Source: Pocillopora verrucosa
Taxonomy: Eukaryota > Cnidaria > Anthozoa > Scleractinia > Pocilloporidae
NCBI RefSeq assembly: GCF_036669915.1
Contig: NC_089314.1
Location: forward strand, 7,783,278 to 7,847,277
Direction of reading: 5' to 3'
DNA length: 64,000 bases
Each line of letters opens with the position of its first letter. Position 1 is the stretch's first letter. The notes beneath the pieces are model-generated. The model searched no databases. It saw only the letters and a program-made list of their open reading frames with translations, and had not been told where the DNA came from. Shown piece after piece: positions 1 to 64,000 of the stretch. Position numbers and translations under genes: made by a program.

Positions 1-231
1 TCGCCGGTTCCGCTAATATACTGTTGAAGTTTCTCCTGTCGTTAAGCTTGAAGGGAAGATGGAATAGTCGTAAATAAAAATTTGCAATTAAGCTCTCTAT
101 ACCATCGAATTATTGGACAAATGAAATGGACACTTACGTCAGATGCTCTTCAAACTTCGTAGTCTGGGTATGAGATTGAAATTTAGAGGACAAACCATTC
201 GTCTTACATAAATAATCTTTCTGAATACAAG
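1..231. other. upstream flank of the BET1-like gene
   Basis: No convincing coding exon is visible. The stretch ends right before the start codon of the BET1-like gene and should hold its promoter and 5' UTR. No clear TATA box was recognised. Confidence 0.4.
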
Positions 232-1778
232 ATGGCGTCGTGGGGAAATAATCGAGGTAGGGATTTTTTTGGAATATATTAAATTAAACGCTTCAAAAGA
301 CAAATGTAGCGAGTAAAACTCTGTCAGTGTTTGTTTTCAAAGGAATTAATTTCCAATTTGATCAGAGAGATGATGGCGTTAAGTATTTTAGATGGTCCAT
401 GAACTTATGACGTGTAAAATGTAAATAATTCTTTATCGAAAGCGAGCGTATTGTGTACTTTTCAAGATCATTCGATTGAAATTTTTAAATTAATGTTTTT
501 CGTCACCTGGCATGTTGCGCAGGTTCGAGGACAACCTCTACAGATGAAATGTTGGAAACAGAGAACAATCGAATGGTGGACGATTTGGCGGCAAAAGTTT
601 CTCGTTTAAAAGGGGTAGGAAGACATTGCTGTAACACTGTGTCGTTGTAACAAACCTTTACACCCTAAGATTAGTGTGCATATTCTCCATACCTTCCTCT
701 GTATATTTCTTATATATAATGCTTGAATTTTAATAAGCACTTTGGCTGTGGTCCTCATTTGCATTGATCAATGTGATAGTTTCCATTTTTTGGAACCCTC
801 CCCCTCCCTGTCAGTAATACCCATCATCACATTTCTGATTTTAAATCAAGTCTACCTGTTAAAATCCTTTTCATTCCTAACTGTGTGAAAATTACTCCTG
901 CTCCTAACCCACACTCCATGTAAAAGAGGTGTCTAAGATAAGGAACAACCCTCTGTAATACAAACTTAGCTAATTTAATATGTAGTTTGTTTTATGGAAA
1001 TTTATTTGATCCATTTCATTTTTTTAAGATCGCAATTGATATCGAGAATGAAAGCAAGCAGCAAAACAAATATCTTGATGGAATGGTAACTATGCTGCTA
1101 TGTGTGTGTGTGTGTGTGTGTGTGTTTTTTATGCAAAAATACAACTGTTTAAATTCCAGAATTGTACAACCCCTACCCATCTTTTGGATTGGTCTAAGCA
1201 ATTGACAGATTTTTCATCTGATCATATACAGTAGTTGTTACTCAACTGTCTGTACTTGATATTATTTAATAACTGTTATTTTCTGATCACCTGACCTCCA
1301 CACTTTACCCCACACTGTTTAAAGTTAATACTTTTACTCAAAGAACTCAAACCATTGTCAAAACATGTTCAAGCTGAAAGGTAGAGAAGATGGAAAAATG
1401 TTTACACAAAAGTTTGATGGAACACTACCTTCTCAGAGCATATTTTTACAATTGGTGCCAATACATCACAAACCCAACCTACTACACTTTTTACACCTCT
1501 CATGTTTGTAGCATTACCTGGGAAGTGATGTTGATTTTCATGAGCTACAACTCACTGTATTGTATTGATGTAAAGTAAATCAAGGTAACCGATTTTAAAA
1601 TCAACAGGGAGATGACTTTGGGAGCTCATCAAGTTTGTTGAGTGGCAGTGCAGCACGACTATCACAAATGGTTTCTGCAGGACGATCAAACAGAAAAATC
1701 ATGTGTTACCTTATAGCTGGACTAGTTGGAGTATTCTTTATTGGTTACTATGCACTCAGCAAGGTTATTATCAGATAG
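232..1778 (+). CDS. BET1L: BET1-like Golgi vesicle SNARE (BET1L/GS15 type)
   Basis: Four exons, 232-256, 523-614, 1029-1085 and 1608-1778, join in frame with GT-AG introns to give 114 residues, close to the usual size of about 111-118 for BET1 proteins. The protein is tail-anchored: a short polar N-terminus, one SNARE coiled coil (about residues 20-85), then a C-terminal membrane helix of about 20 residues (around LIAGLVGVFFIGYYAL) and a very short tail. The segment ESKQQNKYLDGM holds the expected zero-layer glutamine, marking it as a Qc-SNARE. In animals BET1L acts in endosome-to-Golgi and intra-Golgi fusion with STX5, GOSR1 and YKT6; the role here is inferred from the family. The start ATG opens exon 1 and matches the short family N-terminus. 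Intron 3 carries a GT microsatellite. The match favours BET1L over BET1 because of the LDGM motif and the following Ser-rich stretch. Confidence 0.85.
1099..1126 (+). repeat. (GT)n microsatellite
   Basis: About 13 uninterrupted GT/TG units lie in the third intron of the BET1-like gene, just after the donor site of exon 3. It is a simple sequence repeat and is likely to vary in length between individuals. Confidence 0.9.
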
Positions 1779-2329
1779 TTAGAAGTTCTAGAATGTATAA
1801 AAAAATTCAATGAAGCGCTCTATACTTTTGTTTCCTCTTGGTGTATTACAGAAACTAAATACTCAACAAAAAACTGTACAAATTGCTTTGCATATGTACA
1901 ACATTAAGGTATTCTCATGTCCCTTGATAACAATATATCTTTCAAGTTTGCTTGTACATCTAAGAAACATTTTAATCCTCATTACATTGTATGACTGTTT
2001 TGATGATTTTGAAAAAAAAACTTAGTTGGTGATTGTGGTACATTGTAAGTGGTAGTACATGTACATATATCTACTAATGGATGCTAGACTTAGCTTTTAA
2101 ACCTCCTCACTGGCTGAAAAAATATTTGACATCTGAGGAAAATGTCTCAGTGTCTTAAAGAAATACCTCAAAGGAAAGAAATAACATGAAGTATGTGTAT
2201 TACACAAGTTAATACATACTGTGGAAGCTTTAAATTTACCAGCAGATAATCATTGTAAATCACCCTACAATTGCATGTGCATTATTTCTGTAAGACATAA
2301 TTGTAGAATATTCATGAAGTCTCCTAATG

Positions 2330-2404
2330 AGGGGGGGGAAGGGGTGAGGAAGGAAGGGGTGGGGGAAAGGGGTGAGTTGGGGAGGGGGGAGGGGGTGGGA
2401 GGTA
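2330..2404 (+). repeat. G-rich purine tract, possible G-quadruplex
   Basis: The plus strand holds at least eight runs of three or more G, broken by A or T, over about 75 bases. The spacing fits potential G-quadruplex folding on the plus strand. It lies downstream of the BET1-like gene. Confidence 0.7.
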
Positions 2405-3423
2405 ATGTAAGGGAATCAAACACAATGTCATTTTTACACTACCAATAGGTGGTAAAAAACAGTTCTATAATATAACATACCATATGTACCTAGTGTCATT
2501 AGTTTCAAAAAAAATTATCAGAGAAGTTCTGTTGCGAGACTATGTATAGTTACCAAAGCTAAATATTCTTTAAACAAGCACTGATGTTCAACTTTATGAC
2601 CAGGATTGGTCAAACGCATCACTTGACTGAATATCCCCCAGCTGAAACTGGGCAAATGATATTCCTCAATTTTTGAAACTTACATCCACTATGATAAGTC
2701 TTCATTTAAAATTCAATTCAAGAAGAGAGAGTGTGTTATGGTTGTTACAGAAGAAGGGAATATTTATTTGTCCATAAAGTCATACCAAAGAACACTCAAA
2801 AGAAAACATCCCACGTAGCAAACAATAAACTGTTTGTAAACATTTAACAGGTGTATTGCAAAATATTTAAAGGATGATAAACACCTCTATTTTGCATGAA
2901 AAAATAAATATGCTTATATATTTGTTCTTGGACATTATCTGTTCCTTGAAGAGCTTTGCTCTCAGAAAACTGTGCTCATCTTGGAACAAAGAACATCTAC
3001 AGAAAAATATCTGCATATTTTCACGTCAAACAGATTCTATTGTTTATATATTACTATATACCACACAGATGAATAGTGCTAAAAGATATTGCTAATGACT
3101 GGGAATATTTTTTATTATTAAAGATGATTAAACACGTGTGACAGTATATGTGTTAACCAAATATCTGAACAGTATTCATAACACAGCAAACACCTTTTAA
3201 GGGATTCAGGGCTAAAAAGATTAAATGACTGATACTAATTCAAGAAAAGCTAAATAAAGGTCTGGAAAATTGACTCTGTTTCTTATTACATTCTATGTAT
3301 GAGTACCACCAGAAAGCTACAGATTTAACATGCAACTTTAAAATAATGGGCCATTTAAAAGATTCATAATCTCCTGGTAAAAAGGGTGATCAAGTGCAGA
3401 TTTTTTTTGATGGAAGTCATTTT

Positions 3424-3429
3424 TTTATT
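3424..3429 (-). promoter_or_regulatory. putative poly(A) signal of the F-box/LRR gene
   Basis: On the minus strand this reads AATAAA, about 255 bases downstream of the stop codon of the F-box/LRR gene. The position suits a 3' UTR end, but there is no transcript evidence. Confidence 0.4.
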
Positions 3430-3684
3430 GGCAGGCAAATACAGCTCATTTTTATTACAAAGACTTGCAATTAGCCTCAATTTGAAAAGGGGGGTTTATA
3501 AAGCTTGTAAATAGTTTCTATTGATCCAAACCAGAAAATCCATTCTGTATTTACAAATCACTAGCAGTTGCAAGCAATATATTGTTCAACCTACTGGAGA
3601 ACTGGCAAGCATTGTTGTACAGTTTGTCACCCTTACTCTACTATGTACACCTAACATCATAGCAAAATACATACTCTGGAATCT

Positions 3685-6600
3685 CTATAGGGCGTACACC
3701 TTAGTGCAAAGTCTTGCCCCAGAATATCTCAACTGTAGTGAGACAAGACCTGGAATATGCTCTTCCAACTGATCAACAGCCTTTGTTGTAATCTGACTGC
3801 ACATGCTCAGATCTAGGTGGGTTAAATTACGGCCATGTATTGCTAAGTCCATGACACTCTTATCAGTGATGTTGTCACATTTAGATGCATCTAGTGCTAC
3901 CAGCCTCTGCAGGTGAATTGCGACCAAGGAAACACCCATGTCAGTTACTGATGTACATCCACTGAATGTCAGCTGTTCTAGAGTGTGGAGATTTTCAGCA
4001 ACATCAGCTAATCCACTGTCTGTAATCTGTGACCAAAAGCAAAGTGAAAGTCAAGAATAGCCAATGCTGGGAGGGCTAGAACAAAATTAACCCTGAACGA
4101 TCTGAATGCTTCACAATTTAACAATTCCTCCAACTGACAATGATTTGTTTCTTTGTTATCAAGTGTATAATGTAAGTTTTGAAGTCTTCATTGCTACCTT
4201 ATAAAGCATATTCTACAGTGTGGAGGATGTGACTATTTTTGCAAGAAAAAAGTTAACAAAATTGAATATAGGTACATGTATAGCCCAAAATGAGGTTGGA
4301 GGTAGATGAGTGGCGAAACTTTAAGTCTCTCAAACTCTTCCTTTTTTCGCTTTATTATTTTTTTTTTGGGGGGGGGGGAAGGGGTTAGAAAGAAGATAGG
4401 GGAACTGACTCTTTTCCCTGCATTTTTCTGCCTGGGAGTTTTTCTCTTTTGCCATCATATCATTAAAGAAGTGAGTGATTAGAGTCCTGTGACCATAAAC
4501 TGTACCTGTGTACACATGTTTATATTCAGCGTGGTTAAGTTCCTTAGCTGACAAATGCTTCTTAAGCCTCCATCTGTGATGCATGTACAGTGACTAATGT
4601 CCAAAAGTTTCAGTTGTTCTAGGTTCTTTATTCCTTTTGGTACCTGGAGAGGAAACACAAAAATTCTGAAAGTTAATATGAATCATACATGGAGTATTAA
4701 AATATTTTCCTTGCCATGAGTAAGTATGAGAGATAAAGGGGAAGTTCTGATCCTGTTTCATGTAAATTTTTAGAAAACTTCAAACACTGTGTGTACTTTG
4801 ATCAGCATTTCATGCATCACAGATTTAAATTCGGAAACTTCAAATCTCTCTTTTTGAGTGTGAGATTTCAGGAAAAAAATTGGTATTTTCACAAAATGAA
4901 AGAAAAATAGTCATGGGTCACATATACTTCAGGAGGCAAATCACACCTCACCTCAAATTTTACACATCATGCTTGCATTTCTATAAAATCCATGCATCAC
5001 ATATTAACTCTTTACCACCCTTGCTGACTGTATGCATTGATAACAAGGGAATTTAGTGTTATCAACCGAGTTGGAAAGGTAAATTGGCCACCATAAAGAG
5101 TTTAAAGGCTGACATTTTGAGTGTTAGCCCTTTATCAATTGCTCTAACAAAGGGCTAACCCTCGTAACATCAGCCTTTAAACTCTTTACTTTGTCCAATT
5201 TACATTTTCAACTCAGTTGATAACTGTACATGTAAATTACCCTTCCACCAACACAGAACTTGCCCCCCTTTATTAACTATATGCATACCTTACTTTGTGC
5301 GGTCCCTCCTTCCTTTTTAAATTTTTCTGCATGGGAACATTTATCCTTGTTATGGCAGACATCAGCAAGGTTTTGCTCAGAGGGAACAAAGCCAATCAAA
5401 CCATTATCAGTGATGTTTATACACCAACTGAGCCGAAGTGATTGCAGTTTAATAAGTGAGCTAGTGATGGCAGACAATCCAATGTCAGTTACATGAAGAC
5501 ATGAGCTCAGATCAAGTTCTTGAAGATTGATCAGGACTGTAGAAAATCGCAACACTAACTCATCAGACAGAGTGCTGCAACCATTTAGTACAAGGACTTT
5601 TAAAGGGACATTGTGATTTGTACCCTGCATTAAATAAAAAGAAGGATAAAAAAACACGATAAAGCATTTTCAGTATTCTACCTTACTCACAGGACACAAA
5701 TTAAGGTGCAATTGTAGAGAAAAACTCTGAAATTTTGATATCAAGCACCATTTCTTAATCAAGCACCTCTTAAGTGCATGTTTGGGTGAGGTATAAGTTA
5801 TATGTAGGCTATTGTTTGCACAGTGTAAGGGGAGGTGGTTACTACTATGGGATGAATTTCTTCTTAGACATGAATGTACAACATACCACTGATGCTTAAG
5901 TGTCACACAGATTATTGGTAACTGTGTGAGATGTAGTGAAAATGCAAGGCAAGCTGGTTAAATCAAGAAAAAGCAAGTAAAGGCTTTCTAGTTAAAAAAA
6001 AACAAAACAAAACAAAAACATAAGCAAAAAAATTGTTGGGTGCATAAGCCAACAGAAAATCGAATACATTTGACCCTATGACTAATCAGAGTGCACCAAT
6101 ATTGTAATAGGTGAACAATAATCCCTTCATGACAATTAAGGCCCTGATGAGTGATTAAATGTATATGAGTAAGTTCAGTGTACCTGTGTCCAGCATAAGA
6201 ACTTTCCTAGGCCACTGTTAGACAGCTGGTAGCATGAATAGAAGTTTAGTGAGTGTAAGTTGATTAAAAGTGCGTTGACAGTCAATAATGCCCCATCTGT
6301 GAGTTGTCTGCAACTATTTAAGTCCAGCACCTTTAGACAGTGCAAGTATTTGCCAATGCAGATTAATGTGGTATTTGTAATATCCACACAAGCAAGTTTT
6401 AGGACCTCAAGTGACGTCTGGTATTTCACCAGTGATACTATGCCATTATCAGTCAAATGTTTGCAAGCTGTTAGATTTATCGCTATAAGTTTTAGTTCAG
6501 GTATCTGAGAAAATTTGAGCATCACTTCATCCGTAATATCAGATCGACTGATGTCAAGGTGTTTCAGAGATGACAACTTCTTTGCCATCTTATGCCATGT

Positions 6601-7215
6601 TGAAATTCCAATGCCCTTGCAGCCAGAAATACTAAAATCCACGACATTGGGCAACAAATCAGCTACTTTTGAAACAAACACGTCGGATACGTCTTTACAA
6701 GCGTTCAAATCCAAGACAGTCAAATGTCTCCAAACATTTGCACATTTGTCCAACCAAATCACATTCTTTGCCACGTCAAGCTGCCTACATCGGCTCAAGT
6801 CTACACGTACAAGGTTAGGACAGTATTTACTTAGTATCTCGAGTAAGTTATCATTGACGCATCTGCAGCCTTGCAGAGACACCTCTCTGAGATTTGATCC
6901 AACTTGCTTACAAACTTGAAGAATTTGAGCAGCAGTTGTCATATGCTTGAATCTCAGATGCTGGATACAGTGTCTCTGAAGGCTGTCCACTAACAGATGG
7001 GAAAACCTTTCTCGTCGTGTTCCAAGACTGACAGAAACGTTTCTCCACAAGATGGGATCCTGCGAAGCTTTAGACCACTGACCACAAACAAGAGCTGCAC
7101 ATTTTAAATCCGAAGCTGGCAGAAATCTGAAAATATACGACACGATTTCCAGCGGGAGAGCCAAAATAATCATGTTATTATTCTCTACAGCACAACTTGA
7201 TGCACTCACGGGCAT
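3685..7215 (-). CDS. F-box and leucine-rich-repeat protein (FBXL family)
   Basis: Four minus-strand exons, 7215-6184, 5624-5289, 4643-4506 and 4026-3685, are all phase 0 and join into 615 residues. Residues about 17-62 form an F-box (LPLEIVSYIFRFLPASDL and following), which binds SKP1. The rest is a run of about 14 cysteine-containing LRRs with the recurring pattern LxxLDLSxCxxITDxGL, as in FBXL/AMN1 proteins. Such proteins are substrate receptors of SCF (SKP1-CUL1-F-box) ubiquitin ligases; the substrate cannot be told from sequence. Between LRRs in exon 2 there is a lysine- and cysteine-rich insertion (about residues 428-456) that breaks the repeat rhythm. No N-terminal extension precedes the F-box, unlike FBXL4, although the total length is similar. 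I could not assign a specific human orthologue. A fold-back MITE sits in the intron between exons 2 and 3. Confidence 0.85.
5058..5224. mobile_element. fold-back MITE, copy 1
   Basis: The two ends are inverted repeats (GTTATCAACcgAGTTG at left, CAACTcAGTTGATAAC at right). The arms keep pairing inward through a 'ggctgac ... gtcagcc'-like core and a central 'gttagccctt / aagggctaac' palindrome. It lies in an intron of the F-box/LRR gene. A second copy of the same family is at about 34766-34933. No coding capacity, so it depends on a transposase from elsewhere. Confidence 0.8.
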
Positions 7216-9119
7216 GACAAGTAAAAGAATTTTGTTGAGCTAGCTTATGTTATTGAGCGAGTTGTTCGAAGACAAAAAATAAATGTGAACACAAGTAACA
7301 GTTATTTTAGGTGTTGCCCTCGGGAAAGATCAGTTCCATGCAATCCCATGAAATCGGACAGTTGTCTTCAGTAAAATTCACATAGCTGGTCTGTCTTCTA
7401 ATGAACATATCCGAAACTTAGGAAAAGCTACGCAGTTGTTTTTCTGTTTAGCATTTTACAAAATGCTAAATTTTCCGCCATGTTTTCATTAGAGCGTTTA
7501 ACTGCTGAGCATGTATCGCGGATTCGTAATTGCAGTTCTATGTGGTTCTCGCCAAAGTTCGCGGTTCTTAGAGGGTCTTAACGTGGTCAACTGTAACCAC
7601 TAAAACAGCAAACAAATTTAGCTGTTAGCGGTAAAAATTGACAAATTTTAATCGTTATTCGATAAAAGAATTTAACCGTAAAAACGTAGTCTTTTAATGG
7701 CAATGGAAATAAATTAACCGTTATTCCTAAAACGGCAAAAATTTTAACCGTCAGCCGTAAAAGCCATTACTCCATTGACACCCTCTTCCTATCATTTCAA
7801 TAAATTAGCCTTTATGTTAGCATTTTGTCATGAAAAAACTGTTCTTATCTTCTCCATTTTCAAGCATCAACCACCCTTGCTCCTTTTATTCAGATTCTTT
7901 GCACTTGTAGATAACTTTTTAGCAAATTTTCCGTTCAAGTTCAAGTTGGTCTTGCATGAAGCAAAAAGAGGGAAATTTCCATCTGTTAATGGAAATCTTT
8001 AAATATCATGTTTCTTTCAAAGCAGAAACCACCCAAAAAAAGAAGAAAGAGAATGAACACATTTGAATGCGTAGGGCTAATTGTCGACGCAATAAACAAG
8101 GATGACAAATTACTTGAAACCATAGTAGTATGTCAGAAATGACTGTGAAGGATGACGAGTACGAGAAAGAGGATTTCGTTATCAACGTATAATCAAAGAT
8201 TCACGATTGAAAAGAGACGTCAGCATTTCATGAAAGATTTTATTCAGAAATTTATCCCAAGGAAAAAAACCCACCAATGCCGTTGGCATTCTCGACGGTC
8301 TAGTACATCTGTTTAAGTTGTGACTGTCTTCTTGGAAAAAAAATAAACATGCTGAAAAAGATTACCAAACGAAAACTTTTTCTTCGCGAATTTGTAAGAA
8401 AATCCCAGTGGCAAGGTATTTATGTTGGTTTTGAAGTGAGAATTGTCTTAACGATTTTCTCGTTATCTTTTTTTTTTTTTTCAATCATTTGTCAACACTT
8501 AATTGTCGTTTTATCCATAAGTGGACCGCCAATGCGACGATGGATGAATTCCGAGCCGTTGAGAATTCGAAGTTGCTGATTGTTCACGAATGTCTTACAG
8601 TGGTTTGATTGAAATTGAAAAAAACAACTTCTCAAGAACACTGCTACTTTCCGCTGAAAACTGAGCTTTTTGAGAACGCTCTTCAATCAGGGTGAATTCG
8701 GAGACGTCAGTTTTGCGTTTTAGGATAAACAGAAAAAGAAGTTTTTACAACGAACCTCCGTGTTTACGGAAGGCGACGTTGATCCCGTGCTGATAAGTAA
8801 TATAAATTTATCCCCATGATGAACATGCGTAATCATACCGGTTTGTACCGCTATTAATCATTGAATGGTGCCTGAGTTTGATTGGGCATGCTGTGGAACA
8901 AGAGCTGATAAGATTTCATTGCGCCCAAGATCCTTAGCGTGCGTGGGTAAGGTATGACTAGAGGAAGTCTGTCAAACGAATCAAAGATTACGATGTTTTC
9001 CGCGGTGCTGAGGGAGGCTGCTACATAATTTTGTTCTCTTTCTTCAAGTAAAGCTTCTTCTATACGTAGTCGTGGGGTTGCATTCTATATTTCATCAATT
9101 TTAAAAATATCGAGACACG
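7216..9119. other. intergenic region upstream of the F-box/LRR gene
   Basis: It holds the promoter side of the F-box/LRR gene (7216 upward) and the 3' flank of channel A. The part at 7600-7770 is rich in repeated 'ttaaccgt' and 'cggtaaaa' units in both orientations and looks like a degenerate repeat element. No exon could be supported; ORFs at 7775-8002 and 8349-8579 look random. Confidence 0.45.
7600..7770. repeat. degenerate element with repeated 'aaccgt' units
   Basis: The segment repeats TTAACCGT / CGGCAAAAATTTTAACCGT-like units several times within 170 bases, with partial inverted copies. This is repetitive sequence by internal structure alone; the family is not identified. Confidence 0.4.
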
Positions 9120-12100
9120 TTAAGAGGAATCAACTCGGCCTGCAACCATGTTCTGAGCTTTGAGCCAGCGATATTGCCTAACAATGGCTGCTGTCATTCC
9201 CAAAACCACAAAAAGCACGCTGATGATGATGACCCAAGTGCTGGAATCCAGAGGTTGTTTCGTCGAAGCTTGTTCCTTTTTCTTGGCTTTTCTTGCATGC
9301 CTTCGAGTTGCCTGAAATGAAACATAAATTTCAAAACAAACACAGCTCTAGGTTCATTGTATAGGGAAAGAAGCTGATATTATACACGTGAATGTGAACC
9401 ACTATTACTTCATATAAGCAGGTGCTCAAACTGGGGATTTAGATGCTGAAATAAGCTGGTATAAAACTCGTGTATCGCTTGGACAAAAAAACTTAAAACA
9501 AAACAAGTAGACAAATAAACAAACAAACAAAGACGAAAAGCTGAAAAAAAATGCGAACAATCAATAACAGAGAACCTAAGCTTGGTCAGTCTATCCTTTG
9601 TTCATTGGTTCAATGTTTGGGTGAGTCCATATTTGGACTGATATCACCAGGCGCCGTGTTTACAGGCATCTTGCCGCTCTCCATGGTTTGTAAAAACCGC
9701 TGCGTGTGAGTATATCGGAACTAAGTGTCCACTGAGAGTAATGGCCCTGTCTCCTGTCGGTTAAGACTGCATAGACTGTTAAAACAAATAAGTAAGAGAA
9801 ACATCAACAGAAGCCTTAAATGTTATCGCCAAAAACCTTTTGGCGCAGAACAGAAAATCTTTGGTGGTACCTTCTCAATCTCATAGTCGTCAACGATTTC
9901 CCTTCTCCAACACGCAAGGAAGCTCTCATCCTCTTTGGTTCCAAAATCTCCTGTCAGACTCATACCGACTGAAAACTCGTGTGCGATGTTTTTTTTCTAT
10001 CTTGAGGTCGTTGATTCGCCTTTTCTTGATCAGGTCGGACGCCATATCATAGTCAAAGAATAGCAAGTATTCCAGCGATGAGTATTTATGACTTTCAATC
10101 AGATCGTGGAAATCCTCTAGTTCTAGAAGAGAAGTAGCATGTTTTTGTTTTTTCACGATGGATACTCTTCAGTAAAATTCAAATACAGTATACTTATTAA
10201 AAACCTGGTTTCCTGAAACCAGTCGCGAGTTGCTTGATCATGTTTCCCGCTCTTCAAGCAGTTTCTTGCTTTTATTTTAATATCTTATTGGCTCAATGTG
10301 ACATTTTACCTTTTTTTCTGAATACCCTTTGTGGTCATTGTGGTTTTGGTTTCACAACACTCAATCGAAATGCACCTTTATTTATAACTTTATTTTAGCA
10401 AACTTATCAACTCGTAACAAGAGCCGCCTGTTTTCTCCATCCAAGTTCATGAGCACTTTCATAATCTGTGGTTTATCGAAGCTACGCAGCCGTCTATTTT
10501 GAGGCCAGTCACTTTGGGCTTTCTCTGGATTTTCTTTATGAACGAAGGTCTAAGCTGTAGTCTGGAAACAAAGTCACCCGAGGTTACCTTCAAAATCTGC
10601 ACCGAAGTTGAACTCTTTTATGAGAAATGTTTCCATGCCTAGAGGAACACCAACCTGCAGTATACAAACAATACGGACTCAGCTTCTTCACAACGATTTA
10701 AAGTCATCTCGCCATCAGGAAGTCTCGCCACCGGGGCAATCTCGCCGCCATCAAGTCACCACCGGTAAACTCGCCATCAAGGTCGCTATAGTTAATTTGG
10801 TATAAGTACAAAACTTTAGATGATTCTTAAGTTTGATCTCGAGTCTCTCGAGCATACTCATAAGAATGCTATGGGCAATACTGCAAAGCCGTGCTGAAGG
10901 CTCGATAGTTTTTTCAAGATGGCGGAAGGCGAGTCAAGTGCGCGTAACGATCGAAAAGCCACCGATTTGATCAGATCAAAGATATCAAACGAACCATCGA
11001 ACGACGAGGTCTAGCCTGTAAATATTTAGAATCAAAGGAAAAGTGATCATAACTTTTTAATCGAACGAACAAACAACAAGATTGACAAAAGTTGTTATCG
11101 ATCGCATGCATTTTTTTTGTCGAAAGAACGAGAGTTTTGAAAGCTCATACTGAGATTCTGTAAACTTTTTACCATAACAACAACGAGCAACAAATTAGAG
11201 CTCAAGGGAACTTTTATTTATTAAATTAAACGTTTGATAGCAATACTTAATACAGTTACAGCAATCGGTACCGCATGAGTGTTTGGTGGCGAGGTAACAA
11301 GCCTTCATGGCGAGATCGATTACACTTTGTGGCGAGTCTTCCAGGTGGCGAGGTTATTTGAGTGTTCCTAGTGTTAACATTATGTGCGTTTAAGCCTTTT
11401 ATAGAAAAAGCATGGTGGAAAAAAAATACAGAACATCGTTCTTATTTTGTAACGGAACAGTAAATCGCAGCATAGACCCTTCATTGTGCCTTAGAATGCC
11501 TTAGAATGCATTTTATTAACAAGGCGTTGTATTCAAATTTAAATTTGACCTGATCGTGTTGTCATTAAACGCTGAAACGTCCACCCACTAAACGCGTTAA
11601 AGAACTCAGAACATCGAGTATTAGCAAGAGGCTCAAATAGTAGTAGCAAGAACCCCCGTGATGAACCTTCCAGTCGCAACAGATTTGATTTGAAACAATT
11701 CTTAATGTTAACGAAGTGTTCCTGAAAACTGGACTGCCTCATGTACGACACGTTTTTCACTCACTGGGCAACGCAACCATGGTTGGCTCCATTCGTGCAG
11801 AACTATTTAATCAGCACTACGTTTTCTCAATTATTGCTTTATTCGGTATTCTTGCCACTCGAATTAAGCTATTATTACATTCATACATACCCTCTTCCAC
11901 TAGGGTTACTGAGGGGCTCGTAGAAGTACCAGACATGAAGGAATGATACTTCAAGTCTCTATTTTCACTCATTTTATCAGCTATAGATAGAATTTTTTAC
12001 CTACCCTTTTTCCAAGAAGATTTAGGTCATAGCCTATTTCGCCTGCAGTTAGGTCAGCGGTCAGCCTAGCTGAAAACACAGTTGTCAACACTGTTCCTTC

Positions 12101-14748
12101 TAACATCCACAGGATCGCAAACGTACGGGCAAGGGAGGACTGAGGTGCTTTGTCACCGTATCTTTGATCGTTGAAAAGAATGGACTGAATTAAACTTGAA
12201 TGCCTACTATTTTTTGTTTATTCATGAGAAGTAAGTGTAATGTTTAGGTCTGCACTCGTACTATAAACTTTCTTAAACAATAAACCTATATCTCCCTCTG
12301 AAAGATTAAAATCAGGCTTTCTGTAGAATACTAGACTAATGGTCATTTATACTGCTTTTAAATAGCTCATGTACACCATTGACTATGACTTTGGTCAAAA
12401 ATTTAAAAAAAGCTTACCCAACGGTTGTCATGGTAACAAAGGCCCACCAAACCCCTTGTCCGATTCCACGAAAAGAACTCGACGGGAACTGGGCTGAATT
12501 GGTCCTGTGCTCCTATATGGGGAGAGAGGAGGTGATAAGTTGCAGGGCATGAGTAAAACAAGTGCACGAGGGAAAAAAAGCCAATGCAAAAGTGTAGCAT
12601 CCCTCGAAATAAGAAAGTGACCGTCACACAATATAAAATTGCGGCTTAGTTGCAAGGCCTGGATGCAGCTAAACCTTTATATTTAAAAGAAGCTCATTTG
12701 CAATAAAGGAAGTGTGACTTGACTGGTCTGAAAGACTAGAGGACAATAAAATAACTTGAAGTGAGGCTACTGTTTGTTTCGATTACAGTATTGAAGGCGT
12801 AATGACATAAAACCGCATGTACATGTAAATATGCGAAACATACTTCTGCTATTCCTCTACAACAAAAGATATTTCTACTTCAGAAAATAAATTGTTCAAG
12901 ATCCTAAATTGCCAAATTGCCCTGTTGGCAACAGTTGTATAATTTTGGCGGTTAATACCCATCGCAAAACATGGCATAGTCCTCATATCACGAACCGAAT
13001 ATTTTTTTCAGTCAGCACAATTCACGTTTAATAAACGGCGTAGTGTTATTGATTTTGTTTTGAGACGTTTTATTTGCATGAGCAATGGTACAAAAAATTC
13101 TGATATCTTTCTAAAAGAGTATTTTTAAAAATCTAAAACTATATTTGGTTGGGTGACACAACGCATAGCTAAATGAACGATGGTAATCATGATTACGAAA
13201 TAAAGTGTGTACCATCCCGTTTTGTTTTATTATGATAAGTCTTCACCATCATTCGGAAATGCAAAATGATCAGTGAAATTAACCAGGAAGTTACTGCTTT
13301 ACAAAGATCGCTAAATGTTGTCTAACTTTTCGGGAAATATTCATTACTTTTTGAACTCGAAAAATTACTTATGAAAAATTGATTCATAATGATTATGATG
13401 CAAATGACAGGCACACATCTGTTGTTATTCAAATTTGCATTGAAGCTTGAATTATTTCCCCCACAGGACTCAATATCAAGAATTATTTCCCCCACAGGAC
13501 TCAATATCAAGATTTTTTATTACAAAAATTATTTTTTTTCTGTCATGCCATGACATAGATAATGGTTAATGGTTCTGAAAGCATTATTTTTATCCTCATC
13601 AATTCGGTGACTCTAGGAAAGAAATCGCCCTGGTTTGTTTTTGAATTGGTAATTTTAATGAAACATATTTTTTCAACTCAAGTAGGAAAGTTTTAGCAAC
13701 AGCCTGGGCAAAAGGCTGGTTAAAAAATTAATAAACAAAAATTTGAATTCGATGGATGTAGTGAAGCTCATTTTTCAACGATTGCAACATGCGTACCTCA
13801 TATGTTAATTTTGTAATTCATAGTAAACTCAACCCTTTTTTTTTCAAACTACTGTTTGCTTTCGCGGGATGAGAGAAGTGTGAGTCAGTTCCAATTTTAT
13901 TCATGGAGTTTCTACTTATTGCAAAATTACTTGCAATAAGTAGAAATGTAAACGGGAAAAGTTTAGAGTAACGTTAACGGGAAAAGGGAAAAAGTGATGA
14001 CAATGGTCATCACTTTCCTCATTTTCTGGTAACTATTATACCATTCCATAAGTTTTCCATTAGCTATGTTAGATCGACAAAATAAAAAAGAAAAGTAAAC
14101 CAAACAAAACTTGGAATTAAAACGAATAAAAAGAGAGAAAAAACGACGGGAGGAGACCATAAATAACAAATTTCGAGTTTGCTTCAACGTACGTACCAAA
14201 GCCCATATGATTATTCCTGCAAGTAAGGCGTGTAAAAAGGAAATTAGCACCAGCGCCCACACGTTCTTCAGAAGGTACAGAAATCTATTTGAAAATGGAT
14301 CCGATCCGTGGCCAAATTTTAAAACCGCAGGTCCCGGTGAATGAAACAGTGCCACAAACCTCCTCTGAAGCTGCTCTGTTTCTCCTTTGTTAGAGAAAAT
14401 TGGAAAATGGATGACAGGATTTTTGTCGTGATTTCGTCGAATGAGTATTTCCATCTCACAAGAGCTAGTAATGTTTATTTTCTCGTCATAAATTCGCAGT
14501 CTTGGACAGCAAGCATTTAGTGCAGTATTCATATAACGAGAGAGGTCTCCTTCAAGGCTCTTGCTGGAAGAGTTGTAATGAGTAAATGGGTGAAAATCTT
14601 GCCAGTGCAGCCTGACGGTTTCAAAAGATGGACAGTGAAATGTGCTGCCATTTTTCGTGTTAGGCAGACCGGACAATTCGGCTCTTGTTCCACACACATA
14701 AACTTTTCCAAACCAAATCAAAATGCAGATTTTGCTGAACATGTCCAA
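9120..14748 (-). CDS. channel A: GluR0-like receptor with a K+-selective pore (one frameshift)
   Basis: Six minus-strand exons: 14748-14197, 12512-12418, 12161-12005, 10654-10588, 10122-9871, 9311-9120; about 437 residues if one base in exon 5 is discounted. Order: signal peptide (1 to about 20), extracellular segment, M1 (about 162-184), re-entrant pore (WWAFVTMTTVGYGDKAP, filter 214-219), M2 (about 224-250), a segment opening LGKRVGVP like the second lobe of a solute-binding protein or glutamate-receptor S2, then C-terminal helix M4 (about 400-420) and a basic tail. The pore is that of a potassium channel, not an animal glutamate receptor, so a ligand-gated K+ channel of the plasma membrane is inferred. 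The ligand is unknown. In exon 5 a run of eight A (9989-9996 on the plus strand as T) is one base too long; with seven, exons 5 and 6 join in phase. This may be assembly error or a disabling mutation. Confidence 0.75.
10200..10390. mobile_element. probable non-autonomous repeat in channel A intron 4
   Basis: The stretch reading on the minus strand 'ttcgattgagtgttgtgaaacc' and its flanks resembles a short interspersed repeat that I recall as frequent in coral genomes. That is pattern memory, not a search. It sits in the intron between exons 4 and 5 of channel A. Confidence 0.3.
10705..11365. mobile_element. element with GGCGAG/CTCGCC subterminal repeats
   Basis: The left end (10709-10785) carries at least four CTCGCC units and the right end (11284-11355) at least four GGCGAG units in inverse orientation, about 480 bases apart. 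Such subterminal inverted arrays are typical of non-autonomous DNA transposons. The interior contains a 30-codon open exon-like stretch starting at 10919. The element lies in intron 3 of channel A. Confidence 0.6.
10919..11008 (+). other. exon-like ORF start inside the GGCGAG element
   Basis: AAGATGGCGG gives a good translation start context. Thirty codons (starting MAEGESSARNDRKATDL) run to GAG followed by GT, a possible splice donor. It may be a captured first exon or the start of the element's own ancestral gene. No downstream exon was found within the element, so it is not called as a gene. Confidence 0.3.
13449..13510. repeat. 31-bp perfect tandem duplication
   Basis: A 31-base unit beginning GAATTATTTCCCCCACAGG occurs twice back to back, 13449-13479 and 13480-13510, without a mismatch. 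It lies in intron 1 of channel A and is a recent local duplication. Confidence 0.9.
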
Positions 14749-15599
14749 GTTAACTAAAACTTCGGTTCTGAAATGTGTGATGACACATACCCTTCACCAA
14801 TTTAAATGAAAATATGGTCGTATTGTCTCCCTGTTTTCGCTGGGAAATATTAAAACAACCACCTGCAGGTTTTTAAACTAATTCGTTATCGTTCCAAGAA
14901 TTCATGTATAATATCATATTACCCTTTTGTCTTGAAATGGCGGAATAAATGAAACGCTAAGTTTCATCATATTGATGTGTTGCGTGTTATGGAGGAGAAT
15001 GTGAGAAATTTTGCTCTAGCGGTTCAGTAAGATGCGGTCTCGTAAAATGTTGCTAAGAAGCGAAATCACAAGTCATTCCATTGCCACAATGAACAGAGCT
15101 TTCCTGCAAAGCTCAAGGCCAGAAGTGTCACCGATGAGTAACATGCAGATTGTTCAAGTCTTGGAGCCCCACATCGTTGGGATCAAACTGATGAGAATGA
15201 AAAACATCAACCCCGCAAGGAAAGACGATGATCAATATAAAGATTAGGTGGCGGGATGCGTGAGGAGGAAGGTGAAAAGATTTCTCGATTATCTCGGACA
15301 ATAGAATGATGAAGAACAAGATCAAAACGATGACTCCGAGGGGACAAAATATGATTTTGAAAGGAGCAATTAATGCAAGCTGAAAGAGTTTCAGCCTTTC
15401 GACGTGAAAGCCATCATTATTTAAGCATCAGCAAGCTTCGTGGTTGTGACGTTAGTTGTTGGGACTGCATTTGATTTGATTAGATCCCGTAGACAAAAAA
15501 TCCTTATAAAAGGTATTTCGTAGATTAAAAGATGGTGATGGGAAGTGTGATAGGTCTTTTCAGGTCACGATGAATCTATTTTATTTAAGTATAAACTAA

Positions 15600-15710
15600 A
15601 GCAGTAAATAGTGTTGAAGGCGGACTCTGATTGGCTACTCAAACTCTGAATATCCCCTGCTATTTATCTCCGAGGAACGCGCACTGGATTTGCGCCTCCA
15701 AAAAATGTAA
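15600..15710. repeat. probable interspersed repeat
   Basis: The sequence 'ggactctgattggctactc' and following bases resemble a dispersed repeat seen in several places in coral DNA; a partial 'ctctgattgg' echo occurs near 37385 and 56391. The assignment is from recall and local echoes only. Confidence 0.3.
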
Positions 15711-16353
15711 TGTTTACAGGAATAAATAAGTCAAAACCCTTCTTTTTGTGCTATATTATCTCACTGTTTCAGTCAATACTAAAACAAAAATTTACCACGC
15801 CTCTTCACGACTAGGTAAATATGCACCACTAACAATCACTTGTTTGCTGAATGGTTGTAAAAAAATCACTGACAGGGCCGTGGTCAAAATGAAGCGAAAT
15901 CTTTGTTATGATTGCTTACCTGCCAGGGACCCGTTTCTCGAAAGTCCCAGTAACGAAACATGCCCTTAAAACTATTCTGTTTTCATTGAAAGTGGGGGTT
16001 TTCAAAAGTTTTGAAAATTATACAATGATGCTATCAGCTATAGAAACAAAATGGACTAGATAGGATGCCAGAATCTGCTTTTCTATCCCTTAAATTTGTA
16101 TTCCGCTCTATTCTATGCCATTTTTATTTTATTTATTGTTTCGGGCCTGTTAAGTTACTGGAACTTTCGAGAGACGGGGCCCCTGAGCAGAAAATAGAAA
16201 ATAGAAATACGGTGAAAACATATTGCGAGTGTCAGTCGATTTTTAACAAGTCCGAAGGGAGGGCCATGATTCTGTCTCTCATTTAGTTTCAGGGATTGTT
16301 TTTAAGTCTTGAAAATCGCTGTAGTGATCTTCATGAATCAAAGATCCTAATGA

Positions 16354-16563
16354 AAGTTTTTAAGAGCCAGATCATTTGAAATTGGTGTCCAAGAGCAAAA
16401 GAGTTTGAAGTTTGATATCATGAGAGAGTTAAGAGATCGTGAGAATAAAATTGGTGTCCAAGAGCAAAAGAGTTTGAAGTTTGATATCATGAGAGAGTTA
16501 AGAGATCGTGAGAATAAAACCGCTGTCGATTATATGAATCAAATTATAGATAATAAGGTATGA
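16354..16563 (+). repeat. in-frame 69-bp tandem duplication in an open frame
   Basis: A 69-base unit occurs twice, 16381-16449 and 16450-16518. It is exactly 23 codons (IGVQEQKSLKFDIMRELRD and four more residues), and the frame stays open from 16354 to the stop at 16563, passing a good donor (AAG/GTATGA at 16558-16563). The opening IGV recalls the S2 start of the two flanking channel genes, but the similarity is too short to call homology. It may be a degenerate exon of a third paralogue. Confidence 0.5.
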
Positions 16564-18469
16564 GTGTACAGATTATAAGAATTATATTTTAAACTGAGTT
16601 ATATACACACCTGGCTGCGCCTCGTTTGCAACGAGTTTATTTGTAACAGATTTTGAGGTCATCTGAAATCTCTTAGTGAACAGACACATGCACGCATCTA
16701 ATTGTGAACTAAACATCTTATGCAGTAATTTGAGAAGTATTGCGTAGGGAGACTGAAGGTAACATCAGCTAAGCCTCTAAATTTTCAGGCTGAAAAAAAA
16801 GATCAATAAGTATATTTTTTCAAAAAATGCAAACGATAATCATAAAATTCGCGCATTTTCCTTCCAATGCGCTTTGAAGATTCGAGAGCATAAGCCACGA
16901 AAAAAGGTAGTCTACTTTGCTGGCGGTCTGCCGCAGAAAGGCCGAGTAGAGACCAATTCGGTCTGTAATCATACGAGTGATAAACACTGAAAACAGGCGG
17001 CGTAGCTGATCCGACGATACACGGTAATACAATATGCCACACCGTTTTTTGACAATTTGCAAGAATCAATCAACGGAATAATATTTTAACTTTCCTGCGA
17101 TATCTCGCTGATATATATCATTCTAGCAATTATTGTTACGGCGATTAAGTGAAGATTGAGGGATTCGTCATTATCATATACTGTTTTGCTGAAAGATCGC
17201 CACAGCTTTTATTATGTAGCATTCAGGCGAAGGGAAATAAGGGTACTTCTCAAAGAAATATATAAGGGTACTTCTAATAATATAAGTGAGAGTACTTCTC
17301 ACACTTTAAGCCTTACGGCAGCACAGTACCGACTTAAAATTGCTTTTACGTTTTGAGGAACACTGTACTTCCCGCAAAGGCTGAGGGCGTTCTACTGACG
17401 TTTACAGTATCAAAATTAATTGTGAGAAAACCTTGATCGTTTGCAGCTCTTCGCTGATAGAAACGATTAAATCGAAAGTATTACTATTATGTAACCACTT
17501 TATAAAGAATGCATTCACTTTGTCTCGGTCAATTTGTAACGTCCATTTTCCGTGGACGTATTTATCACGCTCCCAACACAAGGGATGAAACAGATTTGTT
17601 TTTTTGTGATTCAGACGCTGAATCATTTCAGCGTCGTTTTGAAATAAAAGTCATTCGTAACGTCAAAAATCTGGGGTTTTCTCCCCCAAAAATTATTTGA
17701 ACCAATTTAACCCGCTATTTTATATCGATCACCTATAGTTTGAGCCGTATATGAATAAAGAAAATGATTGTCCGTGCTATTATTAATCTCAGCGTCATCT
17801 ATACTAGCTTGCCTCCATCAGATAATTGGCTGAATTGTTAAATTTTAAGCTAATACAATTTTTATATTCGTAAACGGTTGATAAACTGTCTAATCGTTTT
17901 AATTGGGCATGTTCGTGCGAAGTGAGCAATCAGTTTCATCAAAAAATCACCAATGACGGCTATTGTTTGAAATTTCCACTTACAATTTTGATCGTGGGAA
18001 AACCATAAGCCTCTTCCGCTGAAAGGAGAGACTGACTAAAGGAAACGATTGCATCAATAGTGTTCCTCCATTGTGTTAAAATTTGGCAACCAGTACATTA
18101 AGAAGACAAAGTTACAATCATTATATGAAAAAAGACACTTCAGTAACGGTCCACTTAACTAAAAGATTTGTCCTTACACCTAAAACAAAGAAAAAATGCA
18201 CTCATTTGTATAAGTACACTTCGTAATTTCTGTTTTCCGTGAGCTGAAAGCTCCAAAAGAAAACGCTGAAGTAGTAATTGCTATCAGTAACATCCTTATA
18301 AAGTCTTCCTCAGCGAAAGGATTTGATCATTCAATGCTCTTCGAGGCCACGGATATGCCAGTAATCTTCAAGTAATACGAGAGACAAAGGAACATGGAAA
18401 AGCCGTTCAGCTGTCAATTGAATCCAGTAACTTTATAGGGATGGATGAAAGTCAACTCAAATGCTAATC

Positions 18470-19543
18470 ATGAATTCAAGTGCTTCTTCTTCCCAAGAGA
18501 TACCAATTGAATGTAAAAGCCTATATTTTGAAACGCAAACTTCATAATGTACCTCCCGAAGTTAATGTAGCCTTAGTTTCTTCCCTGGTTTTGAACTGCG
18601 TTACATTTCCCTTCACAGTTGTATTAAATCTGGTGGTGATAGTCGCCGTGAAAACCAGGCAGCGGCTAAGAACAAACTCTAATGTCGTTATTGCATGTTT
18701 GGAAACCACGGATCTGTTAGTTGGAGTTTTCGTGCAACCTTTTTACTTTCCGGTGGTAATGTCAGTGATATCAACCCTTGAGGGAGATTTATCTAAAACG
18801 ACTTGCTTGATCAGGTTAACTTTTAGCAATGGGCGGGCTAGGAATGTTCTGCGGGGCTTCACTATTTCAATTAGTTTTGATGACCGTCGAGCGCCTCTTT
18901 GCCATTTTTCTTCCATATAGCCATAATGTTTGTGTCACCGAGGGACGGATAGTGGCTGCTTCCATCGTCGCCTGGGTCGTGAATCTCCTCTTCACGATTA
19001 TTTATTTGGTCTTCAAAGTTAGATTCCTCTTCCCGGTTCTTGCGATTTTTTGGCTATCCTTAGCGATTATAATTGTTGGCCAGTTTATACTCTACAGGGA
19101 AGCTCGGTGACACAAAACGCAAATGCGCGCCCAGCAGGTTGCAGTCAAGATGGAGTCCAGACAAAAGTTTGAGAAAGAAAAGAAAGCCTTGAAATTGACA
19201 ACTTATGTTGTTTTAACGATGCTGTTATTTTACTTTCCCATAACTGTTATTTGGCTCGTTCTTTCCAAGGTTTGAATATTGATTGAATATTACATATATC
19301 ATTTTATTCATCGGAGGGTTTATTCCAATATTAAATTCGGTTGCCAATCCAATAATTTATGCTGCGAGATTAAGACAGTTTCGAGTAGCTTTCCTCGAAA
19401 TTATTTTAAGAAAAAACTTCACAGAGGCGCAACAGATAGAAATGCGATTATTTTGTATCCGCAAGCGTGGTGAGAGGGCTTCCACCAGGATTAAAGCGAG
19501 AAAGAAGCGAAGAGTGGAAGATATAAACATTTCAACGATCTGA
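18470..19543 (+). pseudogene. class A (rhodopsin-like) GPCR pseudogene, intronless
   Basis: Fragments in different frames together make one seven-helix receptor. TM1-TM2 lie near 18570-18780 (with NxxV and a LETTDLL TM2 motif), TM3 ends in TVERLFAIF (an ERL form of the DRY motif), TM6 reads TYVVLTMLLFYFPITVIWLV, and TM7 reads NSVANPIIY, the NPxxY motif. Damage: a stop at 18545-18547 needing a shift before TM1; an extra T in TTTT at 18821-18824 before TM3; an in-frame TGA at 19108-19110 in the third intracellular loop; and a stop plus shift at 19273 between TM6 and TM7. Four lesions in 1.07 kb are too many for assembly error alone, so a dead gene is likely. Single-exon orphan receptors of this kind are abundant in cnidarians; the ligand is unknown. 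Confidence 0.8.
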
Positions 19544-21818
19544 TAAATGTCCAAGCAGAATTATATTAATGTTATTTTAAAATTAAAACCGGATGGGCAA
19601 AGAAACTTAAGTTATAATGTGCAATATTAACAATTGTATAGTGAAATTGGAAATGTTGTTAATGGGTAGAATTGTACCAAAAATAGTTTGAGAAGTAGTT
19701 GAAATCTTCAACAATGCAACAAGGATGTAGGTGTCAGCGATTAAAATATTACTTTTCACTTTAACACTTTTGCCTTGCACCTGCCTCCGTCAGTCTGGCG
19801 TTACTAATTAACTAGGCAGGCGAATGCGCTTTTTCAATAAGTGCAATGACCACGACATTTTCTTGGTAAGTTAAAAAAGAAAACTTTAACATCCTCTCCT
19901 TAGGGCCCTACTTCCCATTCTAATCACCAATTATGAAAACGGCGCCAAATATTCTGAAGTCTCTTTATCCTTGCCCTGTGAAGCAACGGCAATGATGATA
20001 GCTGCACACTAAAGTAACCCGTTAAAGCATACCGTACTTCGATACCGTTCTTATATTAGGAACTTTTACTCACCATCTGGGTTTAGTTTCGGGTTACTTA
20101 CTGTTTAACCTCACTGTTACCTAACTTTTATTCACAAATCTTCACGCAATTTTAGAGGGCTTGCTGAAAAACCACCGAAAATATTTATTAAATTTTGCTT
20201 TTAATTAGTAAAACCTATCATGTAAATCTATTCATATTAGTATTCACATAGAGAAGTTGACCGAATGAGATCCTCTACAATAGATCTCTGATGAAGGAAA
20301 TTCTTTAAAGTTTTAGATATCAAAATTTATTATGAGAAAACCTTACGTCAAAAGACACGATTAAGTGTTACGACCTAGTCATTTGAGCTGTTTTAGTTTT
20401 TCTAAAACAGTTCATAATGTAATGTTTTTAGTATATGATTAGCAGCTTCCGAGTTCTTTTGGATAAAGTTGCAGTGTAAACATTGTTCTTCTCAGTAGGG
20501 ATATCAATGATAACAAATCCTTGTGAACGAATTCTTCCATGAATGAATGGAAGAATGAACGAATAAATGAATAAATGGAGAGGAAACGTGGAGGCATGCT
20601 AACTGGTTAAGTCAACTTATTTCAGCCTGCTAAGCGACTAAGCACATACAAAACATATAGCACACAGTTTGCCAACACATCTGTCATTTATGGTTTCATG
20701 CAATATGTTCAATTCATTGAAATGATTTCTTTAGTTGCGAAGGAATTAATAGATGGGGAGCCAGTAATCTTCTGACTTATTTTTTAACCTGTTCCTATTC
20801 TATAGAAATGGAAAACTTTGAGCGGAGGAAGATGTTTTTTTTTTCCTTTTTAAATTACAACAGCTACAACTCATTACACGTTTCAGAAAAAAAAACTTTT
20901 GCCTGCTGTTATAGGCATTTAATCTTCAAAAGCTTTTCTCATGCGACGCGAATGCCGTCCGAATTGAAACTTTTTGTGGGGAAAGCATTATAAAAATTAA
21001 TTTTTTTGTTAAAACCTTGTTTTGCTGAAAAAAGGTGAAGGCGGAATTGTCAAAAATCCAGTGCATTACATATTAATGACCACTAAAGGGAAGTCGCGTA
21101 AACGTCAAAGGAGATGGCATAAAATTACATGTGGGAAATATCAACATAAAATAACACAGTATACTTGCGTCATGATACCAGCCATGGCAATAACTTGATG
21201 GAAAGGGAGTAATCAATATTAGTTTGTCTGCAGGTGTTAGTTGCTCACCTTTGCATCATCATAATTTTGAAAATAGTAAAATACACTTTTTCATGAATTT
21301 AAGCAGCCTAAAAAGAATATTTCATATTCCATGAATGTAGTGTTCGCATCTGGGTCTCCAGGGAGCTTCAAGAATACCTTCATGTCTACCTGTTCTCTAT
21401 GGCATCCATTGTGAACGCTTCACAGAGAGACGCTAATGAAGACCTCCTTTTTATCCAGTAATATCCGCGTCATTGGTGTCGATTTCCATACAAATGTGCC
21501 ATACATAACTTTTTAAATTAATTATCGTCAAGAGGAGAGTTGAAACCTTTATCGGCGAGTTTTCATAAAGACAAAGAAAATACATCTCAAAAATTATATT
21601 TGATTAATTAATGTCATTCAGCCGTGACTCAGGATGTTTTTCTCTTCAGCAGCAGAAGCCCGTTTTCTTTTAACTTGCTAATGAAAAGTCTAAAAATATT
21701 AATGAGTAAAAACATCTGGGACTTTTTGTCACACAAAGAACACTAATGAATATTTGTTTTAAAACACTTCGAATACATCGTCGAGGTATCGAAGCAAAAA
21801 GGATCCTTCACTCACAAA
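19544..21818. other. intergenic region upstream of channel B
   Basis: No gene is visible. A GAAT-type simple repeat lies at about 20530-20580 and an inverted pair 'gagctgttttag...ctaaaacagttc' at 20385-20414. The last 100 bases before 21819 should hold the channel B 5' UTR. The ORF at 20808-20993 looks random. Confidence 0.4.
20530..20580. repeat. (GAAT)n-like simple repeat
   Basis: The tract repeats GAATGAATG, GAATGAAC and AATAAATGAATAAATG units over about 50 bases, an imperfect tetranucleotide repeat in intergenic DNA. Confidence 0.7.
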
Positions 21819-24800
21819 ATGAAAACTGTTGCGTCTCTTCTTGCAATAATTGGAGTCTTACTCACCCGTTGGACTGACATCCGAGGTGACGAAAGTATGT
21901 GCTATAAGTTCTGCTGTGAGGATAATTCAAACATAAATTTAACAAACTGTTGCAGTGAGGCAACTTCGCATCTGTTACCTCCACGGTTTTACAGCTTTAC
22001 GTGCGTGAGGCAGCTTCTTGAGCTCTGCGCTTCTTCTGTAAACGATTCTAAGATTGATGTGGCAAAGCAGAATTTACAACAAAATTGCAGAATCAATTGT
22101 ACTGAAAATGTCCTTACTACCTCTCAGTCAACAAACATTTCGGTTAACTGGAAGGAGCCAAAGTTTTGGCCGGAGGATAAAGAATTACCTAGTGCTTTCA
22201 AACACAGTTGGGAAAAACGCGGGGAATTTATTTTGCGGATGATGTCGCATTTGTGCGTGAACACGGCCAAAGCGTCCTTTAACTGTTTGATCACGTATAA
22301 TTACCCTGTCTTTACTGGAGAGAAAAACTTCGAGAAAAAAACATTTGTGTGTGGTTTAAACGCGCCACCAGCTTACTTAGTTATGAAAGAAGGAAACAGT
22401 GGTATCGTAATGGTGGTTTCCTATTCTGCTGCCCATCTCTGGCCAATAATTTGTATCTGTGTCACTTGGACGTTGATATCAGGAGTTATCATATGGCTGT
22501 TGGTAAGTTGATCAGTCTCCCTCTCGATATACAATGGGTATTGATCTGGTACTTGTTTTTACCTATTTCAAATCATGTTCTATTGTCTCAAGTGAGGCCC
22601 GATATTACTGTATGATAAATCAAACTATCGCCGATCCTCAGCGTACTCAAGGATGGTTTGGTAAGAAAATGGCGTAGTACATTAAGGACTCACTGAACAT
22701 ATGCTACCCGTTTGGTCATGACATTTGCATCCAATCCAACCATCTTCCCTCGGCGATCTCCCTTATCGAGTGCTCAACAACGTTTGTTCCGTTATTCCTT
22801 CGCCATATATTTTCAAGAAATTCCAATTCTACGAGGTTTTTGAAGAAAACGACAAAAGTTTTAAGTTTGTAAAACATGTTTCGACAGAAACTTCTGTCAT
22901 CTTCAGTTGATTACTATACAAAGCGTTGGAAGTTGAATTTATAATAAATAGAGTGATGCTTCCAAAGGGTCTTTGGAAACGTCCTTACATGGTGTAATTG
23001 TTGATTCAAAGAGGGTTGTTCTCTTTGAATATGACTAGCCTCTTTTATCTTGAGTTGAAAACCGGAGAGGCGTGATCCAAAACATGGAGGCTATCCGGCT
23101 GAACACAAACCGCGACAATGTTCAGAATCTTGCAGATGTTTGAAAATGTGAGTGCTCTCTAACACGCGTGGAAAGATGCCGACGGGCTCCGTTTACGTGT
23201 GGTTTATAAGTTTGCATGTGTTGGCTGTAATGCCTGTTACCTCCGCGAAACGTGCCATGTAAATCTCAAACTATCCTTTTAATTATCACACTTTCATGCT
23301 TTACCTCCTTCTTGTTGTCACCATTTATCATAATTAGCATTTTTCTATCTATTATAAATTCAACTTCCAGTGACAGGGCCTCTCACATTTTCAAACATCA
23401 GCGAGATTCTGAACATTGTCGCGCTTTGAGTTCAGCAGATAGCTCCTATGTTTTAGATCACGCCTTAAAAGACTTAAAAGTTTTGTCGCTTTCTTTAAGT
23501 TCTTGACTAGCCTGCTAATATCAAGACCCTTCAGAAACATTTTTCTCTACGAGGTTTGCATTCAAAGCTAGCTTTCTCGACAAAGAATCTTTCAATTCAT
23601 CAGAGCTTACTTTTCGGTTTCAGGATCGACGAAAAAACTCTGAGGAGTTTCCACGGTCCTTCTGGGAAGGCGTTCGCGAAGGAACGTGGTGGGCAGTGGT
23701 TACCATGACTACTGTTGGGTTTGTGGAATCACCTACTCTAGATAATTCTATCATGCAAATTTATTCACTCAAGCGGCAAAAATTGTAGGATGACTAGTTG
23801 CTTATGATTACTTGATTTATCTTATTTTGGGCGTGTGAAGACCAGATAACTAGAATATTTTCTTACGGATCATTCTGACCGAATTTTAGAGAACTGCTGT
23901 AATGCATACCTAGAGAAACTGTACAAAAGTTAGCTCTACTATCTAAACAACTGTATTTTTTTCCTTTCTTTTCAAGATATGGAGACAAGTCCCCCAAGTC
24001 TTCACTAGCTCGTATTTATGCTGCAGCTTGGATGATAATCGGTATGATCATTCTCTCCATATTCGCAGCTGAAGTTTCCTCCATATTGACAGCAAGACAG
24101 ACAAAACCTCACCATTCTCTCCTGAATCGATCTGTAATTATATCTTTAAATCGTTATTACTTTTTGTCTCAATTGTCCTCGTGTAAATGACATGTATGTT
24201 TAATTTTGCATAATTTTGGATCTCAAGCATGAAAGGTACTGAATAATGCTTGCAAGATGTTACAGGATATTATGTTGAACTGTTCAAATCGCACAAAAGG
24301 AAAAAAAATTTAAATATTAGCGAAAGTCTCACGATTAATCCCCTGTAAATTGCGACGTTTTTTGTGCATGGTATTAGGCTTTATCGGGCGATGAAGTCTT
24401 GAATGTAATGTTTATTTTCAGCAATAGCGACTTGCGCGATATAATCCTCGTTGTTTCAGTTGGTCAGGTTGGAGAAGCATCAAAACTTTTTTTCGGTTCT
24501 AGTTTTCAAAGACGGGCTTCATATTTAGTAAATAAACCCCTCAGGTGGCTGGTAAATCGACTGATAATGCCTGCCGCTGCGAAATTTTCCGAAAAATGAA
24601 TATTTGGCCGAGAAGCGAAGCTCAGGTCAAGAGACAAAACCAAATATGACCACTGACAGAAGTCGCTGTTCGACAAACAAGCTTTATAAATTACGCAAAG
24701 GTAAAACTTAAAAAACAATAAAAGAACTCATAATTATAACAAAGCACCAAGCCGACACACCAGCACGCCTGAACAGGTGTTATTTATATTAGAACTCTTT

Positions 24801-26872
24801 TGCTAATTTCCGTATCCCGCTTTGACAGAAAATTTTGTTGACTTTTTTTTGTACTGTCCGAAGCAGCATTTCAAATCAGCTTTTTTAATGTCACTACCAC
24901 CGGACTCTACATAACGAGTTCGTTTTTTCCTCCATATAAAGTAATAATGATGAAAAAGTGAAATTCTTGAAGTGGCTTTTCTCCGCTGACTTTCGACGCA
25001 AATAATCGGAGGACATATGTCGACGTGAACAGGGGTTGTTGCTTGATAATTGTGATGCTGAAAATATTTGGCGCAATTCGATCAAGAGTTTTAATTCCCC
25101 AAGGTCTCCCCAAGGTCAGTCGGCCTATAACCCAAACATGTTCACTGAGAGAATTCTTAAGGGTATGCACTATAAAGGCGATTTAATAGACCCATAGTGG
25201 CAACAACAGTGGCAGCAATAGGAGGCTATAAAAGGCAATACAAAGAAGAAGGAAGACGCATAAGAATCTTCGTACCTATCGCTAGCGCGGGCTTGTTTCG
25301 AAGTTAATTAGTTTCCCTGTTAACGACGTAACAACCTCAACTTTTCTGCCCTTATGCTTTCTTACAGATCGGAGTCCCTAATGGCAGCAAGCAGTACTTT
25401 CAGGAGGAGTTCAGAGGCGCAAAAATCATAGGTAATTTAAACGGCCCTTATTGCAGCGAAGGATCACGATCCTGACCGAAAGCTACACCTTATTTTCATT
25501 TTATTTCTGTTTGCTGTTAACAACGCAGGAAGAATAAGCCTTCGACCTCAACTGAGAAAAATTTGGGATATGCCAGCCTTTAAACCACAGATTTGATTGA
25601 ATTAGGGAGGGAAACCTGTTTCACCAAGTTCTTAATGTAAATTCCATTTTTGGTTTGTAATCTAGTACATCTCATACAATGAAGTAATTTCTCATTTTAA
25701 GAATAAATGAGAAGATTTAACTGAATTGGCTTAGTTTTCTCAAAATGTGTGAGAAACAGCCTTTAGAAACGAGGGTAGGGTTGAGGCCGTCAAGTTGTTT
25801 GAAAACTATATAGTTTTATATTAGAGTTCTGTCAACACCTCCTCAGAGCCATTGTCCTCTAGATCCATGTGAAGACAGAAATGATATCGAAGAAATTTAT
25901 GTTTGATATTCAAAACCGTTTTCTTTTTTGTTTCTACTTTTAAATTTTTCTAGAGATGAATTCCTCGCAAGATCTTGATACTCACTTGGCGAATGGAAAT
26001 AAGCAACGAATTGTGTATTACAGCTGCAAGGCAGGCGAGGGTGTGGATCGTGACAAGCAGATTGTGAAGGCTCTGAAGCACCACATAATTGGAACTGAAA
26101 TGAAGGTGAATACCACATGCCTCTACCTTGCAAATGAAACATTTCCAGTTCAGTCCCTTGTGCAGTGTGTTAAGAATAATGTGAAGAAACACGTTGAAGA
26201 TTGTGATCCATTTCAAGCTGAAAAAGCCAGTGATTCGTTAAAGTACTGCGATATTAAGATGGATGATTATGGAAAGATAAAAGACTTTCAAAAGGACGAC
26301 ACGGCTGCCATCATAATTTATGCCTCTGTGGGACTAGTAGCAGTGATTTTTGTTGCTGGCAGTGCATGGGATTTGACAAAGACTCGTGATCAATGGAAAA
26401 AGGAAGAAGGTACAGGTATGTTGTAGACGAGTGATATGTCAGAAATAAAAATAGAAGTAAAGAATAATTCAAATAAAGATCAAAGACTTAGGTTCGATAA
26501 AATTATAAAGAGGTGGTCATTAGCTAATTTCTTGCTGATTTCTTACTCAGATACGAGATCTAATACCTTTGGGGACTCGTTCGTGTTTACACGTGGAACA
26601 GAAAGAGGTATATGCATGCTTATCTTAAGGATCAAGATCCCTACTGAGATCATACCATGCTTGACAGACCATATCCTTGTAGGCCAAATAAGGAAATGCG
26701 CAACCTTTCCCTCCTCTACTGGCAAGTACATTTACTGTGCGCCTAATCAACCTTTCTCCCTCTGATTTCCCTTATAGTTAGTGGAAAATCAAGCGGTAGC
26801 ATCGGCTTGGAAACATTCGAAGACCCGATAGAGATATGTGTAACAAGGGGAGAGGAATACAAAGACCGCTGA
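21819..26872 (+). CDS. channel B: intact GluR0-like receptor with a K+-selective pore
   Basis: Seven exons, 21819-22502, 23624-23718, 23977-24133, 25368-25431, 25954-26415, 26551-26607 and 26778-26872, join without a frame break into 537 residues; AATAAA follows at 26874. Order: signal peptide (1 to about 24), Cys-rich N-glycosylated extracellular segment, M1 (about 207-228, ending GVIIWLL), linker RRKNSEEFP, pore WWAVVTMTTVGYGDKSP (filter 258-263), M2 (about 268-292), S2-like segment opening IGVPNGS (313), M4 (about 450-472), charged tail. The linker and pore closely follow bacterial GluR0-type channels, in which a solute-binding domain is split by a K+ pore. A ligand-gated K+ channel at the plasma membrane is inferred; the ligand is unknown because the glutamate-binding residues are not recognisable. 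Exons 2 and 3 match channel A in length and phase. An alternative last exon may lie at 27107-27192. Confidence 0.85.
22850..23510. mobile_element. Penelope-like or related GIY-YIG retroelement remnants, inverted pair
   Basis: Two fragments of one element lie in opposite directions in intron 1 of channel B. The plus-strand ORF 23252-23506 contains SHIFKHQRDSEHCRAL, and the minus strand at about 23153-23040 reads a near-identical SHIFKHLQDSEHCRGL with later EQPSLNQQL. Histidine/cysteine-containing C-termini of this kind are typical of retroelement proteins with a GIY-YIG endonuclease end. The minus-strand copy continues into a 'gacagaagtttctgtc' hairpin at about 22884-22900. Both copies are broken by stops, so they are dead. 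Confidence 0.55.
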
Positions 26873-26873
26873 A

Positions 26874-26879
26874 AATAAA
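26874..26879 (+). promoter_or_regulatory. poly(A) signal of channel B
   Basis: AATAAA begins two bases after the TGA stop codon of channel B. It would give a very short 3' UTR. A second AATAAA near 27253 follows the possible alternative last exon. Confidence 0.4.
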
Positions 26880-27106
26880 AGTTGTTTTTCACCAGCTGTA
26901 AATGATTAATGAGTCAGTTATATCAATTTAAGGAGCATACTACAGTTACTTATTGTTCAGGCTAGTCGTGTCATAGCCTTTCTTTCACATCATCTTCAGA
27001 TGACAAGTAAAAGAAAGGAAAATTGGTTGCAGTAGACGTTTCAAGAAAAGCAGTTTCATCATCTTTTATTTGCCTTATTTACACAAGACAAAAAATTTAT
27101 TGACAG

Positions 27107-27192
27107 CGGTTGTAGCTATAGAAGGCGAGGAGACCCAGGAAGCCACCAGGCTTATGAGAGCTTATGATTCAAATGATGATTTAGGGTTTTAA
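27107..27192 (+). other. possible alternative terminal exon of channel B
   Basis: After a good acceptor (ttattgacag) the sequence joins in phase to exon 6 of channel B and encodes an acidic tail (AVVAIEGEETQEATRLMRAY, then DSNDDLGF) ending in TAA at 27190-27192. An AATAAA follows about 60 bases later. Phase agreement alone has a one-in-three chance, so it remains a candidate. Confidence 0.3.
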
Positions 27193-27459
27193 AAGGACAG
27201 ACATCATATTCATGAGTCTTGTCTAACGAAAACATTATTATCAAGTAAATATAATAAAAAGGTAACGCCAACTATGGTTATATCGAGGTCTGATTTATTA
27301 GTGTCCTAAAGAAAAAGATACAGTTTGTAAATTAGTGTCCACAGGTAGATATGAATAAAACAAAGAGTAACCTTTCAAAGTGGTCTGGTAATAAATAAGT
27401 TGTAAAGAGATGATTCACTCGCGATCGTTGTCGTTGTTCATTGCCGTTTGTGGATTTTC

Positions 27460-28070
27460 CCCTTTTAGCATTTGGTTTTCGGTTTTCGCGAAAAATACTA
27501 ACGGGTTTTCGGATTTGATATCCGATGCGGTTTTCGGTTTTTCTAATTAGACCTATTTGGGTTCCGGTTTCTCTTCTCTTCCTCTAAACATTCCGATAGA
27601 ATCTCAAAACTTTCAGGTCTTAGTTCGCACATGGAAATTTTAGATTAGGGATTTTGGATGAAACTTTCCAGAGCTATGGCTTTTTGCGACTGCAAATTGC
27701 AATCCTATCGACGACTTTTGTGCAATTTCCTTAATTTGATAAGGCTCCATTACCAGCTGCCGAATCCGCAGAGACCACGCTCGAGGTCCTCGTGAGAGCA
27801 GCTGTTAATTTAAGCAGATACTAGAAGATACGAATGCCAAGTCCATGGTATTCATAAATACTGTTATGAAATTAGCGTAGTTTATATTACTCTGTATGCT
27901 TCACTTGTCACCACTGTATCGGATCGATCAGGGTTTTAATAACTGGGATGTGAAAATGTATCGGTTTTGACAGTTTTGCATGCGGTTTTCGGTTTTAATC
28001 GAATTTTCTTTCAGTTTTTCTACGGTTGTGCGGTTTCTAATGGGCCCCAATGCCCCCCTCCGTTGTTATC
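27460..28070. mobile_element. degenerate element with GGTTTTCGG repeats
   Basis: Both ends carry clusters of CGGTTTTCGGTTTT-like units (27470-27545 and 27960-28040) around a unique interior. The right end reads 'gcggtttctaatgggcccc'. I recall similar GCGGTTTTCGGTTT elements in coral genomes; that is memory, not a search. No coding capacity. Confidence 0.45.
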
Positions 28071-28784
28071 AAATTATAATATAAAGCAATGTGCGCTCTT
28101 CTCCGACCCAATTCGCTTCTTGTCAGCCGACGTGTGCTTTGCTTAAGCATTCACCTGATGCGTGAAAGTATAATTTGAAGTACCGAGACACACTTGGACA
28201 CATTTTTGGAAAGAACGAAAAAAAAGAGTGAATCCTTTTTTTTTTTCAGAAGAATAATTGTAGGCTACATGAAGCCTAGTTCAAGCGGATGACCTTAGGC
28301 TCGTAGACTTACTAAACTGACAGATCTAAGAAAAGGTCTATTTATGTGACTGCCTTTGTGTGAGCAGAGGCGGTCACATAAGGGATCCACATGGGAACCA
28401 GCCATTTGCCAACGTTGTTAGTCTTGGATCATTTACAACATTATGTTCAATCTTATGGTTGCGTTGCGTATAAAGCAGAAATTACGTCATAAGTCACACA
28501 TCCGGAAAAAATTGCCTTGCAACCTGCGGCAACCATCCTTTCTGCCTCGACTAGCTTTTTTATTTTCCTAGCAGGGATTGTTAGATATGTACTTTAAATT
28601 CTAAAGTCAAATAAGTTGTATTGTTTCTTCTCAAACCTTGTTCCTTTGTTGCATGTCAAATCTATTCCACCCTTGGGTCTTTAATCTCACTAAGCCATTA
28701 TTTCTAAAGCGGTCGCCTTACGGAGGATTTTTTAAGAACAACTGTGAGTAGATGAATATTATGAAAATGAATTGCAGATTTAAA

Positions 28785-28925
28785 AATGGAGATAAGAGCG
28801 ATTTTTGCAGTGCAGAACTCTCGCAGCAGTGAAAATAAAGCCTGAAAAAATTTAGGCTTGTACAGAAATTAAAACAATGACATTTGCGATACTGGTGCAG
28901 TGCTCCACTAACTGAGCTAAAAAGA
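28785..28925 (-). mobile_element. tRNA-derived SINE remnant
   Basis: The minus strand starts near 28920 with TAGCTCAGTTAGTGGAGCA, a clear tRNA-like D-arm and A box, followed by a stretch in the B-box position (CAAATGTCATTGTTTTAATT) that no longer matches GGTTCGANTCC, and then a tail 'ttttttcaggctttattttcac'. The structure fits a SINE rather than a functional tRNA, because the T arm and anticodon arm do not fold. Confidence 0.5.
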
Positions 28926-30338
28926 AAACTTCGAGCTGTTCATTTTGTTGGTTGGTAACAAACCCTTTGTTACATAAATTGCGGTAAACACTTGACATGT
29001 CTTCTTAGAGACTCTTTGCCCTTCAAGCGCGAAATTAACATAGAAGCCTCTGTATCAGTGAAAAAAATCATTTCAAGTTTATAACCTATGGACTATTAAG
29101 ACCTCAAGTGCGCTCTTATTGAAAAACAGTATGAAACATTTTCGTGAAAGAGTGATGACATGAACGGGGCCGGAAAAAACCTTACGGAAAAAACCCTACC
29201 CTAGTGTTCTCGTCATCTCGAGAAGGAAAAAAACAAGGAAAACGTAGGTAGGGGAAGAAGCAGCCGTAATATAATAAAATACCTATTATTATCAAGGGAA
29301 CATACTTGGCGGTTGATCGTGTTGTACGAACCTCGCTGTACTCGGTCGATCATAACTTCAAGTCAAGTAGTCTCCCCCCCAAAAGCAAAAATTTTAAATG
29401 TAGAAGTGAACTGAACCTCATTTCTAAATTGGACAGACAGTGACTTCATCCAAAACATGTTCATTGAATGCATAGCACTGAGTTAGAATTTCCAGTGGGC
29501 ACACAAAGCCCCTGAATATTTTGTGTTTAAGCCAACACGGCCGATACAAATTCTCCCAGCTGGGGCACATAGGAAAGGAACATTGCCACCCTCCAGTTTA
29601 AACGTATCAAGAAATCTGAGCAGAGCCCCAAAGTTTTTGACGAAGGTTGTTGCACGATCAATTCCTAATAATATCCTAAAATTTTTTTAAAGTTCAGCAC
29701 AGGTTTACCCATCCACTACTTTAAAGGATCAGTTGCCTATGTCCCTAATTAACTTTGTGGCAGATGATCCCTTTGCTAGCCCTTTGCTAGCGCCTGAAAC
29801 GGGTAATCACAAACGAATATAGAAACATTTTAGGTGATTCGTTATTTTTCTTATTGCCTGTAACGAGCCAAATGTCATGGGAGAACGTGCTGAGCTACTT
29901 TAATTTAAGGAAATCTAATTTCTGTGTCAAGGCGTACCAAAAATGGCAGAAATTCAAAACGAATGGTAATTTTTGCCGTTGCCCTCAATGAAGGGCTTGT
30001 GTTTTCATACTGAATGCGTTCTGAGTTCTTTTCCATGAAATTATTTGACAAAAACTACGACACAGTCTGCGAGTACAGTGAACAAATTCTTGTGTTTAAT
30101 CATAATCAGCGTAAAAAGGTTTTTTACAGTGTTGTTCATCTTGGATAATTAGTACTGTCGGCGTCTTTCATATTAGTTTTTAAAGCCAGAAACAAATTTT
30201 AAACTTTTATAAATAAACAATTCATACAATATAAGTCCTTTTTTTATTAAATGCGAGAAATTTATCTCTTCGACTTCTCAATGGCGACGATGCTATACTG
30301 ACCAAATCGATTCCAATAGCTTATTTACTCATTGCGGT

Positions 30339-30677
30339 TCAAAGAAACAGCACAAACACAGACCCTCTCTTGTACACAACGCTGTTTATCGATTCCTTAC
30401 TTTGCCACTTGTGCAGCTCGCACCATCGACTTTCAAAGTCAAAATTTATAGCACTGCACGGGTTCATAGCAAGGCACCTCTGTGCACAATCGATGATTCC
30501 AGTTGTCTGTGAAGAGCCTAAGTCTTGGCCAATAAGAGCCTGATTGAATCCAGTGCAACTTCCGCCCACAAAGTGACGGGTGTCTCTGAGGTTATAAACA
30601 TATCTCGACGCATCGCTCCCACGAAGCTGAGTGTACCAGATGAATAGCATGATGTTAAATATTATTCGCTTTTGCAT
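30339..30677 (-). CDS. small secreted PAN/apple-domain protein (perhaps incomplete)
   Basis: A single open frame of 112 residues. It starts with a signal-peptide-like stretch (IIFNIMLFIWYTQLRG), followed by an apple-type Cys pattern: C near residue 41, then IIDCAQRCLAMNPCSAINF and WCELHKW. PAN/apple folds bind proteins or sugars and are common in secreted cnidarian proteins. The frame ends in hydrophobic VFVLFL before TGA, which is odd for a PAN end and could mean the true gene continues through a donor shortly before the stop. No downstream exon was identified. No poly(A) signal beyond a weak AATAAG was seen. Confidence 0.5.
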   Translation of the reverse strand: MQKRIIFNIMLFIWYTQLRGSDASRYVYNLRDTRHFVGGSCTGFNQALIGQDLGSSQTTGIIDCAQRCLAMNPCSAINFDFESRWCELHKWQSKESINSVVYKRGSVFVLFL

Positions 30678-32097
30678 CTTGTACGGTAAAGAAATATTAA
30701 CGGTCTACTTCCTCACCACGATGACAAAGTATTGCTTCGGTTTGAACTCTTGATATGCTATCAGAGAGGACTTTCTTGGTTCTGGTGCTTAGGAAAGTTT
30801 TAAACATATGAAACAGCAGATGAATTAAAATCTGCATATAAAGGATAAATTTCATTTAAATTTTAAATGTAGGCGAGGGGTGGTTGCTAAACTGGCTCAA
30901 TTTTAATTAATTCTCGGCAAAAAGTGATATTTTTTCAAGTATCTACTTACAACAGCCATTAGCAGTGTAATTAATTTTAGCGTAAACTGAAATTTCAGCA
31001 ATAAATGATAATAATTATTTTGATGAATCGCTTAAACGGAATATAAGAAGGGTAAAATCGTTAACTCAATTTTAGAGCCAGTAGTATTTATATGGAAGAA
31101 ATACTTTAATGTTTACCGATAACTACGGAATGAAAGTAAACTTTAAGTGTGGCGAATAAACATGATTGGTCAGATAACTGTCTATCTGCTCAACGAAAGC
31201 TGTCACCATCGGGTGTATGTTTGTTTGGATTTCGGCAGGTGACCAATGCACGGATTCAAACTTTAGCAGTTGTATTTGTCCTCAATCAACAACTGTGTTT
31301 GCTTACAAAAATTCCCATTTTGTCTTTCTATCACAAGGCAAATAATGTGAGTAAACTGCATATTTTATCACATTATCACATTTCCAAGTTCAAAGAAAAC
31401 TTTGTCCGTAGGAGTAACTTTTGCACAGCTTTTCAGTTCACGTTTGTTCTTTTAGGTCCTTTGAACGGATGAAATAAAAATTACGGCCCCCTTTTGAATG
31501 ACATGAAATTGTAGCAGTCGTACCCCTTTCATTGATATACTATCTCTGCCAATAATAGATAGACTCTTCTTGTGACGTTTGTTTGGTATGTTCATTTTTT
31601 GGACCCATTTCTTTGGCAACCTAAACTTGGTCTTCTTTAGCAGGTAAACATTGTTTTTAAAGCTGACAGGACTGACGCAGTTTGTGTAGTCAGTTGCAAG
31701 GTTTGTACATAATACTGAAATGAAGTTTCCCAATTCAAGACAAGTACTAACGTTATTTCTCTGGAGAGTCTCTGGAATGTTATCATAGACTATGAGAATG
31801 AGCATAAACGATACCTATAAATAAAAGTTCCGTAAAGACTACTTACTCTTTCCCCACTTAAAAGGAAATCGTGCGAAATAAAAAATCGAAAATAACAGCT
31901 ATATGTGCGGCACTTAAGAGGCTGGGATTAAGGTGTGATGATTAGCCCCTGCATTCCAATTTTTTTCTACTCTGAAACAGCCTATATTTCACTAAGGGCG
32001 TTTCCTGTTTGCTCAGGAGACCAACTCACATCAAAGAGGTATTGTCTTTAATTCGCATTAGTCTTTGTCTTCAGCTGGGAAAAGAGTTCTACGAACA
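30678..32097. other. intergenic region between divergent PAN and chitinase genes
   Basis: The two genes point away from each other, so this may hold both promoters. A minus-strand ORF of 117 codons at 31452-31805 has no recognisable domain and is not called. No TATA box could be assigned with confidence. Confidence 0.4.
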
Positions 32098-35000
32098 ATG
32101 AAGCATTTTCTTCCCTTGGTGCTCTTGGTTTTCTTGGGAACCGAAGCTACTGAGAGGTAAGACTAAACTGGAAATTGTTGAAAAAGCAATTTCATCTAAT
32201 ATTTAATTGGAAAGAAGTTTGTTTTTTGAAACTAAGAAAAATCATACAAATTGACAACCCTGACGAACAATAAGAAATAGGTTCTATTTTTCCAAGACCC
32301 CAGGCAATATTAGTACAATATATCTTAGTTCTGATCTTCTAGGTAATGATTTTTAAACTTGGAATTCAGATATGACCATGCTCCATGAACTTAAGTCATT
32401 TTAAAAGAAGATGGAATTTTGGTCAGTCCTCAGAGATATCCATCAGAAGATAAAAATAGAATAAAAACGAAAATAATAAACTAAAGAAAATGGCGAATAT
32501 CTGCTACAAGACTTGACCAAATAATAAGCCGAGATCCCTCCCGAGGCTCGAAACCCAATTTAGAACGATTGGCTCTCCGATGTCCTACCAATCGAATTAC
32601 AGAGAACTCAACTGGTTTGACATTCGATCAAAAAAGTAAATTAAGCTTGGCTTAGCTTTGAATCTTTGGAGTTTTCGGCTGTTTAACGACGCTGAAAACG
32701 GCTGAATATTACCGAAAACCGAAACAATAACTTGAGTTGTTATATCTCACCTTATCGGAACAGTGATAAGTACCTTGAAACAGTTACACGTACAGTCATT
32801 CGAAGTATTGATAATGCAAACGGTTTTTTTTCAACTAGGGGAGAATAATGCAAAAAAACAACAAACAGTTGACCATGTGTTTTCAACAGATCTAATTGTG
32901 GTAATGAGTTAAAGATGGTGTTTAACGTTTTAATGCTAGTGAGAGAGTATCGTCGTGAGCTTCATTGTTCAGTCTGGTCAAGACATGTTTAAGGTGTTTA
33001 GAAATTCTTTATGCCGAATTCCGTAGTGAACTTCCATCGGAAAAATCGTCGAAAGGTTTTTCAGCAAAGCGCTCTCTCCCAAACCGACAGCTCTTGGTGG
33101 GCTATTGGGGACAAAATGCAATCGGTACAAAAGTCAGCAGACCGTACTGGGAGAAAGACCTGCGCTACTTCTGCAATCAACACAAGTTTGATATTTATTT
33201 GGTTGCATTTGTGCACCGGCTCTTTAGGGATAACAGAAATAGAGGTAAGGACATTGAGGAGAGATTCTTCGATGTATCGTTGATGGCGAAATTATGTTTT
33301 GCATGAATTGGCTTGGCTTTTTTTCCCATCCATTTAGCCTGATATATTCATTTAGGCGACCATTCATTCATTCCCTGTTTCGTGCATTCATTTATTCATT
33401 CACTTGCTTTCGGAGAGACTTTTCGTTGCATGCACATGACTTTAAATTTTCTAGTTTTTGTATTTTTGTCTAGTGACATAATCAGAATACGTGTATCTTG
33501 ATCGAAATTTGATCTTTGATTTCTACTTCGCACACGAAAACCTAACAGGAAATTTTAGAAGGAAAAATTTCTTAGGATCATGAAACCTGTATATCTCGAG
33601 AACATCGGTAAGGCCAGTGTTTCATGATGCACTTCACAAAAGCAAAGACCAGATAGAAGTATATTTAAGCCTTATAAGCAGGATAATTTTATAGAAGTTA
33701 TCAATTTCCTTGCACATTAATATTCTAGATGGTTATCCTGGGATGAACTTCGCCCATCACTGCAGTTATGCCCCAGACTCCCAAAACCCTGACCTTTTCG
33801 AGTGCGCTACTATCGGGGGCGGAATCAGAGATTGTCAGAAGCTAGGTAGGAAAATGCTGATATCCCTTGGCGGGGATACTTGTGACGGCAGCTTGGGGAC
33901 TACTGAAAACGCCAAGAAACTTGCGTACTATATATGGAATCTGTTCCTGGGAGGCAAGGATATGCAGGACAAAAGGCTATTTTTGTGGTAAAAATTAACT
34001 TCTTGGCCATCTTATTGTGCTCGATCACTCATAAACAAACAAAAATAATGAAAACTGAACTTTCTTCTAGGCCTCTTTCAGAGAGGAGATAATTGTTTAT
34101 GATTACAAAGTAAATTCAAATGTTTTTATGCACGAGTTCTGTTGCTGCTTTGCAATTTGGTTTTTCTTTAGACCTTTCTTAATTTCAAAGCATGAATTCC
34201 CAACTCTGGAGGAGAAAAGCCGAAAGATGAAAAAGTAAGAGCTTAAAATTGATTATCTAAAGAACAAACGTTAGAAATAACATGATCCCTTCATAGGACC
34301 GTGATGGATGGTGTCGATCTTGATATCGAGATAGGAAGCCATAGATACTATCCTGACTTTGTCCGTGAGATGCGCCGTCTTATGAACACAGATCCCAGTA
34401 AACAGTATCTAATAACCGCGGCACCGCAGTGTCCATTTCCTGATAAGTGGATGGGACCTCAAATACAAGGATCTGCACTGGAACGTATGTGTCTGTACAC
34501 TTTATGTCTCTTTTTTTGTGAGTGTTTATTGATTCATCATCCGTTGGTGAGTCTGTCTGAACATTGGTTCCTGGAGCACTAGGTCGTCCTCACGTAATAA
34601 TTTGTTTCCGTCAAATTCAATGGAACGTAAGCCCATTCAGGGAAAACCCTCGTAAACAGGGCAAGTTTCCCCTGAATAGACTGAATGGAGGTTGAATAAA
34701 GGGGGTAAGTTTCTGAAGAAGCTTTGGCGCTGCGTCGGTGGAAGAGTTAACAGGGTAATTAAGTTTTATCAACGGAGTTAATAACGTGAATTGGCCACCT
34801 TGAAGAGTTACAAAGCTGAAGTTTTCGAGAGTTAGCTCTTCGTTAGCCCTTCGCTTTGACGAAGGGCTAACGCTCGAAACGTCAGCCTTGTAACTCTTTA
34901 CGGTGGCCAATTTACGTTATCAAGTCAGATGATTGTACTAAATTACCCTGAATGGAGGTTGGCTTGGGGTTTGTTAATATATAAGCACCGACAAAAATAC

Positions 35001-38000
35001 GATGGTTTTTTTATTTTTAATTTTCTGGCCTGTTATCTGGTGGAGTCGATATTTCGGGCCGCAAAACGTTTTATCTACATGAGGGTCTTATTGGAATACC
35101 TAAAAGAGTTTTCATTGGAACTTCAGTTATGGAACTGTGGCAAAGGTTCCAGGTGCGGAGCTGTGGCGATTCCTTTATTTGAGACGATTTTTGACTGGAA
35201 TGACTGTAGAATTTAAAATTTAACTTGAAGTTCAGAAGTTATGATACCGTTTCTTTCTCTGTAGATTATGGCCAAGAATTTGACTACTTATTCATACAGT
35301 TCTACAACAATTACTGCTACCCTGGAGACCAGTACTTTTTACCTGTAATTGACACTTGGTTACAATGGGCGCGAAGTGTTCCTAATGGTCCGCTCATTGT
35401 TCTTGGCCTGCCGGCTGGACCGCAAGCCGCTGGCAAACCACATTACTATTTCCCACCTGATAAACTGGCTCACGTGTACAAGGTATCACTCCATGTGATT
35501 TTATTGACGATTACATCTTCTGAAATTAATAACTTCTGATTTGTTCGATCTATTGCATGGTTGATTAGAATAACAACAGCCCTTCTTCCCATTATTTCCA
35601 ATGCACGCGAGAGAAGTAAGTCAGCTGGGCGACAGTCTAGTTTGAAATGCTTCCAGTCAAATCTACGCTTGAATGTAGACATTCAGCCATCTTTATTTCA
35701 GCTTAAAACACCTTTGCATATCGTAAAAGATATATAGATGTGACGCAATCCACTAGATAATAAATGGTTATATAAGAGCATTATTACGACTGTTTTTAGT
35801 TTAGTTTGCTCAAATGAAGGGGACCCTTGCATAAAATGCTGGATCTCGCATACTTTACTTGGAAAGGGGCCAAAATAACGGAAATTGTTTTTCACAAAAG
35901 ACACAAATAATAGAGGTATGTTCGGTTCTTGATGGGGAATTTTGAAGTCAAGTTTTGCTTCTTTTTTTTTTGCCCACGCTCGGAACAGATGAATGTGATC
36001 TTTCTTAATACCCTCACTGTAGCAAATCCGAGACAAACCTGGTGTTGGTGGACTCATGTTTTGGGACTGCTCCTGGGTACAAAACAACATTGTCAACGGT
36101 AAAAACTACGGTATACATGCATTTGAGCTCCTGCGTGGAATTGCTAATCCCCCAACTGAGGCACCCAGCACGCAAGCACCTCCAACGACACCGCAGACAA
36201 CTACTTGCACATCAATGCAGTCATCAACTTCGACGCAGAAACCAACAACGCTTCAAACTACAAAACCACAGACCCAAAGACCGATTATTACTACGAAACC
36301 TCCGACTGGTAAGCTACCTATCACTAACAACGTTTTGTATCTACTGAAACAAATGAAAACATAGGCATGCTATGCATCCAAGAGTTATTTTTTGGGGGTG
36401 GGTGGATTACTTGAAACATTGTAAGTGATGTCTACATTTTTACAAAAGTAAAGAAGAGTATTAACGCGGAAAGGAACGAAAATGTCGAATTAACTCACAA
36501 ATAGGTATTTTGTGGTAGATTTTTTGAGTTGAGCGAATAACTTTAACCAAAAATAAACTGTATTGGTGCCATGGATACTTGTTAGTATACAAAATGCAGA
36601 CTGCAGACTGTAGACCGGATACAAATTGTAGACTAGGTACAAAATGTAGACTGCGGACTGCAGAGTGGATACAAATGTAGACTGAGAATCTAAAGAGTTT
36701 TTTCGTCTGGTATGTGATAACATGCATCTTCCAACTTGCCGAGCGTCTCGCAATCGCTTTTCCGTGATCAGCTTTCACGCTTATTTGCACTATAGTGGAA
36801 ATAATCCTGGCCCATTTCTTGATGAAAATCGATCGTAATGTAATTTCAAGCCTTCAGATTGTCGTCTCACTTTGTGCGCGAGTTGGTTGGTGTGATATCT
36901 GTACAAAAGTAGATGTATATGTAAATGTAAGTGAGATGTCACTATTGCATATTTAACCCGCGCAACATTCGAGAAACAGTTGACAGCTTTGCACGTGGTC
37001 CATATTATCATCTTTTTAAGCGATATGTGTTTATTTTGTTGACAAAAATGCGGACCGAGACCAAAACTGTTCCTTCGACTTGATATATTTTTGACGTTAT
37101 CGTGACGTGATCGTGCTACAGTGCACAGAACTACATTTTCTCTCGAAGAACTATCCACCATTTTCACAGCATGAGTAATACGCTTACTATAGGTAATCTG
37201 ATATCTTTCATCTGTCCAGTGGTATCGCATTTCTCATAAAGCGCGGTAAAACACACGTTAACAACACAAAAAAGCCAACATTTCTCATTCTAAAAGATGA
37301 TTCCATTTTACGAACCGCCCTATCCGAATCCCCCTTACTTCGATGAAATTTGAACACCTGTCAAACCAAAGAACAAAAACGGCGCTCTGATTGGTGCGAG
37401 CAACATATATACTACTCTCTATACGCTAACATAGATATTTTTTTTAATTAAAAAAAAAAGCTCAATAACATAGATGTTATTATTTTTTGTTAATAAACAA
37501 AATAGCTCGATAACATAGATTTTTTTTAATTAAAAAAAATAACTCAAAAACGTGTAGCAATAAAATAAAGACAAACAAAACTAGTCACCCTAGTAACGAT
37601 ATCGCTCTTCCATGTAGGTCTTCGTTTTAGTTCACTTCTCGGAAAGCAGCGCTTGCTCTCGTAGAGCGATTACTTACGAGTAAGATGCTATAAGCAACCC
37701 TTACTCTTGTTGGTAAATTACCAAATGAGACTAGGGGTCAGAGCTCACAGATGTAATATATTACAACTTCTGTACAGCTTTCTAAGAGAAAATGTAGGAA
37801 AGAGAGAGAGTATCACCTTCACGGATGGGTCAATCTTCAAATGTCAGTAAGACTTTTTCCGGGAGGTCTGTCGAACATCAAAGTTCATTTGAAATTCAAC
37901 TTTTCTTGTGCGATTGCGCTTTACGGACTGGAAGAAAAACGATGTTGCTTCAAGGTTGATTTTTTGTTTGTGAAAAAAATTCGGTTAAAACTTTTGCTGT

Positions 38001-38392
38001 TAGTCATTTTTTACTTCCGAAAGGGCCCTAAAAACAAGTAGTATCAACCTCAGCGAATGCGAAAAGGCGCATTTTATGATCACTCAAGTATGTCCGCGGG
38101 GATTTAGAGTTGTGAAAACTGTTGACGAAGATAGTACTAGGATCGACCTTTTCTAATGTTTATTATAATAGTTTATTCTAACTATTTACTAAAGTGCTTA
38201 ATAGCCTGTGAACCATTTCTTCCTATAGGTCCTGTAGACTGTTCAGTTGACGGTTATTTTCCCGACCCAGCAAACTGTTCCGGGTTTATTGTATGTTCTG
38301 CTGGTGTTGCGTATCCTAGAAGCTGCCCGCCAGGACTGAAATACAACAAGATAAGAAAGTATTGTGATTGGCCTCAAAATGTTCAGTGTTAA
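32098..38392 (+). CDS. secreted GH18 chitinase (class III/hevamine type) with CBM14 tail
   Basis: Seven exons, 32098-32156, 33027-33244, 33729-33987, 34297-34484, 35265-35482, 36023-36308 and 38229-38392, keep one frame for 463 residues. Residues 1 to about 18 form a signal peptide. The catalytic domain opens LLVGYWGQNAIG and carries the GH18 signature DGVDLDIE at 183-190, with Glu190 as the predicted acid. GLPAGPQAAG and GLMFWDCSWVQNN complete the barrel, as in class III plant and fungal chitinases. A Thr/Pro-rich linker, probably O-glycosylated, leads to a six-cysteine chitin-binding type 2 (CBM14, peritrophin-A) module at about 412-463. It should hydrolyse chitin outside the cell, in feeding, defence or development. 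The acceptor of exon 2 (33025-33026) is chosen because it is the one that keeps phase with exon 1. AATAAA lies at 38398. A MITE sits in the intron before exon 5. Confidence 0.85.
32525..32610 (-). mobile_element. degenerate tRNA-derived SINE
   Basis: On the minus strand, AATTCGATTGGTAGGACATC resembles an A-box/D-arm and GGGTTTCGAGCCTCGGGAG resembles a B box with one extra base. The anticodon arm is not convincing. It lies in the first intron of the chitinase gene. Confidence 0.4.
34590..34960. mobile_element. fold-back MITE, copy 2, with flanking element sequence
   Basis: The core at about 34766-34933 shares with the copy at 5058-5224 the arms 'ttggccacc...gaagagtt' and 'cagcctt.taactcttta', and the central 'gaagggctaacgctcgaaac' loop. 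To the left (34590-34765) is AT-poor repeat-like sequence with inverted 'ccctgaat / attcaggg' pieces. It lies between exons 4 and 5 of the chitinase gene. Confidence 0.75.
36585..36690. repeat. imperfect tandem repeat of 'gtagactg...gatacaaa' units
   Basis: Units such as GCAGACTGCAGACTGTAGAC and GGATACAAATTGTAGACT recur with small changes about four times over 105 bases in the last intron of the chitinase gene. Confidence 0.65.
37430..37560. repeat. AT-rich repeat cluster
   Basis: The phrase 'ataacatagat' followed by a T-run and an A-run appears about three times, broken by TTAATTAAAAA pieces. It lies in the last intron of the chitinase gene and is low-complexity sequence. Confidence 0.6.
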
Positions 38393-38397
38393 GAAGG

Positions 38398-38403
38398 AAT
38401 AAA
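38398..38403 (+). promoter_or_regulatory. poly(A) signal of the chitinase gene
   Basis: AATAAA starts six bases after the chitinase stop codon. Its closeness to the stop suggests a very short 3' UTR. Confidence 0.45.
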
Positions 38404-38599
38404 GCTACTACTTCAATGATAAATTTTAAGTGTCTTTTTAGCGCTCATCCTCCTAAGTTTATTTAATTTTCCTGAAAAATTAAAAACTGAAAACAAAAAA
38501 CTGAAAGAAACCTGAAGACGTTTTCGACGTCTTTAATCCGAGCTAGTGTAAATGACGTTTGTCGCAGATGCGACTGGCATATCGCTTAACTAGTCAATG

Positions 38600-38690
38600 A
38601 ATTATCTTCAGCTCCGTCGGTGGAGCATCTAGTAACTAAATCATAATTGACTGGTGTTCGAATCTCCGCTGTAACTCTTCTAGAACTTGT
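38600..38690 (+). mobile_element. tRNA-derived SINE remnant
   Basis: TCAGCTCCGTCGGTGGAGCA gives a paired D-arm and GTGTTCGAATCTC matches the RNA polymerase III B box well. The acceptor stem does not pair, so a working tRNA is unlikely. Confidence 0.45.
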
Positions 38691-40097
38691 CAAAATCATC
38701 GAGAACTTGTCCTGCCAAGTGTATTTGGCGCGCCGTAATATATCACTTGTAGATTTCTCTTGAGGGAAGAGAGGTCGTACCTGTATTTTTGTGCTTTTTT
38801 GTGATTGCCCAAAAATATATCCTTTATAACTTTACTTTACAAAAATTCCCTGATTTTCAAGTCATTTGATGTATTCATGTGATTCCAACGTTCGAGAATC
38901 AATTTTTTCTCGTTGTTTTTGTTCAACGAAGACAAACTGATAGCTGATCTTGCAGAATGAAGAGCAGCTGGCTATAAAAAGGAGCCGGTGTCCTTTGCGA
39001 TGGTTTCATTTGCGTATTCTAGCGAGTAGGTCACGCAAATTAAAGGCTTCTCACAAGAGTAATCGATGTGTTATTTTCTTGTAGAGAAATCTAAGTATAA
39101 AATAAGCAAATCCCTCATTGAAGTCTTTGAGCCAACTAGAAAACATTGATCACTGAAAATTTTTACTCCCCTCGATTGAGAAAATACTCTTAACATCTGA
39201 CGTCAAATATTGCGAAAGTGAGAATGCTATGTTTTGCAAAATAAGCGAAAATTATTCGTTTTTATTTCTTGTTCCATTTTGTTGTACTTTCGGTTATGGT
39301 ATATATAAGTTAAGAGTTTTTAATGTATTCTGAACAAGTTTCGTCCTAAGCAGTAAACTCTGATCTGGGCTTATTTTTCGTGCTAATATTTGTTTATTTA
39401 TTTATTTAAGTTATTTTTTCGGTCCAGCTGTTTCATTACATCTGACTTTTCCTACTGTACTTTTGTTGACGATTTTGTGCTTCATTAAAAGTGAGCTTAT
39501 TTCTCAGGCGCTACAACCATTTGAAACACGATGTACTTGAGATCGAAGGCTTAGATTTTTTGGTATTCGCACAAACGTCTAGCCTTTCAAATCTCATGAA
39601 GCTTCACTTATGGTTAAATTGAAAAATTAAGAACCTTTAGTCCAGCACCTATTTTTATTGCTTAAAAAAATGTATTTGCTCATTGCCACACTGCATTAAA
39701 GATGTTTTGAAAATGTTTTAAATTCCGCAATTAAACGAGGAAAAAGTAACACTCAGTAACCAGTCCTTTTGACGTTAACATTTTGGATTTCTTGCAGCGA
39801 GAGCAAGTGTATTTGCTTTTGATTCAATCGAAGAAAAATTCCTTTTAAATATAAAATCATTTCAACACATCAATCACTTAAGATTTTAATAAGAAGAGTA
39901 ATTTTCGAGAAAGAACCAACGTGATTGATATTTATACAGCTGTCTCATGATTGTCACTTTGTACAGTGGTGGCATAAGTGAAACTAAACATTTTAGCTCA
40001 AGTTGACTTTCGTGAGGTACTTAAGAATAAAGATAGAATAAAGTTGGTTGACTAGTTTCTTACGGAGTGCATTCAAGCTAAAGAGGAGTTTTCCAGG

Positions 40098-43000
40098 ATG
40101 ATTTGTAAAACAGCGCTCCTTGTCTTATTCTGCATCGCTTCCCAAAAGCTTGTAAAAGGACATTCATGGATGAGCTGCCCCAGGTGAGATTACTTAAAAA
40201 CCGTTTTTCCGCAAATTTGGAATCTCTTAGCGAGAATGACATTCTTTTAAGAAAGACCGTATATGATAAATATGACTTACACTGTTGCAGGCCTTTTGAC
40301 ACCTACCCAGACAAGGCTGGAGACACGACGGGACCATGCGAAAAATGGTACAAAGGTGAAGATTCATCTGGTTTTAGTAAAAAAAAAAGTTAATTTTTAA
40401 TTCGCTTAGTTTGATCGCAGAATGAATCAAACCTCTCTCTTTTCCGTCTCAAGGAGCTACAACTGACGTGCTGGCCGGGGATCGCCTTAAGGTTCGTCTA
40501 CTGACCTTGTTCAGTCTCAGAGAAATTAAAAAGAAACTTATTTTTCTGGGTGGATCAGCTTTCTAGTAATTTTACTAGATTATCTCTGCCACAATTAACC
40601 AGGTGCTTTCAACACAAAATCCATAGTCATTAGAAGGCAACTTTAAAAATTTCAAAAGACTTAAGTTTAAATGACGAATTTTTTCATTTAATCATTGTGT
40701 CAACAAAACTAATTTTTCACTCGTTACCTTTGATGTTTTACTATTGGAGCTCTGCTAACTTTTCCATGACCATAGATGAATAACTTGATTTTTTGGCCTC
40801 AAATTCAGTTTGGGAGATGACCATAATAGTAATGGTATTAATTATATTAGTTGTAATGGTATTAATAATAGCAATAATGGATATGACCATGAAATAAAAC
40901 CCAACATGGAAATACTGTTGTACGTTTCCTACAACTTTTTTTTGCCGGATTCAGCCGCCAATAAAGGAATTTCTCTGATTTATTTCGTCTATTACAATTG
41001 AAATGTCAAAAGTCACATAACTTCCTCTTTCATGCCTCAAATGTAACAGCAACTCCCACTTTTCTTCCTTTCGTTATTCTTAAGGTTGGGTGGACCTCTA
41101 ACAATCACGGAGGTGGATATGTGAGACTCGCCTTGGTTCCTGAGAGTCAGAAGGATAGTCATGAAGCTTACTTGAACAACGTACTGAAGTTGTGTGTTAT
41201 GGACATGATCAGAGGCCAGGCATGTTCCGCTTTGGTGACTGCAAGCATCCATGCAATGCAAGGCCAGGATGTCAGTACCAATCAGGCGAGTCACTTTGTC
41301 GAGATTTTCACAATATAAAGGCAGATGATGCAGTTGATGAATTATATAACTTTGCTCTGAGTGCTAGTCGCTAAATGAAAAATTCAACTCTACCAGAGAA
41401 AGGCATTAATTGCCTTCAAGGTATATTCAAAAGTTCGAATTCTGGTTTACCATATGTCTGATTGAAGTTTATATTTTATGGCAGACGTACTCGACAATGA
41501 GCGATACGATACAACCATTACCATTCCCTTCAACCTTGCTGATGGCATCTACATTCTACAATACAAAGCTGCTATAGGCATCGAGCTAAAGCCCTACTAC
41601 AACTGTGCAAAGCTTCGTGTCACAGGTGGTGATCCCAGTCTGGATTGTACCACAGATAAGGCTCCACCTGTTGGACCATGTAGACTGGGTCCACCAGGAG
41701 CTGGCCTCCCTCTTTCGAACCTCACCAACGATGCAAAAACTTGGAGACTTCTGTTTCCATCCAGATAAAGTCGGTGCAATTGATGACCGTATAAGGGAAG
41801 TGCCAATCAACGTAGATTGTGATCCCAGGATCACTTGTCAGGTGTCTGTGTCTCCAGCTGTTTGCAAGCACGAACTTGGCATGGACAAAATTGCTGTAAG
41901 TTGCTTATTGTTATATATGGACTTATGTACCATACATCCATCCACTCCTTCACTCATTCTTATAATCCTAAGCCTGTATCCCTTCTAGAGCATCTATCCA
42001 TCCAGCCAATTATCCATCCATCTCTCATCTCTTGGTTCACTTTATCGCTGGCTATTTCGTACATTTATTTCCTTTCTCTGTCGGTTTGCTCGTTAGTTTC
42101 AAAGTTTTATTTGATTTCATTTAATTTTAATCTTTATCTCTTGATTTGAATAGTTAATTTTTAGCTGTGTATCTTTCCATTTGCAGGATGCTTGGGATCC
42201 CAAGCAGCCCAACTGTGGTGTAGTCAAACCGCCCCCTCCACCTACTTGTGACGACGGGGTACAAAACCAGGGAGAACATGCAATCGATTGCGGCGGTCCG
42301 AATTGTAAAGCCTGTCCAGATGTCGCTGATACCGGTTACGAGGAGTACATAACACTTTCAATTTCTTCGTGACAGCATTGAAAATGATCAACAGTTTCAT
42401 TGGTGTCGAGCTCTCTTAAGCAAAATGAATATCACATCACCATTGTAATTTCCACGTTTGTTTACCTGTGCAACAACAAAAAAATCAACCGATACCACAA
42501 TTTTCGAATAGTGCCGGTATTCTTTTGAGTGTGGGGTCTTGTAATTTTTATGGAAAGGGAGGACAGTTTAACTTGCCAAAGGAAAGTGCAATACACTTAC
42601 CTGATTGGTGAACAGTGAAAATCTTGAGTTTCCCTCCGCAGCCGATAAAAATGCCATTTTACAACCGGAAGATTCAATCACTATACCGTTTTGTTTTGTT
42701 TTGTTTTAGGTACATCGAACATATAATCGACAATGAATGGTGTTCGGGATACGTAGTCACAGTCCTCGCGAAGATTAAGAGGTTTATGAATGGAAACTGG
42801 CAGGTGACGATCTTCTACGATTACCCACTGGAGATTGTGTCGCACTGGAACGCCGTGCTCGTCTCCCACAACAAATTTAGTAAGTAGCAATCTAGGGGTG
42901 TTTTTTATTTCTTTGATTTGTCGAATATTCATTTTAAGATTAATGATATCGAGTTTATTTAATGATCTTTTATTTAACGAGGACTTTAAGTTATTTCAAC

Positions 43001-43920
43001 CAAGATCACATCACCAGCTCTTAAACTGTTGGAATTATTCTCGAGGAATCTCGGCAAAAGTGTTCGTTTAGCTCAAGATAGCTTATCAGTCCTCTTTCAA
43101 TAAGCTTGCACCTCCAGTAATACATCAATAGGGCTGCCAGCAATTTCCATAGAAATGTAATAGTACCCATGAAATACTCGAGTTGATTATCACAGGAGGT
43201 CACTGGAATTATAGACCAAGTGACATTAACGCTGGCTCTCCTTTTAAGAGCAAACTTTTCTTCCATAGAGACAATCTACTCGTTTCAAGGATTTGCGTGG
43301 AACCAGTATCTGCAGAACGGAGATTTTATTGAGTTCGCTTTCGAAGGACATTTTACTGAGCAGAGGTCAACACCAAAAACTCTCCTACTGGAATGCTACC
43401 AGTGCCAGTCTTCCCCAAGTAGCCTAAGGGCATTCGCATTGAAACCGAAGACTTGCGAGGTGGGTTGCGTTGCAAGTCATGCTATAGAATAGGTCGGCGT
43501 CATGTCATTATCATAGGGTCAACTTGGCGTATCTAATTTTGACGTGAAGGAACTCGCAAAAATCATGCAAGCTTCAATCATGCAAGTGTCAATGATTCTT
43601 TTCCTAAATGGGTCTCCTCATTTAAATTTGTATTACCTTATTTAACAGCGTAAATAAATCTAGGGTCGATCACAGAAATACTCACTGTTTCAATGCCTGT
43701 CCTTCTGTTTGTTTTGTTTTTGTGTGTTCTTTTTTTTCAGTCCTTCGATCGCCCCTCAGGTTTCCAATGTCAGGAAAGGCGAAAATCTCTATGTTTTGTT
43801 TTTGTGTGTTCTTTTTTTCAGTCCTTGGATTGCCCCTCAGGTTTCCAATGTGAGGAAAGGCGAAAATCTCCATGCACGGAATATCGTGCACCCAAGCACG
43901 CTGTATTCCTTCTTCATTGA
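40098..43920 (+). CDS. secreted LPMO-like copper oxygenase with CBM2-like module (two frameshifts)
   Basis: Nine exons: 40098-40183, 40291-40355, 40454-40491, 41085-41360, 41485-41895, 42187-42344, 42710-42879, 43269-43459, 43822-43920; about 496 residues once two indels are discounted. After a 21-residue signal peptide the mature chain starts with His22 (HSWMSCP), and NNHGGGYVRL supplies a second histidine (71): the copper 'histidine brace' of lytic polysaccharide monooxygenases. Further marks are IPFNLADGIYILQYKAA and YYNCAKL. Next come a Cys/Gly linker (NQGEHAIDCGGPNCKAC), a CBM2-like module (GNWQVTIFYDYPLEIVSHWN ... AWNQYLQNGDFIEFAFEG) and a small Cys-rich tail. It should cleave chitin or cellulose oxidatively outside the cell; the CAZy family is not assigned. 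Two breaks: an extra TG at 41193-41194 and one extra A in the run at 41735-41739. The exon 4 donor is weak. It lies 1.7 kb downstream of a chitinase, same strand. Confidence 0.7.
41935..42035. repeat. CATC-rich simple sequence
   Basis: CATCCATCCA-type units recur in two clusters (about 41935-41950 and 41995-42030) within intron 5 of the LPMO-like gene. An imperfect tetranucleotide repeat. Confidence 0.6.
43711..43872 (+). repeat. 81-bp tandem duplication covering the last exon's acceptor
   Basis: Two copies, about 43711-43791 and 43792-43872, each carry a pyrimidine tract, the acceptor TTTTTTTCAG and the start of the last LPMO exon. The downstream copy has the intact Cys pattern (DCPSGFQCEERR); the upstream copy changes C to R (DRPSGFQCQERR). 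Only the downstream copy continues to the stop at 43920. Confidence 0.85.
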
Positions 43921-46900
43921 AGTGTATGTCACTTATTCATATTTGATGAATATTTGTGATCCCCGTATATTTATTGTTCATAACTTTTTAAAATTGGATT
44001 TGTTCTTAGCAATGCTATAAAGGAGCGGTATACTTGAACGTACAAGTAATCCATTCACTAGCACGTTGTTTAATTCCGCCATTGCTGATCCAAAATTGGG
44101 AAGGCAAATAAACTTAGCTCAAAATCACCCAGATGACCATTGCCTTGTCCGTCGCTCAGTATTAGAGCATCGGTGCGCTATTATTTGACTCCGAACACAA
44201 CCCATGCCACCTTTTTTTATTCTTATCAATCCAATCAAATTGATAAAATAATGTAGGTTTCTACGAAGAGAACTTTCGATGATGAGTAAGTTTGCTAGAT
44301 TTGAGATTTATTAGCCCCTAACTGCAGGACAAAACTAAAAAAAGAGTAACATTAGAGAGCTTTAAACATTTAGAGTTCGATTCCTCACCTCAAGACAAAG
44401 GTTCCGCAATGCAACATTTCTAATATAAGTCCATGATTCTTGGAGAGCTTCCAGTCTGGCTCATCACACCCTTGGCCCCTCCATCAATCTATTTCGCCCT
44501 AATTTAAGTCAGCATGATATGGAGAACTGAACAGTTGATCCTTCCTTCTTTCAGGAACCCCCATTTGAGGGAGGAAAGCTTCGAATTCATATTTAACTTG
44601 GGATTAAAGGGAAAATAATAAAGAAAAACTGTTTGAATAATGACTGATGTTGTGCTTTTATTTATATATAGTTCTTGAGGTTGGTGCACTAAAACGTGCA
44701 GAAGTCCAGGTGCCTTGTGCTGCTCATTTATTGCACAAGAATTGAAAATATTTTGAGCTTTTTTAATACTTGAACCAAAATAAATATGAAAATAGTATAT
44801 TTTGCAAACTGCCAGCGTGAGGATGCGTACGTTCAAAAGATTTAGATTTTTTTTTATTTTATCACGGACTAAAAAAAGGAACACATTTTAACTCCTGAGC
44901 GTAGTATGGCATGTCGTGAAATCAAAGTTTAAACTAGAGGCTTGTGCTTGTTCAAGCTAGCCATACATTTAGCCTTCTACCTCTCCCCTTGGGAGTTTGA
45001 TCGTTAATTATATTTACTCTGTGTCGATGTATGCCCTATGAAGCAAATAACTTACGCATGTAAGTCAAGCTAACGAAGTAACTTCTTCGTGGCCGAAAAC
45101 TTCTATAAACTTCTTTATCACTCATCGAGCAAGATCATCGCTACCCCTTCTGATCCACTGCAACTGCCTGCTGAAAACAACTCGGTAGCAAGTTTCCCTA
45201 GCTTTCCACTGGTACCCAAAAATAACGTCATCGAATACGTCACGAGTTTCCGAGGCGTAGTGAGTTTAAAAATTCATTCTGCCTTTAAGAGTCAATACAT
45301 AGAGAAAAAAGAGAGAGAACTTATATATGTTATTCGTCAGCCGGGAGGTCTGTATCGGGAAACCTGTGCCCGACGTCTTGAGTACATATTTTTGTTAATT
45401 TTCAATCGATGAATACATCCTCACCATGCTGACATGAGAGTTCCCTTGCAAACAAGTAAATAAGATGAATCATGGTGGGAGCTTCTCACCGGTTGTTTCA
45501 TTTTTCATTTGAGCTATGAGAAATAAGCGTGAACATTCTCGTTGGTCACACTCTAAGTGATTGAGAACCGTACTGGCTTGGGTGTCTTTGTTCCCATGAC
45601 TTCCATTGTTGAGCTGAGCATTTATCACTTAGCCTTTGTAAAAGCTGTAAACAAAATCAATAACGTCATAGAAGCCTTTAATCAGCGTGAGACGAAAGGT
45701 TTGAATTAAACGGAAAATTGTTGCTTGATCATCACAATTACAATCTGCATTGTGCCTGTATGTGGTATTAGCTTTCTCTTTTTTGGTGTCAAGGTTTTAC
45801 ACCAAAGGAATTTGTTACATATAAGCTCTCTTACGTTTTTCTATAATTTAGATAATTCAAAAGGTGACTTTGTTTTCTCATTAGATCCGGTCGAACTAAT
45901 ATGATAATGATAAAGTCGATATTGGTTCCAAATCTTTTTATCACAAATGAAGAAAAACCACAGATGATAATGGCTCTCTTTGCAGGGGTGGTTTTCGCAT
46001 CACGTTTTGAGGACCGATAGTGATCATAACATTTTGCATGTACTTAATGATTGCACTGCAAGAAGAAAACTTTGGATAGTACCACACTCAAACAGTTCTC
46101 CAGGGAAAATTTGCAGGTGGGTACTCATTTGGCATGATGGCTAAAGGATCGTTTTAAAAAACTTTCTGAGTGGCATTCGTCTTACCTTTTACGCAAAGAC
46201 CCCGTGGCCAACACATAAATTCTAGCAGCAGCAGATTTATTTAATTGTCTATCAGCTTTTTATGACCGAATTCGAACATGAAGATTTTTGATAAATCTTA
46301 CAAGATATGGGGCGATGTTCAATAAAAGGAACAAATTCAAAGGGACGAGGAGAAACGTGCCTTAAGAAGTGTTTGGTTGTTACACTTTACCTAGGACACC
46401 ACCACAACAGTAATTACTGGACGAGTGATTTAGCGGGGAATAGGACATTTTCTCCTAAATAAAAACAAATGCGTTCAGCTAACAGGATTTCGAAACTTGT
46501 TATCTCGTTATTCTGGTGCAATTGGCGATTATGCTCGCTCTCCTTTCTCCCTTTTTAAAATGAAAAAACAAATGTGCGCTCTCTTGTGAGTTTTAGCACA
46601 CACGGGGTTACAACATTGCATGTCTGAATTCTGGTGAAATTTTGAACTCGGATTCCGTCCTGGGTAACTCTCGATATAAATGTAGGCAGTGATTTTCAGC
46701 TGCTAGGAATTTACTATCTGCCAACTCTGACTTGTTTCAAGTAATATGATGAAGGGCGGGAATCTCCGACTCTTTGTTCAAGTTAGAGAAGACGGGAACT
46801 ATAGAGGCTAAAAGCAATGCAAGGGAAGAAATTTCGTCTTTTAGGGTTCGAGTAAGAGCATATCTTGAAACAAATAACTCGATGGTAGCGACGGATGAAA

Positions 46901-47657
46901 ACAGGAAATCATGAATGAAACCTAGTACAGGTGATTTTAATTAGTTTTGAGTTCACTGGAAATATGGCCGGAAGCGACTAGTGTCGTTGTAATCTAATAT
47001 GAATTGCAGAACTAGTATAGTGCTGCCACAATCAAGGAATCATTTGAGGTCCATTGGAAAATAGGCAACAACGACTTTTATTGCCGAAAAGTTCTAAAAG
47101 TGTCTAATTACAGGCACACTTTTCAGTCTGGAATTGTCACCCTGAAACAGCGCTTTTATAAACTTTAAGTTCCCAAAGACCTAGAAATCTGAAGTTCCGC
47201 CGGTTCTCTAACGCCTATCTGACGAATTGCCTGGGACTCCAAAAACCGCATATGTCCTCGATCAATATTGGGCTTTTTCACCCCTGACGCATGCATTAGA
47301 GAGGGGGAAGTGGGGGTGGAAGGTAAGGATCTCTTTAGCTACATAATTCAGAAAGTTTCCTTTTGAAACACTTCATCGGCGACGAACGCGTTCCATTTGA
47401 CAACAGTTCCAGTCGTTGTAATCTTCCTTCTCTCATCACTATTAATTACTAATGGTGCCTGTCTCTATAACCGGGCGTAAATACACATAAGTACCAGTAG
47501 AGTAACAGCAAGTATTTGGAACACCTGACGAATCTCTGGGATTAAACCTCAATGAAATAACACCCCTTCCAGCGAAACAAGTAATGATTTGAATATTATT
47601 TTGGCTTTCAAGATTCTGGAATGTGACTGATTAATTTACAGGTAAAGGAAGATTGAC
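43921..47657. other. intergenic region upstream of the ABC transporter
   Basis: No supported exon in 3.7 kb. The minus-strand ORF 44504-44884 (126 codons) and plus-strand ORF 45089-45412 (107 codons) lack recognisable domains. A tRNA-like fragment (GTCGCTCAGTATTAGAGCAT) lies near 44150. The last kilobase should hold the transporter promoter. Confidence 0.45.
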
Positions 47658-50600
47658 ATGAACGCCGAGTCATCGAAAAAGCGGAATCACAGTCCTATGG
47701 AGAGAGCAAACATATTTTCTCTTTTATTTTTCTGGTGGATGAATGACACCTTGAAACTCGGCAACCAACGCCCCTTGCAAGACGAAGATCTGCTTTCCCT
47801 TCAAGAAGAATTCAAAACAGAGGCACTTGTTAACAAGCTTGAAGCAGAATGGCTTCAAGAATCAGCCATCTGCACTCGCAAAAATAAACAACCTCGTCTA
47901 TGGAGGGTCGCGTTTAATATGTTCTCCTTCAAGAAATACCTGATGTTGGTGGCTGTCAAACTAACGCACTCTTTATCCAGTATCCTAACTCCCATAATGG
48001 TTTGGCTTTTCCTCTCCAGTTTATCAGAAAATGCGGATGTGAATAAAAGTTCTTCTATACTTCATGTTGTTGCCATCTCGTTTCTTACAGTTGTCAAGGG
48101 AATGACGCATCACCATTCATTTTTCTTAGCTGGAATATCCGCTCTGCAGCTGAAGGTTTCTGCTATCGGATTAATCTACAAGAAGGTATGAATTTCAATT
48201 TAATCTGAGGAAATTTTTTAGAGGATTATAACAAAAGCTCTCACAATCTCTATGGTTCAAAGTGTCCCACTCATGACACGAACAAAAGGTCAATAGAAAC
48301 CGTCTGTCAGACTTATATTAAATGTCTTTGACCGCTCTGCTTATAGCAGAAAACCTAGAGAGACGAGCCAAGACGTCCACACTTTCCATTTCCGACTTTA
48401 GTCACTGTAGCATTACTGCACTTATAGCATATATTTTAGTACTTATCATAGCGTTTTCTTATCCTGTTGCAAAGAGGAGTTAGCATAACAAAACTTGGAA
48501 ATGTTTCATTTAAAAAAGGGGAAACACCTATTACTTTTTACCTCTTACAGATTCTTAAGTCAAATCGACGTTCTTTGAATGAAATCGCATCTGGTCAAAC
48601 GATCAACTTGGTCTCAAATGATGCCAATCGATTACAGGACGCTGTTTGGAGCATGCTGTTTTTCATGTTTGCCCCGATAGAAATTCTATCATCTGGGATA
48701 CTTCTTTGGTTTTTAATTGGATGGCAGGCCCTCGTGGGAGCAGGTTTTTTCTTGATAGTGATTATATACATATCTGTGCTTTCCAAGAAAGCGGGCCGTC
48801 TAAGAGAAAATGCTGCATCCGTGACGGATAGACGTCTTGAGATTTTGAACGAGGTCATAACCGGTATTCGTTCAATTAAAATTCACGCTTGGGAATGGAA
48901 CTTCAGAGATCTAATCAGGGACTTGAGAATGTAAGTATAAGTATTTTTCAAAGCGAACAATCGTCAAAAATAGGAAACAGTCAGTAACAACAACTTCTTC
49001 TTCTGCCATAACCAAAGTAATTCAGCCCGTCGTACAGTGCAACTAACAACAGTTTTGCCTCTCTTCTAACTTCTTAATCGTGCGCTAATTTTACGCTTTA
49101 ATCAGTTATAAAACGATTTTGAGCAGGGAAAGATAAATTGGCTTTCTTTTTACTTTTGTCCACTACAATAGACTTAGGACTCTTACGGCAGATCTTGATA
49201 GTACTTATAGCCTCAGTATTTCTCATAGAAAAAAATAATAATTTCAAATATTGTCCATTTTTTTTCAGAAAGGAGATCGGTATTATTCGTTGGAGAGGCG
49301 CCATTCTTTCAAGTTTTGATTCCTTGTACTTTACCAATACCCCTATTGCTGGGTTCATCTCCATCACAACACTACTTCTTACCAACAACCACCTGACAGC
49401 CTTTCAAATTTTCACGTTGATGTCAACTTTGAATGTTATAAAGTTCTCTGTTTCTGTTTCCATGGGGGAAACACTTCATTTGTTAGCTGACGCTAAAGTG
49501 TCTTTTGACAGGATACAGAAATTCCTAGAAGTAAATTCCTTTCCCGGCCTTGGTGAGGATGACATCAAATTGAAGTTAAATGGTAGTCCTACGTTTGATC
49601 GTAAACACTTTGAGGCAGTTAATGCCCCTTTTGATAAGTTCACAAGCTTATTCACTATTCCCGAGAAAGAGCATATTGAAAAAGCATACTTAAAAAGATC
49701 TCAAACAGAATCCTGGATCTCGTTAAAAAACATCTCTTGCAGCTGGAATCAGGAAGATAAATCAGATACATTGCATAATGTCTCGGTCAATATTTTCAAA
49801 AATCAATTCATCACCATCACAGGTCCAGTAGGTTGTGGGAAATCTTCTTTCCTGCAAGCAATACTGGGTGAACTACCTTGCAAAAGTGGCGAGATTCGGC
49901 ATTCTGGAAGCATTGCATACGTACCTCAACTTCCGTGTCTTTTCTCGGGGACGATACAAGATAACATTACATTTGGCAAACCCCTTGATGAGATAAGATA
50001 TCGAGAAATTATTGAAGCGTGCAGTTTGCACGAGGACCTCCAACAGTTCTTTAAAGGTGACTTGACACACATTGGGCAACGCGGAGTAAGTCTTAGTGGA
50101 GGACAGAGCTCGCGTATTTGTTTGGCCCGTGCGTTGTATGCGGACAGAGACATCTACTTGCTTGATGATCCTCTTAGTGCCGTTGATGCCCAAGTGGGAA
50201 AGCATCTTTTCAGAAAGTGCGTTCGTGGCTTGCTCTCTGAAAAAATCTGTGTTTTGGTGACCCACCAACATCAGTTTTTGGAAAGTAATGATGAAATCAT
50301 TGTCATGGAACGAGGAAGCATTGAGTGCCAAGGAAAGTACTATGACCTGCTACATAACAAAATGTTGTCCAAGAATACATTTGCTGGGAAAAGATATCAG
50401 AGAAAAGAGTCTTTAAAAAGTTCAGTTCCTCTGCGCAGGCGTCGAACAGAAACGTCCCTTGGTCTCCCTACTATGGAAGCGGTTAAAGATGATTTAAACG
50501 AGGAGGGAGAGGACAGAATGATAGGAAAAGTATCGTGGACTCTTTATTGGAAATATTTCCGATCTGCTCTTCCAGCCGCGCTGCTGATGTGTCTCTTCGT

Positions 50601-53292
50601 TCTTGTATTGTTTGTTCAAGGTAATGCTTATACAGTTTTTTGCGCTTTTGTTTTATACTTAGCCGTATTAGGTCAATTTATTGTCAGAAATTGGGGATAT
50701 GTTTTTATTCAATGGGACAAGTTTTTTTAATGGTTTGAGGAAAAGGTGGCAATTTTTCGATGGAGATATTTAGCCTCTCATTTCTGTTAAGTGTTTGTTT
50801 ATAGATACTGTATTTCGATCGTTTGTATGCTTGCTTGCTTACGTACGCACGACTGTCTGGCCGGTTGGCCAGTCGGTCCGCTGCTTGATTGATTTTTAGA
50901 TGAATCAATTCATGAACCTTTCTTTTGCAGTTGTTTTGATATCTCCATACTGGTGGTTGTCCCGAATTGCCAATATGTCTGATGCGGACCAGCAAAGAGA
51001 CCTCGCTACACTTGGCATTTACGGATCATTAGTAATCGGCGCCCTTATTTTGTCCACCATGATTTATTTTTTATTCCTCTCAACCCTTTTGCGAGCATCA
51101 GAGAAGCTTCATGACAAGATGTTCACAGCAATCATTAAGGCTCCAGTTGTTTTTTTCGACACCAACCCAGTTGGGCGCATCCTCAACCGCTTCTCTAAGG
51201 ATGTTGGTTGCATGGACGACACACTGCCTCCACAGTTCCTTCTGGCAGTCCAGCTGTGCTTGTTTTCCTTGGGTTCCATTTTACTGCCTGCAGCAACTAA
51301 TTACTGGTTGGTTATTGGCATTGCCCCCTTGATACTACTCTTCTTTTACTACGCAAGATATTATTTGAAAACATCAAGAGAGCTAAAGCGGTTAGAGGCC
51401 ATAAAATGCAGTCCAGTATATTCACACATATCAGATACAATTGCTGGCTTGGAAGTGATACGATCTTCTGACATGGCGGAAAGTTTCCTGCAGGATCTAT
51501 ACAGGCAAGTCTGAGTAGTTCTTCTATATGGCATTGACCAAAAATGAATATTACGTTATTTACAATCCCAGGTAAGTAATATCACGGTGAATTATCATAT
51601 CTACCTTTGGCTTCAATCAATAAATTTATAGCCTTCCTTAGTATTGAGTAATTCAATAAAACAAGTGAAGCACCTTTGCCTTTAAAGTTGCATGTTCATA
51701 GGATTTTAGGGTCACCAATTTCATTTTATTTATACAACAAAAAGAGTGGGCACTTTAACATTAGGCGAGTCCAGAGCTCCTTAATGAATAGAAAGGGTAT
51801 CAGTTAAATATTGCTAATAATTGAATTTATAAATGAAAATATCTATTATTTCTACTGCGATTTAATGTAGCTTTGAAAACTTTTTTAGATACCAAGACCA
51901 AAACACGCCTGCGGCTATAATGGTTTTAGGGTGTGGCAAGTGGTTGGGCGTCCGTTTAGAATTACTTTGTAGTTTGCTCGTCACACTGGTAGCGGCAGGA
52001 GCTGTTCTAGCAACACAAATACCTGGTATTGTATACACAAATAATCCATTTATCCGGTGTCATTGACTTAAAGCGAACCTACAGCTAGACTGATGCTACT
52101 ATTTCTAATAGCCCTTGCAGGAATGTCACTAATTTACGCATTAGAAACCTTGGATGCGGCTCAATTTGGTGTGCAGTTGACGTCAGAGACAGAGAACCTC
52201 ATGACATCGGTTGAGAGAGTGGCAACATTCACTCAAATAGCTTCCGAACCCGGATATTTCACCCAAAATGAACGTCCACATTCATGGCCGACTAAAGGAA
52301 ACATAAGTTTCAAAGACTTGTCCTTAAGATATACTGAAGGAAGTCATCGTGTCTTGAAGGATATTACTGTTGATATCAAGGATAAAGAGAAGGTTGGTTT
52401 GGTGGGGAGAACTGGATCAGGAAAGTCTTCCGTAGTAGCAGCTCTGTTCAGGATGCCCGAACCAGATGGCATGGTAAGTCTTCAAATGTAAATTCAGATT
52501 AAACGCGATAATTGCTCGGGGCCTAAGAATTATCAAATGCAAGTCGGTCTTTGGATTTCACTGGATAAATTCAGACTGTAAAATACGTTTAAGTATAAAT
52601 ATGATAAGTCGAGGTGGAGATACAGTAAAAGTTCACTTCGAACAGCATTACGACAGTACTACATGATGCAGTAGTAAATTGATATTTAACAAAATCATCG
52701 GATATATCTCAATAAATATTTGGGTTTTTTTAAGGTAATGGTCGATGGAATAGATCTGGAAACATTAAATATTCAAGATGCTAGGCGAACATTTTCAGTG
52801 ATAACTCAAGATCCTATTCTATTTGCGGGAAGCATAAGAGGCAACATGGATCCTTTCACGAAACTCGAAGACTATGAGATATGGAACGCTCTGGAAGATG
52901 TTCAAATAAAGCAATGGGTACAGCTGTTACCTGGAAAACTGCAATACAGACTTACAGAATCTGGAAGCAACCTGAGTGCTGGAGAGAGGCAGCTGCTGTG
53001 TCTTGCGCGTGTCCTATTACAAAAGAATAAAATCGTTATCCTCGATGAAGTAGCCGCTAATGTAGACTTTAAGACAGATCGTTTGATTCAAGAAGTCATA
53101 CGAACCAAATTGAAAGACGTCACAGTGTTGACCATTGCCCATAGGCTAGAGACAATTATCGACTATGACCGGGTAATGGTCATTGATCAAGGCCGGGTGA
53201 TTGAGTTTGATAAACCTGGTGCGCTTTTGAACAACAGAGGAAGCTACTTTGCTGAGTTAATGAAAAGCTATAACGGAACTGTTGCTTCATAA
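47658..53292 (+). CDS. ABCC4/MRP4-type multidrug-resistance ABC transporter
   Basis: Seven exons, 47658-48185, 48551-48930, 49269-50620, 50931-51504, 51889-52025, 52085-52473 and 52735-53292, join in frame to 1305 residues; human ABCC4 is about 1325. It is a 'short' ABCC protein without the extra N-terminal TMD0: TMD1, NBD1, TMD2, NBD2. NBD1 has Walker A GPVGCGKSS (about 488), signature LSGGQ (about 578) and Walker B YLLDD (about 601), with Asp where most ABC proteins have the catalytic Glu, as usual for ABCC. NBD2 has GRTGSGKSS (about 1098), signature NLSAGER (about 1200) and VILDE (about 1223) with the Glu intact. It should pump organic anions and conjugates out across the plasma membrane using ATP. 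Exon 4 ends with a GC donor (AG/GCAAGT at 51505), needed because it alone keeps phase and restores LYRYQD. The linker between halves is short, without a recognisable regulatory motif. Confidence 0.9.
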
Positions 53293-54364
53293 AGGTCTGA
53301 CTGTATTGAAAGTCCAGATTATTTAGTGTCACTTTAGGTCGAAGAACGTCCGATGGTAACTTTTGCGCTTTCTAAGTGGGTGGAGAGGGTATGGCTTAAA
53401 TAACAACCGTCTTGTCCGGCAATTTTTTCGATAAAGTGCCTGTTGTAAATGAGGCGTTAGTTTCTACTGAAATAATATCTTATGTGAAGTTATTTAGAGG
53501 AACACAACAAATTATTTCAATTTGGCCGATTTGCCGGCCAATTGGCCGTTGTTGATAAGAATAAACACAACGCTGCTCGCGTCAACTGTTCTGCAATGCA
53601 TTTACCAGCTCTCAAACATGGATGACGTCAATATTATAGTAAAAAATAAATCGAAAGTGGTTTAGACCGGTTTGCACTCTTATCGACAACGACATTCGTA
53701 ATCGCAGTGGTTAAAATTTTTTGTGGACTCACTGAGCTGCGTCTCGTGAGTCCACAACATTTCGACCACTGTTATGACGAATGTCGTTGTCTGTAAGAGT
53801 ACAGACCAAGATAAACCACTTTCGATTCGCTACTTTCCTGGTGCGATAATTTATCAGGATTTTTGAGACTAGATGGTATTTCTGTTACTTTTTGAGCTGA
53901 GGAAAGAAGCTTATGCCTCCCATCCTTTTATTTAATGTAACCCAGACATCTTATATTCATGATATGGACTAGTTCAGCGATTGGGGTAGAAGCGCGGGCT
54001 CATTATCCACGTGCACCGTGGCTAAAGGCGGTATCAACGAGATTTATTCGTCATTCGTGTTTGCGTTTTAGATTTTTTACTATGATTGTTTTTACAAATA
54101 CTCCCGTCCGTACGTCAAGCCATTGTATAACGGATACACCACACATGTGTATGTTCGGCGTCCAGTCTTTTATTCCGCTGACAACAAACCAACTGACTCT
54201 GGGCTCTAAACCTTTCTCTATGCAAATTTAAGCTTGACGCGCTGGACTGGATCTGGTGTCAGAACGAGGTCAGTTGAACCGCCATTTTGCCGTGCTGAAT
54301 GCCTTTGTTTATTTCTGCCAGCTTGCCGTCCGGTGTATTTTGGTTTTGAATTTTGGCCTTCGCC
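53293..54364. other. intergenic region between ABC transporter and DCAF7
   Basis: It holds the transporter 3' UTR, a fold-back element (53651-53825) and the DCAF7 promoter side. The ORF at 53959-54231 has no family features. No TATA box stands out before 54365. Confidence 0.45.
53651..53825. mobile_element. fold-back MITE (second family)
   Basis: The left arm starts TCGAAAGTGGTTTA and the right arm ends TAAACCACTTTCGA. The arms also pair through 'acaacgacattcgtaa' and 'atgacgaatgtcgttgt' and 'gtggactcac / gtgagtccac', with about a 12-base centre. No ORF. It lies between the transporter and DCAF7. Confidence 0.8.
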
Positions 54365-57300
54365 ATGGCCATGATCGCTACTGCAACAGGTGTTTCAACG
54401 AAAAGGAAAGAAATATACAAATATGATGCGCCATGGACGATTTATGGCATGAATTGGAGTGTTAGACCAGACAAGCGTTTTAGGCTTGCTCTGGGAAGCT
54501 TCGTTGAGGAATACAACAACAAAGTGAGCTTGCGATCGATAAGTGTCTGTTTTTAGAGTTTCTTCTCAACTGATCAATTTATTCATTTCTTTGCTAGGTT
54601 CAAATAATTTACCTTGACGAAGAGACGGCGGAATTTGTAGTTCGAGCGACTTTTGACCATCCATACCCGACAACGAAAATCATTTGGATACCCGATAGTG
54701 TAAGATAGAAATCTACCGTTTGGTTTCGGTTATCTTTTATCGTCCTATCGCTGAAGATTTTAGTAGGTGCTTAGCTGGTGGTATTGAATCCATGCATTGT
54801 TAGTTCGTGCGCAAGATTTTCTTGTTAAATTTACGGATAAAAGTTGTTGCTTCGCCAAAGCACATCTGGCATGCAGCTTGGCTAGGTGAATTTAGATGAT
54901 CGCGATGAATACTCAACCATTTGCCAGTTTTTAATTGCTTCGCGTTTCGCATCCAAAATTCATTACCACTACGCTTTCAATTCAGATGATTGCGCACATC
55001 ATCGAGTTCTTTGTTCTTTCAAGTCATCAACGAATTAACACCTTTGCCTCTTGGATACTGGTGTTAAAACGTTTTTAAAAATTGAGTGAAAAGCAAGGAA
55101 GAATTTGTTCCTTATTTTGTTTGGTGTGTAGTACACCCATGCGATCACTGTGGTCTGTCTCCCATGTATTTTTATGCTAATCTTGTCATTATTGAAAAGT
55201 CCAAAAGTCGTATCTGACTCTACATGTATCCTATACCTTCAGATATTGATATAAATGTTTATAAATAAGCTGTTAATGACTTTCTTCAACAGGTGGAGAC
55301 AGATCACTGTGCTTAACAGGCATGGTTAGATCTATGAATGGCTACCCTATTGCTTTCCATGATGGTTATACACAGATGCATTACATTTTCCTGAGTTTTT
55401 TTTTTTGCAATGTTTTATCCACTATCATGCATACTCTTCCAACTACACATTTCCTACTGATGTGATGGGAAAAGTCTGCTTTAACAGTCTTGATCTGAAA
55501 TGAGTTGTACCCAAACTAGTCTGATTGTATTTTTCTTTATTTCAGTTGTAATTTTCTTGGAATTTAAGCTATGTAAATATAAAATTAATTATAATTATAA
55601 GTCTTTCAAAATTCAACACACATGTTAAGCCATTAGGGAATAACAATCTTCTCTACATCATTAAACAATGCATGACAATGTATCATATATCTTTGTACAA
55701 CAGAAGGGTGGCTATCCTGATTTAGTTGCAACATCTGGAGACTATCTTAGAGTATGGAGGGTCAGTGACTCTGAAGTGCGTCTGGAATGTCTTCTGAATA
55801 ATGTAAGAATTCTGAGTTTTTTATGTTATCAAATTGAAAAAGTTTTGTTTGAGTTGTATACTAACTGTTTGATCATTGCAAACATGTAAGTGTTCTTTAG
55901 AAGTACTAAACAGGCCACATTTTTGCTGGTTTGTCATTTCTGAAGTGTTGAACTCCTGAATTAGACAACGCACCAAAGTTTAATACCTGTCTGGATCTGT
56001 CAAGAAGTTTTAACCTTTCCTAGCTAGTGAACAGTTTGTATAAAGACAGATGCTAAAGAATGATTGTGAGTCTGATACAAGGAAGGAAAAAAAACAACAA
56101 CATGCGGATTATTGTGACAAAGTATTTTGTGTATTTGATGCATCTTGCTTTGTTTTCATTGGCTAAGAGCCCACCATAACTATCCATATGTACTGCACCA
56201 TCTACTTTAGCTACACTAACATTCTGCTCATGCACATTATGTTCATGCTCTTCCTTGGAAAATGGCTGATTGCTTCCTAAAGCTGTCAAAGAGAAATTCC
56301 AGAAAGCGTTCAGGAAAATGAATTGGATAGCCAAATAATAATGCAAATATTAAACTTGGCTATGGCTAATTATTATACATTAGACAAACTCTGATTGGTT
56401 GGGAGCATACAGTCAATGTACAATAGTGTGTGAAGTTGACATGATAACCCAATATCTGCACCAAATATTGGGTTGTTATGTCGAGTTCAGACTGCCCAGT
56501 TTCCAAGCCCATCATCCATTAAATGTTCTCAAACGTTTGCAGACTTAGAGTGAAGTGTCTTCTTTTGCAGAATTGTTTGAAGAATGTATAATTAAACACT
56601 TATTAGTTTTCTCACAATATCATGAATTATCCAACCTCGTGTCTGTGCTTTCTGCATCATGCTCAACCTCACTTATTAATTGTGCAATATTATGGTTACT
56701 TTGTCTCTTGGAGACCAAGATAAATATTTACCTCAGTCTCAACTTTACTTCAATACTGCTAACTGATTTCTTTTCTGATGACAGAGCATGATATTTTGCA
56801 TAACCTTGTGCAATGGTTGCTTATCATTTGTTATGCTACATGTATACTTTATATACAGAATAAGAACTCTGATTTTTGTGCTCCACTGACATCTTTTGAC
56901 TGGAATGAGGTGGATCCAAATCTATTGGGGACATCAAGTATTGATACAACATGTACCATATGGGGACTGGAGGTATGGCAGTGGCTTACCTGTATATGCA
57001 AAATCTGACTGACCTTGTTAGGTAATAATGCTAATTTGCGACTCTGATGATGACTTCCACCAGGGCTGTTTAATTGTTAGTCATGACTAAAGATAACAGC
57101 CCTCCTCAGGACTACCCTCATATGGACAATCAGAATACAAGTACACAATCAAGTGATACCTCAAGGTCTAAACCATTTACTGTAATGTTGCATTGTAAAT
57201 GGAAATGACTTAACTGTAAAATGTTATCAGGATTTTTTAATGTATGACTTGTATAGAAGAAAGATGGGTCATACTCAAGTCTCTTCTTGATTTGCACAGA

Positions 57301-60039
57301 TGTATGTTGTAATGATTTGAGTCATTTTACTCAGCAAGGCATTTTGTGTGTTTTGAATGTCAGTTTTGACCTGTTTTTCTGCTGGTTTTTTATAGACAGG
57401 TCAAGTTATTGGAAGGGTGAACATGGTGTCAGGACATGTCAAGACTCAACTTATTGCACACGATAAAGAGGTAGGATGATTATGTTAAGAAGCAAAGATC
57501 CTAAGCAAGGAACACATTTGTTATGATTTTGCCTTGTTGAAAGGGAAGTTATATTAAATTGGTGTCATCCTTTTTTTTTAACAAGAGCAGAAAAGAAATT
57601 CAGCCCTGCCATCTAGTGAAGTTCTGTGAGAAATTCTGATCTTGGTAACTGAGTTGAAATACATGTAACATCTTCTTTTTCATTCTGTAGGTGTATGATA
57701 TTGCTTTTAGTCGTGCTGGTGGTGGAAGGGACATGTTTGCTTCTGTTGGAGCTGATGGTTCAGTCAGAATGTTTGATCTTAGGTGTGTTTTTTGTTTTCT
57801 TAGTTGACTTATAGAATGGTATATGCTGCCTTGTTTTGCCTGCAACTGTCATTTTATGATGTATACAGGGTACATGTACTGTATGTCATGTCGTGGAGGA
57901 ACATTAAATATCACAAGAAGTTTTATTTTGGAAAAAAATGTTCATTTTTGTACTTTGAATTATTCCTAACCTACCTTGTGGATACAATGTGAGTTTCATG
58001 AGTGAAATACACCAATATATATATATTTTTTTTTTTTCACCTCTTAACCCTTAAACACCCATGAATGACCAAGACAGAATTTCTCCTTTCAATATCAACA
58101 CAATGTCAACCAGATAAGTGATGAGAATAAAGAAAAATATCAGTTTGGGGATAATTAGTGGATCCAATACTAAATTCACGGAACTGATGTTATAAGAATT
58201 GCGTGGTTGACATTGAGGAGAATGACAAATTTTATCAGGGAGTTAAAGGGTTAATATTCCTTAATTTCAGTTTTTGAATGTAGATTATAGGACTGGTATA
58301 TGTATGATGCATTTTATGCATGAATACTCAAAATAGTAATCACCTACTGCTTACTGCAGAGTTCTCTGTAGCTCTATAGAAGCATTAAAACATGTAATTC
58401 AAAGATCCTTTGTTTGATTCCTTATAGGAACTCTTTGTCCCATTCTCATTACAGGATGAAAAATATATAATTATTTTTATTTCTTTGGTACATGTTAAAT
58501 ATTCAGATTATACAATAAAGCTTTGTAACAAACCTGATTTTCTTACAGGCACTTAGAACACTCTACAATAATCTATGAAGATCCACAACACAGTCCCTTG
58601 TTAAGATTATCATGGAACAAACAGGATCCTAACTATTTAGCAACTTTCTCTTTGGATGCAATGGAGGTTTGTTGACAGTGTATAGTCTGTAAATAAAAAG
58701 GAAGTTATAGTAAATGAATAATTACCCTCAGGTAATGTGTGCTTGAATCAGCTGCACTTGCATTACTGTAGCGTTTCTTTTGTTTTTGTGTACCCATGTT
58801 GTGATGACTCATCCTTGTTCAAGAGGCCTGTAAATGACTGTTGTCAGTGCTAGTGACAGCTACTTATTGATATCGCTATGAAGCAGCAGGCCAAGGTTGT
58901 TCAAAGCTGGGTTAAGATAACCCAGGGTTAGTTTGATATCCAATTTCAGATCAGAAAGCTTAAAAGAGAATTCAGTATATTTTTTGTCTACAATTTGGTA
59001 ATTGGATGCTCTAGATAGAATAGAGAAAATTATCCCATAAAGGCTTTTGAACAAAGGAGTAAAGAAAACCACTTTAAAATTTAACCTAGACTATTTGCAC
59101 TGATCAGCCTTTGAACAACTGGGCTCTGAGAGCTCTAATTTTTTTACACTTTTAAACTGTTAACTCATAGAAATGTCTGGTAAATTGTACTTACAATGTA
59201 TGTATGTAGTATTTTGGGCATATAGAAAAACTTTTGAGTGAATTTCATAGACCAAAGAAAATATCTCTTTGCATCTTTTTACACAATTACTACCAGTAGT
59301 AGAATATATTCTCCAGAATTCTAAAATGTCATAGCTCCATGAATCTTACTTTTGATACCGACTATCATCTGTCCCAGGTGATAATATTAGATGTTAGAGT
59401 ACCATGCACACCAGTGGCAAGGTTAAACAACCACAGAGCCTGTGTAAATGGCATTGCATGGGCTCCACATTCGTCTTGTCATATCTGTACAGCAGGTTAG
59501 TTTCTGGCTTTGATGTCTTGCTGATGTTTTGTACATGTGCCATAAAATTAAATGCAATAAAGAAATGTTTAACTGATAAACACCATCTTGCGTGGTGACA
59601 CTGATGAAGTGTCGCTTTTACTGTCAAGGAACAGGCAGGAAAAGCAAAACAATTATGTCCAAGGAAACATTGGGAGACCTTTTTGTGATCTTAGGTGACT
59701 GTTTGGCAAACTCTTTTACAGGCAGATGGGCTGACTGACTGCCTGCCTGTCTGCCATGACTGAGAACCATTTGCTGCCAGTTACTAGTTGGCCATATGAT
59801 ATGAACTGTATACATGTATAAATTCCATATTATTGGTTTGATAGCTTGTTTGAATCTTTCCTGAAGGTGATGATCACCAAGCCTTGATCTGGGACATTCA
59901 ACAGATGCCACGAGCCATTGAGGATCCCATTTTAGCTTACACTGCAGACGGAGAGATTAATCAGATTCAGTGGGCGAGCACACAGCCAGACTGGATTGGC
60001 ATCTGCTACAACAACAACTTGGAGATTCTAAGAGTATAA
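54365..60039 (+). CDS. DCAF7: DCAF7 (WDR68/HAN11) WD40 adaptor
   Basis: Nine exons, 54365-54523, 54598-54699, 55704-55802, 56859-56972, 57396-57470, 57691-57782, 58549-58666, 59378-59495 and 59867-60039, join without a break into 349 residues (human 342). Identity to the family is very high and easily recognised: [60 protein letters not shown] and [20 protein letters not shown]. The WD40 repeats form a single beta-propeller. DCAF7 binds DYRK1A/1B and HIPK2 and can act as a CUL4-DDB1 substrate adaptor, in nucleus and cytosol; this is family knowledge. The start is the first ATG in CGCCATGG; it gives an N-terminus about 7 residues longer than human, and a second ATG lies two codons on. Introns contain retroelement and MITE-like repeats. 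The end at [12 protein letters not shown] is the exact family C-terminus. Confidence 0.95.
56430..56492. repeat. short fold-back repeat in a DCAF7 intron
   Basis: TGACATGATAACCCAATAT is followed after a few bases by ATATTGGGTTGTTATGTCGA, its near-perfect inverse. It probably is the tip of a MITE-like element in intron 3. Confidence 0.6.
57040..57190 (+). mobile_element. retroelement 3'-end repeat, copy 1
   Basis: GACTCTGATGATGACTTCC, then AACAGCCCTCCTCAGGACT and ATGGACAATCAGAATACAAG. The same order of blocks recurs at about 60340-60480. I recall this block order from 3' ends of cnidarian retroelements; the copy-to-copy likeness is seen directly. Confidence 0.5.
58043..58256. mobile_element. 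MITE-like element with TTAACCCTTAAA ends
   Basis: The left end reads TTAACCCTTAAACACCC and the right end GGAGTTAAAGGGTTAA, imperfect inverted repeats about 190 bases apart, with a second inner pair ('aacacaatgtcaacca' / 'gtggttgacattgagg'). It lies in intron 6 of DCAF7. Related pieces occur at 60520-60930 and perhaps 62355-62520. Confidence 0.6.
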
Positions 60040-60339
60040 TAATGTAGAAGGAAGTTACCTGTATTGTGGATGGAAGTTTGGTATCCCTGTTCATTCATGG
60101 ATATGGTCTTGGGAATTGAGATGTCTGCCCATTTTTGGGACAAGTTGTAAGTGTCTCTTGCAGGTCTCTTGTGCCCATATTTTCTTATACGATGTTTTAC
60201 TTTGTTGAGACATACAGAATTTGCAAAACTAGGATGTCTGATGGTGGAGTCTTCTGGTGCCAGTGAGGATAGTCTGGACATAACAACTGTTGGTGACAGA
60301 GAAGGGTACTTTGACAACCTGAGAGGAATTTATCATCAA

Positions 60340-60480
60340 TTGACTCTAGTGATGACTTCCTTTCAGTGTTTTTAAGCAGCCGTCACTACCAATGACAACA
60401 GTCCTTTCCAGGCCTTCCCTCATGCAGGTGTCAGAACATACAATTTATTGTTATCATGGCTCAAACCATATCCTAAATTA
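60340..60480 (+). mobile_element. retroelement 3'-end repeat, copy 2
   Basis: GACTCTAGTGATGACTTCC, later CAACAGTCCTTTCCAGGCC and CATGGCTCAAACCATATCC follow the same block order as the copy at 57040-57190, with substitutions. Downstream of DCAF7. Confidence 0.5.
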
Positions 60481-60519
60481 GAGCAATGATTCTCCTTTTC
60501 AGTTTATTACTCTGCTAAC

Positions 60520-60935
60520 CTTTTCACACCCAAGATCTCAGTTAAAATTCTCCTCTCTGATGTCTACTTGTTCCTGATAATTGAAGCTCAGAGAATTATT
60601 TTGGTGTCAACCCTTTAAATCCCAAGATCTCATTTTTAGTTCACCCCTAGCTGCAGCAGAATTCCTTTTATATTAGTTGCAAGAATTTGGTGTTAGATCA
60701 GGAAAACAAGTCCTACCAGATAAGTTTGAGTATTCTCATTACCTGTTTTCTGGACAATGTATTGATATCAGAGAGAGAAGTTACATATTGATCACCTGCA
60801 GGAGTTTAAGGTTAAATCAGATAACATCCTCCTGTTCTTTTTCCATATTCTCATCGCCTTTCTGGTTGATGTTGTATTGATATGGTAAGGGGAAATTAGT
60901 TATTGGTCACTTGTGGTGGTGAAAGAGTTAATAGA
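60520..60935. repeat. TTAACCCTTT-type repeat pieces
   Basis: Blocks such as 'accctttaaatcccaagatctca', 'ttcctgataattga' and 'gtggtgaaagagttaatag' resemble the MITE-like element at 58043-58256 and repeat internally, suggesting two overlapping degenerate copies. Confidence 0.4.
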
Positions 60936-63692
60936 GAGTTTTTTGTTTACTGCTGTCTTATAGATAGCCTCTCTGAGTTCAGGCAAGATCCTTCTACCCA
61001 TGTTTTCTTGTTTGTTTATCTCAAGACAATGTAGATGTCATATATTTTCTAATCTTGCAGACAGTTATAATATTTTTGCTCACGTGCTCTGTACATGTAG
61101 AGATGATATAAATGTAGTGCAATGCTTCTGATTTCCTTTGTATAGCAGAGCATTTCCTACGTGTAGTTAATAACAGGTAATAGATTACATGTTGTATAAA
61201 TGTACAGTAGACTAATTTAAACTTGAACATGTACAAGAGGAGATCAATTTTTTTGGTTTTTGATTCTTTTTTTTCAAAAGTCCGTAAACTCGAAACAATA
61301 GGTGATACTCAGTAGTCTTTTAGTTTAACGGAATTGATTAGAGTAGTGGGTGACTATCAAATTCCTTTTTAGCTGGAAGTTTACTGAGAGAAAACAAGTA
61401 CTTTGCTGAAAAAGGAAAAAATCATGGGCAATCAAGTTAGAATTAATAGTTTGTTTCTTTGTATTTGCATTAGTCAGTTTTGATTTAATGGCCCATTAAC
61501 AATCAACGCATGATAACTAGAAGCAACATTTAAAGATTGGACTTAATTTTCAAAGCCTTATTTGTTGGGCGGTGGAAATATCAACGAAGCAACATTGTAT
61601 AGTCTAAATTAACTTAAATATTCATCAATTCTCTTTGTTAACATTTAGGGTAGCATAAGTTCATTGTAAGCTACGTGACATTTTAAATTGAAGTCATAGA
61701 TTGCCTTGTTTCTGTGTATATTTAGATAAAGTGAAATATATATTAGTTCTTCTATTAAGTTTAATATAACAATAAAGTTTATGTTCGCGGGCATTAAATT
61801 GTTGTGGGCCACTCAGATTCATTTGGACTCGAGCAGCTTAGCAAGGGTTAAAATGACTCTGAAAGGGGTCCAAAACATATTTATGCCCAAGTATGTAAAG
61901 TGTATTGCTATTGTTATCACTTTGAAGGGCATTGAAGTAATAGACACTGAAAAAAGACAACAAAAACGGGTTAAAATATATTTTTGCTCGCCAAAACCTC
62001 CATTTTAGTTCGCACAATGCCCGACAAAGTGGGGATGATTTTAAATCTTTTGGTCTTGTTGATGCAACAACCAGCCGTCCCCTAAGCTTTTGTAAAATGC
62101 CAGCTTTTTCAGCTAGCCGTCTTAGATAATCATTTTACTTATTTAAGTCGAGAAGCTGGATTCTTCTTCCTTTGAGCGATTATTGGAAATGTTCTCTATT
62201 TAAGAACTTATGACAATTAAAATGATTTATTGCTTGATTTTTAATTTCTTCTCGTCAATATACTTATTCAGTGTCACAATCATCGACCTTAAATTTAGGA
62301 CGTTTGAAAGATCGTTAACTTTAACCCATACAAAGGAACTGAACTTGACCGTTCAGTAAAGCCTTTGACTCCCAAGAGCTGATACCAGAACTTTAGGTTG
62401 TATTCGAAAGGTTTCTCCTAACTGACAGTTTTCCTAATTCTGATCACCTGCCTCGTTGAAAGAGTTTCAAAATCGCTAGGAGAATTATGTGATGTTGACT
62501 AACAGGAGTGAAAGTGTCGCTTGGGTTGAGTCACAGTTTGCACATCTTGAAAACTTCAGCCAAGTATTTTTAAGTTATCATAGAAATCCGTGTTCCTTTT
62601 CGGTTTTTTACTGCCCCTTTATGGTATTCCTTCTCACTTAGCAAATTTCTGTTGGACGTTGCAATGCAGTAAGAAAAAAAAAATCTACATATTCTACATA
62701 TTTAATTTTTGCCCAAGTCTGTTGTGTTTGTCGACATTTTCTGAAGAAGTTGAAAAATTGCGCTCGAGTCGAGTTGAAGAGGGAAGAAAACCTTATGTAC
62801 CAAACAGTAGATTTTGAACCTCTCATCCACGCAGGAGTACTTTTCCTTTTTCTTCGAAACGCATTTTTATTGGAAGTTTCGCTTGACAAGAATGATTTGC
62901 TTTTGAAATTTCGAGGTACAGTAGGTTGACTCTGAACATATATCTGTTTTGAGATACTCAAAATAAAACAGTAATCTTGAATAAATACAAGGATACGCTG
63001 CCAAGTAATATCACTTTACAACTGATCATTTGAATTCCAAACGAACGGGTTTAACCAATGATATTCATCGAGCACACTGCCTCCGAATGTACCACCCGCC
63101 ACATGCCAGAAATGGACAGAGATATTACGCTTCGCATCAGCTTTACATGAATTAAATATGAAAAGGGACAGATCTGCTTTTGCAAATATTCGGAAAGATA
63201 TCAAACTCAGCCAAAACCAAGCACAGTTTTTCCTTAACGTAACCCCTTATCAAGATGTCAAGTTAATTTGCTCTCAAAGATATCTGCTATAACTTGATTT
63301 TACTCTGGACATTACATCTCTTGGGATAGGGCTGAGACTTGCCACAAAACGATCAAGAAACTATTGGTGTTTTAAAGCCAGGTGCTCCATCTGCTACAAG
63401 TGACAAAATTATTTCAAGCGCTGTACCGTGTCAGAGAGAAAATCGTTTAAAACTCTACATTTGAATAATTTGATGTGGTCTTGAGCAGGTAGAAACGTCA
63501 TCCTTGGTCAACATCTTTCATTGCCTCGGGACGTTTTTGCATCGCGTACAGGCTTTGAGTGACAAAGATCTAGGACGTCTCTACGAAGCAAGGTGAAGAA
63601 TAGCCAAACTGGTGAAATTAAGTTAGAAAGGAAGGTTCTACGGGAATTCAACGGTTTCTGATTTACAAACATTGCACATTTACTTTTTAGCA

Positions 63693-64000
63693 ATGTCCAA
63701 AACTGTACGATTTGCGGGAGTTACTAGCAGGGAATATGCAGAGTCTGTGGCCACTGACGTCCTCCAGAAGCGTCAGGAAAGAAAACTAAAAAAAGATAAA
63801 TCTGGTAAAGGAAAGAAGAAGCCGAGAAGCAGAAGATCAAACACTGCTCAAGGAATATCCGCAAATGGATTGAGAGTTGCAGGAGTTAACCGAGGATTAC
63901 TTTCAGAATTCATAATTTTTATGCTCCTACAAGGATTCAACTTATTCAGTAATTCGTGGGTTTTAAATGAATCTCTTAGCGTTCTTAACAAGGTTGAAAA
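63693..64000 (+). CDS. unrecognised gene, 5' end only (cut by the window edge)
   Basis: From the ATG the frame is open for 102 codons to the end of the window, with no stop. The protein begins MSKTVRFAGVTSREYAESVA, continues into a strongly basic stretch (KKDKSGKGKKKPRSRRS, about residues 36-52), and then a hydrophobic stretch near residues 75-86 (SEFIIFMLLQGFNLF). The ATG lies just after a pyrimidine-rich TTTTTAG, so a 5' UTR intron may end at 63691. The basic run could be a nuclear localisation signal. No family was recognised, and nothing can be said about function. The frame may leave the exon before 64000. Confidence 0.5.
   Translation, partial: MSKTVRFAGVTSREYAESVATDVLQKRQERKLKKDKSGKGKKKPRSRRSNTAQGISANGLRVAGVNRGLLSEFIIFMLLQGFNLFSNSWVLNESLSVLNKVE

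Follow-up and report, generated by a model that had tools for sequence, protein, structure and literature searches.

Two paralogous genes of the coral Pocillopora verrucosa join a GluR0-like pore with a K+-type filter motif to a last helix M4

Can an animal channel combine the plan of a bacterial GluR0-type receptor with a true K+ filter and a last helix M4? This question is raised by two genes within a window of 64,000 nucleotides from the coral Pocillopora verrucosa (NC_089314.1, positions 7,783,278 to 7,847,277 of the forward strand; coordinates below are those of the window). Gene A lies on the reverse strand (14742-9120) and gene B, a divergent paralog, on the forward strand (21819-26872).

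In gene A, exon 1 (14742-14197) encodes a hydrophobic signal-like N-terminus, an S1-like extracellular part with three N-glycosylation sequons, and M1. Exon 2 (12512-12418) carries the M1-P loop and the pore helix up to TMTTVG, exon 3 (12161-12005) YGDK and M2, exon 4 (10654-10588) the VGVP block and the start of S2, exon 5 (10122-9871) S2, and exon 6 (9311-9120) M4 and the C-terminus. Gene B begins with an exon (21819-22502) for a signal-like N-terminus, a Cys-rich S1-like part (12 Cys, four sequons) and M1, followed by exon 2 (23624-23718) with a DRRKNSEEF loop and the pore helix up to TMTTVG, exon 3 (23977-24133) with YGDK and M2, exon 4 (25368-25431) with the IGVP block and the start of S2, and exon 5 (25954-26426 when read through to its end) with S2 and M4. 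The introns of this five-exon model are GT-AG and the frame is intact over 490 amino acids. Judged from the letters, however, a donor (GTATGT) after 26415 is likely, and the likelier 3′ end joins 25954-26415 to a possible exon 6 (26778-26872) for a C-terminal tail ending in EEYKDR, which would give 518 amino acids; an AATAAA stands at 26874. This possible exon accounts for the end of the gene at 26872 in the original prediction. S1 and S2 of gene B hold nine N-glycosylation sequons, and the M1-P and P-M2 loops hold none.

A hydropathy scan gave the same order for both proteins: a hydrophobic N-terminus, a hydrophilic part, M1, the re-entrant TMTTVGYGDK, M2, then VGVP or IGVP, a second hydrophilic part and a last hydrophobic segment. 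The filter, the helix order and the GVP block directly after M2 had been claimed for both genes and are found in both; what had been called a signal peptide is a hydrophobic N-terminus that we describe as signal-like. Four introns lie at matching places and in matching phases (0, 2, 0, 1) in the two genes, exon 2 (95 nt) and exon 3 (157 nt) are of equal length, and in each the TMTTVGYGDK motif is interrupted by the phase-2 intron. From M1 through the pore and M2 to the start of S2 the proteins are 42% identical, and BLASTP aligns them with 140 bits (E about 1e-40). The common introns, the two equal exon lengths and this score place the likeness beyond chance. They also bear on the idea that the genes are a recent bacterial transfer or a contamination. 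Among the bacterial, archaeal, plasmid, phage and viral sequences compared, the closest relatives are indeed bacterial, but the four common GT-AG introns (gene A has five introns), the M4 helix, the 42% identity of the paralogs and neighbouring genes that match 7tm_1, PAN and F-box-LRR make this origin extremely improbable.

The expected phase-consistent exons were found in part: the four intron phases agree and gene B is open throughout, but within exon 5 of gene A the frame slips by one base at an A8 run (about positions 9988 to 9997), a shift absent from the original prediction. A third copy, C (15000-15496, forward strand), is a relic with in-frame stops, composed of the remnant of a Cys-rich S1 start (15000-15116) and of an S2-M4 part (15146-15496). 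A GPCR gene sits between C and gene B, and frame changes occur there too. An Rfam scan gave no match. The cluster might thus be decaying, with A and C pseudogenes and B perhaps following, as the shift in A, the stops in C and the frame change in the GPCR gene would suggest. Homopolymer runs are frequent sites of assembly errors, so the shift at the A8 run counts less for decay. Apart from this shift, gene A has an open frame and conserved sites, and gene B is open across five or six exons with consensus splice sites; we therefore consider decay of the whole cluster rather doubtful.

Pfam Lig_chan is matched by B with 42.0 bits and by the first 334 residues of A with 32.8 bits, both above the curated cut-off of 30.8, whereas none of eight ordinary K+ channels passes (best 15.2 bits). 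This match is not specific for eukaryotes, since bacterial GluR0s match Lig_chan too: among the best 80 of at least 549 matches from a search of bacterial and archaeal genomes, all 40 that were scanned carry both Lig_chan and SBP_bac_3 (E up to 0.001). The GluR0 M1-P loop motif E..xN is present in 76 of these 80 matches and W[MIT] in M2 in all of them. A profile built from bacterial GluR0s scores B with 135.9 bits and A with 124.2 bits, and 20 ordinary K+ channels with at most 73.2 bits. When the filter columns are removed, a classifier gives +56 for both A and B, +5 to +209 for the 80 GluR0s and -38 to -152 for 18 K+ channels; the GluR0 set was collected by similarity to B and is biased in its favour. 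Neither the classifier nor the Lig_chan test is general, since three receptors from viral contigs that carry SBP_bac_3 (L085, L086 and L087) are placed with the K+ channels by the former and do not exceed the cut-off of the latter. These belong to the seven contigs which two alignment queries retrieved alike; a protein query and a query with exon 5 of gene B found no relatives among the viral contigs. Within the listed plasmid records (30 of 75 and 30 of 77), the best E value for both genes falls on the same Rhizobium tumorigenes substrate-binding-domain protein (8e-11 and 7e-8), which has no GYG filter. Five phage records match the first part of A; their features are labelled as ion transport protein, as ion transporter or as hypothetical protein, and one record is unannotated.

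An alternative is an ordinary K+ channel pore, of Kv or 2TM type and in normal orientation, fused to unrelated extracellular or luminal segments. Indeed, the best PDB matches of A and B are KvAP, KCNQ and Kv. Among the best 60 of 682 PDB rows, though, the Synechocystis GluR0 chains are binding domains only, so that the PDB seems to hold no GluR0 pore. With NCBIfam, B matched only K+-channel models, far under their cut-offs. A best match to ordinary Kv pores lacking receptor-like neighbours, an outcome adverse to the original prediction, was not seen in the bacterial and archaeal genomes, where the best 80 matches are GluR0-like. The phylogeny of the pore block, which covered GluR0s, GluA2 and K+ channels, gave a divided answer. 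A rough maximum likelihood tree sets the receptors together with A and B apart from the K+ channels (support 95/85, with a bootstrap that had not settled), but in the AU test a placement of A and B with the K+ channels is not rejected (p 0.229); in the reduced set used for that test the split has support 92/90 and is not starred. The undetectable receptor homology of S1 (below) would also suit an ordinary pore. Against it stand the GluR0 profile, the classifier and the Lig_chan scores, the SBP_bac_3 domains of the scanned genome matches, the register of the S2 match in both paralogs (below) and a hydropathy scan of A and B free of voltage-sensor segments. We regard the fused ordinary pore as unlikely. 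Less likely still is an ordinary animal iGluR-type cation channel in which the GYG motif arose anew. M4 and the extracellular plan do resemble animal iGluRs, but the entire M1-P-M2 block, beyond the filter, matches the K+-type GluR0s, and GluA2, the single animal iGluR in the tree, sits on a long branch (3.37) of unresolved position and does not pair with A or B. We take the sequence comparisons to support a GluR0-like over a Kv-like pore, and the claimed "true K+ filter" is present as a sequence motif; the block of M1, pore and M2 with M4 appears as originally proposed.

Are the parts outside the membrane receptor lobes? Lig_chan was found as described, but SBP_bac_3 was not: up to E = 10 the matches listed for the two proteins included neither it nor Lig_chan-Glu_bd, although the HMMER filters drop most matches above 0.1. 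With hhalign, S1 and S2 each taken alone did not rise above shuffles. Against the GluR0 profile, 19 (B) and 22 (A) of 300 shuffles of S2 scored as high as the real sequence, as did 87 (B) and 143 (A) of 300 shuffles of S1. Global profile alignment gave 0 (A) and 10 (B) of 150 for S2, and 76 (A) and 21 (B) of 150 for S1; pairwise scores averaged over the family gave, of 200, 13 for S2 of A, 39 for S2 of B, 15 for S1 of A and 20 for S1 of B. Against one SBP-bearing viral-contig receptor, S2 was equalled by 1 (A) and 9 (B) of 2000 shuffles. This receptor was picked among about 85 candidates for a match running far into S2, and correction for that number leaves a borderline result for A and none of significance for B; the agreement of the register in both paralogs stands. 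Receptor homology of S1 was not detectable above shuffles in any sequence test. AlphaFold models of single exons had a mean pLDDT of 61.9 for exon 1 of A, with S1 mostly below 70, and of 33.4 for exon 5 of B. S2 as a receptor lobe is therefore moderately supported, unevenly across the tests. Because homology of S1 is undetectable and the exon-wise models are uninformative, we only infer that S1 and S2 form the proposed two-lobed clamshell. No arginine for the glutamate carboxylate stands at the aligned place in A or B, in an alignment that is weak; this is consistent with the suggestion that something other than glutamate may be bound.

We suggest that A and B are probably subunits of extracellularly gated, K+-filtered channels from the pore lineage of GluR0 and the ionotropic glutamate receptors. 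As their pore resembles that of K+-selective bacterial glutamate receptors, they may be ligand-gated K+ channels. Four subunits would surround a pore inverted relative to Kv channels, so that the filter end would face the cytosol, and a divergent two-part extracellular domain would consist of S1 before M1 and S2 between M2 and M4. Binding of a ligand by S1 and S2 could close this domain, pull on the end of M2 and open the gate, and the resulting outward K+ current would be hyperpolarising. Only tentatively do we go further, to a metazoan, probably cnidarian, lineage not described before, of locally duplicated, K+-selective, inhibitory GluR0-type receptors with orphan ligands other than glutamate. 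The glutamate-type receptors best known from animals are excitatory cation channels; direct inhibition would be the effect of a fast ligand-gated K+ channel on such a plan. If this is true, the K+-filtered plan has persisted or been regained in animals beyond one rotifer, and these genes offer a natural case intermediate between bacterial GluR0 and animal iGluRs. It would also help to tell whether the eukaryote line lost the K+ filter in a single event or whether some branches retained it.

How do A and B compare with known systems? In a 2010 paper, the combination of receptor and K+ filter is stated to be known only in bacteria (PMC2950845); other papers state it for one rotifer receptor (PMC12226733, PMC11479355, PMC12332018). 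None of the titles and abstract openings found in searches of the open-access literature reports a cnidarian receptor with a K+ filter, and the main text of PMC6307864 contains neither 'potassium' nor 'selectivity filter'. According to PMC2950845 and PMC13099474, Synechocystis GluR0 and the 'Group 1' prokaryotic receptors have the E..xN loop and K+ filter of A and B, and the motif WW..VTMTTVGYGDK.P....R..A..WM is common to all. Like them, the models of A and B have no amino-terminal domain, and S1 of gene A comprises about 130 amino acids. Unlike them, A and B have an added M4 after S2, spliced genes, lobes under Pfam detection, no carboxylate arginine found, and in B a Cys-rich stretch. With animal iGluRs and chemosensory IRs they share the order S1-M1-P-M2-S2-M4 and an expected inverted pore; they differ by a K+ filter in place of the Q/R/N site, by models without an amino-terminal domain and by lobes that are not recognisable. 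The rotifer receptor AvGluR1 of Adineta vaga is reported to respond to glutamate and hydrophobic amino acids (PMC12226733, PMC11479355, PMC12332018), whereas the lobes of A and B are not recognisable. By description, AvGluR1 is like A and B an animal protein with four transmembrane segments and a K+-type filter, and it is the plan of K+ filter and M4 that they have in common.

Gene B (21819-26426, plus strand) is an open frame of 490 residues in its five-exon model. A GTATGT donor after 26415 may lead to a sixth exon at 26778-26872, which would give a protein of 518 residues, and an AATAAA follows just past this exon at 26874. Gene A consists of six exons on the minus strand (14742-9120), and its exon 5 carries a one-base frame shift at an A8 run, which is either an assembly error or decay. 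All nine introns of the two models are GT-AG. The four introns common to both genes have the phases 0, 2, 0 and 1, exon 2 (95 nt) and exon 3 (157 nt) are equal in length in A and B, and intron 2 measures 256 and 258 nt, respectively. In both genes the phase-2 intron falls within the filter, at the codon for the first Gly of TTVGYGDK. The proteins are 42% identical over the aligned M1-pore-M2 block and the start of S2. Scanning the window with stops read as X, we found a relic C on the plus strand. It comprises an S2-M4 part at 15146-15496 (score 126 vs 49 for the best background tile), within which M4 scores 101 (0 of 2000 shuffles), and a Cys-rich start of S1 at 15000-15116 (score 73, 0 of 1000 shuffles). 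In-frame stops are present, and since only 29 bases separate the two parts C has no pore. Together, the intact B, the frame-shifted A and relic C form a small gene cluster.

A rhodopsin-type GPCR gene (18474-19543, plus strand) lies between relic C and gene B; as in gene A its frame changes, near 18810-18830, and it is either a pseudogene or affected by an assembly error. Its sequence suggests a cnidarian source, in line with the original prediction. At 16379-16519 a 69-base unit stands twice, head-to-tail and in exact copies. The window also holds an F-box/LRR gene (3688-7239, minus strand) and an ABC transporter gene (47646-53289, plus strand), by eye presumably MRP-like.

The original prediction of a receptor plan around a K+ filter is supported for the pore. 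In Pfam, A and B match Ion_trans_2 and, over the cut-off in both, Lig_chan; SBP_bac_3 is not listed. None of eight ordinary K+ channels passes the Lig_chan cut-off. PDB searches return Kv and KCNQ pores; the Synechocystis GluR0 chains in the PDB profile search are binding domains only (best 60 of 682 rows). The bacterial and archaeal genomes contain at least 549 confirmed relatives. Among the best 80 of 549, W[MIT] of M2 is found in all 80, the E..xN loop motif in 76 and GYGDK in 73. SBP_bac_3, Lig_chan and Ion_trans_2 all match in 40 of 40 scanned members of these 80 (E up to 0.001), including the four relatives missing the loop motif (L055, L058, L061 and L065). A GluR0 profile built from 79 of the 80 scores B at 135.9, A at 124.2 and 20 ordinary K+ channels at 73.2 or less. 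The two-class score without the filter columns is +56 for both A and B (80 GluR0s, +5 to +209; 18 K+ channels, -38 to -152). As the GluR0 set was gathered through similarity to B, we weight the bit scores below the best-hit architecture and the Lig_chan test. For A and B alike, the top E-value among the plasmid records listed (A, 30 of 77; B, 30 of 75) is that of an SBP-containing Rhizobium tumorigenes protein. The filter of this protein is not GYG, so that its match rests on the flanks. This receptor of GluR0 plan (plasmid record L001:1006-2127) reads TQASTGHRGP at the K+ filter; a Roseibium plasmid protein annotated as substrate-binding (L002:1051-2127) apparently has the GluR0 plan, also without a GYG filter.

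A tree of 54 rows separates the K channels from the receptors plus A and B with support 95/85, its bootstrap not settled and the branches of GluA2 and some K channels long; the same split has 92/90 in a reduced tree of 43 rows, for which the AU test does not reject a grouping of A and B with K channels (p 0.229). IMG/VR contigs classed as viral also code for GluR0-plan proteins with SBP_bac_3 and a K+ pore (L085:2120-3130, L086:2318-3139, L087:2105-3139). These three cluster at 100/98 in the 54-row tree, score -40 to -49 in the two-class comparison without filter columns, and none of them passes the Lig_chan cut-off.

Among the Pfam matches listed for A and B there is neither an SBP model nor one for glutamate binding. 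Both S2 segments open with LL....GVP.G and correspond to the receptor S2 in position and register. Against one viral-contig receptor, picked after the fact and with its SBP match seen on the same contig (L086), S2 of A scores 53 (1 of 2000 shuffles) and S2 of B scores 43 in the same register (9 of 2000). The remaining S2 shuffle tests range from 0/150 to 39/200, and hhalign on S2 is not significant. No test of S1 is significantly over shuffles; a tempting but unproved alignment pairs VRLHW..HPFT...LEGDLSRYMNTAL of gene A with LrVG...PPFV...G.si.lw..ia. B has nine sequons, four in S1 and five in S2 (shuffled mean 3.3, reached in 0.2% of shuffles), A has three in S1 (mean 1.6, reached in 19%), and the M1-P and P-M2 loops have none. 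The placement in B fits lobes on the outside and an inverted pore; for GluR0 such a topology is indicated by PhoA fusions (PMC13099474). AlphaFold gave a mean pLDDT of 61.9 for exon 1 of gene A with bacterial rows, S1 being mostly below 70, and a low 33.4 for exon 5 of gene B alone.

Ligand-driven closure of the lobes is the established model for GluR0 and iGluRs. By analogy, ligand binding to A and B would close the lobes and pull on the M2-S2 linker, the pulled linker would open the inverted K+ pore, and the open pore would hyperpolarise the cell. Of two residues with known roles in such receptors, the carboxylate Arg is not seen in A or B, and the Asp of S2 is matched in A only, each on weak alignments; glutamate is therefore not a safe guess for the ligand.

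Judging from sequence, we file A and B as a putative divergent animal variant of the K+-filtered glutamate-receptor-type channels. They differ from GluR0, and stand outside the GluR0s, because M4 is present, and from ordinary iGluRs because their binding domain is not recognisable. AvGluR1 of the rotifer Adineta vaga is, in published accounts (PMC12226733, PMC11479355, PMC12332018), an animal receptor with four transmembrane segments and a K+ filter which is nearer to the bacterial receptors; its plan is on paper like that of A and B.
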